Part shown: one piece after another, positions 1 through 64,000 of the stretch
Layout of the letters: every line of letters begins with the position of its first letter
Position numbering within the stretch: the stretch's first letter is position 1
DNA from: Halichondria panicea
Lineage: Eukaryota; Porifera; Demospongiae; Suberitida; Halichondriidae
Direction of reading: 5' to 3'
DNA: 64,000 nt
NCBI RefSeq assembly: GCF_963675165.1
Contig: NC_087388.1
Coordinates: forward strand, 2,148,800-2,212,799
Translations under genes and position numbers: made by a program
The notes under the pieces: generated by a model
Told to the model about the DNA's origin: nothing
The model's database searches: none
Seen by the model: the letters and a program-made list of their open reading frames with translations, nothing else

Positions 1-1
1 G

Positions 2-517
2 TCAGATGCTGAAACTGAAATGTGTCGACTCACGTTATTGGCTAGAGTTTCGGAAGTTCAACAAAAAGCTTTAAGCAAGCGAATCCAATTTGCAATGAGA
101 GAAGAAACTGCTGTCACAATCTATACTCGTATGCTTCATAGCAGTGGCTGGAAAAATGAGAAAGTATCAAAGAAGAAAGAAGATGAGGTTGTAACTTTTC
201 TGAAAACTCTGGCCCAAAAATATGGTTTAGATGGACTAACGGAAACAGAGAGAAAAGATATTGTGAAAGCGATTGGTCTATCAAAGGGCCATTGGTTTAA
301 ATGTCCCAATGGACATTTCTACTGCATTGGAGAGTGTGGGGGAGCCATGGAAACAGTCAAGTGTCCCGAGTGTACTGCAGAGATTGGTGGTGGCCATCAT
401 CAGCTACTTGCTAACAACCAAGTGGCAACAGAAATGGACGGTGCCAGACATGCTGCATGGTCGGAAATGGCCAATTTGGAAAACTTTGATCCTGCACAAT
501 TACAGTTTGCTAATTAG
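2..517 (+). CDS. ZNFX1: ZNFX1-like helicase, copy 1, C-terminal end only
   Basis: This is the 3' end of a gene cut by the left edge of the window; the reading frame is open from base 2 to the TAG at 515-517. The translation lines up along its whole length with the C-terminus of the complete copy at 26247-31688: a helical linker, then an RZ-type zinc finger (IGLSKGHWFKCPNGHFYCIG, followed by CPEC). In mammals the RZ finger of ZNFX1 and RNF213 is linked to nucleic acid sensing and ubiquitin transfer. Relative to copy 2 it is clearly diverged and keeps about 20 extra residues, because copy 2 has TGA where this copy has TGG in the shared HAAW context. It is therefore an older paralog. The ATG at 20 is internal, not a start. 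Confidence 0.85.
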   Translation, partial: SDAETEMCRLTLLARVSEVQQKALSKRIQFAMREETAVTIYTRMLHSSGWKNEKVSKKKEDEVVTFLKTLAQKYGLDGLTETERKDIVKAIGLSKGHWFKCPNGHFYCIGECGGAMETVKCPECTAEIGGGHHQLLANNQVATEMDGARHAAWSEMANLENFDPAQLQFAN

Positions 518-1007
518 CAAAAAATACAAAGATGATTATATAGACTAGACATTTTGATTAGTTTTTCTTTCTTTCTAGAGTATATTATAGCTTCAAACGA
601 AAAGTATAGCAGTGCCGTATCGAAAATCATCGCTGCATTATTGGTAGATCTATTATAGATAATTCACTAGTATAGTGGTTTATAACTATTATTCTGCATT
701 TCAGTTAGACTATATATATTTTGTTGCTGCTTTTTACTCTCAATGGAGTAGGAAATGGGGGGGGGGGGTGGCCACCCCTTTACTTCAGAGCAAGAGGGTA
801 CTAGAATTACACCATTCATTGCGGATAAGCAAAAACTATACTAGTATAGTCTAGTTAAAAAGGCAAAAGTTGTAATTCCACAAATTATCATCGGTAAAGC
901 CAGGATCTAGGAGTGCATTCATTCATATTTATGCACTCCTGGTAAAGCGTATAAGTCAGCATAATGGGGGGTCAGTGATCGAGTGCCAAAAGTGGGTGGG
1001 GCTCAGT
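518..1007. other. Intergenic spacer between ZNFX1 copy 1 and the LRR gene
   Basis: No coding frame is supported. It holds a run of G (about 757-767) and the probable 3' UTR of ZNFX1 copy 1. The promoter of the following LRR gene should be here, but I see no convincing TATA box or other core element. Confidence 0.5.
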
Positions 1008-2523
1008 ATGAAGTTGCCATCCCAACACAACAAAATGGCAGGCAACTGTGAAGCATGTGTTCTGAAAGCTCTGAAATCACGCACAAAGAAACTATCTCTT
1101 GATAACAATGCGCTCAAGACACTCTCAGTGTCTGTAGGAAGACTGGGCTTTCTAGAGACATTGTCAGCTAAGAACAATGACCTCTTGTCCCTACCCGAAG
1201 AAATAGCTAATCTCAGACAGGTACGTATGCATGTGATGTGTCCTCCTCATTTTAGTACTGCTGTATATATCTACATCACTTTCTTGCAGCTGGGCTATTT
1301 GAATCTTGGTGGCAATAAGCTGCAGTCAATACCAACATGTGTCTGTGGTCTACCAAAGTTGCGGACCTTACATTTGTTCCGTAATTGTTTAACATCTTTC
1401 CCAAACCAATTACCAAGTAAGTTTACCATTAATTAGTACCACATGTCAAACAGGTTTAAGTTCAGATGATAAATGCTAGATAGCTTAGGTTGATCACTTA
1501 TGTTTTGGACATTACAATTACTCTTCATGAAAATAGTGACCAAAAATGTACAGAATGTCTCTTTTATTCGCAGGTACGTTAATCCTTCTAAATTTGAATC
1601 ACAATAATCTCACAACGATATCTCCAAGCATTACTCAACTAACTTCCCTCAAGCAACTCAGCCTAGCCAACAATGCACTCACTCAATTACCGCCAGAGAT
1701 TGGCACATTGCACTCCCTTGAAGAGCTCCACTTGAATGGAAATAACCTCTTCACTTTGCCGTACGAATTAGGAAAACTGAGAAATCTGAAGAAGCTAATG
1801 CTACAAAAGAACAGTATCAAAGCATTGCCTATTAGCATAGGAGAATGCAGAAAACTGTCCACTCTGGATGTGTCTGGAAACCAATTGGAAATATTCCCAG
1901 CAGAGCTGCAGCTGTTATCGTTCAGAGAATTTCACTTTGAGAACAATCCCCTACTACCCTACATCCCCGTCCCCGCTGATCAGTACCAGGAGGTCATACC
2001 ACTGAAGGTGAATGCAGTGAATATGTATACTGTACAGTCAGATTGAGATACCTCTTCCTAATGACCTATAAATGTACATGTATGTTGATAGCATCCCACT
2101 TTGTACAGACCCTGCTTAAACCATGGTATAGAACCATAAAAATAAACACTAGAGATAAATAATGGAGTAGCAATCTTGATGTATAGAGCCTGAAACACAT
2201 GTGAGCTACGTGTAATATGGATGCGTATGCATGTGCATAATGTTTTTATGCACTTGGTTCTTGTGTAACTACTTTCACTGCTTCTACAGGAGGTGGCGTC
2301 ACGTGCAATAGTGACTGAGATACGTAAAGACAGTGCACTGTTGTCAGCCATGGTGAGCTACTACCCTGGTGTCCAGGACCAGTTAGATAAGGCTGGGGAC
2401 TGTGCTGTGTGTGGGCAGCCATTTGTGAGCCTCTGGCTGGACTGTGTGCACTTTGAGCTCTCTAAAAAGGTGCAGTGCTTATTGTTATGCCTCAGCTATG
2501 CACATTTCAGGTTTACTTATTAA
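1008..2523 (+). CDS. LRRC58: Leucine-rich repeat protein, LRRC58-like, four exons
   Basis: Exons read as 1008-1220, 1290-1416, 1574-2007 and 2290-2523; all introns are GT-AG (69, 157 and 282 bases) and all joins keep phase. The protein is a run of LxxLxLxxNxLxxLP leucine-rich repeats followed by a short Cys-containing tail (CAVCGQPFVSLWLDCVHFEL). That tail resembles the C-terminal segment of LRRC58, and the total of about 335 residues is near LRRC58 length. Two start codons are possible, ATG 1008 and ATG 1035; both have A at -3, and the second also has G at +4. Upstream codons in frame are not preceded by another ATG. The 3' end is uncertain: AAG/GTGCAG near 2469 could be a donor leading to a further exon that I cannot find. 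LRRC58 is an intracellular substrate-recognition type LRR protein in animals; no role can be read from this sequence. A relic of the same gene lies at 32490-33000. Confidence 0.7.
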
Positions 2524-4269
2524 TTTTTTAAGTGCCCTGAGAGTGTGATTTTTTTAACGGGGCTTGATAATGATTCTAAAACATTGTAACAATCTTCTAG
2601 TACCTGCTATTACCGTATAGCGGGGTTGTTTTCGATTTTTGCATGTACAATAGGTCTTACTAAAAGTCCATGATAAGAGAGAGAGTATCAAGAAGCCTCG
2701 CTTTATATCAGATGTATTCGTAAAGTACGTGACTTTCTGTTTGAAACATGTGCAATAACAAGCTTCCTTGAGGCAAGTAGCGACTCCAGGTGCTCGGATT
2801 GGTCAGTTACCTAGCAGGAAGTCACGTTACTTTCCGATGTAAGGTCATGTTTCGTTCGATATACTCTCTCTTTTTTATGGACCCTTGGTCTTACGTCACT
2901 ATTTTTAGTGTACGAAAGTTTAGAATATGAAACATTTAATTGGGTAGCGTCACCGACGAAAATTACCCGCTATAGTGTCCTTGATGCATATAATTATAGT
3001 ATTTGTCACACTTGTGGTTTTTGTGTAATGATTTGTTATCGTTAGATAAAGTTTGTATATGGGAATATGCTAGTGTTAGTTGAGCCATGTATGGTTTGTT
3101 GTCCTTCATTTCCATAGTGTTAGTGGAGCATAATTGGCCCAGTTTAGTTATATTTAAGCCCTCTGGATTGGGTCAGTGGATTCTAGGGATTCTAGTGCTT
3201 ACGATTATCCGCCAAAATGATTTACATGTGAAAGTAGCTTGTATAAGGGTGCTGGCCCACCTATGCCCACACACTGTTGCTAAGGAAAACTAACTATGAA
3301 ACTGCTGCCAGTAGAGACATGGGTCCTTCACTATACTTAAAAGCACTATCCTACTAGTGCCTACCTCAAGAATCAAGAAGAAATATCACCCAGAAGAGGT
3401 ACAGCAAGCCATTTTTAGTGAATAGCTAAAAATGGTTCCGCTTAGAAAACCACTAGTGCATGCTAGGGACTTGGTTTTTATATCATTTTATGCTGTTTGA
3501 AATGCTTTTCAATATTACAGAACGTTTTTTTAGAAACATCCTGTGTTGTTCAATTTATAGACTTTTTTGCTGTGACACACCCAGTTTAGAAAAATCTAGA
3601 CCATATATGGATCAAAACTCTCTGTAATGTTATTAACATGACATCATGGGTTAACTATGTAAATATAGGCCCTATCCTGCACGTGGAACTCCAGATTGAA
3701 CGTTTTAACGCTTACCCTCTATGGTAATGACTAAATAGCTCGCAAATGAAAGCCACGCCCCCAAATGATATTGCGGTAGTACGGTAGTACAAGGTACGTG
3801 CGAGCGCAGCCACAACTAATGAGATATAATGCGCACGCAGTGATTGTAAACATTGCGTGGGCAATTATTGCAGCCATACTATCTACATTCTTGTGGTTAA
3901 ATGTTATCAATTTGTTACTATGGGCCAGCACCCCTTTGTTACGGTACTAAAATTGCTCTATATATAGCAACAATTTGAAATTTCTATAGGTGTTCCAAAA
4001 GCTCCACACAAGCTCTCAAGGGTATTTGCCGATGAAAGCACAGCTCTGCTCTTACAAGTGTTTTAATTCAGAAGGTCACAAACTGTTTGGCATTGCAGAA
4101 CCACCAATATTTTAGCGTTTTATAACTATTTGTAACCACCATTACAGTTTTTCAGAGAACGATGTAAGATTATTTTCAGTTTATACGGTTAATTATAATT
4201 GTGTGATTGGGCAAGAGAACGTTCATGTAATAAAATGTGAGTATAATTATGTCAATGTAACTGTATAAG
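2524..4269. other. Gene-poor region with one MITE
   Basis: Apart from the MITE at 2611-2977 I see no gene. The open frames here are short and lack splice or homology support. Much of 3940-4260 is conserved with 33120-33420 in the second unit, so it belongs to the duplicated locus and probably contains the 3' flank of gene m. Confidence 0.5.
2611..2977. mobile_element. MITE of the TACCGTATAGCG family
   Basis: The left end TACCGTATAGCGGG matches the inverse of the right end CCCGCTATAG. A second inner inverted pair is present (TAAAAGTCCATGATAAGAGA near 2657 against the inverse near 2870). Related elements occur at 6617-7180, 21392-21633, 24719-24933 and 25015-25213. No coding capacity. One member (21392-21633) has an empty paralogous site showing a TA target duplication, so the family is probably mobilised by a Tc1/mariner-type transposase. 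Confidence 0.65.
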
Positions 4270-4788
4270 TTAAGCATGTTCAATGCCTAAAGTTGATCTC
4301 AAACTGATATGAATATTCCTTCCTCGCTTGTCAACGTGAAACTTATAATGCTCAGTGTCCACTTCTAGCAGATTTAAAATTGTTTGATAAGTGAGTGATA
4401 AATTCTTGTCTAATAGCTCAAAATCATCCCAGCATGTGTCCGTCATTACGCACAATCTTCTGCAGTTATTATCTGTAGAATCTTTAGTTCGATGCTGCAA
4501 ATATTCTTGCAAATCATTCTTGTAACTTGGGTATAAGCAGCTCACAATGTGATAGTCATTCAGCCAACTTTTTCTAGTTGTGTCCACTAGTATAATAGTA
4601 TTGTTGGTATCATGCTTTGTTGAATTCATCGGTAGCATTGCATCTGTAGAAAATGAGTTCCATTGCTCCATTGAAGACGTCTTCCTCACCGAGAACAAGT
4701 GCTTATCGAACTGAAGTTGAAATTTTCTGGTCTCATTCACATTCTGTCTGTCAGTTTTCAGATTATAAGCAATATCAGATTTGGCCAT
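4270..4788 (-). CDS. Gene m, copy 1: unrecognised 172-residue protein
   Basis: One uninterrupted exon on the minus strand, ATG at 4788 in a good context (ATTATGG) and TAA at 4270-4272. I do not recognise the family. The protein is acidic to neutral, with no signal peptide or membrane segment. The most conserved part against the second copy at 33475-33990 runs from QFDKHLFSVRK through TRKSWLNDYHIVSCLYPSYK to LDKNLSLTYQTILNLLEVD and FHVDKRGRN. The conservation is at protein level and includes the start and stop regions, so this is a real gene. It is divergent from gene p (start 5254) and 466 bases away, an arrangement kept in the second unit. Confidence 0.65.
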   Translation of the reverse strand: MAKSDIAYNLKTDRQNVNETRKFQLQFDKHLFSVRKTSSMEQWNSFSTDAMLPMNSTKHDTNNTIILVDTTRKSWLNDYHIVSCLYPSYKNDLQEYLQHRTKDSTDNNCRRLCVMTDTCWDDFELLDKNLSLTYQTILNLLEVDTEHYKFHVDKRGRNIHISLRSTLGIEHA

Positions 4789-5253
4789 AATGTTATAATT
4801 ATAGCTACCGTCTGTGGAGAGTAGATCTCTTTTATAGTTATGTATTGTGTGGGCGTTAGTTTATTCATTATACTTCCTGTTTATTTAATGAAATCATTAC
4901 CTATTTTGGAAAACTTAGTCTCTTATTACCATTTAGGGTAATGGACTACTCACATGATCGTGTGTGAGTGCATTGTGTGGGAGTTCAGCTATTTCATGCA
5001 GTGCATTCATTATGCATGCCTCTGTTTATTTATTTGGGAAAATAACTTGGTCTCTTATATTGCCATTTAGGGTACTGTTTATAACTCGTGACTCGTAACA
5101 ATAATAATCATTATGTGTTTACAGGCACTCACATGATTAGCTACACATGATCGTGTGCATGTGAGTTGTACTAATAAGATACATCTTTATCGTAAGGAAT
5201 TTATTCATTAAACTTCACTCATGAGGATATTATTATAGCCACTCAAGTTGAAG
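4789..5253. promoter_or_regulatory. Shared spacer between divergent genes m and p
   Basis: The spacer separates two head-to-head start codons and must hold both promoters. It contains a near repeat (TCACATGATCGTGTG near 4951 and ACACATGATCGTGTG near 5145), each with an ACATGATCGTGT-like palindrome. The equivalent spacer in the second unit (33991-34468) has diverged and gained a MITE. Bidirectional control is an inference from layout only. Confidence 0.35.
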
Positions 5254-6172
5254 ATGTCAAAGGAAATACGGCCTGATAAAGGTGTTATTAGTTACATGTA
5301 TTGTTAACCTGTACATGTATGTATAGTTGTATATGTGAATCTTTTGTAGTGATTTGATCAATATAATTATGTTCTCTATATACACAGGCTGTACATGTTC
5401 TATGTTTGACATGAAGCTCTGTACACATATTACAGTGTCAGCATTAGTAAAAGAGTGTGATAATGTTGAAGAATTGTCAGAGAATACAGCATCGATAATT
5501 TTTAATCCAGAAATTCGAATATTAATTCAAAAATTCTTACAACAACTGTCTTGCCGCATGACAGAAAAAGATTTCATAGCTTTCATGAACCAGCCAAGTG
5601 TGACTCTTTTATCAGGATCAGAACAGGTGTCTGCATTATGCTCAGCTGTGCAAGCTATTGAGATTCACTCGGAACAGTTTCAGTGGTTTAAGCTAGTCCA
5701 GCTTCAAAACTGTGTAGAAATTCTCAACAATTGTTTTGAGTTACAAATAATACTGGACAAAATTCGGGGATATTTTAATTCTTACATTGAGCATAGAAGG
5801 ACCAAAATTCTGAGCCAGAAGGACTGTTTTATCGCTTTCAAAATAGACCCAATGTACAAATACTTCCAAATGATTGATCTACGTATGATGGAAGCGTGTA
5901 TAAGTGCGTACTACCATGATAAATACGAATTAACGCCACCGGTTGATATACGTTATTGGGTGTGTTATAAAGGATACAAATCTTCATTCAGTGGTACCCA
6001 CCCCATTCAAGACAGCCTTTATGACAGTGGTCGTAGCTCGTTCGTGGAAAAAACGTGTAAGCTTAGAGTTGGTAGTGCGTCTGTCACAGGTGTTAATGCG
6101 CAAATGTTGGATGTTTCCTCTCATTGCAAGAAATTTAAAGATCAAGAATCTATAAAGCCTTTCATCTCTTAA
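5254..6172 (+). CDS. Gene p, copy 1: unrecognised ~270-residue protein, two exons
   Basis: Exon 1 is 5254-5281 (ATG TCA AAG GAA...) and ends AAAG/GTGTTA; exon 2 starts at 5388 after ATACACAG and runs to TAA at 6170-6172. The join restores one codon and reads MSKEIRPDKGCTCSMF. The same two-exon form with the same phase is seen in copy 2 (34469-35701), which fixes the start. I do not recognise the family. It is mostly helical in appearance, with a strongly conserved core (SVTLLSGSEQ, HSEQFQWFKLVQLQNCVEIL) shared almost word for word with copy 2 and a Ser/Asp-rich tail (DSLYDSGRSSF). No membrane segment. It lies head to head with gene m. Confidence 0.7.
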
Positions 6173-6616
6173 TCCTAACTTCACAGCTTGGATTTTTGAC
6201 CCATCGATTTGTCTGTCTATAATGGTCTAATCTCTAATCGAGATCTAATGGTCCAGAATCTAAATTTCGAATTGTCTTTCAACTATCTAGACTTGCTATT
6301 AATTAAGACTTTATTAGCTAGTCTATCACAATCACATTGATCACTATATAGTCTTGTATAATTATACAGTTTTAAATTAATGTAGTGTACATAATTATAA
6401 TAAGCATTATTGATATGATTATTGAATTATTACTTAATTGGTATAGTATACTCATGTAAATCCAACTCGGATGATATTGATAAAACTCAGGATGTGCATG
6501 CATGGTCAAGATAATATTGATATGAAATCGAGGCTATTCAAGCTATAAGCAGTACAACGAGCACACTAAGTGTGTTAATAAATTACACATAATTATGTCT
6601 ACAATTGATCTTGATT

Positions 6617-7180
6617 ATCGTATATAGCGTGTAATTTTCGTGGGGTAAATCGGTATTTTCATGCATGGGCAGGCTGACTTCTAGTCGGGCATCGCCGCCC
6701 TCCCTGAAGGAGGTCGGGAATCAAGCCTATATCCACAGTTTTGTTCTGGCCTGTTACGCAATAGTATCATGAAATCATTCATTCTATGCATGCCAATAGC
6801 GATAAATATTGTTTATTAAAGTGGGTGTTGGCCACGCCTCTCAATTAATCCAATGTGTGCAAAATTCACACGTGCATGGTAAAGTTGAGTGGGTGTGTTG
6901 AGATGCAATCTGGTGGAATTCCGAACAAATTAAACTGTGGATAGGCTTGATTCCCGACCTCCTTCCGGGCAATGGTATACAGGGCGGCGGTGCCCGACTA
7001 GCTGACTTCCACAAACATTTTCCCTACGAAAACCTATATATAGGCGTGGTTTACCAGAACAACATACAATGTGTGCAGGCAATGAATTAAGTCAAACGGA
7101 ATTTTTATTCACAAAATCACCGCTTCAAAGATAAACGATTTTTTACCCCACAAAAGTTATACCCCTATATATAATAATTA
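6617..7180. mobile_element. TACCGTATAGCG-family MITE, split by a later insertion
   Basis: The ends read CGTATATAGCGTGTAATTTT on the left and the inverse on the right, with CCACGAAAA-type subterminal repeats. It is the same element as the uninterrupted copy at 24719-24933, which shows AGCTGACCTCCACGAAATG where this copy is split after GCTGACTTC. The right boundary is approximate. Confidence 0.65.
6682..7000. mobile_element. 319-bp MULE-like MITE with 9-bp target duplication
   Basis: Terminal inverted repeats of about 60 bp begin TAGTCGGGCATCGCCGCCCT and end with the inverse (one mismatch). The flanks are an exact 9-bp duplication GCTGACTTC (6673-6681 and 7001-7009). A related element of exactly the same length with a 9-bp duplication is at 51370-51688; both share GGAGGTCGGG...AAGCCTAT in the repeat arms. 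Nine-base duplications and long repeats fit the Mutator superfamily. It is non-coding and younger than its host MITE. Confidence 0.8.
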
Positions 7181-7572
7181 ATTATACAGTATAGCCTTGT
7201 GGAACGGCTATAATAATTATATTACTATTTATCGCTATACCAATGAATTATTATAACTACAGATCTTGTTCTATTTGTGCGCCACTGCATGGAAAATCAA
7301 TCTTTTGTGGGCGCTATAATTATAGAAGAAAGACAATAATTATAGCCAATTCTATAATCTTAGTTTTGATAGTAAATTTTTTGCTACACTATAATTATAT
7401 AAATCGTGAGGTTCTGAGGGGATACACATTAACTGTATATAATTATAATTATAGACCGTTGTTTGCAAGCCTGTTTTTGTGCTCCATGCAGCTATCTGTA
7501 TACTGTCTAAAAAAATTGATAGTATATAGGCTGCATGCAATGGTGACTCCTGTATAATATATAATAAATTAG

Positions 7573-7678
7573 GGAGGTGGCTCGCTCTAACTCCGGACTG
7601 CTGGTCTCCCCCACTTACAAGGCACTGATGACTCCCTTTGGGTCACCTCCAGAACTGTCGCTATGGATTGTGGAAGTA
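7573..7678 (+). pseudogene. Orphan relic of C18orf63-like exon 2
   Basis: This stretch matches exon 2 of the C18orf63-like gene (52464-52569) nearly base for base, including the acceptor AG and the whole open frame (GSPPELSLWIV). The neighbouring exons are absent and the donor is altered (GAA/GTAAAA instead of AAG/GTATAA). It marks where unit 1 of the tandem duplication once carried this gene, and it follows genes m and p just as in unit 2. Confidence 0.75.
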
Positions 7679-7863
7679 AAAACATTGTCTTAACATACAA
7701 TAATGTATCTGTAATCGCCATGCACATGAGGGTATAATTGAGCATTTTATATTGTGGTGTACAGCTGTGCAGCGAAAAATTCTTATAGCGCCTTATGCTG
7801 GGAGGAAGCAAAGAAAAGCCGGATACTAGAAATTTTCAGTGCATGCTATATATATAGTTATAA

Positions 7864-8159
7864 CAGGAGTGTATGAAGAGAAGTTGTAGCAGTTGTAGTG
7901 TAAACCACGTTACGGTACAAGTATGTCATACGACGTCACTATCAGACCGCATCTTAAGTGGGTGCGTAGGTGTAGTGGTTAATTAGTTAAAAATGATATC
8001 AGCATACACGCATGTGGTTTGTACTTCCAGCCCACATTTAATTTTATTCATCCATGGCACAGTTTACACAACAACTACAAGTGTTAGTGATGGATTCAGT
8101 CCGAGATGTATAGAATGGAATGTGTGTGGGAGTCGCATACTCCTCTTCGTACACTCCTG
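7864..8159. mobile_element. 296-bp MITE, CAGGAGTGTATGAAGAG ends
   Basis: The terminal inverted repeat CAGGAGTGTATGAAGAG has its inverse at the right end, and a GTTATAA duplication lies on both sides. A longer relative at 23295-24283 is the same element with another MITE inside. It is non-coding. CAG...CTG ends and a 7-8 bp duplication suggest the hAT superfamily (inference). Confidence 0.65.
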
Positions 8160-8407
8160 GTTATAATTATATAATTATTAAAGAAGAATACAATCAATTT
8201 GTTTGTGGATGGATCAAAGAAGTGCGTGCGATAGAAGCAGGAAAATACGTCAATCGTAACTGGTCGAATAAGTTCTCTATATAATTCAGTCTGTGCTTAT
8301 TATACATGCACACTAGTGAACTGCTCAAGTTCAGCATTGCTCCTGTGGATGAGACCAAGAGCATTTTCATTAAGGCACTCATATAATGAAAGCACCGCTG
8401 GTGCCGG

Positions 8408-9408
8408 TGTCATAAAATTTTAGGCCCCCCATGAGATTGGGCCCCCCCCGGGCCTAGAATTTTAACATTTTAGGCCCCCTCTTAAAATTTTAGGCCCCCC
8501 ATTAACAGCATAACAGCGGTAACATTATGGACAGTGCATTCTCAAAATACACCAATACAGTCTTCTATGGTCTTCACAGTCTATGCAGTGCCAGTTACTG
8601 AATGCAGCTCTCCTCACACACACACACTTAATGCATGTACAGTACTGTCAGTAGTATACCACTGGTCTCACAGCCATCACACTGCACCATGTCATTCTAT
8701 GAATCAGGCCTCATGCAGCACGAAGCACATAGGTGCCAACTGTCCCGAATTGGTCAGGACTGTCCAAGATTACCCTTGTTCGGAAAGGAAACTGCTATTG
8801 TGATTCCACCATGTTAAAACAGTTTCTCTCTTGACTTCTATCTGTGATTCCACATTACTTGAGAGCTGAGCCAGTGATGCTATTGGAGCATCCCCACAAC
8901 AATTTACATCTTCTATGTATAGGAAAACATGGAGGAAGATATGAATTGTTGTCTTTGCACTGAAAAATTGTGTGTTTTATACTTTTTTGTCCTGAAATTT
9001 GGCTGAGAAAGTAAGCACGAAGTTGCAAATATGGTGATAGCTATGCAACAACATCGATTGTCTTACAGGCAGATCCAACATTGCAGAGCTGCATCAAAGC
9101 CATTAACTCTTATAATGAAAGGTAAATCTTCCTTCACTTTGAATTCCATAATAGAATAATAATGCAAACATTTTTGCTACTTTGATATACAGAGTCTTTG
9201 CATGCATGCAGTCTCTTTGATGCTTTGTCAACTAATAGAGCTAACCTTACCATATTATTATATCTCTTTGACTTCGTTCTATCGTGCAAGGATAGCAGAA
9301 GAGGGGGGGCCTAGAATGTTAACAGTTTGGACCCCCTGGGGGGCCTAAACTGTAACATTCTAGGCCCGGGGGGTGCCTAAACATGGGGGGGCCCAAAATT
9401 TTATGACA
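8408..9408. mobile_element. Non-autonomous CCGG-targeting element, copy 1
   Basis: The ends are TGTCATAAAATTTTAGGC and the inverse, flanked on both sides by CCGG (8404-8407 and 9409-9412). Internal GGCCCCCC...AAAATTTT blocks repeat near both ends. The middle is shared with copy 2 (15471-16624) and contains a short coding-looking piece (M-E-E-D-M-N-C-C at about 8929) also found at 32713-32760, so it may have captured host sequence. TGT...ACA ends with a 4-bp duplication match the adjacent Ginger-like element, which probably mobilises it. Its right CCGG is also the left duplication of that element. Confidence 0.75.
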
Positions 9409-11181
9409 CCGGTGTAGAAGCGATATGGGGCTCCCCCCGTTTTCGGGGCCCCCCGGCCCTAAAACGCTAGCGATTTGGGCCCCCCCTACGGCCCTATTTC
9501 ACTAGCGCTTTGAGGCCCCTCCAGCGATATGGGTCCCCTATAGATGATCTGCATGGGCAACCACAAAGTGCTGACCATTCGCTCAAGTAAAATTCCCTGC
9601 TGATCTATCCCACAGTGCTGACTCCATAAATCTCTCACAATGTGCTGACTCTAGGTGCTGGCTGACCCATGGGACCAAGCTCTCTTGCTGACACTGATAG
9701 TCCAGATTTACTACACACTAGCACCCTCAGGCTCGCCCAATCATGCTAAGTAGAGTCTGAGGTCTCCCACATAGTGCTTACCATTCACAAAGTCATGGTG
9801 ACCAAGCTCTCTTGCTGACTAGTGTAGTAGAGCTTGGTAACTATGACTTGCAAACACAGTTAGTTGTCAATGAATCAGGTGTATATAAAGACAATGCAGT
9901 ACAGTTTGGCTAGTATTTTAGTTACTGTATAGTCTACATTGCTCCCACAATTCCGAAGTCAGTGAAAATGGACTCCAAAGTGCAAATTGGCTCCTCTAAG
10001 TTGCAAATGGAAGAACAAGAAACTGAGACGTAGCCATATGCTGCCATCACTACTTACCTACAATCAGGCATGTATCCACCAGACGCTGACAAAAAGGAGA
10101 AGCGTGGCCTCCGCAAAAGAGCGAAGTATTTCGTGCTGTTCAGGGGCAAGCTGCAGTATGTAGGAGGAAATAAGAAGAACACTCCTAGATTGGTAGTGGA
10201 AGGTGAAGAAGACAGAAGAAAGATCATTGAGAGCATCCATGGGCAAGCTCATCTAGGAAGAGACAAAACACTTTCTCAGCTAACTCAACGATACTACTGG
10301 CCAAACATGTACAAGACAGCATGTGCCTACGTAAGTTTCAAATTTATATGCCTTGTTATAGTGCAGGTGTTTGGTGCATTGAACGGTATTTCTCTTGCAG
10401 ATTGCTTCATGTGACCAGCGCCAAAACCATAAGTTGCATAAAACTAATGCAACACTTCATCCCATTCCTGTTAAAGAAGAAGCCTGCATGGTATCAGGTT
10501 GGAATGGATTTAGTGGGACCTCTGCCTGTAACTCCAGCAGGAAACAAGTTCTTGATGACAATTACAGATTACTACACAAAGTGGGCTGTAGCTGCTGCTC
10601 TAAAAGACAAAACTGCATTGTCAGTAGCCAACGTCTTATACTCGGTATAATTATATAAATTATGTACTGTGCATGCAATGGCCCTTAGTTATAATTATTT
10701 ACTGTAACGCAGGTATTTTGCACATACGGCTGCCCTATACTGTTATCCTCAGTGACTAAGGAAGAGAATTTGTCAATAAAGTTACTGAGGCACTCTTTAA
10801 AAGAACAAACACACAGCATAGAATCACTTCCGCCTATCATCCTCAAGTAAGAAGCATGCATGCACATAATTAAATACTGTATAATAAATTATGGCATATA
10901 TAGATATACTTTCACACCACCCCAGAAAGGAAGTTCGAAAAAGGAGTGAACGTTTTTACTTTTACCTAGTGCAAAAAGGAGTGAATACATGCAACTATTA
11001 TAATTATGGTATAATTATTATGGCTAATTACTGAATTTTCAGACTAATGGCCTCACAGAGCGATTCAATCAGACAATCTGTCGTTCTCTCAGCAAGTTAG
11101 TGAATGAAGCACACAATGATTGGGATACAAAGCTAGAAACTATTCTGTTTGCATACCGAGTGTCGAAACACCGATCAACCG

Positions 11182-12012
11182 CAGTGGCGGATCCAGAGGT
11201 AGTTCGTTGGGTTCGTACGAACTACCCTTCCACTAAGTTGATACTTTATATTTAATACACCTGGCTAGCTAGCTAGCTAGCTAGCTTACTATACTGTCAT
11301 GACAATAGGGTACAAAGTTCTCTCTGCATAATGTGAGGGTGGGGCTGGTACTCTCTGCATAATATGAGGGTGGGGCTGGCTATATTGACTCATCCAGCCA
11401 CATGGTCCCAGTGATAATTGAGCCTGGCCATGAATCCTAACAAAAGGCTAGATTGCAACCCTCCATTGACTCCTGGAGTAAAGTTTCAGGTAAGGGAGAG
11501 TTCATGGCACTGCATACTGAATGATAGACACTGTATAGATTAATTATAATTGCTATAATAATTATATTGACTAATATAATAATCTAGATGATGCGTCAAG
11601 TCTACAGCCAGTCTCCTCTTCAAGAGAACCACCAGCCACCATCGTCACTCCTCCAGTCATCAACGTCTCTCCAGTCACAACCATCTTTCCTCCAGTCACA
11701 ACTATCTCTCCACTGGAACCACCAGCCACCTCCATCACCCCTCCGTGTTCATCGAAGCAAGCAACGAGATCTTCCGCTGAGGATCAGCCAATGGACATTG
11801 GTGCTCTCCTGAAAGAGAAGAAAGTGCAATCACTATCCCAGAGCATGAGAATGGCTTTGCCTTGTGTTCTTTCAGATATTATAGTTGAAGGGGAATTTGG
11901 TTAATTAATGGGCGTGGCATGTAAAAGGGGGCGTGGTCAACCCAAAAATTTCGGCGCTTCGCGCGGCCAAGAAGTAAGAACCCCCCTTCCTTAAATCCTG
12001 GATCTGCCCCTG
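11182..12012. mobile_element. 831-bp hAT-like element, CAGTGGCGGATCCAG ends
   Basis: The ends CAGTGGCGGATCCAG and CTGGATCTGCCCCTG are inverted repeats. The 5-bp duplication AACCG flanks it (11177-11181, 12013-12017); without the element the Ginger exon reads on (HRSTGYSPFF). It contains two spliceable exons, 11430-11489 (MNPNKRLDCNPPLTPGVKFQ) and 11588-11905 (Pro/Thr-rich, about 105 codons in one frame), which look like a captured gene fragment. Same end family as 21826-22214 and 48257-48662. A hAT assignment rests on the CAG...CTG ends only. Confidence 0.75.
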
Positions 12013-12823
12013 AACCGGCTATTCGCCATTCTTCATGATGTTTCATCGTGAAGCTCGGCTGCCTATAGAAGCAGATGTAGAGCAAAACGAAACAGTGACC
12101 AGTGAAGATATAGATACAGAGACAACTGCAGATGCTTTTATTGAGAAAATGCTCAAGAGGCAAGAAGATATAAAGAGCATAGCTGGTGAAAACATAAAAA
12201 AATCTCAAAAAAAGCAAAAGGAGTGCTATGATAAACGGCATTCACCAGAGGTATATAATTATACAGCCCTATATATATTATACAGGCTGCATGCAAGTAT
12301 ATATATACACTTGCACATTCATGTGTGCGAATGCTATATTTATGTACGAAGCATATATGATTTCAAACTGTGCAGTTTGTTCTAAGCAAATTAAATACAT
12401 TTTATATTTAGGAACTGCAACCTGGAATCAAGGTTTTGGTTGAGAACACCCAACAAAAGGAGAGGAAAGGTGGAAAGCTCGAAAACAAGTATAGTGGACC
12501 ATACATTATTAAGACCTCAGATGGAAAGGGTGTCTATACCCTTAAGGACTTGGATGGGAAGGTGTTAAAAAAGAAATGTAATATCAAACGTCTCAAGGTA
12601 AATATGAATGTATATAGCTAATCCTATAACTATATATACCATAATTGTGATAAATAACACATGCATATATGGATCCTTCTTCATTGGTTGAACAAAAAGG
12701 TATTTATTTAGCTACCAGCACAGGTGGCAATTTTATACTGCACATATATACATGCATGTAGCCTGCATGCGCATGAGATTCGATCCCTATAATGTAGCTC
12801 TCAGTGGCCAAACTCCACCGGAT

Positions 12824-13066
12824 AAATCCAATGGCTCTACCCCACCAGAGAAATCCAATGGCCCTACCCCACCAGAGAAATCCAATGGCCCCACCTCACC
12901 AGAAGATCCAAATGGCCCCACCCCACCGAAGAAATCCAATGGCCCCACCCCACCAGAAGATCCAAATGGCCCCACCCCACCGGAGAAATCCAATGGCCCC
13001 ACCCCACCAGAAGATTCAAATGGCCCCACCCCACCGGAGAAATCCGATGGTCCCACCCCACCAGAA
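12824..13066 (+). repeat. 27-bp tandem repeat, 9 copies, coding
   Basis: Nine exact-length 27-bp units, each encoding a nonapeptide of the form KSNGPTPPE or DPNGPTPPE, in the Ginger-type gene. Because 27 is a multiple of three, all frames stay open on both strands, so overlapping frames here are artefacts. KSN and DPN units alternate in the middle, which suggests expansion of an 18-residue double unit. Confidence 0.85.
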
Positions 13067-14509
13067 TATATGGACATGGACCTGTGGTGACTCATTTGCA
13101 ACCAATTGATGATGTCCCCTTAGATCGTCCACCACCACCTAAGAGACGAAAGTCTAATCAGTCTGTACCTAAGAGTCAAAAGGTAACTTCTGTCAGCCAC
13201 GTGCACGTGCATGGCATAATTGTCCTGACATTAATTTTGTGATCAGGCACGGTCAATTAATATGTAGAACCTAAGATATACTATTAACTACATAATAATT
13301 ATTGTACATTCTCAGAACCAGGTATGCTGGGAGTCTCTGGATACCTGACTTAGATCTACGTTACAGGGATAGGGCAGTTGTAAAGAGAGGAAAACTATGT
13401 GACAAGCATATGTATGCTGCCCATGAAGTGCTGAGGTATCAGTTCCCTCATCTGCATGGTCTTCAATCGACATTACTTACTCAAAAAGAGTTTAAAGCAA
13501 TGCAATGTCATGACTCTGTTGTAAGAGGTAAGGGTTAGGCTTATATAATGTTATCTCGATGGATCACTAATTATATTACTGTAATGTACATAGTGTATAA
13601 TAATAATTATCGCCTATAATTATATGCAGCCGTTCAGATACTATTTGTTGAGGAAAGAGAGCACTGGGTTGTTTCCAGCCTCACCAATGGAAAACTGAGA
13701 CTATACGACAGCTGTTCAACTGGAGAATTAACCTCAAGTCTTCAAGTACAGCTAGCTCAAATATACGGCAATCAATTTGCGGTAAACAACAAACTCAAAG
13801 TTTACATTGAGCCTGTACAGAAGCAAGAAGGAGAAATGGACTGTGGTGTTTTCAGCATTGCAAATGCATACAATGCTGCACAGGCGAAGAGTACGAAAGA
13901 TGTAACGTATGACTCACAACAAATGCGTTCACACATTCAGCACTGTTTTGAAGCTAAAACGTTCAGCACTTTTCCTCAATCTAAAAATTCGGCAGCAATC
14001 AACAGATGTGATCCCAAACAGATAATCATCGAGCTGTACTGCACTTGTGGTCTTCCAGAGACATATGATAGCCGAATGATCGAGTGTACAAAATGCCAAA
14101 AGTGGTTTCACTTTAAATGCATGAACATCAAGGTCAGGCCAAGAGGATGGCTGTGTATAACATGTAGATCTAATTCATGTTAACTGTATCACCAAATGTT
14201 AAATTGTTATTAAATAGCTAGCTAGCAAGCTATATTATAGACATTGAATATTATTGTTTTGCCATTATTATACGTAGACCATTACTTGTTTTTGCCATTG
14301 ATTCTCGACTCAACCTCCATTACTTCTAATACGTACGACGCTGGCCTCATCTCATACCGATATAATTTATGTGTAGAACCAGGAGTAGTTAACAAGAAGA
14401 AGCATGTATACGTGTACATATAATTATAATGGTTTATTGAAAGCAGTTTATAGTGACAGTTAATTAAATTTGAGGGATCAGGCCCTCTTGTAGCAAGAGT
14501 GATGTAGCA

Positions 14510-15365
14510 TCACGTAGGGGTCCATGATTTGATGATCTTGTTCCGTAGGGGTCCATGATTATTTTGATGATCTTGTTCCGTATATAGGGGTCCATGATTT
14601 GATGATCTTGTTCCACGGATGCACATAATTGAAGATCGGACGGCAGCGAAGGATAGCTTGCACCTTAGCCAACTGATTACTACTGAGTATAGTTTTTCCC
14701 TTATTTCCAGGCGAGCATGTCTGCTAGTCTTTTGTAGAAGGTGGCGGCCTCTTGCCCCAGTCCACCTGTGGTTTATAGAAGACGTCGACGAGGGGATGAA
14801 AACTCCTTGCTCAATGTCTCTGACGCGTTGGCCGTAAGCCCGTTTATTTTTGTCCTCATGTTTCTTGTACCTCATGTTTCTTGTAGGCAGCTTTGATGGT
14901 TCTGGAGCTGTTGCTGGGTGCATTCGGGTACATCAAAATATGCGTTTTGAACAGCAAACCAGAACCTCTTGCACGGATGTCTAAGCGGGCATTGTCAGTG
15001 GTTAAATGGCTGAGCGGTGGGATAAAGATTCTCGCTTAGTGGTTGTAGTCGGGGTTCTCATGTTCTGTGGCAACATTGTGGCAGACTTTGGTGAGAAGTG
15101 AAGCAGTCAGGTCACGTAGCTCGTTATGCCTTCTAGTTGGGAAGTCGCCCTTTGGTAAAAACCATTGCGCATGGTTTGCTGAGAAGGCTGAGCCACAGTT
15201 GCACTTAGTTGGGGTTGATGGCAGTGGCCAGCCATAACAAATACAGGGTGCATCTCTGAAACCGTGGTCATCAATAGGTAGAACTGAAAGCCACCTTCAG
15301 AGGTTGCACCTGGCAGCTTGCTCATCGATGAGGCACCTTTCTCTCCTGGTACATGGTAGAACATT
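14510..15365 (-). pseudogene. Relic of a LINE-type retroelement protein, 3' end
   Basis: On the minus strand, pieces in different frames give CNCGSAFSANHAQ, RRHNELRDLTASLLTKVCH and, at 14923-14510, KRAYGQRVRDIEQGVF and WLRCKLSFAAVRSSIMCIRG. I recall this set of motifs from the C-terminal region of reverse-transcriptase-type retroelement proteins in sponges and cnidarians; the RT itself is missing. Several frameshifts and stops make it dead. It ends in three copies of a ~35-bp unit (GGAACAAGATCATCAAA on minus, 14512-14616), as in the tandem 3' tails of some LINEs. It lies inside the Ginger-like element. Confidence 0.55.
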
Positions 15366-15470
15366 GCGTTGCTATCTCGAGGGGGGCCCTAAATCACTAT
15401 GGGGGGCCTATATCACTAGTGCAATAGGCCCCCCCCCTAACACCCCAAATCGCTAGCGTTTTAGGGCCGG

Positions 15471-16624
15471 TGTCATAAAATTTTAGGCCCCCCATGAGAT
15501 TGGGCCCTCCCCAGGCCTAGAATTTTAACATTTTAGGCCCCCTCTTAAAATTTTAGGCCCCCCATTAACAGCGCAACAGCGGTAACATTATGTGACAGTG
15601 CATTCTCAAAATACACCAATACAGTCTTCTATGGTCTTCACAGTCTATGCAGTGCCAGTTACTGAATGCAGCTCTCCTCACACACACACATTTCATGCAT
15701 GTACAGTAGTATACCACAGGGCACTGGTCTCACAGCCATCACACTGGACCATGTCATTCTATGAATCAGGCCTCATGCAGCACAAAGCACATAGATCTAT
15801 AGGTGCCAACTGTCCCGAATTGGTCAGGAGTCTGGACTGTCCAAGATTACCCTTGTCTTGAAAGGAAACTGCTTGTGATTCCACCATAGATACAACAGTT
15901 TCTCTCTTGACTTCTATCTATGATTCCACATTACTTGAGATCTGAGCCAGTGATGCTATTGGAGCATCGGATCCCCACAACAATTTACATCTTCTATGTA
16001 GGCAAACATGGAGGAAGATATGAATTGTTGTTTTTGCACTGAAAATTGTGTGCTTTATACTTTATAATAATTATGAATTCACAAAATTTTGCCTCCTTTG
16101 GCGGCCAGCCGCTTGGGGATAACGCCGCCATGTTTTGTCCTGAAATTTGACAGAGAAAGTAAGCACGAAGTTGCCAATAATGGCGATAGCTATGCACAAC
16201 ATCGATTATCTTACAGGCAGATCCAAAATTGCAGAGCTGCATCAAAGCATTTAACTCTTATAGCTATAAGCATGAGTAACTCGAGGCTAGAGTATAACTT
16301 GAAAGGTAAATCTTCCTTCACTTTGAATTCCATGATAGAATAATAATGCAAACATTTTTGCTACTTTGATACAGAGTCTTTGCATGCATGCAGTCTCTTT
16401 GATGCTTTGTCAACTAATAGAGCTAACCTTACCATATTATTATATCTCTTTGACTTCGTTCTATCGTGCAGAAAAGGATAGCAGAAGAGGGGGGCCTAGA
16501 ATTTTAACAGATTGGACCCCCTGGGGGGCCTAAACTGTTAACATTCTAGGCCCGGGGGGTCCAAAATTTTAAAATTCTAGGCCCTGGGGGGGCCTGAACA
16601 TGGGGGGCCCAAAATTTTATGACA
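15471..16624. mobile_element. Non-autonomous CCGG-targeting element, copy 2, nested in the Ginger-like right repeat
   Basis: Same ends as copy 1 (TGTCATAAAATTTTAGGC and inverse), CCGG on both sides (15467-15470 and 16625-16628). Removing it and one CCGG restores the inverse of the left terminal repeat of the Ginger-like element across the junction (CTAAAACGCTAGCGATTT on one side, CCATATCGCTTCTACA on the other). It is longer than copy 1 by about 150 bp, from small internal insertions. Younger than the Ginger-like element. Confidence 0.8.
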
Positions 16625-16671
16625 CCGGGGGCCCCAAAATAAGGGGGGGGCCCATATCGCTTCTACACCGG

Positions 16672-17787
16672 TGCTGGAGGTGCCAAAGCTACATAACATA
16701 CGAATAGTGGGTAATGATCAACCATGATTGTTGTTAAAAACGATCGATGCCAAAAGTTCAAGTCTAAAAATTGATGGCTGCAAGTATGTCAGCAGAGCCT
16801 TGCAGCTCTCTGCTCACTCTTGCAGCTACCAATAGTTAGCGTTCTAGTGCAGAGCTAACTACTAAGTAGAGTAGTAACACTCGGTGAACAAGTTTTGCTA
16901 CGGACTCTTCTGAAAAGGCTGCAATGGCATTCCAAGTAAGCAAAACTAGGCATATTAAACTCGAGAACGAAGCATTATTTTGCAAATCCACGAATTAAAA
17001 TCCAAGAGCACTCATGGAAGGCTTAATTGATGCAGAATTAACACTTGTTCAATAGAGCTCCTATTTTCAGTTGTTTTGTTTATTGGGTCCAATCAGTACA
17101 GTGTACACAGTCTGTGAGAAAGTTATCTTACACGTGTTTGCTGAAATAAAGGAAATGTACGTGTGAAGCCTTTTGTTTTCTTCAAAACTATATAGCTAAT
17201 TTTCTTTAGTACTAATAGGAGGTCTGTGTGTGTATATGAAGCTAGGCAACCGATTAGAAACCACTCCATCAAGTACTTTAAGTTCAAGACAAGTAGATCT
17301 ACCTATTGCTGAAGGAAGTCAGAAAGAAACAAGTTTTCATGGACCAAATGTACAATTAAGCTAAAGCTCTCATTTCTGAGTTAAATGATGCTGACCAACC
17401 TTATAGGAATGTTGACGCACATTGTCCCCCAAAGGTAGTGACAGTACCCATAATCGACGCTCGAGAGCTTCAAAGATGTAATGAGAGCATGATCAGGTCA
17501 AGGGGCTATTGACCACATCTGCATGTCATCATGGGTGTTATATAAGGACAGTGTTTCAGTATACGTACACACAGGCTGTATAGGAAAGTTGTATTATAGT
17601 ATAGCCTTATAGAGTCTAATGTTGAAATAGAAGAACTGTATAGGTGTGAATGTGTACATTATTCATTTCCTCTCAAAAGATTGAAACACCTGTTTTACAA
17701 AGTTAATATAAATACATATAATATAGCATGTAACTATACTAGAGTTTCAGTTTGTCAGATTGTGAGTACTAGTAGCAATTAATAGTG
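16672..17787. other. Non-coding stretch before the membrane protein pseudogene
   Basis: About 1.1 kb in which I see no gene, no inverted repeat element and no splice-consistent frame. It contains the upstream region of the pseudogene at 17788. Confidence 0.5.
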
Positions 17788-19432
17788 ATGAGTCTCTTTG
17801 TCATCATCTTTGTACTGAACGCAGCCCTTAGGTTAGTGTCAAGTCAGCCTTGTCCTACTTGGTTTATTCTCGAGTCAAACCAGTGCGTGTGTGGTACAAC
17901 ATTTCCCGGTAACATTTTGGATTGCTCGCAGCTGCTCAACACGACTACAATACGAAGTGGCTATTGCCTTACGCTAGATAACGCAACACAGGAAGAGCTG
18001 TTTGGAGCATGTCCGTACAATTCAAACAGTTCATTTCTCACCTTCTTCGATGTGCCGTCTGATGTGTTACAACTAGATGAAGTAATGTGTTCACCTCTGA
18101 ATCGTACGGGAGTCATGTGCAGTGAGTGTCAGTCTGGGTTAGGGCCCACACTGTTCTCCAAATTCAGGGAATGTAAGAAGTGTATGAGTAGCTGGTTGGG
18201 CTGGACTGTGTTGTTAGTACGATTTGTTCTTCCCTCCACCTTTTTCTGTGTGCTTATTATTATTCAAATTAATATAGGTTCTCCAGCTTTAAATCTTTTT
18301 GTGTTAACTGCTCAGCAAGTAAGCAAACTAATCCATTTCTTATCAATAACCATGTGCTGTCTAAAGGGTATACACAACAGAACAAGTTTGTAGCTGATAT
18401 TTACGGCCTATTTTCTTTGGATTTCTTTAGTTTTGGAATCCCATCATTTTGTATTCAAGACTTAGAGAAAATAAGCATGTTAACTCTAGTAGCTTTTAAC
18501 TACGTTGAAGCTCTCTATCCAATTATCTTCACTGTCCTCATATATATATGTATCACACTTCATGATAATGGATACCGAATTGTTGTTATTTGCTGGAGGC
18601 CGTTTCGCAAGTCCCTTATGAAATGTCGGCGACATTGGAACTTGAAAGGTTCTGTGATCAATGCATTTGCAACTTTCTTGATACTGTCTTACAATAAAAC
18701 ATGTTCAACATCATTGTCCCTAATGCAGCCAGTTAAACTTTGGGATAAGCACGGAAATTGGTCTTGGCGAGTGTATTTCGATATGATATTCGGTTGATTC
18801 ACCTGAGTACATTGTGTCTGCGTCTTTGGCCTCTACCATCACTATGGTTGTCGTCATTTTTCCAGCTCTGTTCATTCTTGTGTATCAGAATAAAAGATTT
18901 GGAAAGTGTCTTTCTGTTTGCAGAATAAAATTTGCTCTAATTCGTGAGATGGCAAAACTCCTCTAAAGTGGGTTTAAAGATGGGTCTTCACAAGGCACAC
19001 GAGACTACAGATGGTTTGCTGGATTCTATCTATTGCTGCGAGTTATTTTAGTCTTCATACTTGGTCAGGACAATCATTTGGCTATGTATGTGACCATATT
19101 CAGTGTCCTAACTCTACTGACTGCTACCCTGCGTCCATACAAGGTAAATCGATACAATTTAGTTGATTTGGTGATCTGGTTGTTTTCGGTAATTGTCGTT
19201 ACATGGTACAGTTATTTAAAAGAGAAAGGTGCTCATTGGAGTGGATCGATTTACGTGGTAGGAAGCTTTCCATTTTTATACATTTTGTGTGATATTTGTT
19301 TAGCCGGTGTATCTTTTATTATCAAGGAAACGATCACAAAATGCTGAGCGAGCTCTTTTGATTTCATCAATCAACACGGAAGCTGACACTCTTCCCGATC
19401 GACTGCTCAATCCGAAAAGATACAAGTTTTGA
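17788..19432 (+). pseudogene. Multi-pass membrane protein with Cys-rich ectodomain, decayed
   Basis: Start ATG 17788 opens a signal peptide (FVIIFVLNAALRLVSSQ), a Cys-rich ectodomain with NxT/NxS sites and a CSECQSGLGPTLFSKFRECKKC motif, then several hydrophobic segments. A 62-base GT-AG intron (18319-18380) joins LTAQQ to NKFVADIYGLF in phase. Later damage: a frameshift near 18795 (DSPEY frame follows), TAA at 18964-18966 in an otherwise continuing frame, and a frameshift near 19320. The frame then ends ERALLISS...PKRYKF with TGA at 19430-19432. The order of Cys-rich domain, about seven membrane segments and a short cytoplasmic tail resembles a large uncharacterised membrane protein family I recall from sponges. 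No function can be assigned. Confidence 0.65.
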
Positions 19433-20302
19433 GTCACCAGTTTGTCAACCACAGCATACTGGATATTTTGATTTCACTCAGTTTGACGTATATAGCTATT
19501 TATATATATATAATAGAGATCCATATAGACGGACGGCTGTGATATGTAATTATGTTCATACAAATTGTTTTTGACTTTTATATTGAGGGCTACGATAACA
19601 ATATTCATGGTAACCTTTTATGTAGTCTAGCTACGTATATACAGTACTAGTTTGGCCCAACAACCAACTAAAGTGTTGTACTTGCATATGTTTAGAATGT
19701 CTCGAAAGTCTCAATTATGTCTGCTTTATGTGGTACTTAACTGCATGATATGCTTATAAACTTCTACATAAACTTTTAGCTGGTTGGAGTTTATCACCGT
19801 GCATGATAGAAGCGCATAACAACCAAGGAATCCAATGGTACATGACATTTTGCACTATGACAAAGTTATGGCAACATTAAGAGGGCCATTCAATACGTTT
19901 AGGTTGTCAGGCATCCTAAATTCGGCAATCTAAGTATTGTGGATTAATTAAACGGGAAGTACATATAGATAGTCCACTATATGCAGTTAATTAGGAAATG
20001 CCGCATGCATGGCAATGGACGCTATAGAATAGAGTCTGAGGGATAGCTTTAAATTAATTTTAGTGAACATTTTGTTTGTAGAAAAAGGGTGGATGCAGGC
20101 AATGCTCATGACACTAGAAAAAGGACTGTGATAATATGTTGTTTAATTAACGTCAATTAAACGATTTACCACGAACAGGTATAGTATGACGACACACATG
20201 TGCTGTGTTTGGAAATTGGTTCTACTGCTTTCAAAAATGCACTCAAGAGCTGCTATTATGAATGGCAGCACTAACATGTCCCCTCTATACACACTGCAGG
20301 CC
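19433..20302. other. Non-coding stretch; left edge of segmental duplication near 20165
   Basis: No gene seen. From about 20165 (CGAACAGGTATAGTATGACG) the sequence becomes similar to 56045 onwards, marking the left edge of the visible duplicated block. Confidence 0.45.
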
Positions 20303-20466
20303 GGTGCTGACAAATAGGGTGGTCTGACATGCAGCCAACGAATGAGTGAAAGCTGTATATCCCCCGTGATTGGTGGAAAGGGTGGTGGCAGTAACGTGTT
20401 TGCTCAAGCCTCTGGTCAACACAGTACAAGAAGCCATTCAAGCTGCCAGAGAGTTTGCCTTTCATA
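20303..20466 (+). pseudogene. Decayed alanyl-tRNA synthetase C-terminal exon
   Basis: It aligns with 56184-56356, keeping IGGKGGGSN, the AQASG-like segment and QEAIQAAREF in pieces, but it is broken by TAG and TGA codons and small deletions. Only this exon is present. It sits at the left end of unit 2, upstream of ZNFX1 copy 2, as its partner does in unit 3. Confidence 0.6.
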
Positions 20467-21391
20467 ATGTAAGTCCTTTTTCAATAAGCATAAATATTTT
20501 TGCTCTGTATTGCATAATATGCTGTGCATTTTTTTGATAAAGTGTTCAAGACATGCAGTGAATGGTTCATGGTTCTCGGTAATAATTAGCCGTAAGACTT
20601 TGATTTAAATCTAGATCTTATATACTGCCATAATTAATTACAGTAGATCTACATCCTATATAATTTATGTATAGATCTAGATCTGTATAGTGTTTTCCCT
20701 ATAGCTCCTATACGGTATAATAATGGTTGCTGAGAAATTAGTGCACATGCAATTAACCTACCTATATACCTATATATATACATATCATGAACAATACATT
20801 ATACAATAGCAGTGCTGCTATATTGTGTGGTCCAACTGTGAATACAGTTTCTGAGAATAACTTTTCTGTGCTAGATCTATAGTTTATACCTGCATTACAT
20901 AATGTTTGGGTTTGTGGGTAGTCTCCCTTAAAATCACCAGCCAAATAAACACTACATATTTGGTCAACAATAATTATAATACTAAAGATTTACAGCTTCT
21001 ACCTTAAAACCTGCTATCTGTTGTGTGTCAAACTGGTCCTGTCTGAGACACCACTCTATATGCTTGCAAGAGCTAAATTGTTACCTTGAAGCCTAGTCTA
21101 TCTATAGTGGTAAGTAATATATAGATGTACTAGATCTTTAACCCAGGAATTTTTATGCCGTACAGAAATAATAAAGATATACGACTTGTTATAGTCTTCC
21201 GTTTGTCTGCGTGTATGTCTGTGATTCTGTCTGCTCACCTGGGAAGTTAGGGGGCCCATGCATGAAATGAATTTGTTTAACTGAATTTGACTGTGCTGTG
21301 GTACATTCTAGTATAGTGTTTGACGATTGATTGAATTATATCCATTCTCCCCGAAAAATATTCTGTACAGTATAAAAACACTTGGGAGAAT

Positions 21392-21633
21392 ACCGTATAG
21401 CGTGAAATTTTCGAGGTACATATATTTCGTGGATTGGCCACTAAAAGCATTTCGTTGCACATGTTCGCGGAATGACTGCTTACCGGAAGCCACGCCTTTA
21501 AATCTTTGTACGTTATAGCAGATAATTCTAATTAAAGAAAAATTTTCGTGGACTTAATTTTTGTGTAGGATTGCTAATTACCCACGAAATCCGCGAAAAT
21601 TAAGCCCCTCGAAAAATTCGCACTGTACGGTAG
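21392..21633. mobile_element. TACCGTATAGCG-family MITE with known empty site
   Basis: The ends TACCGTATAGCGTGAAATTT and the inverse flank about 240 bp. The paralogous site near 57855 reads AGAATAGTTTGTCG with a single TA, so the target duplication is TA. This supports a Tc1/mariner-type origin for the family. Confidence 0.7.
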
Positions 21634-21825
21634 TTTTCGTAACTTTTACCTTTGAGACATATCTTTCCTTGACGGTACATCTATCCAACTCAATGCTAGG
21701 CGGGGAGGCCCTTTCCTTCCACTGGCACTGGGATAGCCTCAGCACAACAATATTTTTGATACTAAACTTCGTTCGAATAAAAGTAACCAAAAGCTATAGA
21801 TATATAGCTATTTTGCATGCCTTTA

Positions 21826-22214
21826 CAGTGGCGGATCCAGGAAAAATGAAAGGGGGGGGTCCAAAGTAACGAGTGCGAGTAGTGAAAGTCACGCGCAGCG
21901 CGAATTTTTTGGGGTTACGCCCACTTCCGGTTACACGTGACTAGGGAAAATCCCATACTCAGCTAGGGGAAGTCCCATAATAGACTTGCGTAGAGCTAGC
22001 TCGAGCTAGCCAGTAGCTAGCTGCCACGAACAGTCAACTAGCTAGCCTAGGCTAACCTGAACACTCCTTTGGCAGTTGATACATTAAAACAACAATCATT
22101 GAATCAAATTACAATAGCTACAAAAACTGATAAATAGCTAGCTGGAGTCATTAAAGTTAACTTCAAAAGGGGGGGTCAAGGGACCCCATGGGCCCTCCTC
22201 TGGATCCGCCACTG
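21826..22214. mobile_element. 389-bp hAT-like element, CAGTGGCGGATCCAG ends
   Basis: Inverted ends CAGTGGCGGATCCAG and CTGGATCCGCCACTG, 5-bp duplication CTTTA (21821-21825, 22215-22219). The empty site in the other duplication block (near 58065, GCATGCCTTTAGCCC) has one CTTTA. It is non-coding and inserted after the segmental duplication. Confidence 0.8.
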
Positions 22215-22219
22215 CTTTA

Positions 22220-23294
22220 GCCTAGAAAATAAATGTCACTACTTGGTTAGGAAATTTCGATGAGAGTATGCTACCGAAGATTACTATGAGTTTGGGCCTG
22301 TATAACTGCACAAGTGACAGTACTAGGCACATGCAGACGAGTGATAATCATCCAAAGATAATGCATTTATTGCTTGGAAACCAAAATGCAAGTTGAGTAT
22401 GTGCATCAATCAATCAATCAATAAAGAAAGGGGTCACCACAATAGGCTTTACAGCCTCTCGAGGTGCTCCCTGCTGCACAAAAAGGACACTAAAACGAAA
22501 TGTTTACTTTATATGAGGTGTAACGTCTAAGTGCTGACTGACATGGTCAAGCTAGGTAGTGCAGCTTACAATGTAGCGGGTGAAGTGTTTCACTGGAAGA
22601 GCTATTAATTTTTGTATGAATATCTGTAGCATGAATACTTGCAAGAGTAGTGACAGGTGATGTGACCTTGTTGACTGATTTTAATACGTTATAATGGTTA
22701 TTGAAGCAAAAACAGTCGATCTTGTGGAATATCTGACATGCATGGGTGTTAGTTAAGTGGTTGCTTTGTCAACTAGAAAGTTGCATGTAGCAACAAAATT
22801 AAAATTCTCCCAGTTGAAGATGAGTTAAAGGGAAAGAAGATGACTAAAAGACAGACTCTATAACACCAGGAGAGCTCGCAGAAGGTTACTTAAAGATGTT
22901 GTAGAGAACCGGCAGACTTGACAACCAGCAACCCGTTTTGAAACTGGATAGTTCTGTAGGCAAAACAGTGTGTGCTTGCTTTGTATCATGCATGCTATAT
23001 ATATAGGTGTATCAAAAGAGAAGAGAAGTGTGACAACCGTTTTGAAACCAAAATAACACAAGTACAAGAGCCTGAATAGGCTTAAATGGTGATGCATTCA
23101 CATCTATACGTGTGCAATATTCCGCTCAAAGCACTCACTCCAACACTGATGCTTGTTCATTGAATGATGACTGCTAAAATATTATAGTTATTACCCATCA
23201 GAAGAGTTTGACGTCGATCATAATATTGGGCAACAAGTTAGTTATTGCAGGCGCCCCTGTGCAACATGCCCTCGTGCTAGGCAACGACTAATAC
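22220..23294. other. Duplicated non-coding region
   Basis: Alignable with 58080-59330; no gene in either copy. It has an ATCA microsatellite at 22409-22420. A ~70-bp piece at 23222-23280 (GGGCAACAAGTTAGTTATTG) recurs at 32220-32268 and marks a further dispersed repeat. Confidence 0.45.
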
Positions 23295-24283
23295 CAGGAG
23301 TGTATGAAGAGGAGTATCCAACAGGCTGTAGCAGTTGTAGTGTAAACCAGGTTAGGGTATGAGTATGTCATACCACGTCACTATCAGACTGCATCTTAAG
23401 TGGGTGCGTAGGTGTAGTGGTTAATTAGTTAAAAATGATATCAGCATACACACTTGTGGTTGTACCTCCAGCCCACATTTAATTTTATTCATGGCTACTC
23501 ACTGGTGTTAAGGATGGCTCAGCCACATGGTGCACAGGGCATCATATCTTTGTGATTGTGATATATTAATGGATAAAATTTAGTAGGAATGTAGTTTTGT
23601 ACGAAATGTACACGCTTAAAATGTTTGGAGGTCATGTGACCTTCAGCGATGTCGTTACAGTATGATTAAGAAGATAAAAAAGGAGGATTAGAAACAAGTG
23701 TAGCCACACCCCCAAATTTTTTTATAAAGTACAACTCAGTTTTATCATTTTTGTGGTGCACGCCCGGATATGATGCGTATCATTTACAGGTGCACAGAAA
23801 TCAGGAAAACTGTCGCATTTTCTATTTAATACCCTCTACTTAAATATGCGTATTTCAATTTTCCGCTTCACCGAAAATGATAGACATCATATCCAGGCGC
23901 CATAAAAATGGTAAAACTGAGTTGCACTTCACAAAAAAATTTGGGGGTGTGGCTGCACTTGTTTGTATTCCGGAAATTGTAAAGTTGTATATTTCACTGT
24001 AGCTCCACCCCTGAAAGTCACATGACTTTAAAAACACATTCAACATGTTCCTTCATTATAAGACTACATTATTGCAAAGTTTCATCAGTTTATATGTAAC
24101 CATCCAAAAGATATAATCACATATACAAGAAATCCACAATAAATCCCAATAATTAATTGAGCCATCCTTAACAACACTGAGTAACAGTTTACACAACTAC
24201 AAGTGTTAGTGACGGATTCAGTCCGAGATGTACGTAGAATGGAATGTGCGTGGGAGTCGCATACTCCTCTTCATACACTCCTG
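23295..24283. mobile_element. CAGGAGTGTATGAAGAG MITE with a palindromic element inside
   Basis: Outer ends match the 296-bp element at 7864-8159. It is interrupted at about 23504-24175 by an element whose ends are GTTAAGGATGGCTCA and the inverse, plus an inner inverted pair (CCACACCCCCAAATTTTTTT at 23704 and its inverse near 23930). The open frame 23855-24046 on minus is a by-product of this palindrome. Confidence 0.6.
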
Positions 24284-24718
24284 ATAATACTTACATACAT
24301 AATAAGTGGTGGCATCAGCATTTTACATTCAATTGTACAGGAAAGCAAGTCGATCAACTAAGTGTGTGGATATTTTTCATTATATCGCACACCCAGAAGT
24401 ATTATTGCACACTTGTTATTGCACACTCTAAGAAGTGCTTCTTATTTGGAATAAACACAGTTTCATGCATGTGACTTTATTATTTTATTTGTGTGTATCT
24501 GTTCAAACTTATATCATAAACAGTGAAACGTTTTCAACAGTGAGAGAACAAGAAAAACAATAGTTTACACACTTACACAATACAATGCATATCAGTCTCT
24601 TTCATGATGTTCTCTGATGCTTTCGATGCTCTATTCGATCACTTCTTCGCTCTTTTGCAGTGAGGCTGAGGGTGAATTCCATTAAAAATTCACTTCCCAC
24701 AACTAGTGCAAAGGGAAA

Positions 24719-25213
24719 TACTGTATATAGCGGGTAATTTTTCGTGGGGTAAAATATTTGTTATTTTCGTGGGCAAGCTGACCTCCACGAAATGTTAACG
24801 TAGGCGTGGCTTACCGGAACGTAGGAATGCAGTGCAGGCAACGAGACTAAACGAAATTTTTACTCACGAAAACCACCGTTTCTCGAGTTGAACGAATTTT
24901 TTGCCCCACGAAACTTACCCGGTATACGGTAGTCTATACAATTGATTGGTTGGGAAGGTGGGATATAAGTAAAAAAGCAGATTTCATCCACTGCATTTTT
25001 ACACAGCCATCATATACCGCATAGCGACTGATTTCGTGGGTTAGCAATCCTACACGAAAATTAAGTCCAAGAAAAATTAGAATTATCTGCTATAACGTGC
25101 AAAAATTAAAGACGTGGCTTCCGGTAAGCATTCATTCCATGCACGAACATTGTGCAACAAAATACTTTTAGAGGCCATTCGACAAAATATAAGTGCCTCA
25201 AAAATTATACGGT
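24719..25213. mobile_element. Two TACCGTATAGCG-family MITEs
   Basis: Element one is 24719-24933 (ends TGTATATAGCGGGTAATT and the inverse ACCCGGTATACGG). Element two is 25015-25213 (ACCGCATAGCGACTGATTTC to TTATACGGTA) and resembles the inverse of the member at 21392-21633. Neither codes. Confidence 0.6.
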
Positions 25214-26246
25214 ATTGCATTATACTGATGCATGCCTATATATGCTCTATTGCACTGCAATCATTATTATGGTTGCTATGGTAGTGATGCAACATGCCAT
25301 TAATACAGAGCACTGAGTTGCTTTAATCTGCCCACTCACTGGGCAACAGTTGCAATCATAACCTAAGCTATAATTTGCAGCAAACAAGCGGCTCCTATTC
25401 TACTCTTGAACAAAGCGAAAGGAACTTTAGGAAGAAGCCAAAGCTAGAATCCCAGCACTTCCATACATCCAGCTCCTCCCCCATGCAGCCTTGCATCAAA
25501 AAAGCACAGCACACTGCCCAAAAAACAAGGGTCTCCTACTACTCTCGAACAAAGCCAAAAAATAAACTAGAGCTTCTCTCTTTCATTCTAGTTCTGTTAT
25601 TATATTACTAGACAAAGCATCTAGCTACAATGTTATTACATGTGTATCTTCTTGTAAATCACAATACAATGTACAATGTTGTAGTTTGTAGCCCAGAGCA
25701 ATCTATAGTACCGGTACTGTAGCTCATAGTTCCCTGCTAAATACACTCAAATGGGATCTAAATACCTTATAGTTATAGCCAATAGAAACGGTCAGTCTTT
25801 TCCATTGCAAACGACATTTATACCCAGTATTGTACCAATAGAAACAAAATGTGTTTATTTACTTTCTATAGACTAAAAGCACTAGCTGTACAGTCGTATA
25901 GGAGACTATTATAGAGCTATAGCTATAATAGCAGAAATTATATATATACACTCAAGGCATTTTATTTACATGCAGCCACCTGGAACCCTATTGTCTTTGC
26001 ATAATTATACTCCATACTGTCAGCGTGAGCCAGCTTGAGTTTCAGTGCTTGTCAGGTGCTCTAGATCTATGTAACACTCTGGGTCCCAATGTATGTCAAA
26101 GTCTCACTATATATTACTGGCTTTCAAAGCTTCTCCTAGGATGTACCAGCATTTAAATTCGTTGATGCTATAATTATTATTTCCATGCATTCGCATAGGT
26201 TGTGAGACGCTAAAAATTAGACTGCAATTTAATACATGTAGGTCTA
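25214..26246. promoter_or_regulatory. Upstream region of ZNFX1 copy 2
   Basis: About 390 bases upstream of the start (25860-26246) are strongly conserved with 59980-60907 upstream of copy 3, apart from an insertion in copy 3. This suggests that promoter and 5' UTR were duplicated with the gene. A possible 5' UTR acceptor (GCATAG/GTTGTGAGACG near 26200) is conserved, so a non-coding first exon is possible. No core promoter motif is clear. Confidence 0.4.
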
Positions 26247-29200
26247 ATGGATCGTAAACGAGGTAGAGGCGGACCCAGAGGAAGAGGAGGTGGGAGAGGA
26301 GGGTCCCGATCGAAACAAAATGGTGCCCAGGGGGAGGGAGCAACATACGGCAGCACCCACTATTTTGGGGCTCGTGGTAGAGGTAACGGCAGAGATCGCG
26401 GTAGAGGTAGTCGAGGGAGGCCCAGAGACTCAACAACGAGAATGGAAAGACCTCCTTTAAACTATTTCACATGCGGTGACATTGAAGATTTATCTCAAGC
26501 TGACAATCAAACAGTAATTAGGCGAATTACTCAGAATGAGAATGGGTTTTTGAATGCCTTCAAGCACGACAAGTTCTTGAAATCACCGACAGTTTTGAAA
26601 CAGTTAGTGAACATTGTGTACAAGTTATCTCAGTCTAGTGACACTCAGACTGCTTTGCGTGTTCTAGCTCAACTATTCAGCTCCAGTGGTGAATATTCAC
26701 TCTTCATGTTCCAGCTGCAACTGCTTATTAGTGAAATAAAACTGTCTATGAGAGAAGGAAACCTTCAATCTTTGTTTTATCTCACTGAAGTGGGAAAGTT
26801 TTGCTTTGAGAAAATTCCAAAAACCGTACAGAACACATTTCCGATTAAGGAAATCAAAGTAACAGTTGAAAGCCTCACAAAGTACAACAAAGGTAGTGAA
26901 AACAAGCAGGTCACTCTGGAAGGCATTGAACAGAACTTACTTGAACTCCAAATCCAGCACCTGGCCTTTGAGGAAGAGCAAGTTAAGCTAAAACCCAAAC
27001 CAATTCGGCAAATTGGAGATGATAATCTTGAGCCACCGGAAGATTTTTCCGCACTTCCTATTTTACCTGTCCCTAATGAAATCAACCAGTTTGCCACGAG
27101 GCCATATCTCAGGCCAAATATCATCAAAGGAGAGTATCGCAGCTGGGAACACTACCTGGACGTTCAGTTCAGACTTCTTCGTGAAGATTTCGTCGGTCCT
27201 CTTCGAGAAGGAATTGCTGATTATCTTCATAATCCAACACAAAAAGGAGGTGATGTCCGTGTGTATCGCAACGTGACAATTCAGCAGCCAGTGTGTCTTA
27301 CCATGGGCATCGGTTTTGAAATTTCCTTCAACATGCAAGCATTTCGTAGAATTACTTGGGAGTATACCAAACGACTTATCAATGGATCTCTCTTGTGCCT
27401 TTCAACAGACAACTTTCAAACAATTGCCTTTGCATCAGTAGCACAAAGAGAAACAAAACAACTTGAGAAAGGTATTGTTACTGTGAAATTTGAAGGCTCT
27501 GTCAATGGATTTCAGCTCCACTCCCAAACCAAATACACAATGGTTGAGTCTGTAGCTTACTTTGAAGCTTATCGTCACGTTTTGGAGAAGCTTCAAGGAG
27601 TTCGTAAAGAGCATGAGATCGATATGATGCCTTTTCAAAATTACATAGTCAACTGCTCGTTTGACAACATCCCCCTTCCACGGTATCTCAATCATTTCGG
27701 CCGTACCATTTTTGATTTGAAAGGAATAATTGAAATCAAAAGCAAGCTCGCAAGCTCAAAAGTTGATCTCACTGAAGCATCTTCTTGGCCTGATGCAAGT
27801 GTCACAGATCTTGACCCCTCACAGATGAGAGCACTACAAGCAGCTCTCACTCAAGATATTTCCGTCATTCAAGGTCCCCCGGGCACTGGCAAAACGTACG
27901 TGGGAATGAAAATCGTCAAAGCTTTCTTAGCAAACAAGAAAGTGTGGGATCCACAGAAGACCACACCAATTTTAGTTGTGTGCTATACAAATCATGCACT
28001 CGATCAGTTCCTTGAAGGAATCAGAAGCAATGAAATCGATGGCAAAGCTCCAAACGTGACAAGAATTGGAGGACGCTGCAAAAGTGACATTCTTCAGGAA
28101 TGCATCCTTTTCGAAAAAGTAAATAAAGCAAAAGCAGACCAAGCAATACCAAATAGAGAATTCAGAGAATATAAAGAAGCCACACATTGCATGTTGGAAA
28201 AAAAGGATCTTATAATACAACACCTGGAAACAATTCATCTGTCAAATCACAAAATTTTACGAATGGAACGCTTGCGTCTTTTTATTTCATCAAGTCACCG
28301 TAACCAGCTTATTAGTTATGTGTACACTAAAAATCCGATTGAGCTGTGGTTGGGATTGGGGTATGAAGACCCAAGTGATGAAATGCAAACAACGGAAGAA
28401 CTTCAGGTTGCTAAAGCTTTTCAACCAGAGTTATTAGAAGATGATGAATTAGAAGATGATGAATACACTGAAGTCCAGATGATACAAGACGATCGACTAG
28501 TTGAAGGGAACGAAGTCGTGTACAAGGCTCCAGAAGAGGAAGAGTGGAAGAACGTAAAATGGACAAGAAAAAAGAAAAACGATGGTGACTGGCAAACAGT
28601 TCAAATAGCCGAAAATAAAAAAAGGAAGCTGATATACAAGCAACTTAATCATGGTTTGCAACCAATGGCTACTGATGAAGCTGCTAGTATCATCGACTTA
28701 TGGAGCTTAGACGGGATGCAGCGATGGAGACTGTACCTTTATTGGAGAGACATGCATGTCACCGACCTTAGACAGCAGCTGGAGCGTCAATCAGGGAAGT
28801 ACAAAACCGCCTGTGAAAGGTTTCAACTAAGAAAACAAGACGTGAATATGACAATTGTCCGAGATTCAGATGTAGTTGGCATGACTACAACAGGAGCAGC
28901 TAAACACAAATACATCATTAAGTCAATTCGACCAAAGATAGTAGTTATCGAAGAAGCTGCTGAGATTTTTGAGCCTCACATTTTCACTTCTCTGTCCCCA
29001 ACAGTTCAACAATTGGTTTTAATTGGCGACCATCAGCAGTTAAGGCCGAAGCCAACTTACTACGTGCTTGAAAAGAATTATGATTTCAATGTCTCGCTGT
29101 TTGAGCGCTTGGCAATGAACGGTTGTCCTGTACAAACACTAAGTATTCAGCATCGAATGAGACCTGAAATTGCCAGCTTGATTACTCCAGCCATATATAA

Positions 29201-31688
29201 AGAACTGCACAATCACGAATCAGTGTACAACTATGATCACATCCAAGGAATCGGTAAAAACCTCTTTTTCATCACCCATACTCAACCAGAACTAGCCGGA
29301 ACAGACGATAGACAAAGTCACTCAAATCCTCACGAGGCGAAATACCTAGGAGCTCTCTGTGACTATCTGCTGAAACAAGGCTACAAACAAGATGAAATTA
29401 CCATCTTGACTCTCTACCGAGGACAACTGCTCGAGATTAAGAACGTTCTTCAACTAAGAAAGGTCGATGGTGTGCGAACAGCTGTTGTTGACGACTTCCA
29501 GGGAGAGGAGAACCGGATCATATTACTGTCCCTTGTGCGAAGTAACAATGAACAAAGAATTGGATTTGTCGGAATTGAAAATCGTATTTGCGTTGCTTTA
29601 TCAAGAGCTAAAATGAGCTTGTTCATAATTGGAAATGTACAAATGCTTCGTGATAAAGTTCAAACTGTATGGCCTAAAATAATAGACAAGCTCAAAGAAA
29701 TGGACTGTATTGGTGAATCTCTCCCATTACATTGCCACATCCACCAAGACCAGAAGGTGAAGGCCCGAGTGTATAAAGATTTTATCAAATGTCCGGAGGG
29801 TGGATGCCAAAAAAAATGTAACGCTCGTTTGCCCTGTGGTCATGTCTGTCCTCGATTTTGCCACCCCTATGACATAGAGCATCGTGAGTACGAATGCTTA
29901 TTAAATTGCCGAAAGCAACTACCTTGTGGCCACATATGTAAACAAAAGTGTTATGAGTGCTCAGTCAGCTGCCAACCGTGCAAGGAAGAAGTAACAAAAG
30001 TTCTACCAGTGTGTGGACACTCAGAGAAGTGCACATGCTCTGATAATCTGCTGCTCTTAAAATGTTCAAAGATTTGTGGAAAAACGTTAACCTGCGGTCA
30101 TCTGTGCCAAGAAAAATGCTCTCAACCTTGCACTCCTCAATGTACTGTGAAATTGGACAAGGAGCTACCTTGTGGTCACACTGTCCACGATTCCTGCTAT
30201 TTCAAAGAAGAGCTAGTAGAGTGCTCCGTGCCTTGCGGTGCTTTGTTAGATTGTGAACATCCATGTACTGGAACCTGCTACACGTGCAAAATGGGACGTC
30301 TTCACATTGGCTGTAAGTCCAAATGCAATCGTACCCTGATATGTGGCCACCTCTGTGACTTTCCTTGCACATCAAGCTGCCCTCCTTGCTCCAAGCCATG
30401 TGCCAACTTTTGCACCCACAGGCGTTGCCCCAGGAAGTGCTTTGAACCCTGTGCTCCCTGCATGGAGCGTTGTGACTGGTCCTGCCCTCATTTCATCTGC
30501 ACCCAGCCATGCGGAATGCCTTGTAATCGACCTCCTTGTAATCAGCCATGTCGAAAGTATATGCGGTGCGGTCACAGGTGCATTGGTATTTGTGGAGAGG
30601 TGTGCCCAAAACTATGCCGCATCTGCGATGAAGAAGTAGTCACTGAGATCTTTTTTGGTACTGAAAGTGAAAAAGATGCCAGATTCGTTCTTTTGCCTGA
30701 TTGCAATCACATCATTGTTGTAGAAATGCTTGATCAATGGATGTCAACTGACAACAGTGTTCACACAGGAGAGTCCCAACAAATCGTGCTCAAAGTATGC
30801 CCAAGGTGCAAAACTCCAGTGAGAAAATGCTTCCGATATGGCAATGACATAAGGAGCAAACTGGCTGATGTGGAAGCTATAAAGAAAAAGCAGATGAGTA
30901 TAATTGACTTCATACGCCTACCGCTTGAATTAGCCAAGCTGAAACATGCTTTTAAAAATATTCACAGGCTAAATCGTCATGTTATTGCTGAAGAGCTTAG
31001 CTCAATCGAAGTGATGGTTGCAAGAAGAAGAAGGCTTAGCTCTATTTCAACCCTTTTCCCTCATATTGTGAAAGCCAAAATATTGTTTCTACATCAAATT
31101 GTTAAGACACACAATGTTTTAAATCAAATAGGAGGATCGGATTATTTTGCTACATTATCCTATCAACCCAGGATAGACAAAATTAAGAGAGATCTCAATG
31201 AACTCAAACAGTTTTTCATGCAAGAATTTCTATCACAGCAACAACTGTCTGACGCTGAAGCTGAAATGAGACGTATTTTTCTCTTAGCAAAAGCAACTGA
31301 GCTCCAAGCTATAATTGCGAAAGAGGATGATGATGAGTGCATCACTCAAACTGTTATTGAACTCGAAGAAAGTGGCTGGAAGTGTGAAAAAGTCACTGAA
31401 GAGAAGGAAGCAAGTTTTATCGAAAGAATAAAATCTTTGCGTGTCAAATATAGACTTATTAGCGTTTATGGCGTCTCAGATACTGCACAATTTATACTAG
31501 TCAAGGTTATTGGTTTATCTAAAGGCCGTTGGTACAAGTGCCCAAATAGTCACTATTATGCGATTGGCGAGTGTGGAGTCATGGAAACAGGAAAGTGTCC
31601 TGAGTGTAATGCAGGAGCGAGTCACACCTTTATAGCAGCCGGCAACGTACATGCCCTGGAAATGGACGGCTCAAAACATGCTGCGTGA
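26247..31688 (+). CDS. ZNFX1: ZNFX1-like SF1 helicase, copy 2, complete, single coding exon
   Basis: 1813 residues in one exon, close to vertebrate ZNFX1 (about 1900) but without coding introns. Layout: Arg/Gly-rich N-terminus (residues 1-70), helical region, UPF1-type helicase with Walker A GPPGTGKT (543-550), EEAAE in the Walker B place (about 902-906), GDHQQLRPKP (927), QHRMRPEI (968), VDDFQGEENR (1081) and VALSRAK (1116). About 280 residues of NFX1-type Cys/His fingers follow (1180-1460), then a helical linker and a C-terminal RZ-type finger (about 1766-1787). ZNFX1 binds double-stranded RNA and restricts RNA viruses in mammals; in nematodes it maintains small-RNA inheritance. All helicase motifs are intact, so activity is expected. 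The start is the first ATG, in CTAATGG, and is shared with copy 3. The protein stops about 20 residues earlier than copy 1 (TGA for TGG). Confidence 0.93.
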   Translation: MDRKRGRGGPRGRGGGRGGSRSKQNGAQGEGATYGSTHYFGARGRGNGRDRGRGSRGRPRDSTTRMERPPLNYFTCGDIEDLSQADNQTVIRRITQNENGFLNAFKHDKFLKSPTVLKQLVNIVYKLSQSSDTQTALRVLAQLFSSSGEYSLFMFQLQLLISEIKLSMREGNLQSLFYLTEVGKFCFEKIPKTVQNTFPIKEIKVTVESLTKYNKGSENKQVTLEGIEQNLLELQIQHLAFEEEQVKLKPKPIRQIGDDNLEPPEDFSALPILPVPNEINQFATRPYLRPNIIKGEYRSWEHYLDVQFRLLREDFVGPLREGIADYLHNPTQKGGDVRVYRNVTIQQPVCLTMGIGFEISFNMQAFRRITWEYTKRLINGSLLCLSTDNFQTIAFASVAQRETKQLEKGIVTVKFEGSVNGFQLHSQTKYTMVESVAYFEAYRHVLEKLQGVRKEHEIDMMPFQNYIVNCSFDNIPLPRYLNHFGRTIFDLKGIIEIKSKLASSKVDLTEASSWPDASVTDLDPSQMRALQAALTQDISVIQGPPGTGKTYVGMKIVKAFLANKKVWDPQKTTPILVVCYTNHALDQFLEGIRSNEIDGKAPNVTRIGGRCKSDILQECILFEKVNKAKADQAIPNREFREYKEATHCMLEKKDLIIQHLETIHLSNHKILRMERLRLFISSSHRNQLISYVYTKNPIELWLGLGYEDPSDEMQTTEELQVAKAFQPELLEDDELEDDEYTEVQMIQDDRLVEGNEVVYKAPEEEEWKNVKWTRKKKNDGDWQTVQIAENKKRKLIYKQLNHGLQPMATDEAASIIDLWSLDGMQRWRLYLYWRDMHVTDLRQQLERQSGKYKTACERFQLRKQDVNMTIVRDSDVVGMTTTGAAKHKYIIKSIRPKIVVIEEAAEIFEPHIFTSLSPTVQQLVLIGDHQQLRPKPTYYVLEKNYDFNVSLFERLAMNGCPVQTLSIQHRMRPEIASLITPAIYKELHNHESVYNYDHIQGIGKNLFFITHTQPELAGTDDRQSHSNPHEAKYLGALCDYLLKQGYKQDEITILTLYRGQLLEIKNVLQLRKVDGVRTAVVDDFQGEENRIILLSLVRSNNEQRIGFVGIENRICVALSRAKMSLFIIGNVQMLRDKVQTVWPKIIDKLKEMDCIGESLPLHCHIHQDQKVKARVYKDFIKCPEGGCQKKCNARLPCGHVCPRFCHPYDIEHREYECLLNCRKQLPCGHICKQKCYECSVSCQPCKEEVTKVLPVCGHSEKCTCSDNLLLLKCSKICGKTLTCGHLCQEKCSQPCTPQCTVKLDKELPCGHTVHDSCYFKEELVECSVPCGALLDCEHPCTGTCYTCKMGRLHIGCKSKCNRTLICGHLCDFPCTSSCPPCSKPCANFCTHRRCPRKCFEPCAPCMERCDWSCPHFICTQPCGMPCNRPPCNQPCRKYMRCGHRCIGICGEVCPKLCRICDEEVVTEIFFGTESEKDARFVLLPDCNHIIVVEMLDQWMSTDNSVHTGESQQIVLKVCPRCKTPVRKCFRYGNDIRSKLADVEAIKKKQMSIIDFIRLPLELAKLKHAFKNIHRLNRHVIAEELSSIEVMVARRRRLSSISTLFPHIVKAKILFLHQIVKTHNVLNQIGGSDYFATLSYQPRIDKIKRDLNELKQFFMQEFLSQQQLSDAEAEMRRIFLLAKATELQAIIAKEDDDECITQTVIELEESGWKCEKVTEEKEASFIERIKSLRVKYRLISVYGVSDTAQFILVKVIGLSKGRWYKCPNSHYYAIGECGVMETGKCPECNAGASHTFIAAGNVHALEMDGSKHAA

Positions 31689-32489
31689 AACAGCTAACTT
31701 TGTAAACATTGATTCACTATAGTTTGATAGACTTTATATAGTTTATGTAGAGTTTAGATCTTTGTGCATTATTAGACCTATATTATGCGTGTGTAGTTCA
31801 ACTGCATGCATGCATGCCATTGGATGTAGATCTATATATATATATATATTGTAGAAATCAATTTTTGTGCTATGGCTCAGTTTATCTAGATCTATTTGTT
31901 GCCCAGTGAGTGGGCAGATCAAAGCAATCCATTGCTCAGTATATGGCATGTTGTATCACTGCCATGGCTACCATATATTGCACTGTGTGTGCATGCAGTA
32001 GACTTCTTTAAGAGATATCCATTTGGGACTTATGCCCCACCATGCCACCCAATAACTCATTTGGTTCCTTTTATAGGCTACTACTTTTATAACTACTAGT
32101 GGGAAGAAAACCTAAACATTTACTATGGAATTCAGCAAAACTAATGAATAAACTAAATTCCTTCAAAACACATGTCTTTTATATGATTTATATGACCAGT
32201 CAGATGAGTTTAACGTCATTGGGCAACAAGTTAGTTATTGCAGGCGCCCTCGTGCAACATGCCATATATTGCACTGGATGACATTATATTGCTCCAGTGC
32301 CAGTCTGCATGGCTGGGCAATAACTATTACATAGAGATCATTATTATCAGGGTAAACTAAAAGTCAGGCATCAATTTTTGAAGCTGAGATAATTTGGTAT
32401 AGGAACAATTAGATATATGTGTGTCTACATGTGTCTTCCGAAGTATACGTAAATGTTGTGGACACCAAGTATTATAATTATAATAATCA
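31689..32489. other. ZNFX1 copy 2 3' flank, repeats only
   Basis: No gene. It contains a TA microsatellite (31833-31850), a segment at about 31896-31945 that is the inverse of 25310-25365, and the dispersed repeat at 32205-32268. Confidence 0.45.
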
Positions 32490-33000
32490 TTCTGAACAGG
32501 TAAGTTCAGATAATTAATGGTGTAGTGCCATAAATTAATGCTGGGTATAGCTTATAGGTTGACCACCTATATGTTTTGGTTATTGCAACAATTACCATTA
32601 TATGAGCATATGCAGGAATGCTGCTATTTCTAAATGTGAAGGACTGACTATAAAAGCAGTGTTAAAAGTTGCTAAGATTGGCCAGGGGAAACACCAAAAA
32701 GCGTGGAAACAATTCCTCACAAGAGGAAAACATGGAAGAAGATGAATTGTTGTCTTCAGACTGAAAATCAGAGTCGTGTGCTTAAATTCTTGCCTCCTCC
32801 AGCGGCCATGCAGCCGTTTAGGAGCTAACACCCCCATGTTTTGTCCCTAAAATTTGGCTGGGGATTCGAAAGTTAGTACCGGCCTATGCCAGTTGTATAC
32901 TTACAGCTGTTATTGAGAAAAACCCCCTACTACCCTATGAGGTCAATCTACCACTGAAGGTGAGTGCAGTGAATGTACTGTAAAGTCAGATTGAGATACT
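32490..33000 (+). pseudogene. Relic of the LRRC58-like gene in unit 2
   Basis: Two pieces survive. 32490-32610 matches intron 2 of the gene in unit 1 (AAGTTCAGATAATTAATGG, TATGTTTTGGTTATTGC), and 32910-32995 matches the end of exon 3 (CCCCTACTACCCTATGAGGT, then CCACTGAAGGTGAGTGCAGT). The leucine-rich repeats and exons 1 and 4 are gone. Between them, 32650-32880 is similar to the middle of the CCGG-targeting elements (8924, 16003) and to 41220-41265. Confidence 0.65.
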
Positions 33001-33474
33001 GATAACAGGCCCCACTGTGTGTACATGCAGTCCCTATAATTATACTTAACGTTAAGTACTAACTACTTATTTTCGTACAATTTATTGCCAAAATGATGTC
33101 ATGTAAATGTAGCTTGTAAGCTATAGCTTTGCTACGGTACTAAAACTACTCTATATATAGCAGCAATTGTTCCATATAGGTGTTCCAAATTAAAGGACAT
33201 GCACAAGCTATAATTATAGAAGATAGCTCTTTTACTGATGAAAGCACAACTTTACTCGTACAAGTATAGGTCTGGTATTGCAGTCCCACAATTTTTTTAG
33301 CATTATATATAGTCTTCGTGGTAACCATTCAAAGTTTTCGTTGATTATGTGATTGGGCAAGAGAACATACACGTGCTAAATAATTATTGTGAGTATCACT
33401 ATAATTATGTCAATATCACTGTACGTGAATGCCTAAAGTTGCTATACTGTATAATTATTATGATTACGAAAAAA

Positions 33475-33990
33475 TTAACAATTTATTGCACTCAAACTGA
33501 TGTAAATATTCCTTCCTTGCCTGTCAATGTGAAACCTATAATGCTCAGTGTCCACTTCTAGCAGATTTAAAATTGTTTGATAAGTGAGTGATAAATTCTT
33601 GTCCAATAGCTCAAAATCTTCCCAGCATTTGTCTGTCATTACGCACAATCTTCTGCAGTTGTTATCTGTGGAATCTTTGGTTCATCGCTGCAGATATTCT
33701 TGCAAGTCATTCTTGTAACTCGGATATAAGCAGCTCACAATGTGATAGTCATTCAGCCAACTTTTTCTAGTTGTGTCCACTAGTAACGTATTGTTGGTAT
33801 CATGCTCTTTTGAATTCATCTGCTGTTGCATTGCATCTATAGAACATGAGTGTTGTCGTTCAACTGCAGTTGTTTTCCTCACCGAGAACAAGTGCTTATC
33901 AAACTGAATTTGATATTTTCTGGTCTCAATCACATCCTGTCTAAAGTCGATAATAGAACCAGTACCATTTTTCATTTGATTGGCCATCAT
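33475..33990 (-). pseudogene. Gene m, copy 2, broken by a nonsense codon
   Basis: It aligns with gene m copy 1 from the start (ATG 33990 or 33987) to the end. After LQEYLQR a TGA stands where copy 1 has CGA (a C to T change at a CpG), and the frame then continues well conserved to the TAA near 33475 with only a few substitutions. A 102-residue truncated protein could still be made. The downstream frame is still recognisable, so inactivation is recent, or readthrough or allelic variation is possible. Confidence 0.65.
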
Positions 33991-34132
33991 AATTCTGTTC
34001 TGTCCACTCTGTGAATTTTTCTTTTTATACCTTACTGTGCATGGGCTTTCAGTTATTCCTCAAAGACTTATAGACTAATTCCTTTTATGGAAGTTTAGAC
34101 ACATTCCCACGTAACAGAGATCTATGGCTATA

Positions 34133-34287
34133 CAGAGGTTTTCAGGTAGGTTGAGGGAATGCTTCAGAGTGTAAAGTTACTCATGCATAAGTTTACTATT
34201 GGATGTACATACATCACAGTGCAGCAGTAATTTACATGAGTAACTTGACACTCTGAAGCATTCCCTCAACCTACCTGAAAACCTCTG
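34133..34287. mobile_element. 155-bp palindromic MITE flanked by TA
   Basis: Terminal inverted repeats of about 52 bp begin CAGAGGTTTTCAGGTAGGTT and differ at one base; TA lies on both sides (34131-34132, 34288-34289). RNA from it would fold into one long hairpin. Tc1/mariner-type by its target site. It lies in the spacer between m and p of unit 2 and is absent from unit 1. Confidence 0.75.
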
Positions 34288-34468
34288 TACTATGCCGGAT
34301 GTCTGTACAACATTCATAGATTGCAATCATTATAATGTGCTAATAAGGTAAAATCTGAAATGATGAGCAAGCATAATTATAGAGACCACATTCACGGTAT
34401 GGGTGATTTGAAAGAATGATCTTTAAATTAATGAATAGTCACTTATTATAGCCGCTCAAGTGTTGAAG

Positions 34469-35701
34469 ATGTCAGAGAGTGATAAAGGTATACATCTACC
34501 TATAATTATGAGCTTACTATAATAATTTCTTTATTATAATTATAGGTTGGTTTATAGTGGCTCAATGATTTATAGCAGCCCTTTAATAAATAACTGATAA
34601 TATACCACCTGTTTTCCACCTCACAAAGCTGTTAATTATACACCAAGGTCAAAGGTCATTAAGCTAGTACCCAGTTCAATCCATGACTACTGTAAGACCT
34701 CCAAATATGCGACACCCAGGAGCTTCAGCAATTTTCTGACCTCTAAAAATAGCGACAGCTGCATTGACAATTATTTTTTAATGTCGCGTTCTAAATAGAG
34801 GTACATGTAGCCACTCCCTATAGCCTCGATCGTAGCCCACTGGAAAATCAGTGTTTTTAAGCGGCCTGAAATCGAGGCAAGTAGACTCTGTAAAGTTACC
34901 TCTAATTAGATGCGACCCTCTAAATATGCGACACCAGGACTTCAATATAATTTTTTAACCTCCAAAAGAAGCGACCTCTGGCTTTGTAATTATTAAAAAA
35001 TGTCGCTTAAATCGAGGTCTTATGGTAATTGTTAGAGCTGCACCGCACCTGTCGTACCTACGTACGTCTTCTGTACCCAGTTTAGGCATGCAATGATCCC
35101 CTCCCCCACTTTCAGAAGCAATTAATAACTGGAGGCGAGTACCGTTATAGTGATCCTATAATTATTAATTTTGTTATCACAATTAAAACAATCACTATTC
35201 TCTAACACAGGTTGTACATGTTCTATGATGAGCTGTAAACATGCATATGATGAAATGCCATGCAGTGAGAATGTAAGTTTCGAAGAGTTAGAAGAATTAT
35301 CAGAGAAGACAAGATCATTAATCCATAATACAGAGGTTCGGAAATTAGTACAAAAGTTCTTACAACGATTATCAAGAACTATGAAAAATACTGAATTTGT
35401 AGCATTCATGAACCAGCTAAGTGTGACTCTTCTATCAGGATCAGAACAGGTGTCTGCATCGTGCTCAGCTATGCAAGCTGTTAAGATTCACTCGGAACAG
35501 TTTCAGTGGTTTAAGCTAGTCCAGCTTCAAAACTGTGTAGAAATTCTCAACAATTGTTCTGAGTTACAAATAGCAACACTAGGAGAAATCCGACATTACG
35601 TTTACTCATACATTGAACATGAAAGAACAGAGTTATTGAGCTGTAAGAACTGTAAAGTTGCCTTCAAAATAGATCCGATGTATACAAATACTTTCGAATG
35701 A
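34469..35701 (+). CDS. Gene p, copy 2, truncated by a 2-base insertion
   Basis: Exon 1 is 34469-34487 (ATG TCA GAG AGT GAT AAA G/GT), exon 2 is 35211-35701; the intron carries a MITE (34690-35022). The join reads MSESDKGCTCSMM and matches the layout of copy 1. The 169-residue product keeps the conserved core but stops at a TGA after PMYTNTFE. Relative to copy 1, an extra TA in GATGTATACAAATAC shifts the frame. The lost C-terminal part is still recognisable at 35781-35996 (SSFIGTHPVSESLYDSDRSS). Function unknown. Confidence 0.6.
34690..35022. mobile_element. MITE in the intron of gene p copy 2
   Basis: The left end TAAGACCTCCAAATATGCGA and the right end GTCGCTTAAATCGAGGTCTTA are inverted repeats, with internal GCGACA/TGTCGC blocks repeated several times. 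Non-coding. Confidence 0.55.
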
Positions 35702-36189
35702 TCGATCGACATTACTGGAAGAGTGTATTACTACTTACTACCATGATCTGTTTGGACTAACTTCAATATCCTTTCAGTATTTGCCATTAAAAAAATATCA
35801 GTCGTCCTTCATTGGTACTCATCCTGTTTCGGAGAGTCTCTACGACAGTGATCGTAGTTCATTTGTGATGGAACAAAAGCAAAGAGTTTGTAATACTGAG
35901 TCTGTCACAGGTGTCGATACACAAATGTTGGAGGTTTCTACAAGTTATTGTCTGGAATCGAACATGAAGCTTTTTGTTAACATAGCTAAACCCTAACACA
36001 GTGGCAGATCCTAACACTGACTTTACTGGTTGACCCTCATCTTATCGATCTAGATCTCAAATAGCCCAAATGACATTAATAGTTTGCTGTGTGTAGATCA
36101 TAATTATTATGTCAATAGATCTACATGTATGTATACATACACATTAGCAATGGTCACAGTTTTGCCAATATTGAATTTTGTTGATATTG

Positions 36190-36201
36190 ACGCATGCGCA
36201 G
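36190..36201. promoter_or_regulatory. NRF1-like promoter motif of the C18orf63-like gene
   Basis: ACGCATGCGCAG, preceded by TG (TGACGCATGCGCAG), lies 35-45 bases upstream of the ATG at 36235. It fits the NRF1 core GCGCATGCGC at nine of ten positions and is a common feature of animal promoters lacking a TATA box. It remains on the promoter side of the transposon, so transcription now would enter the element. Confidence 0.45.
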
Positions 36202-36234
36202 TGTGTAAACAAATGTCAGGTGGAAATTGATTTA

Positions 36235-39200
36235 ATGTCTTCTTCAAGACTCTGAGGTATTACACTTTCCAGAATGTGGCAATGGACTCTGATAAATGGA
36301 CCAACGGTAGATTACGTCATAGAGGCTTGAGAGCTTGCATGGTGGGTGGGGCTCACACAACAAGCTGATACCACACACAGCTAGCTAGAGATATATAGAC
36401 TAGTTATATCATAGATAATAGAGCATGCACAGAAATATGGTTATATAAAGTACCCCCTGCAGCATGTACTATGTCTTAAAGCAAAAGGATATGGAAGGCT
36501 GCATGCACATTTTAATTTTTAATGCATGTCTGGTTCTACCGGGTTGCCCTACAGTTTGCCAGTTTCTTTATCCGTTTCATTGCAAACTTCTGTTCACAGG
36601 ATCTACAGCAAACAGTGTTGCATGTTACACTTGCTTGATTGCATTTGCTCCAGGCATCATTAAAACCTGCTGGTTGGTCCATTAAGGGGCCTATTAAAAT
36701 TAGGTGCATGGACCAACTGCCTGGACGACTGGTAAAAGAATTCACCCAGCTTGCATAAAGTGTTCTAGGTGGGCAGCTCATTTCAAAGCTTGCAGGGGTT
36801 CGTTGGCATCAGGAAAACCTGCTTGTTGGTCCATAGGAGGCTGTTTCTGGAAACTAGGTGGACCAACGACCTGGACGGCAAGTAAGAAAATAGTCACGCA
36901 GCTTGAATAATGTGTTCCAGGCTGGTGTCACAGCTCATTTTTCAAAGTTTAGTGTCTCCATTGGCATCAATTAAAAGAAAACTTGCTTGTTGGTCCATAA
37001 GGTTTCCTTTTTCTGGAAATTAGGTGGACCAACGGCCTGGACGACAAGTAAGAAAATAGTTCACGCAGCTTGAATGCATTATTTAATGTGTTCCATGTTG
37101 GTATATCAGATTGGTGTCAGCTCGTTTCAAAGCTTAGTATCTCCGTTGGCATCAAAACCTGCTTGTTGGTCCATAAGGTTTCCTATTTATGGAAACTAGG
37201 TGGACCAACGACCTGAACGACAAGTGAGAAAATAGTTCACGCAGCTTGAATGCATAATTTAATGTGTTTGAGCTCATTTCAAAGCTTGGTGTCTCCTTTG
37301 GCATCATTAAACTGGAAAACCTGCTCGTTGGTCCATAAGGTTACCTGTTTATGGAAACTGGATGGACCAACGTCCTTGGACGACAAGCAAGAAATAGTTC
37401 ACGCAGCTTGATTTCATGTATACTCATTTCAATGTTTGGTGGCTCCTTTATAGCATTGAAAACCTGCTTGTTGATCTGTTAAAGTTTCCAGTTTCTAGAA
37501 ATTGGGTAGACCAACAGACAACAGGGGTAAGAAAAGAGTTTTTATGCAGCTTGCATTTATTGTGTTGGTTTCAACTTTCCAAGTTTGGTGGCTCCATTGG
37601 CATCAATTAAACGAGATAACTGCATGGGGCCCCATCGTATAAGTATATCATAAAAATTATTCCTGGAAATTCGATGGACCAATCCATGCAGGTAAGAAAA
37701 TAATTATGTTTCTCCAGTTGTTGACTGCTATTACATACAGTGCATGCTGCCTCAGTGTGGGACCTGACATCCTGTGGTTAGACATCATTCAACAGCTCCA
37801 TCTTTTGAATATGTGTGTGTGGGTGTTGTTGCATAAACTTTGCTATTTGATGTGGTTGATTTAAACCTGGCTGCGGTGCCGATTATGACATCTAATGAAC
37901 TCTGATCTTTCTGTTAATTCTATAGATCTAGACTTAGGCTGTATAATGACTGATTCTAATGAAGAGCAGGCTGCCACAGGCAATGAACAAGATGACTTTG
38001 AATTCTCGGTGAGCAACAGTGATACTGAGCCTCAGTCTAGATCTATATATAAAAAATAGTGATACCATGCACAAGTGAATTATGCACCGATCCATGTCAG
38101 TCCCCACTGCCCTCCCCCTGTAGGACATAGTGGGGTTTTGGTAACCCTGAGGTGCGGGATATAGGGTGAGAATTTGAGTTCCTTAGTATACAAACTTACA
38201 ACAGCAATATCCATGGAGAGAAGTGTATAGCACATGCACGCGTGTATAGTCAAATCCCGAGGTTATGAAGTGGGGGTATATGGGAGGGAAAGAGGCGATT
38301 TGATTTCACCCAGGCTCCCAGGATATTGATCATGCAAATCCACACTAAACCCCGACATACGTACACGGGGCGTAGTGGGGCTGAAATTGATACTTCTCCT
38401 ATCTATATAATTATATTGCTATTTTTGGGTGAACAATAAAATTAATATAATTATCCCGGACCTCTATAACATCCATCAATCATATCGTCATCATTATAGA
38501 AGGCCTATGATCCTGAATCGGTTTTCTTAATCTAGCAACATTGACCATGACGATATTTGCCGTGCATGGGTATATTATATATACCCATGTATATCTATAT
38601 ATATATATATATATTGTATCCAATGACATGTATATGAGTAATCAGTATAATTGGTTGGGTATCACTGCATGGGTGATTCCTATTCATTCATGCAACATCT
38701 GCAACACTGATGTAGTGAGTCGCTATAATAATGTATAGCTATCATTGTGCATGTGCTATGTACAAATGCACTAGCTCGTGGCAATAAAACACGTCATCAA
38801 TTATAGAAGGCCTATATGATCCAGTTATAAGCCACTCATGGAAACAGATTCGAGAGGCTAACGAAGATAAATATTCATTTTGCTCAAACAAGTTAAAGAA
38901 GAAGAGGAAACACTACCCTATAGTAAGAGAATTAAAGCATAATTAGTATAAATCTATATGGGTATGAATGCGGGGTATTCGATATTGATGTACAAGCCTG
39001 ATTGCTATTGCGAAATGCATGCGCATGCTCTTTCTTTGCGTTTATTTCGATTGCGAATTATGCATGCATTCGCAGTTTGCAATAGAAAGAACTATCTTCC
39101 AATATACGGTACCATCCATAACCTATTGCTAAGTGATCACGAAGAAGTAAATTAATCCCAAGTGTGTATTATATCGTTCAATTTGTGTCAGATCAAGAAA

Positions 39201-42200
39201 ATGCACTGAGTTGTTCAGGGAAAGGGAATCGTGTCAACTCAATTCAGGAGTGACCAAGAGGGCCATAATGAGCCTTTTGATGATATGACACTAAGTCAAG
39301 CCGGATACAAAGTACAGGTAATCGTACAAACTCAAACATTAGATCTCTACAATCATGCCATTGCAGGATAATGTTTCAAAGTCAGAAACAAAGCCGTCTG
39401 GAATTCCAGTGCCATTGCTGTCTGCATATCTCATCAGTGTACATGAACAGCGTGCTTTCAACTCATTGGACAACTCTCTCCGGTCGTTTGTTATACAGGG
39501 AATCAATAGAATCGATTCCTCTTTGAATGTAAGTATATTATCTTTTTCGTGCGTATAATTGCATGCATATAATATTATAAAAATTATAGAGAGATAAAGT
39601 ATAATTATATTCATGTAGGTTGGTCTGTTGATCTATTAACTTCACTGAGCATGGAGTTTCTTTTCGTCTCACGCTGTGGGTTGCACTTCAGTGATGGTAT
39701 ACAGTGGGTATACTGGTGCAGTTGTGATAGTGCACGTGGCCACTTACTAAATAGCTGCTCCACTTCGGTTGATTCCACATATGATGCATTCACAAGCATT
39801 GTTGGCTCTGAATGTATCCACATCGAACCAACTAGACTGATTATCCAAGAGACTGACAATATTCACAACATTACATCAGCTCAAGAATTATCAGGTACAT
39901 GTCTTCTAAAAGTGCATGCACAGCTAATATTTATGAATTATCCTCATACCCATTCAGATCATTCGTATACTTTGAATATCGAACCTCACAAGGAGGACAC
40001 TTCCTACAGTATAAATGTTGGCACAGAGGTAAGTTGGACACTATTGTGCATGCATGTACGTCTCCAATCACAACTATATAATTATAATGATTTACAGGTT
40101 GTATGCTCTATTGGGCAGGCGGTATGTACAAGAGCTGATATAGTGGCCATGGTGTTGTACAAGTTCGTATTGATGATAAACAATTAAGGGGTCTGTACTG
40201 TTGTACATGCAAGTACAATAAACAGCACAGTTCACATGTGGACATTGTCGAGAAAGCATTGAATAGCCCGGATGAGGATAAACATGACTGCCTCAATAAA
40301 ATTGCAAAAGATCTGTCTAGTGTGCAGCAGAATAGACAAGTGCATGTGCATCAGTATCGGTCCCTTAATTTCATCAAGCAGTATATATACCGTTCAATTT
40401 ATCAAGTGAATTGTCTCAACAACTGGCATGTACTGTAGCTGATCGCTTCAACATTGTAAACAACACTTCTATTTTGGGCTCAGTCGACACATATTGTAAA
40501 GTGTGCAGTACGCTTACACGAGATGAAGAAGACAAGCAGGAATCTGTATGGAGCAAAATTATACTGCTCAATACAGTTATCAATGCGAATGGTAGGTGGC
40601 TTTAGAAGTATAAATCCATAACAATTATTATATTGACCAAACAGTGCATGTTAGGTATTGCTCAGGATGTAAGAAACGTAAAGAATTTGATGGCCAACTA
40701 GTAGGATTAGTGACTATGGGCAAGTTCCTGGTATCCTATGAAGTTATGCGAGGTTTTATGCATCAATTCCTTTTGGGAAGGTAATTAATGTTGCATGTGT
40801 GTGCACTTTGACTATTAACGATACATTTCCTCTTCAGAACAACTATATATACCCAGTATTGTGTGTTGGTTAAAAACCATGAAGATGCAGGATTCGGCAA
40901 TCAGTTTAATAAGTATATGTTTACATACAATCACTATCGGTTGTCGTGGTATGCCTTTCTTGACCTGTTAGACATTGATTATCAAGTAGGATTTCAGTGC
41001 ACTGCGTGTGGAGATTGTCCACCCATTGTTGTCATGGATGCTACTTGTTTAGATTCATGCAGAAAAGACCTTATGCCCTGGAAGTCCCAACTCAACGGTT
41101 CTGGAGTTCATAAAACCTCATCCCCTATCAGCTGTACTGGAAGATAAGTGCAAATTTTCCCATGTCATCAACCCCTGTATATAATCCGACTAGAAAAACA
41201 TTTGCAATGTGAAAAATTGCTAGGATTGGCCAGGGGAACCACAAAAAAGCGTGGGAACAAGAAATCAGACGAGAGCATAACTCCAATCCGTTACAACGTC
41301 AATCACATGTATACTGGTAGTTTTCCCATGTTTTCCCAGCCAATATGCCACGCAATTTTTACTGGTGGAGTGATGACCAATCCCTATATATATTTATTAT
41401 ACATCCATTTTAGAATGTGGGGCACATAATCATGATGATTTGTGATAAATTGATGTTCCTAATACATGCAGTGTTGAGCACAGGTACACACAGTCCATCC
41501 ATGCGTAGTAACATGCACGGACCGTACTGGTGACTGCATGGAATGATGTGGTGGATGGAAGCTGATAGGTGGATCTGGAACACAGTCTATTATTTAATAT
41601 ACTATGTATTGTACATGTTCATGACGTTGTAACGGATTGGAGTTATGCTCTCGTCTGATTTCTTGTTCCCACGCTTTTTTGTGGTTCCCCTGGCCAATCC
41701 TAGCAATTTTTCACATTGCAAATGTTTTTCTAGTCGGATTCCCTTTCTTTTTCAGTACAGTTTACGTATCATGACATGCATAAGTGGAACGTCAAGAGGC
41801 AGTACAAGAAGAGAAGACAGGACTAATCAGATATCTTCTCGAATATCTCTGGACTAATAATTATAGTATAATGAGTAATAATTTATTGCTTGATAATTAT
41901 GTTGAATTTGCGAATCAGTATTAAATGACAGCCATTTTAAGAGCATGATATCTAGCCAGTGCATATAGCATGCCTGTCAGAGAAAGGGAGCTAGAGCTGA
42001 ACAGTGTGAAGAAAAGGAACACCTCAGGCTCTGGAAAAGCAGAGATACAAAAGAAAGGGGATTGGAAACGATCGCCCACGCCCTATGTAAAAGGACTGAC
42101 ATCCGGTGAAGCACTCCGTGTAATTATTGCGCTCGCAAATAATTACATGGAGGACTGCGCTACGGTTTTGTATCCCTGGTTTCTAGCTCTCCTATCCACT

Positions 42201-45200
42201 AGAGATCACTCAGGGCCTGGGAGATACTTGAGAGAAGTAAGCTTATACCACTGACAAGCTCTAAGTCCGTTGTCTTTACTCTGTTTCCAATTTTTTTGAG
42301 TTTAGCTTGAATTACTCTATGTCAACTTTTCTCTGTCCCTCCTATGAAGTCAAAACAGCAAAGGACATTGCTTGACTTGGTTATTATGTATCTAAGTGCT
42401 ACATAGAATGGCTTCATGCTATAAATAAGCTGTACTGTTCATAAACGTTTGCAGTATAGTCCTTCAAACTGCTTTAGTATACTTTTAGACACACCACGGG
42501 CCTGTCCCTCCTACGACTTCATAGTAAAGGCTATTTCTTCTTGCATAGCATTTATTTGTCTAGTAATAGTGGCTGCGTGGCTTAGTCGACTTTTTAGAGC
42601 TAAATTCTCTTTACTTTTTAGAAAAATCAACATTAAAAATGATCAATTTCACTGTTTCTATGTACAGCACATTGTAGAGCAGTCAAGACAGGTAATGAGC
42701 ATGCTGACTATAAATATAATCCTTTGTAGTTTTAGCCACGCCCTATAACGCGGAATGCTTCACGCAAAAATTTCGTAAAAATTTCGTTTCCAATCCCCTT
42801 TCTTTTGTATCTCTGGGAAAAGCACTGCTGCACTGATTTTAGGCGCACGGTTTATTAGCCACGCCTATCTATTATTATTGGCCACAACGCAATTGCTGAG
42901 TCATTAAAGATGGCGGAATTGTCTAGGTAAGAGAAATAGAGACTGAGAGGTCATCTGCCTTGTGGAAGCAATCGCAAATCTGAAGAAGCGCTTTGTAATC
43001 CAGGTTGTAGTCGTTTGGAAACCCTGTGCAGAATGTCCTGGAGATGGCTGTACTTGGAGTAAATGCTGGGCAAGAAACTTACTTACTTACTTACTTACTC
43101 ACTTACTTACTTAGTCAGTCAGACAAAGAGCGGTGAAACGTCGAAATAGTGCAATTTTTAAAATGAAAATATTCATTCATTAAAATGTTTATGGATTATG
43201 AAATGAGAGATACAAAGAGAGAAAAGGCTAAATAAACTATCTGTTCAGCCAGTTTCTTGATGTGGCCTTTCCCTGCAGAGATAGAACAGTTTGAACATGA
43301 GTCAAAATAATTGAAATATTGCTAAACACAGGCAAACCCACTGCCAATCCTATGTAAAACCTACTGGTTTTACTAATGATTATATATATAATGATAGTCC
43401 TCCCTGAGCTAAGACAAAATAAATACCTTGCCAAGCATGCATGCACAGATTTATTCAAAACTTGAATCCATTTGTAGAAGGTGCCTCTCATCATAGTAAT
43501 CATATACAGTGTGGCGAAAGCTGTTTTACTTATTCAGCAATTATTGTTGTGATAAGTTTAGGATCATGCGGACAGCTGAAAAGTTACTGTATTTATTTTC
43601 TTTCAACACTAGTTTCCATGATGGGATATACATCAACAACAAGACAACACACACGCAGCTGAAGATGTTTACTACAAAGAAGTGTATAAGCCAGCATGAA
43701 TTCACTTCTCTTCTAGAATTACTACATTTGCACGCACCAAGTTTGGTCAAACTTATCACCACAATAGCTAAAGAAGTCAACGAGGCTGATACAGCTGTCT
43801 CCTGTTGCAAGCACTGGATTAATTTACTGCAAGCTCTCAGTTCAGCATCACCTGTGTGTGCTTTGGTACCACCTACAGAAGAAGTGCACAAAATGCTAAA
43901 GGAAATGGAGTCTTCTGGCTCCTTGAAGTCAAATGCAAAAAAGATGGCCTTTCTACAAAAGGAAGCTCCAGTACTGTTCACTTTAATTGAATGTCTTCCT
44001 TCTTACCCCACTGAAGCATTGCAGCCTATACTAAAAAGGCTTGTGGAATTATCATTAGCCCCATTTACGCAAGACTTCACAGAGTCTAGTACTGGTGACC
44101 ACACTGACATTAATGATGATGATATGATATCGTACTTTCCAAAGCTTCCTTCACTAAGAAAACGAAAGATTTATAAGGCTGACAGTTTTAAATCCTCTGT
44201 ATGTACAAAAAAAAGCTCAAGACATCCATCACTGCTACCGGGGATATTTACTCTGTATTGTCAGCATGGTAATGCTGCATGCATGATAATTATAATTATT
44301 ACGCCTCTACCGTATTACTAGAATATTTTGCAGGTGAAAAACCTTTGCGAATGAGCCAAATCAGCAGAAAATTTGACCCTTTGCGATCTAACTATTGTGT
44401 TCTGGCAAGTATTTACTAGTAATAATTTAGGTTTTGCGGATTTTATTGATCAACCCTCGCAAAATTCGCAAATGTTTGATGCTCGCAAAACATTCTAGTA
44501 ATAATTATGGTACATTAATTTGCATCAATATTGTATAGGAATTTGCTATGGATTCCAACTGATGGAAGTTCAGGAATTCCCAAACATTCCTTTCACTATC
44601 TTATATGAACGATTCTCATCAGGTATAAATGCTATATATATCGGGATGATTATTTTTAAACTCTTCCGGCATGCAATTGCATAATATAATTATATGCCCT
44701 TGTATCTGCAGCACCTGAAGTCATCATATACGACAATAGTTGCAACCTGCACCAATACTGCTTGAATAGAGAGCCCCCCTTTTTCAGGCACAGTCGGTTT
44801 CTAGGTCTAGTAGATCGTTTCCATTGGCCAAATCATTCAGGTATAATTATAATAATTGTATGTTAAGTATAATTATATGATTTTAATTACCATGCACTTA
44901 TATATCATACAGGATGCAGTGTTGCTTACAAAATGAGCACCTATAGACAATAATGATGCCTTGAATAGCCAGATGGTAGAGCAAAGCAATTCATGCTTGA
45001 AGAGAATCAAATCGTCACTGTCGTATATGAATAAAAGAAATTTCCTCACACATTGTGGATTTTATTTATGGTATCACAATCAGAAAAAACTATAAGTATA
45101 ATGTACTCACATGCATGATGGTCTTGTCATGCACTTTTTGTTTTTACAACCATGAATTTAAAATTGTGGCGTCACTTGTTCTGACTTATCATGCATGCGT

Positions 45201-48200
45201 TACAATAAGGGGTGACTGAAGAAATTACACACAAAACAATCATATTATATGCATGGGGGAATAACAGATGAGAAACTATATGAGGGAAACTAGTAACTAT
45301 ATTATTGCACATAATTATATACAATAAAAAATAAACATTCTGAGCTATACTACAAGCTATACAATTAATGTTAAGTAAAAATAGCAGTTAAGGCTTCGAT
45401 TTTGCTGTCTTCTTAACAGATACACTGGCATCATCATCAGTCTATTGCATAGTAGACAATGTCGGTATAGTTTATATACCAGCATGCATTGAAGCATGCT
45501 CATATACACATTATACAAGTACATAGCAATCAACGTTTGTGAATGCATGAACACAATCATGAGTGCGTGTCAGTGTGGTGTACTCACCTGCAGATCTGTA
45601 TTAGCAACCCTTTTACTCCTTCTGACGCCGTGAGATGTCTTTTGGCTGCAGTATATAGGTACACATGAGGGAGTAGCCAAAATCATTTTTTTTTACCTTT
45701 GTTGAGTGGAGTAGCATGATAACAGGATCAATCCACGTAATTCAGCAGTGTTTACAGACTTTTGCAGGTGCTTTGATGCAGGTAGTCCAGAAAACTGATC
45801 AATTGTGTTAGTGTAAATACTCATGAATGCTTTTACATATACCATCACGTACCTTGACCATTGTCATAATAATTATTGTGTATCACATGAATGCCACATT
45901 CAACTCCATCCTGAGCGGCCACCTAATACAATAAACATTCGTGAAATAAAATCCATCACGAAACAAGGAGTGCGTGGAGTATCCAAGAAGACAAAAAAAA
46001 TTGCATTTGGGGCAACTAAGCAAGTCAATGATTTAACTTTTATGATTACCCCATGCATGTGCACTCTATAAATTATATACCTTCACACACTGTATATCCA
46101 TCTTTGCAGGTGATCGAATGCACATGCTTAAGAATTGATTAATGTCTTGTGCATGCATGTTGCCTGCTCAGTAAAAGGTGAGAGAATTGGCGACTGGGAG
46201 TCAAGAACATAGACACTACAGAAAAGGAAAATTATACTCACATTAGTAATAACCTTTTTGACAGACCAACAAAACATGTAATCCTATCACATAATATAAT
46301 GCATCCATGAGGAGAGCTCACATGCATGTATGGGTACTGGTCGAATTAGACTCCAGAAACTCAATCACATGCATAATAACGTACGTTTTCTTTGGGAGAT
46401 TGACAGCAACAAGAATCCAGTGCCAGCCTCTATAATAATTATGATGTATACGTGGGAACAATGAAATTCTCATAAACACAATATGAAAGTGAATTCAGTG
46501 TGACAACTTATACCTTACTCTACACGGAAACAGAATCCTTAAATGTCATTGTAGATTTCAGCATACAGAGTCGCAGTGAGGCTTTCATTCAGTCTGATGT
46601 ATAATAGAGTCTGTAGATGCAGCTGTATGATGAGTTTTTACGACAGTAGTCTGACAAATTGTGTAAACAAAATTAATAATTATAGACTTGAATTAGTCGA
46701 TATCATTGTGATCATCACAGCTGTAAAAGTGTACATACCAGACTGTCGTGTGTTACTTATTACCTTACCTGTCGTATAGGCTGTTGTCTATCCAATTTCC
46801 GGCTGGATATGATATTCTGATAGACCATGCAGGGAACAGGTTTTCGAGTTTCCAACAAAGCCACCATGCATGCAGCATTTGAAATGAGCTGATACCCACC
46901 TATAAAAGAATGAATGCAAGCTAAGCTGCATGAACTATTTTCTTACCTGTCAGTGTCGTCCAGGCCGTTGGTCCACCCAGTTTCCAAAATAGAAAAGGTT
47001 ATGGGCCAACGTCCAGGTTTATTAGTATAACTGCATGATGCCAACGGAGAGCCACCAAGCTCTGACAACCAACTATGCAGGAACACATTAAAATAATGCT
47101 CAAGCTGCGTGAACTATTTTCTTACTTGTCGTCCAGGCCGTTGGTCCACCTAGTTTCCTTAATTGATGCAAACAAGAGACACTAAGCTTTGAAATGAGCT
47201 GACACCAACCTGGAACACATTGCATTCAAGCTGCGTGAACTATTTCTTACTTGTCGTCCAGGCCGTTGGTCCACCTAGTTTCCAGAAGCAGGAAATCTTA
47301 TGGACCAACGAGCAGGTTTTCTAGTTTAAAGATGCCAACGGAGACACCATGCAAGCTTTGAAGCTCACACCAACCTGGAACACATTAAAAGAAAGTGCGT
47401 GAACTATTTTCTTACTTGTCGTTCAGGCCATTAATTGTTCACCCAGTTTCCAGAAACATGAAACCTTATATGGACCAACGAGCAGGTTTTCCAGTTTAAT
47501 GATGCCAACGGAGACACCATGCAAGCTTGCTCACACCAAACTGGAGAACACATTAAAAAGAATACATTCTAAGTGTGCGAACTATTCGTCCAGGCCGTTG
47601 GTCTATCCAGTTTCCAGAAACAGGAAACCTCATAGACCAACAAGCAGGATTTCCAGTTTATAATGATGCAACGGAGACACCAAGCTTTGAAATGAGCTCA
47701 TAATCACACCAAACTGGAGAACACATTAAAAGAATACATTCAAAGTGCGCGAACTATTTTTTTACTTGTCGTTCAGGCCGTTGGTCTATCCAGTTTCCAG
47801 AAACAGGAAACCTCATAGACCAACAAGCAGGATTTCCAGTTTATAATGATGCCAACGGAGACACCAAGCTTTGAAATGAGCTCATAATCACACCAAACTG
47901 GGGAACACAGAATGCATTCAAAGTGCATGCATTTTTACTTGTCGTCCAGGCCGTTAGTTTCCAGAAACGGCCTCCTGTATGGACTAACGAGCAGGTTTTC
48001 CTGATGCCAACGAAGACATCAAGCTTTTAAATGAGCTCGGATACGGCTATAAAAAAGAATGCATGCAAAGTACAATGTAAGTAAACTATTTTCTTGCTTG
48101 TTATCCAGCCCGTTGGTCCACCCACTGAAATAGGAACTTTAATGGACCAACGAATGCATTTTCAGGTTTACCTGATACCAACGGAGCCATACCGAGAATG

Positions 48201-51200
48201 TTTAAACACTTGTACTTTGTGTAGGGAGTGAAAGGACGACACCAAGGAGACCTGGACAGGGGCGCATCCAGGAAAAACAAAAGGGGGGGGCTAGACTAGC
48301 TAGAAAGGGACGCAGCCTCGCCGGAGGCGAATTTTTTTTGCAAGATTTGACCTTTGAACTTTCATATTAATGAGTAGAATACGTTGACCTCTGCACTTAC
48401 TTTTAATACTATGGTGATACTGTACTGATCAGATGTACGTACGTACGTACAGCTAGCTAGCTAGCTAGGTACGTCCAGCTAGCTACCCTAGATCCTTTAT
48501 ACTCCTAGTAGCTGTTGTCTAGCATCTCTCAAGTGATTTCAAGTGAGTCTACAGATGCATAATTGGTGGCAAAATTGTTGTAGAGTCAGACTACAACACA
48601 TGGTAGTTTTTTCAAAAGGGGGGGGCTTCAGCCCCTCAAAATCACCCCTGGATCCGCCCCTGCTGGACCAGCTGTTCCATACCTTTCTTAAATTGTTGCT
48701 TCAATTATAGATATATAGTAGAGGAATCGACAGACATGTTTCGAGAGACTACTCCCTTACTTCTTCTACTATCTATGCTTCAATCAACAGTAGATCTAGT
48801 CTACATGCTGCAGTGGATACTTGAGCGTCTAGCACTGTACTGTGTACGTGTGCATACTGCATGGGGCTTGTGTGTGTGAGCCCCACCCACCCTGCAGGCT
48901 CTCAGCCTCCTCATGACATAATCTACCGTTGGTCCATTCATCAGAGTCCATTGCTACACAGCCAAAAATCCACGGGCCGTTTCATGCCTGTTACGGGCCC
49001 GTTACAGGTATAAATCCACGTGGTGTATTCAACTGTTTGGTTAGGTACTGTTTAGCAGCCTGTGGATTTCAGCATGTAATCAGCCGTGGGACGGGCTGTA
49101 AGCAGCCTGAGCACGGCCTGTAAGCAGCCCTATGTTCTCAGTTAGTTCCGGTTTGCAGTTAAAAGCTGAGTTTGGCATGAATAATTCAACGAAGTGTTAA
49201 AATTTTTAAGAAACAAACATAGCCAGACAGTTCGACAGTTTACAACACTAATAGGAATGTTTCTTCTAGTGCTTGTGCTGCTCGAGTGTGTCACTGTGTG
49301 TATAAAGAAGACACGTGAATAATGGTTGGAAAGAAAATAATGTTTCTTACATTTATAAATTTTCTGTTTGACTGTTTGTACTACCAGCCATGTCCTCTGT
49401 CACACTGTGTGTATAAAGAAGACATGTGAATATCGTTGCAAAGAAAATAATGTTTCTTACCAATATAATGTGTTGTTCGACTGTTCGTACTGTCCACAGA
49501 CCAGCCATGTCCTCTGTCACTGTGTATATAGTGAATATCGTTGCAAAGAAAATAATGTTTCTTACCAATATAATGTGTTGTTCGACTGTTCGTACTGTCC
49601 ACAGACCAGCCATGTCCTCTGTCACTGTGTATATAGTGAATATCGTTGCAAAGAAAATAATGTTTCTTACCAATATAATGTGTTGTTCGACTGTTCGTAC
49701 TGTCCACAGACCAGCCATGTCCTCTGTCACTGTGTATATAGTGAATATCGTTGCAAAGAAAATAATGTTTCTTACCAATATAATGTGTTGTTCGACTGTT
49801 CGTACTGTCCACAGACCAGCCATGTCCTCTGTCACTGTGTATATAGTGAATATCGTTGCAAAGAAAATAATGTTTCTTACCAATATAATGTGTTGTTCGA
49901 CTGTTCGTACTGTCCACAGACCAGCCATGTCCTCTGTCACTGTGTATATAGTGAATATCGTTGCAAAGAAAATAATGTTTCTTACCAATATAATGTGTTG
50001 TTCGACTGTTCGTACTGTCCACAGACCAGCCATGTCCTCTGTCACTGTGTATATAGTGAAATATGGTTGCAAAGAAAATAATGTTTCTTACCATTATACA
50101 TTTTTTGTTTGACTGTTTGTACTGTCACAGACCAGCCATGTCCACAGCCAGTAACTTAACTAAAGCAAAACACAAACAAAGTTTTTATAATTATTATGAA
50201 TGATTGCTTACCTGCCAAATTCTGATAGTTCCTAAAGTATAGGTGTGTCCACGATGCTGTAATTAGACCAACCAATGTAAACGACAATAATTATTATTGT
50301 AAAATACCTTCTGGTCATGATGGGTTGAAATCATTGATGGCATGAGCATTCCAATTTATATATGTACATCTGTATGTGTGCATCAGTACACGAGTTTAAA
50401 GTGAGTTAAATAATTATTAATTGGCTCACATTCTCAAGTAGTGTGACAAGGAACCTCAATCTCGAGCTCATCAGTACAGTAATGATGACATAGACACAGG
50501 TACATCTGTGTGTGCATACGTACGTAAACGAGTTCGAGTAAGTGAGTCAATAATAGAACCTGAATCTCGAGCTCGTAAAGTAATGATGACACAATATCAT
50601 AGGTATACATTTTATATACCTCGTACTCACTTATATAGTAGTCGTTGTAGAGGTCCTTTTTAGATGTGTATTCCTATACATAAGCAGCATATTGACCAAC
50701 ATTTTAAAAACCAGCTGAGCACTCACTTATATTAAACGTTGTAGAAGAAGTCAACAACCTGCGTCAGAGGCAACCAGATCTGCAATACGAAATAACTCTG
50801 TCAACATAATTATTTATACATTACCACATAAGCACACCTTGTAGCCTATAGAGCTAGACTCCTAGAGACAGTGAAAGAAGAATTGCAGAGACATCTAGCA
50901 GCTGACAAATGGACAGAAGTGAGTATTAATTAGACCTACTATACTAGCTCCTTATTTAGACTCTACTTACTTCCTCTCTCTCTCTTTTCTTGCTAGCTGG
51001 CCTTGGCAGTCAGCTCCATAAATAATATAATTACTCCATCCATCCTTTAAAGCTGCAACTGAACGAGAACATCAAACTGAAGCACCTTTTCAGTCTCTTG
51101 GTGGATTTCGTAGCTAAGCAACTTTCTCTCTGCGCATGCGCATACACTGGCTGCACAGGCTGTAAGCAGGACGTGGGTGGTACAGGCTGAAACAGGCCCG

Positions 51201-54200
51201 TTATTTACGGTCCGTATTCAGGACAGGATGTACGTGCTGTAACAGGCCTGTGGTTCCAGGATGTAAGCGGGCCGTGGGCGATTACATCCGCATACAGGCC
51301 CGTATTCCGGCCTGTATTCAACTGATTTTCCCCACGGGCCTGAAACAGGCCTGTGGATTTTTGGCTGTGTAGTTGGGAGGAGCCCGACCGTCCCTGACGG
51401 GAGGTCGGGTTGCAAGCCTATCTGGGATTTGTTCTAGCGCCACTATAGTGGCGCCCTATTAGATTGCAGCATTTTTCACGTGGCTTGGTTACACTTCCGC
51501 TTGCATCTAGTTGCAAAACCGCATGCAGTATATTGCTGTGCCGTCCTGTGGTTTACACGTCATCAAGTCGGTTAACACCCACTTGAGAATAATAATATTC
51601 ATAGCAGTACTACATAATGCGCAGAACAAATTCCAGATAGGCTTGCAACCCGACCTCCCGTCAGGGACGGTCGGGCTCCGCCCAACTAGTCCATTGCCAC
51701 AATCTGGAAAGTGTAATAACTCAGACTCTATATTTCCAAGCTACCAAATGTCTCCTCCTTGGAAGTTTATGTGGCCAACTATGAGCTGTCTACAGATGGA
51801 CCTGCTTTACAACTACTAAAATCAAAGTGCAGGTAAATTCAGCATGATATCTAGATCTAGCCTGCCATATCGATATTCACTGTTTCTGATCTGGCTAGAA
51901 ATGTAAGTAGAAATGTAATTTGTGGAGACTGCTCAGCTGCATTGTAGCCACAGTAGTTGCATTCATATAGTTATTTAAGGGTCCTAAAAGGATACAATTA
52001 TGGATATGCAGCTAGCTGTATTACTACTTAACTACCATGATCTATTCCGACTAACTTCAATATCCTTTCAGTATTTGCTATTAAAAAAATATCAGTCGTC
52101 CTTCATTGGTACTATCAATGGTACGCCCCACCCCCACCCCGCCCACCTGGAGAGCACATGGGGGAAATGTAGTGGAATGGTCAACATATTGACGCCCGAT
52201 GGGGGGATTGGAAGGGGAAGTGACCTTCAACAATAAAATTAATATTCGGTTGTAGCCACCCTCGACCATTGTTTATATTGTTCTCTTTTTTTCGGCCTAC
52301 TCAACATGGGGGAAGTACACAGCTGATTCCCCATGTATGGGGCAAAGGTCACTGATAGGTTGTCACTTCCCCCACGTTTCCCCTATATCACCCCAGGTGG
52401 GGGGAGGGGGGGTGGGGCATATCATTGATAGGTGCATAAGTAGGCTGCATGTGACCCGTGTAGGGAGGTGGCTCGCTCTGACTCCGGACTGCTGGCCTCC
52501 CCCACTCACGAGGCACTGAGAACTCCCTTTGGGTCACCTCCAGAGCTGTCGCTATGGATTGTGTCTAAGGTATAACTTACGTGTATTAAATGTGAATATG
52601 AACCCAAAGACATAACATTCTTAAACTACACCCAATAAACCATAAACCATCAGTACTCCCTGTATCCAGTCTGGTTGATCCTATATACAAGAGTGTTCAC
52701 CTCTTGATGGTTTTTCGCACAGGCTGGTTACATAAAAAATCCAAAGACGGCTAAAATTCTGAGCAATCTTCAATTGAAAGTGAGTCACTCATTAGCAGGT
52801 CCCACATTGTTAATATTTATCTTATTTTTAGTTACAAAGAAAGGTAGTGCTGAATCACACCATACTCCAAGCTTGCTATCACTTCACCCTGGTCGCCCGC
52901 CTGGCCCCTAAGTGGAACAGAGTCCTCTCATGGCTCCTACAGGGTATGTCTAAATTATCTCCGTGTGTGTGTGCGTGCGTGCGTGCGTGTGTGTGATTGC
53001 TCGTATGAGACACTGACAGTCTGTTTTGTTATCCAATCAAGGTTGTGAGTTTTTAACAGAAGGAAAAGGGCAAGGGATTGGTAGGTGATATTGTTTTTTC
53101 TAGATTTGTGCATTTTGGAAGACTTACATTGTACTCATCCACCGTTTTTTAGACTTACAAGTTGGGCTGACTAATGAGGAGATAACGGTCACTCTCTCTG
53201 TGTACAAGTTCTCGTTTAGTCTGATGAAGGTAAGCTGTAATTATTGCAATCTTTAAGCGTTTAATGCCATGCTCAGAGATTGATTATGCCTGTCTTGTTC
53301 AGGTGGAAGACCTACTGACAACGTTTTCTCTGCTCAACACCTTCAGGACGGATCCCCAGTGTGTTATCAATGAAGGCAGTATCTACAACAATAGGTGCTT
53401 TCTGCTACCTAAGTAAGTGTGGCACAGATATTGTGGTCACCCTGTAAGCAAGTGACCCTCTATATACAGGCACGCTAATAAGCCCCAAAATGTTCATAGT
53501 AAGAAGTTACATAGTTTTGTGATTGAAGAGTTAGGAAGCAAAAGTACCGGGCCTCAAGTAACATCTGCGCTACGTTGCGGTTTAGTTGAGGCCATCACAA
53601 CAATACCTATTTCTACACACAGTGCATAATAAGCTACAAGTAACTGCTCAGTCCGTGCAACTTCAAGGTCTAGTAGTAGTTATAACTTATAACCAGCACA
53701 CTTACACGTTCCACGTTCCATTGGCTCTAAAATAGCCTTGGGAAGTTTTTACTGGAATATGTCTCTTTTACTGGGTGTGGTCAGTCATTAGCAAGTACTA
53801 CACGTGGCTCACAGACTAAGGCGTGTTATAAATTGCTGAAAGCGAAGAAACACAACTGAGGGAGTTACGCTTAATAGCCTCATTCATAGGGCGTAACGTG
53901 GATCCTTGCCATAACGCAATAATTGATTGCAAAGGGTCTACTTTTCTGCTGATCTAGCTCATTCGCGAACGTTTTTCACCAGCATATAATATTGTAGTAA
54001 TACAGTATCACGCTAATGCTCTTTGTTAACCCCAGCTAATCGGTGTGCCCACTCATTCCCTTTGTTCCAGTTTCACTGTGGGCTACATCTACTCCACCTC
54101 TCACTTCCTTACCCCTGGCACAGAGTTCCAAAGCTATGACCAAGTTAGGCTACACTGGAAGAAACAGGTGATTGAGTGTACAATACATACTCTCTGCACG

Positions 54201-55220
54201 ATCAATGATGTGGATAGATTCATGACTAGCCTTGCCGTTACCAAAGCAAAAAGCAATATGCACTACATGCTGGTATTTTTTTCTTGTCTGTGTCACTATG
54301 TTTAGATGTTTATTCCTTATAAAGTGAGGTCCCAGGAGGCCAGGGCCTAGGGGTGTTCATTTTGACCAAAGTTACTCGAGGCTTATGATCGTCCTTGGTA
54401 TAAGCCCTTGGGTGTCTCATTACCGATTGATTACTTGTCTGCTTTAAAGTGATGTTTGTACATAATGTACATTGTCATGTATTTATTTATACACCTAATG
54501 TTACCCTGGCCATCTCTGTACATTGTAACACTTTCTTTGCAGCATGGTATTATTCTTCCTGAGAGGGAGAATCTCTTCTACCAGGTGTTCTTTAAAGGGA
54601 ACCCAAGAAAGTTTTTCAGGTAACAGAAATTGTAACTGCGTGCATATCTACATGTAACTAACTATAATTATATGAATGACATAACAATACCGATTTGAGT
54701 TAATATATTAAAGTTACTCACTCTCCTACACAGTTACCCAGGCAGCTGTGTGTATAAAAACAAGCCGATCCACTTCCCCAGCCGAGACACTGACCAGGTC
54801 GCCACTGCATTCATAGCAGACTTACACGCCCGACTACAAACTCAAGTGGTTCCGAATATTCGTATTCCACAACAGTTCACAGGACCTCGTGTTGTACCTA
54901 TATTGAAGTATAAAGTGACAGCACCTTCAGTAAACAAGACAATAGCTCCTCAGGCAAAACCTAAGGCTCCTATCGTACCAATATTCAAGCCTGTTTCGAT
55001 GGGAACAAATTCTCAGTTGCTCGGCAAGAGGCAGACAGTGAAGAACTCAGTAACTGAAGCTACAAAAAGGCCATGTTTAGAGCCTATAGTTACAACTCAA
55101 ACAACAGTACTCGATGCATGCGCACAGCAAACACAGTCTCAAACTATTCTCAAGAAATCATTGCATCAATTGAACACTAAGAAACGACGAGCCCCTCAAT
55201 CAACCACCAAGAAGCTTTAA
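36235..55220 (+). CDS. C18orf63-like gene, ten exons, exon 1 split by a 15.5-kb transposon
   Basis: Exon 1 is 36235-36253 joined across the transposon to 51730-51832. Then follow 52464-52569, 52723-52779, 52832-52943, 53042-53080, 53153-53229, 53303-53412, 54071-54167, 54543-54619 and 54734-55220. All introns are GT-AG and every join keeps phase, giving 428 codons with stop. The match to human C18orf63 is from memory and rests on order and motifs: a short N-terminal domain (LYISKLPNVSSLEVYV), then ACYHFTLVARLAPKWNR, SIYNNRCFLLPNFTVGYI, FQSYDQVRLHWKKQ, HGIILPERENLFYQVFFKG, and a basic low-complexity tail. The molecular function of this family is not known. In the allele shown, translation from the ATG meets TGA after six codons, at the element boundary, so full-length protein is not expected. 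Clean downstream exons suggest a recent insertion or a functional other allele. A relic of exon 2 is at 7573-7678. Confidence 0.8.
36650..37700 (+). repeat. Left subterminal array: seven ~160-bp units with hairpins
   Basis: Units recur at about 36706, 36862, 37022, 37199, 37362, 37506 and 37672, counted at TGGACCAAC. Each unit has the form GTTGGTCCA - GGTTTCC - loop - GGAAACT - TGGACCAAC, then a conserved stretch (AGAAAATAGTTCACGCAGCT, CAAAGCTTGGTGTCTCC, TTGGCATCA). The palindrome could form a stem of about 20 bp in DNA or RNA. The same units occur inverted at 46900-48200. The outermost GGACCAACGG in the terminal repeat is of the same type. These are probably transposase binding sites. Short open frames here are chance. 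Confidence 0.75.
41183..41740. repeat. Perfect 119-bp inverted repeat with 320-bp spacer
   Basis: 41183-41301 and 41622-41740 are exact inverse copies over all 119 bases by direct reading (arm begins AATCCGACTAGAAAAACATT and ends TTACAACGTCA). The spacer is unrelated. No target duplication is evident. The arm can be read as LGLARGTTKKRGNKKSDES; a similar but diverged piece is at 32658-32710. It lies between two halves of the KDZ-type gene. It may be a recent foldback element or an inverted duplication of an exon. Confidence 0.8.
42040..42815. mobile_element. 776-bp hAT-like element, CAGAGATACAAAAG ends
   Basis: Inverted ends of about 32 bp (CAGAGATACAAAAGAAAGGG) are identical, flanked by GGAAAAG (42033-42039, 42816-42822). 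It carries a GCCACGCCCTAT/ATAGGGCGTGGC inner pair. No transposase. It is inserted in the KDZ-type gene region. Confidence 0.65.
43077..43115. repeat. ACTT microsatellite
   Basis: About nine copies of ACTT/ACTC, then AGTC repeats. Other simple repeats in the window: GCTA at 11268-11286, TA at 38594-38613, GTAC and AGCT at 48433-48466, and GTGC at 52966-52995. Confidence 0.8.
45388..45800 (-). CDS. Possible second KDZ-element gene, last three exons
   Basis: Three minus-strand exons fit together. The first reaches down to 45697 (upper edge unclear, near 45800) and encodes SGLPASKHLQKSVNTAELRG. The second is 45588-45645 (SHGVRRSKRVANTDLQ). The third is 45388-45441 (TDDDASVSVKKTAKSKP, TAA stop). 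Donors and acceptors are GT-AG and phases agree (2, then 0). A Lys-rich end suggests a nuclear protein. Further exons may lie to 46300 (a short MCIRSPAKMDIQCVK piece near 46115), but I could not join them. No family recognised. Splice fit is the only evidence. Confidence 0.35.
45801..46769. other. KDZ element interior, no clear gene
   Basis: Short AT-rich frames only, including the plus frame 45823-46071, which has no splice or homology support. It may contain upstream exons of the minus-strand gene. Confidence 0.4.
46770..48240 (-). repeat. Right subterminal array: about eight hairpin units, inverted relative to the left array
   Basis: Units recur at about 46969, 47141, 47264, 47430, 47597, 47780, 47951 and 48110, counted at CCGTTGGTCCACC or variants. 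Each is the inverse of the left-array unit with the same CCAGTTTCC...GGAAACC...TGGACCAACG hairpin. Some units have compensating changes on both sides of the stem, such as GTTGGTCTATC with GATAGACCAAC-type partners (47597 and 47780). This suggests spread by copying of whole units. Confidence 0.75.
48257..48662. mobile_element. 406-bp hAT-like element, CAGGGGCGCATCCAGG ends
   Basis: Inverted ends CAGGGGCGCATCCAGG and CCTGGATCCGCCCCTG, 5-bp duplication CTGGA (48252-48256, 48663-48667). Same family as 11182-12012 and 21826-22214. Non-coding; inserted in the KDZ right terminal region. Confidence 0.8.
48957..51369. mobile_element. 2.4-kb TA-flanked element with satellite, CACAGCCAAAAATCCAC ends
   Basis: Inverted ends CACAGCCAAAAATCCACGGG (one mismatch within 24), flanked by TA (48955-48956 and 51370-51371). 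Subterminal ACAGGCC/GGCCTGT blocks recur in both arms. It contains the 105-bp satellite 49428-50057 and no transposase. A TA duplication suggests Tc1/mariner-type mobilisation. It was inserted exactly at the terminal TA of the MULE-like element 51370-51688. Confidence 0.8.
49428..50057. repeat. 105-bp satellite, six near-identical units
   Basis: Period 105 exactly (unit starts 49428, 49533, 49638, 49743, 49848, 49953), with degenerate units on each side (about 49315-49427 and 50058-50150). The six inner units look identical. Since 105 is divisible by three, long frames appear in three or four frames on both strands; they are artefacts. Each unit has GTGAATATCGTTGCAAAG and GACCAGCCATGTCCTCTG. 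Degenerate edges and a uniform core are usual for unequal exchange. Confidence 0.9.
51370..51688. mobile_element. 319-bp MULE-like MITE with 9-bp target duplication
   Basis: Ends TAGTTGGGAGGAGCCCGACC and the inverse, with about 60-bp repeat arms; the 9-bp duplication GTCCATTGC is at 48946-48954 and 51689-51697 (the left copy was moved away by the TA-flanked element). The empty site in the left KDZ terminal repeat reads GCAATGGAC once (36279-36287). Same length and related arms as 6682-7000. Confidence 0.8.
52012..52118 (+). pseudogene. Fragment of gene p in C18orf63-like intron 1
   Basis: It matches 35722-35820 (CTACCATGATCT, CTAACTTCAATATCCTTTCA, CAGTCGTCCTTCATTGGTAC). It is the same strand as gene p. 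It shows a third copy of the p 3' region placed on the far side of exon 1, perhaps a short local duplication. It is too small to code. Confidence 0.6.
52119..52463. other. Intron 1 remainder, inverted GGGG/CCCC segments
   Basis: Two opposed segments, CCACCCCCACCCCGCCCACC (52130) and GGTGGGGGGAGGGGGGGTGG (52394), with GGGGGAAATGTAG/CCCCCACGTTTCCCC nearby. This suggests a small foldback element of about 300 bp. No gene. Confidence 0.35.
53413..54070. other. Long intron of the C18orf63-like gene
   Basis: 658 bases between GTAAGT and TTCCAG, by far the longest intron after intron 1. No ORF or repeat is obvious. The flanking exons restore the Asn codon of LLPNFTVGY. Confidence 0.6.
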
Positions 55221-55249
55221 CTAACAAGTACTGCCCCCAAACATTCCAG

Positions 55250-55954
55250 AAGCCCTAACCACACCGCAGTCAGCAGCCAACACACACCAATCAAACAGTA
55301 CCTGATCTGAACTACTCTCTACTGGGCGAGCTTAACGATGACTTTGATTTCCTCCCGAGCAAAGCACCCACACTCAATAAAGGAGTAAAGCATACTCAAT
55401 GCAATACTGCAAGCACTGGAACCATGTTCACTGGAGTCAGCCCAGACCTTGTGAAAAAGGTATGCAGTTGTACTAGCCTAATGTTTTAACTGAAACATGA
55501 AGATATTGTGAGTGTGTATTGTAGCTGATTCTAGTAAAGTCCTCAAATTTGAATGCCTCACTCAGCTTCTAGACTGAGATTATTCACAATGTTAATGGGA
55601 AAATTTGGCGGGAGTGTTTTAGTGTGACAATATTTTGGCAAATTTCACCGAAGATCCTAAATTTAAACGCCAATATTACAGCTAAGCAGTGAATGCAACG
55701 TCAGACATGCCCAAGACGCCAAATTAAAAACTGCCAATTACAAGTATAATACTCCCCATGATGTTTTCATGTTATACGGTATAATAGCGTAATGTATATC
55801 TCCCCAGGTCAACAAGACCAAGGCAGCCGGTTTGAAAAAGTGGCTGTTAGACAATGGGGTCAAGTGTCGCAGCAAAGAAAAGAAGGAAGATCTTGTGAGA
55901 ATGGTTGTACAGCATATCACATCAACTGGCAAGAACTTTGAACTTACTGTCTAA
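55250..55954 (+). CDS. SAP-like domain exons downstream of the C18orf63-like stop
   Basis: Two blocks join in phase across a GT-AG intron. The first ends at 55459 (TGTMFTGVSPDLVKK, preceded by LGELNDDFDFLPSKAPTL); the second is 55808-55954 (KAAGLKKWLLDNGVKCRSKE, then KKEDLVRMVVQHI, stop TAA 55952-55954). The helix-loop-helix pattern LKKWL..NG...R.KEDLV resembles a SAP DNA-binding domain. They could be alternative 3' exons of the C18orf63-like gene, or the ancestral end after a stop arose at 55218; a frame difference exists between the two. I cannot decide. Exon 1 boundary unknown. Confidence 0.45.
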
Positions 55955-56183
55955 ACTAGTACCTAAAATCATGTTCATTATTATCAGACTGCATGTGTAC
56001 ACTATATTTACAATGCAAAGGGGATTTCGAAGTTGATACTGTTTATTTACCACAAACAGGTGGTATGACGACATACATGTGCTGTGTTTGGAAATTGGTT
56101 TCTACTGCTTTCACGATTGCACTCAAGAGTTGCTATTATGAGTGGCAGCACTAACATGTCCCCTCTATATATACACACTGCAG

Positions 56184-56413
56184 GTGCTGACAGCCAACGA
56201 ATGCGTTATTGGGTGAAGGCTGTATTCCCCATGATTGGTGGAAAGGGTGGTGGCAGTAACGTGTCCTCTCAAGCCTCTGGTCCGTTGGTCAACAAGGTAC
56301 AAGAAGCCATTCAAGCTGCCAGGGAGTTTTCCTCACATACATTTGATGCAAGTCCTTTTTCAATAATAAACATGCATAAGTATTTTTGTCCACATTATGC
56401 TGTGCATTTTTGA
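56184..56413 (+). pseudogene. Alanyl-tRNA synthetase C-terminal exon fragment
   Basis: After the acceptor CACTGCAG, an open frame reads GADSQRMRYWVKAVFPMIGG then KGGGSNVSSQASGPLVNKVQ and EAIQAAREFS. The GGKGGG, QASG and QEA motifs are those of the C-terminal DHHA1-type domain of alanyl-tRNA synthetase, which ends the enzyme. The frame runs to TGA 56411-56413 with an unrelated tail. No other synthetase exon is in the window, so it is a displaced fragment carried with the duplication. Whether it is still spliced to anything is unknown. Confidence 0.6.
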
Positions 56414-58450
56414 TCAAAAGTCTTGTTCAAAGTTATATAGACATGCAGTGCATGGTTCATGGTTCTCGGTAATAATTAGCTGTAAGACCTTGATTTAAAT
56501 TGAGATCTTACCGCAATACGGTAGATCTACATCCTGTATAGATCTAGATCTGTAGACTATAGTGTTTTCCCTAGCTTATAGTTGCTGGGAAATTAGTGCA
56601 CATGCATGCAAAACCTACTTACACTATAGATCATGAACAATGCATGGCAGTGCTGCTATTGTGGTCCAACTGTGAATACGGTTTCTGAGAATAACTTTTC
56701 TGTGCTAGATCTATAGTTTATTATACCTGCATTACATAATGTTTGGATGGCTTTGTGGGTAATCTCCCTTAAAATCACCAGCCACTATTTGGTCAACAAT
56801 AAGTTACTCAAGATTTATAGGTGCTACCTCAAAGCCTGCTATCTGCTGTCAAACTGGTCCTGTCTGAGCCACCACTCTAAGCTTGCAAGAGCCAAATTGT
56901 TACCTTGAAGCCTAGTCTATCTTAATAGTGGTAAGTATTTAGATCTATCTATACTATAGATCTAATTTAAAGCTATACATGTAGATATTTAACCCAGGTA
57001 CAGAGGTAATGAATATTGAGAGATATGGCTTGTCAGTTCCTATATAGACTAGCTATAATCTTAGCTCTTATAGTTGTGAAATTCGTTTGTAGTATAACTA
57101 TATACAATTTACAACAGCTCATCGTGTGCCATTAATTAACTCGAGGCAAATAGGTGGCCACGAGTCAGAGGAGGTAGGACACGCATCACGTGCGTTTCAA
57201 TAAATTAAAATCCAGGTTTAACCGCAAAGATTTAGACAAGGATCTGTGCATGAAAAGTGATGGTCTTTAAGCAGCCAAAACAGCAGCGATTCCATAACAA
57301 TTTTCTCTAAAATTTTAGCTATCATGTAGTGAAAGGATAGTACTAACTTGTGGATCAGCAATCCCAGTGGGATCCCGGCTCAATAGCTTGAAATTCACTA
57401 TCAAACCTAGTGATTTTTACTGTACATAAGCTACTACGGAGAGCAGTCTAGGGAGGTTAACTCAAGTTGGTTGCCGTCTTCCATAACAGTTTACAATATT
57501 CGAGATTACTTGAAGGTGATGTGAGCTTGCTAGAGAGCTCAACAGTAAATCTACCACAGGCACCATAGTTACACTGAAATGTAAGGAAAGGTTAAAGGTC
57601 AAGAGCCTAATGTAAACATTTTATGCCACACATTCCATTGCCATGTGACTGATGACACACATCCCACCTCCTCTGGCCACGAGTTATAGTAGTCTGCTGG
57701 TCTGTGATTCTGAGTCTGCTCACCTGGGAAGTTTGGGGGCCATAAAATTGACGTGCTGTGGTGCATTCTAGTATAGTGTTTGACGATTGAACTATCTATT
57801 CTCTGCGAAAAATGTTCCGTACAATAACTTATAACACTTGTAAAATACTTGCAGAATAGTTTGTCGTAACTTTTGCTTTTTAGCCATGTCTTTTCCTTGA
57901 CGGTACGTCTATCCAACTCAATGCTGGGCGGGGAGGCCTCTTTCCTACTCCACTGGCACTGGAATAGCCTCAACACAACTAGTTATTAGTGTATAATTGC
58001 GACAGATTTTGATATTAAAGCTTTGTTGTCGAATAAAACCAACCAAAAGCTAGCTACTTTGCATGCCTTTAGCCCAGAAAGTAACTTTTTTGTTTTCACT
58101 TGCTTAGGAAAATTTTGATGATATTATGCTACTAAAGATTATTACGAGTCTGTGCCTGTAACTGCACGAGTGACAGTTACTAGGCACACGAGTGATAATC
58201 ATCAGTATTCATGGGATAATGCATTTATTGCTTGGAAACCAAAATGCAGGTTGAGTATGCACATCAATCAATCAATCAATAAGATTTTATCCAAATGAGA
58301 AAGGGTCACACAGTATAGGCTTTACAGCCTCTCGATCGAGGTGCTTCCCTCCCCGCTGCACACAAAAAGACTCAGATATATCAAACGAAATGTTTTTACA
58401 TTATGAGGTGATGTCGAAGTGCTGACTTACATGTAAATGAGATCAAGGTA
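56414..58450. other. Duplicated non-coding region, block B
   Basis: Alignable with 20470-22540 by eye; no gene. It contains the empty sites for the MITE 21392-21633 and the element 21826-22214. About 57060-57640 is present here but mostly absent from block A, either an insertion in B or a deletion in A. Confidence 0.5.
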
Positions 58451-59031
58451 TACCGTATTATTAGCGCTTACTCGACTATAAGCGTATCTTTATTTTAAGC
58501 GCATGCTCAACTGCAGGCTTTTTATACTCGAATTGAAGCGCTTTTCCAATTATGCGAAGGTTATTAGTGACATTTTAGAGCTAATTTTAATCTATGAGCT
58601 AGTTAGCTTGTACAGTGCATGATAGCTATATAGCTGGTGATATCCATCTGTAAGGACTCTCTGGGCATGCTGTTACCTTATCTGATCATGCTGAGAGAAT
58701 GTGAGACATGGATGAGGTCCTTTTATTCCAAGTTCCTGGTCAATAATCATATGGATGTTTTTATAATGTGAATTTAAGTGATGTAAATGAACTGTAAAAT
58801 GAACTGTAACATAATAGTATAACAGTATGATATAGATCCAGTTAGGGTTGCCTGCTTGCCTTGCTTGCTCACTTTCTAGCCAGCTTGCTAGTCAGCTCTC
58901 ATCACAGAGACATCCGGTTGCTGGGTGGGGCTCGAAATGACTGCATTATAGGCGCATTCTCGAATATAAGCGCATAGAGCTCTGCTATTGACCCTAAAAG
59001 CGCATGCGCTAATAATATAGTTTCTATGGTA
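58451..59031. mobile_element. ~580-bp MITE, TACCGTATTATTAGCGC end
   Basis: The left end TACCGTATTATTAGCGC has its inverse GCGCTAATAATA near 59006; AAGCGCATGCTC/GCGCATGCGC blocks repeat inside. Block A lacks it (22553, CAAGCTAGGTAGTGCAGC). A TA or GGTA duplication is likely. Non-coding. Confidence 0.6.
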
Positions 59032-59432
59032 GTGCAGCTTACATTGTTAGAGGGTAAAGCGTTCCACTGAAAGCAGCTATTAATTTTCCATAAATGAGTA
59101 TCTGTAGCAGTTTACTCTAGTATGCATGCTTGCAGAGTAGTGACAGGTGGTGTGACCTTATTGACTGACTTGAGATACGGTATAATGGTTATTGAAGCAC
59201 AAGCAGTCCATCTATGTGGAATTTCTCGCATGCATGCGTGACATGTGGTTGTTTTGTCAACCAGAAGGATGCGTAGCAACAAAATTGATTTTCTCCCAGT
59301 TGAAGACGAGGTAAGAAAAAGAAGACGGCTAAAAGATAGAGCACTAAAGTGCAAACCCTCGGCTGGTGACATGAAACCAGTAGAGTGATATAATGCAGTG
59401 CATGTAGTGATGTATGACTCAGTGAGCTGTCT

Positions 59433-59700
59433 AGAGGGGGGTTTCCCATATCCCACAGCCAAAGTTTCTACTCGTAGAAAAAATTAATGATGTCATAACA
59501 AAGTTTGGTAAGGAATTTATAGCGAATTTGATGATTTTTTCCTTACAAAATGAATGTCCAAAATCTCTATAAAATTTCTAATGGTTTAAAACACAAATCA
59601 CACTCAGATAATCATTCTTCAAAAAATAGTATTCTGGGTCGACTTACTACAAAACACAGAATAGGCCTAACTGGCTGTGGGATATGGGAAACCCCCCTCT
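59433..59700. mobile_element. 268-bp MITE with 29-bp perfect ends
   Basis: Ends AGAGGGGGGTTTCCCATATC and the exact inverse. Interior AT-rich, non-coding. Found only in block B. No clear target duplication beyond one or two bases. Confidence 0.7.
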
Positions 59701-60205
59701 GTATGAAACCCTGTTTAACTATAGTCTAGAGTATAGTTATCAATGATTCGGCCATCTCTAAAAATTAGACACACTCACAAAACAATCTGCACTGCAGACT
59801 TTTCAATTTTTGTACATCAAATTGAAGGCCGGCCTGCACCTGTTCTACACAGCTACACCCAATTTGAGCGAAAAAGACCCAGCTGCAGCAAAGATATACA
59901 GCTACAAAAAGGTTAATTTGACGATAATCCGGAGTAGTACATTTACCCGTATTATATGCACAAAATGTGTTTATTTACTTTCTAGACTAAAGGCACTAGC
60001 TGTATAGTTGTAGGGGGCTATTATAGAGCTAGCTATAGCAGAAGTTATATATATACACAACTTTAACTCGAGGCATTCTATATAATTATATAATTATTTA
60101 CATGCAGCCACATGCAGCCCTAGCTATATTTGTCTTTACCTACTCTATACTGTCAGCGTGAGTTCCAGTGCTTGTCAGGTGCTCTAGATCTATATAATTA
60201 TTTGT

Positions 60206-60705
60206 ACCTTGATGTGCTCTGACACTAAGGAATATTCATTGAAACTCTCAGGATACTCTACGGTACAAATCCCATGTACCCTCCAGGGGTGTACATTCAT
60301 ATATACATACCCTAGGGTACATGGCTGTGGTCAGCCTAAAGCACGTACCCTTTAAGGACCATCTCTTTTAAAGAAAAGTACCGCAACAAAAATTGTGGAA
60401 AGCACAAAAATGTGTGGGTGTTGAAATTGGGTTTGTCAAGTGCGAGCACACGCACACAACACGTACACAGTGCGTGCACGGCGAGATCAAAGAGTGCCGA
60501 TTACTACTCAGTTGTAAATGGTTTGGATAACAGCTTCTAATCAATAGGTGTTCATAGTACAAGCTACCTGTACCATGATTATATCTGCGTGTGTATTAGA
60601 TTTGTTTACTCTCGTGCAGTTGTATGTATTCTGGGAATACATAGAACTGCCCTCGGGTAGTACAAATCCAATACACCCTTGATATCCATGGTACAACTAT
60701 TACTT
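60206..60705. mobile_element. ~500-bp insertion upstream of ZNFX1 copy 3
   Basis: Block A runs directly from CTAGATCTATG to TAACACTCTGGG (26060-26080), while block B has about 500 extra bases there. It contains repeated GGTACAAATCCCATG/CATGGTAC-type segments. Class unknown. It lies about 200-700 bases upstream of the ZNFX1 start and could change its expression. Confidence 0.5.
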
Positions 60706-60907
60706 GTAACACTCTGGGCTCCAATGTATGTCAAAGTCTGACCATATACATTGGCTTAAAGCCTTGTCCTAGGATGTACCAGCGTTCAAATTCTTGTTAG
60801 TTGATGCTATATTATTATTTCCATGTTCATACTTTTACATAATTGTATAGGTTGTGAATAGGTTGTGAGACGCTAAAATTACACTGCAATTAATACATGT
60901 AGATCTA

Positions 60908-63900
60908 ATGGACCGTAAACGAGGTAGAGGCAGATCCAGAGGAAGAGGAGGTGGGAGAGAAGGGGCACAATCAAAACAATACGGTGCCCAGGGGGAGGGA
61001 ACGACAGACGGCAACACCTACTATTTTGGGGCTCGTGGTGGAGGTGGTGGCAGAGATCGCGGTAGAGGTGGTAGAGGTGGCAGAAGTGGTGGTCGAGGGA
61101 GGCCCAGAGACTCGACAATGAGAATGGAAAGACCCCCTTCAAACTATTTTACATGCGGTGACATTGAAGAGTTATCTCAAGCTGACAATCAAACAGTAAT
61201 TAGGCGAATTACTCAGAATGAGAATGGGTTTTTGAATGCCTTCAAGCACGACAAGTTCTTGAAATCACCGACAGTTTTGAAACAATTATTGAACATTGTG
61301 TACAAGTTATCTCAGTCTAGTGACACTCAGACTGCTTTGCGTGTGCTAGCTCAACTATTCAGCTCCAGTGGTGAATATTCACTCTTTATGTTTCAGCTGC
61401 AACTGCTTATTAGTGAAATAAAACCATTTATGAGAGAAGGAAACCTTCAATCCTTGTTTTATCTCACTGAAGTGGGTAAGTTTTGCTTTGAGAAAATTCC
61501 GAAAACCGTTCAGAACACATTTCCGATTAAGGAAATCAAAGCAACAGTTAAAAGCCTCACAAAATACAACATCAGTAGTGAAAACGAGCAGGTCACTCTG
61601 GAAGGCATTGAACAGAACTTACTTGAACTCCAAATCCAGCATCTGACCTTTGAAGAAGAGCAAGTTAGGCCAAAACCCAAACCAATTCGGCAAATTGGAG
61701 ATGTTGATCTTGAGCCACCAGAAGATTTTTCCACACTTCCCATTTTGCCTGTCCCTAACGAAATCAACCAGTTTGCCACGAGGCCGTATCTCAGGCCAAA
61801 TATCATCAAAGGAGAGTATCACAGCTGGGAACACTACCTGGACATTCAGTTCAGACTTCTTCGTGAAGATTTCGTCGGTCCTCTTCGAGAAGGAATTGCG
61901 GATTATCTTCACAATCCAACACAAAAAGGAGGTGATGTCCGTGTGTACCGCAACGTGACAATTCAGCAGCCAGTGTGTCTTGCCATGGGCATCGGTTTTG
62001 AAATTTCTTTCAACATGCGAGCGCTTCGTAGAATTAATTGGGAGTATACCAAACGGCTTATCACTGGATCTCTTTTGTGCCTTTCAACAGATGAATTTCA
62101 AACAATTGCTTTTGCATCAGTAGCACAAAGAGAAACAAAACAACTTGAGAAAGGTATTGTCACTGTGAAATTTGAAGGCTCTGTTAATGGATTTCAGCTC
62201 CACTCTCAAACAGAATACACAATGGTTGAGTCTGTAGCTTACTTGGAAGCATATCGTCACGTTTTGGAGAAGCTTCAAGAAGTTTGTAAAGAGCATGAGA
62301 TCGATATGATGCCTTTCCGAAATTACATAGTCAACTGCTCGTTCGATAACATCCCCCTTCCACGATATCTCAATCATTTCGGCCACACCATTTTTGATTT
62401 GCAAGGAATAATTGAAATCAAAAGCAAGCTCGCAAGCTCAATAGTTGATCTCACTAAAGCATCTTCTTGGCCTGATGCAAGTGTCACAGATCTTGACCCC
62501 TCACAGATGAGAGCATTACAAGCAGCCCTCACTCAAGAGATCTCTGTCATTCAAGGTCCCCCGGGCACTGGCAAAACATATGTGGGGATGAAAATCGTCA
62601 AAGCTTTCTTAGCAAACAAGAAAGTGTGGGATCCACAGAAGACCACACCTATTCTAGTTGTGTGCTATACAAATCATGCACTCGATCAGTTCCTTGAAGG
62701 AATCAGAAACAATGAAATCGATGGCAAACCTCCAAACGTGACAAGAATTGGAGGACGCTGCAAAAGTGAAATTCTTCAGGAATGCACCCTTTTCGAAAAA
62801 GTAAAAAAAGCAAAAGCAGACCAAGTGATACCAGGTAGAGAATTCAGAGACTATAAAGAAGCCACACATTGCATGTTGGAGAAAAAGGATCTTATAATAC
62901 AACACCTGAAAACAATTCATCTGTCAAATCTCAAAATTTTACGAACGGAACACTTGCGTTTTTTTATTTCATCAAGTCACCGTAACCAGCTTATTAGTAA
63001 TGTGTACACTAAAAATCCAATGGAGCTGTGGTTGGGATTGGGGTATGAAGACCCAAGTGATGAAGTGCAAACAACTGAAGAACTTCAGGTTGCTGAAGCT
63101 TTTCAACCAGAGTTATTAGAAGACACTGAAGCCCAGATGATACAAGATGATCGACTAGTTGAAGGGAACGAAGTCGTGTACAAAGCTTCAGAAGAAGAAG
63201 AGTGGCAGCTCGAAAAAGTTACAAAGAAAAAGAAGAATGATGGTGACTGGCATACCGTTCAAATGGCCAAAAATAAAAAAAGGATGCTCATATACAAGCA
63301 ACTTAATCATGGGTTGCAACCAATGGCTGCTGATGAAGCTGCTAGTATCATTGACTTATGGAGCTTAGACGGGATGCAGCGATGGAGACTGTACCTTTAT
63401 TGGAGAGACATGTATGTCACCGACCTTAGACAGCAGCTGGAGCATCAATCAGGGAAGTACAAAACCGCCTGTGAAGAGTTTCAACTGAAAAAACAAGACG
63501 TGGATATGACAATTGTCCGAGATTCAGATGTAGTTGGTATGACTACAACAGGAGCAGCTAAACACAAATACATTATTAAGTCAATTCGACCAAAGATAGT
63601 AGTTATTGAAGAAGCTGCTGAGATTTTTGAGCCTCACATTTTCTCTTCTCTGTCCCCAACAGTCCAACAGCTGGTTTTAATTGGCGACCATCAACAGTTA
63701 AGGCCAAAGCCAACTTACTACGTGCTTGAAAAGAAGTATGATTTCAATGTCTCGCTGTTTGAGCGCTTGGCAATGAACGATTGTCCTGTACAAACACTAA
63801 GTATTCAGCATCGAATGAGACCTGAGATTGCCAGCTTGATTACTCCAGCCATATATAAAGAACTGGACAACCACGAATCAGTGTACAACTATGGTCACAT

Positions 63901-64000
63901 CCAAGGAATCGGTAAAAACCTCTTCTTCATCACCCATACTCAGCCAGAACTAGCCGGAGCAGACGACAGACAAAGTCACTCAAATCCTCACGAGGCAAAG
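60908..64000 (+). CDS. ZNFX1: ZNFX1-like helicase, copy 3, N-terminal 1031 codons (cut by window edge)
   Basis: An uninterrupted frame from ATG 60908 to the last base; no stop found in 1031 codons. It is near-identical to copy 2, with the same Arg/Gly-rich start (slightly longer, with extra GGRGG repeats), Walker A GPPGTGKT, EEAAE, GDHQQLRPKP and QHRMRPEI. An in-frame deletion of eight codons in the acidic stretch (LLEDTEAQMIQDD against the longer copy 2 form) and many synonymous differences show selection for an open frame. Copy 3 has its own 5' insertion. It likely encodes a working helicase, as copy 2 does, but the zinc fingers lie outside the window. Confidence 0.9.
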   Translation, partial: MDRKRGRGRSRGRGGGREGAQSKQYGAQGEGTTDGNTYYFGARGGGGGRDRGRGGRGGRSGGRGRPRDSTMRMERPPSNYFTCGDIEELSQADNQTVIRRITQNENGFLNAFKHDKFLKSPTVLKQLLNIVYKLSQSSDTQTALRVLAQLFSSSGEYSLFMFQLQLLISEIKPFMREGNLQSLFYLTEVGKFCFEKIPKTVQNTFPIKEIKATVKSLTKYNISSENEQVTLEGIEQNLLELQIQHLTFEEEQVRPKPKPIRQIGDVDLEPPEDFSTLPILPVPNEINQFATRPYLRPNIIKGEYHSWEHYLDIQFRLLREDFVGPLREGIADYLHNPTQKGGDVRVYRNVTIQQPVCLAMGIGFEISFNMRALRRINWEYTKRLITGSLLCLSTDEFQTIAFASVAQRETKQLEKGIVTVKFEGSVNGFQLHSQTEYTMVESVAYLEAYRHVLEKLQEVCKEHEIDMMPFRNYIVNCSFDNIPLPRYLNHFGHTIFDLQGIIEIKSKLASSIVDLTKASSWPDASVTDLDPSQMRALQAALTQEISVIQGPPGTGKTYVGMKIVKAFLANKKVWDPQKTTPILVVCYTNHALDQFLEGIRNNEIDGKPPNVTRIGGRCKSEILQECTLFEKVKKAKADQVIPGREFRDYKEATHCMLEKKDLIIQHLKTIHLSNLKILRTEHLRFFISSSHRNQLISNVYTKNPMELWLGLGYEDPSDEVQTTEELQVAEAFQPELLEDTEAQMIQDDRLVEGNEVVYKASEEEEWQLEKVTKKKKNDGDWHTVQMAKNKKRMLIYKQLNHGLQPMAADEAASIIDLWSLDGMQRWRLYLYWRDMYVTDLRQQLEHQSGKYKTACEEFQLKKQDVDMTIVRDSDVVGMTTTGAAKHKYIIKSIRPKIVVIEEAAEIFEPHIFSSLSPTVQQLVLIGDHQQLRPKPTYYVLEKKYDFNVSLFERLAMNDCPVQTLSIQHRMRPEIASLITPAIYKELDNHESVYNYGHIQGIGKNLFFITHTQPELAGADDRQSHSNPHEAK

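Follow-up and report, generated by a model that had tools for sequence, protein, structure and literature searches.

A probable KDZ-like transposon with nested insertions in coding exon 1 of one of two tandem DUF4708 (C18orf63-like) gene copies in Halichondria panicea

Introduction

The closest described systems are the Zisupton and Kyakuja DNA transposons. In the part of PMC12730594 drawn on here, Zisupton makes 8-bp target duplications, and fungal Kyakuja families make 7-bp target duplications and have CA..TG ends without inverted repeats. Nematode Zisupton elements, in the part of PMC9297572 drawn on here, are multi-exonic and carry inverted repeats, their target duplication being given as undetected.

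Our literature search on KDZ elements and pseudogenes in sponges returned nothing relevant, and DUF4708, the family of the host gene described below, was not found mentioned in the literature searched. DUF4708 is an animal family, to which we take C18orf63 to belong. Tandem duplicates inactivated by transposons are a known kind of event.

Here, we describe a genomic stretch in which one of two tandem copies of a DUF4708 gene carries a transposon in its first coding exon, together with the matching empty site in the other copy, the lesions by which the two copies differ and the further insertions nested in the transposon.

Materials and methods

The window, i.e. the whole stretch of 64,000 nucleotides analysed, corresponds to C12:2148800-2212799 of a 131-Mb assembly in 39 contigs. 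The element and the interrupted gene are numbered by window positions, and other loci are given with their contig. Nine other copies of the element, whole or partial, were compared with the one in the window. A scan of the 64-kb window against Rfam at gathering thresholds gave no match.

Results

An insertion flanked by a 7-bp duplication in a DUF4708 gene

A DNA transposon of 15,469 bp, nested insertions included, occupies positions 36254-51722 on the plus strand and was delimited by its terminal inverted repeats (TIRs), its 7-bp target-site duplication (TSD) and its relatives in the genome. It is flanked on both sides by AGACTCT (36247-36253 and 51723-51729), so that the insertion of about 15.5 kb in coding exon 1 proposed by a sequence-only reading of the window keeps its boundaries. 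The left piece of exon 1 (36235-36253, plus strand), which is the same as in the paralogue at C12:2219664, ends with the first AGACTCT, while the second opens the remainder of the exon (51723-51832, plus strand), as established by joining the flanks and by comparison with the paralogue. The insertion point falls at codon 7 and the duplicated 7 bp span codons 5-7. Inverted-repeat pairs place the left TIR at 36254-36320 (plus strand); the outer 35 bp of the two ends match at 33 positions, counted by eye, and the pairing runs on to about 67 bp across a nested insertion.

When the flanks are joined over a single AGACTCT, exon 1 measures 122 nt and is followed by nine more exons with GT-AG introns and consistent phases, giving 427 codons plus a stop, which equals the open frame of ten exons and 428 codons announced earlier. 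Exons 2-9 (52464-52569, 52723-52779, 52832-52943, 53042-53080, 53153-53229, 53303-53412, 54071-54167 and 54543-54619, plus strand) were modelled and aligned with the paralogue. Residues 6-280 of the joined protein match the Pfam family DUF4708 (PF15813; E 1.6e-39, 136.3 bits for a cut-off of 27, profile positions 3-272 of 274), which bears out the proposed C18orf63-like identity, and the domain would be whole were the element absent. No relatives were found in the viral contigs scanned with the DUF4708 gene.

In the interrupted gene, translation from the original ATG yields MSSSRL and then meets a stop formed at the insertion junction; in the frame of the exon, two TAA codons precede it at the right end of the element. 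Among 176 combinations of GT and AG dinucleotides near the element ends, 22 bring an ATG into frame. One of these joins an ATG at 36296 and a donor at 36307 to an acceptor at 51724, giving MDQR followed by LYISKLP; the acceptor CTCAG is made up of the right end of the element and the target duplication. Removal of the element by splicing from a GAG|GTATTA donor (36257) to the same CTCAG was rejected, as it leaves eight extra bases and a TGA (worked out by hand), and this donor does not appear among the in-frame results.

An uninterrupted second copy with the empty site

A genome search with the joined protein revealed, among the best candidates scored, a second exon set at 2219664 to 2224276 on C12. 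This downstream copy (C12:2219664-2225070) lies outside the window, about 19 kb from the broken copy, and has an open frame of 11 exons and 624 codons with a single terminal stop; its DUF4708 match is nearly the same (E 1.5e-39, 136.4 bits). Its exon 1 is uninterrupted and holds AGACTCT once, and the joined window flanks share with it 59 consecutive identical bases spanning the junction. This exact empty site in a paralogue shows the insertion and the 7-bp duplication directly. The open-frame sister expected of a tandem-duplicate pseudogene is present, with a 200-base N gap preceding it.

Exons 1-9 align between the two copies without indels. Exon 10 of the window copy (54734-55459, plus strand), by contrast with the absence of decay claimed for the downstream exons, has lost 180 bp in frame near 54836, 17 bp near 55218 and 8 bp near 55273 relative to the downstream copy, the last two deletions shifting the frame. 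The 17-bp deletion creates the stop at 55218-55220, hence the end at 428 codons. We rejected this stop as the true gene end, since the paralogue continues to 624 codons and an 11th exon; judged from these two copies, it is probably not the ancestral terminus, and the exon 10 of the window copy would be the derived state. Exon 11 persists behind the premature stop (55808-55954, plus strand; 146 of 147 bases shared with the paralogue, in which it is the last exon, C12:2224924-2225070). It encodes a weak HeH/LEM-like C-terminus (E 5.6e-4, below the cut-off), a faint suggestion that the DUF4708 protein may have a function connected with DNA or the envelope.

The two copies differ at 33 of 1651 exon bases and at 76 of 2403 intron and flank bases (2-3%). 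Over 424 alignable codons, with the 180-bp deleted part and everything past the frameshift set aside, dN is 0.011 and dS 0.041 (dN/dS 0.28; Fisher p 0.0045). This ratio, an average over both copies that cannot be split between them, means constraint over most of the time since duplication; loss of function in the window copy would have come late.

Intron 1 of the hit copy contains a 97-bp stretch (52017-52113) that is about 95% identical to 35724-35819 upstream of the gene. The downstream copy lacks it in its intron 1, and the few genome matches of this stretch all lie on C12.

Tandem units, older fragments and an assembly gap

Each gene copy belongs to one of two units, about 20 kb long and arranged in tandem, which align in pieces: 20164-55988 (element removed) with 56045 to C12:2225104. 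The match is patchy up to 26070, and substitutions between the units vary by stretch from 0.8 to 13.7%, decreasing towards the gene. Such uneven divergence over the tandem units (20164-64000 and C12:2212800-2225104) may mean partial homogenisation.

Remains of an older unit lie near 4.3-7.7 kb, upstream of the two main ones. Positions 4298-4749 correspond to unit-2 positions 33491-33942, and 5468-6117 to 35291-35938. A relic of exon 2 (7568-7672, plus strand), found by blastn and tblastn, shares 93% identity with the downstream copy across 103 bp; the same searches detected no other exon of the gene in 1-20000. An arrangement of three full 20-kb units was rejected, the first unit being present as fragments only.

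One N-free stretch holds the window copy together with the first half of the next unit. A gap of 200 N (C12:2216167-2216366) then falls inside that unit, before the gene of the paralogue, so that the unit depends in part on scaffolding. From C12:2225104 to 2232000, no further match to the window longer than 80 bp was found. At C12:950695-951598, 1.2 Mb away, lies an inverted copy (93%) of sequence upstream of the gene; the DUF4708 search gave no match at this locus among the candidates listed.

Insertions nested in the element

Three further insertions interrupt the element. The first, A (41186-43373, 2,188 bp), is flanked by TAAT on both sides and was recognised from its junctions, its absence in relatives and its copies in the genome. 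It is absent from seven of the nine compared copies, namely those covering the site (C8b and C13 do not cover it), and near-identical copies occur elsewhere in the genome (best 40 of 1530 candidates). A segment inside A, 42042-42810, is lacking in A's relatives among the same best 40 of 1530 candidates and looks like a fourth nested insertion.

The other two lie in the right TIR. N1 (48955-51371), delimited by its junctions, has ends TACACAGCC..GGCTGTGTA with GTCCATTGC on both sides and holds a 105-bp tandem array (49426-50143, 6.8 copies at 98%). At its right end stands a MITE-like element (51372-51686) with TA on both sides, recognised from its junctions and from genome copies, those listed being mostly 97-98% identical. 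Both are absent from nine other right ends (C4, C8a, C39, C17, C9, C8b and three further ones).

Subtraction of A, N1 and the MITE-like element leaves about 10.5 kb, and six other copies measure about 9.8-10.8 kb. The nested insertions probably postdate the landing of the element, which may, alternatively, have carried them along from its donor. The insertion in the right terminal repeat has probably immobilised the element.

Element family and resemblance to KDZ transposons

Family members have ends GAGGTATT..AATAACTC, with inverted repeats beginning GAG. A 465-bp left-end query found 31 matching stretches in the genome, of both end types and the window's own among them. The nearest relative, C4, shows 0.41% substitutions relative to the window element across 9,645 alignment columns, a figure that leaves out blocks shorter than 200 bp and everything right of 48257. 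Six other copies aligning over at least 8 kb diverge by about 1.2 to 2.2%, the C13 copy by 2.8% over 4.6 kb and C8b by 13% over 0.7 kb. The insertion looks young, given 0.41% to the nearest relative versus 2-3% between the gene copies, the relative ages being read from sequence divergence. An exact 7-bp TSD flanks five of the nine copies for which both ends were read (those of the window, C4, C39, C17 and one on C8); the other four (C8a, C9, C8b and C10b) have none.

Two related copies lie near each other in equal orientation at C8:6064138-6082988. At C13:1825700-1833900, a related copy has a right-type end and a 7-bp flanking repeat that both appear inverted, as if an inversion breakpoint lay inside the element.

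Two predicted transposase exons (44538-44840, i.e. 44538-44622 and 44712-44840, plus strand), chosen by eye and spliced, match positions 93-169 of 217 of the KDZ profile PF18758 with E 2.2e-4 and 21.4 bits, below the cut-off of 26.6. One single exon matched KDZ with E 0.011 and another CxC4 with E 0.13, and unrelated families came at E 0.015-0.14, which is near chance. A second joined transposase fragment had no match in Pfam, and the other open reading frames of the element gave only below-cut-off matches to unrelated families. When the KDZ model was run against the whole genome, the 66 matches listed did not include the window element. The tblastn search with the transposase fragment found no relatives in plasmids. 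Two translated stretches of a locus on C7 with a weak KDZ match are, by eye, unlike the window element, and no match to the element is listed there. The KDZ type put forward by the sequence-only reading is kept as probable, though at 21.4 of 26.6 bits and unlisted among the 66 genome matches.

Discussion

We estimate at roughly 85% the probability that the interrupted copy, one of two redundant tandem duplicates, is a pseudogene that has taken several hits and would have lost its function. The DUF4708 gene lies in a segment of about 20 kb that is duplicated in tandem, an older third unit upstream having kept only exon 2 of the gene. The downstream copy retains its open 624-codon gene, and a cut-and-paste transposon, probably KDZ-like, struck the window copy, duplicating AGACTCT. 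The window copy would additionally have lost 180 bp in frame and acquired the two frameshifting deletions of exon 10, in an order that we infer, and the element would then have taken up at least three further transposons, its right terminal repeat included. Of the caught-in-the-act disruption first suggested for this locus, the transposon with its TSD in coding exon 1 and the apparent recency stand, but an uninterrupted tandem paralogue exists in the genome.

The strongest challenge to this history concerns the nature of the downstream gene, which might be a transposon-free allele set in tandem by a false assembly duplication, the insertion being a heterozygous polymorphism of a single gene. 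The 200-N gap does separate the stretch of the window copy from that gene, and the 2-3% divergence between the copies is of a size that allelic differences could attain, as heterozygosity in marine invertebrates can reach 2-3%. We nevertheless regard this as unlikely. The first half of the downstream unit shares its N-free stretch with the window copy, from which it differs by 0.8 to 13.7%, and no match to the window over 80 bp was found between C12:2225104 and 2232000. Moreover, the unit resumes nearly in register across the gap (unit-2 position 33039 before, 33146 after) with no jump in divergence (3.3% before, over n=92 bases, and 4.0% after), on which account we take the downstream gene for a true paralogue rather than a misplaced allele. 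An overlapping and distinctly less probable view is that a young insertion has disrupted the only, otherwise healthy C18orf63-like gene of the animal. The clean TSD, the open joined frame and the indel-free exons 1-9 would suit it; the uninterrupted second copy in the same genome and the three exon 10 deletions in the hit copy disfavour it, unless the downstream copy was created artificially in the assembly.

Activity of the hit copy through a new start, with loss of the first residues only, appears very improbable, whether transcription began in the element or a left-end donor were spliced to CTCAG. Under the second form, to which we likewise give very little credence, the transposon would act as a 15.4-kb intron, with its start at 36296, donor at 36307 and acceptor at 51724 and the frame kept from residue 6; the hit copy would then be a short paralogue, its C-terminus cut and its DUF4708 domain retained. 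The existence of this in-frame combination and the dN/dS of 0.28 across the pair speak for such a rescue, but with 22 of 176 combinations in frame such a fit would be expected by chance. In addition, the original ATG is situated upstream and leads straight into a stop, no pyrimidine tract precedes the acceptor and exon 10 is frameshifted anyway. The pseudogene of a redundant duplicate thus remains our preferred reading.

That a single genome offers the same exon in filled and empty form provides a clean internal comparison, which fixes the insertion point and the 7-bp duplication and yields a relative age. The locus is also instructive wherever gene loss is read at single loci: what looks like the knock-out of a conserved gene can prove to be no more than the loss of a redundant copy.

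The window family resembles the Zisupton/KDZ group (PF18758) in its predicted multi-exon transposase with a KDZ-like block, its TIRs, which Zisupton shares, and its several genome copies. It differs from Zisupton in its TSD, of 7 bp instead of the 8 bp given in the part of PMC12730594 used here. Kyakuja, according to the same part of that source, has the 7-bp TSD, seen in five of the nine window-family copies, but also CA..TG ends and no inverted repeats, in contrast to the long inverted repeats found here. Since this combination of a 7-bp TSD and inverted repeats fits neither Zisupton nor Kyakuja exactly, we call the element KDZ-like and leave its lineage unassigned; it probably represents an additional KDZ-like family in animals, characterised by long inverted repeats and 7-bp target duplications.

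As in other tandem duplicates inactivated by transposable elements, a copy with an insertion and frameshifts has an uninterrupted sister nearby. Compared with the usual cases, the present one is unusually clean, with an exact empty paralogous site and nested insertions bordered by short junction repeats. The event itself is ordinary, in that a transposon would have contributed to inactivating a spare copy of a gene, and it comes with an internal control of unusual clarity.
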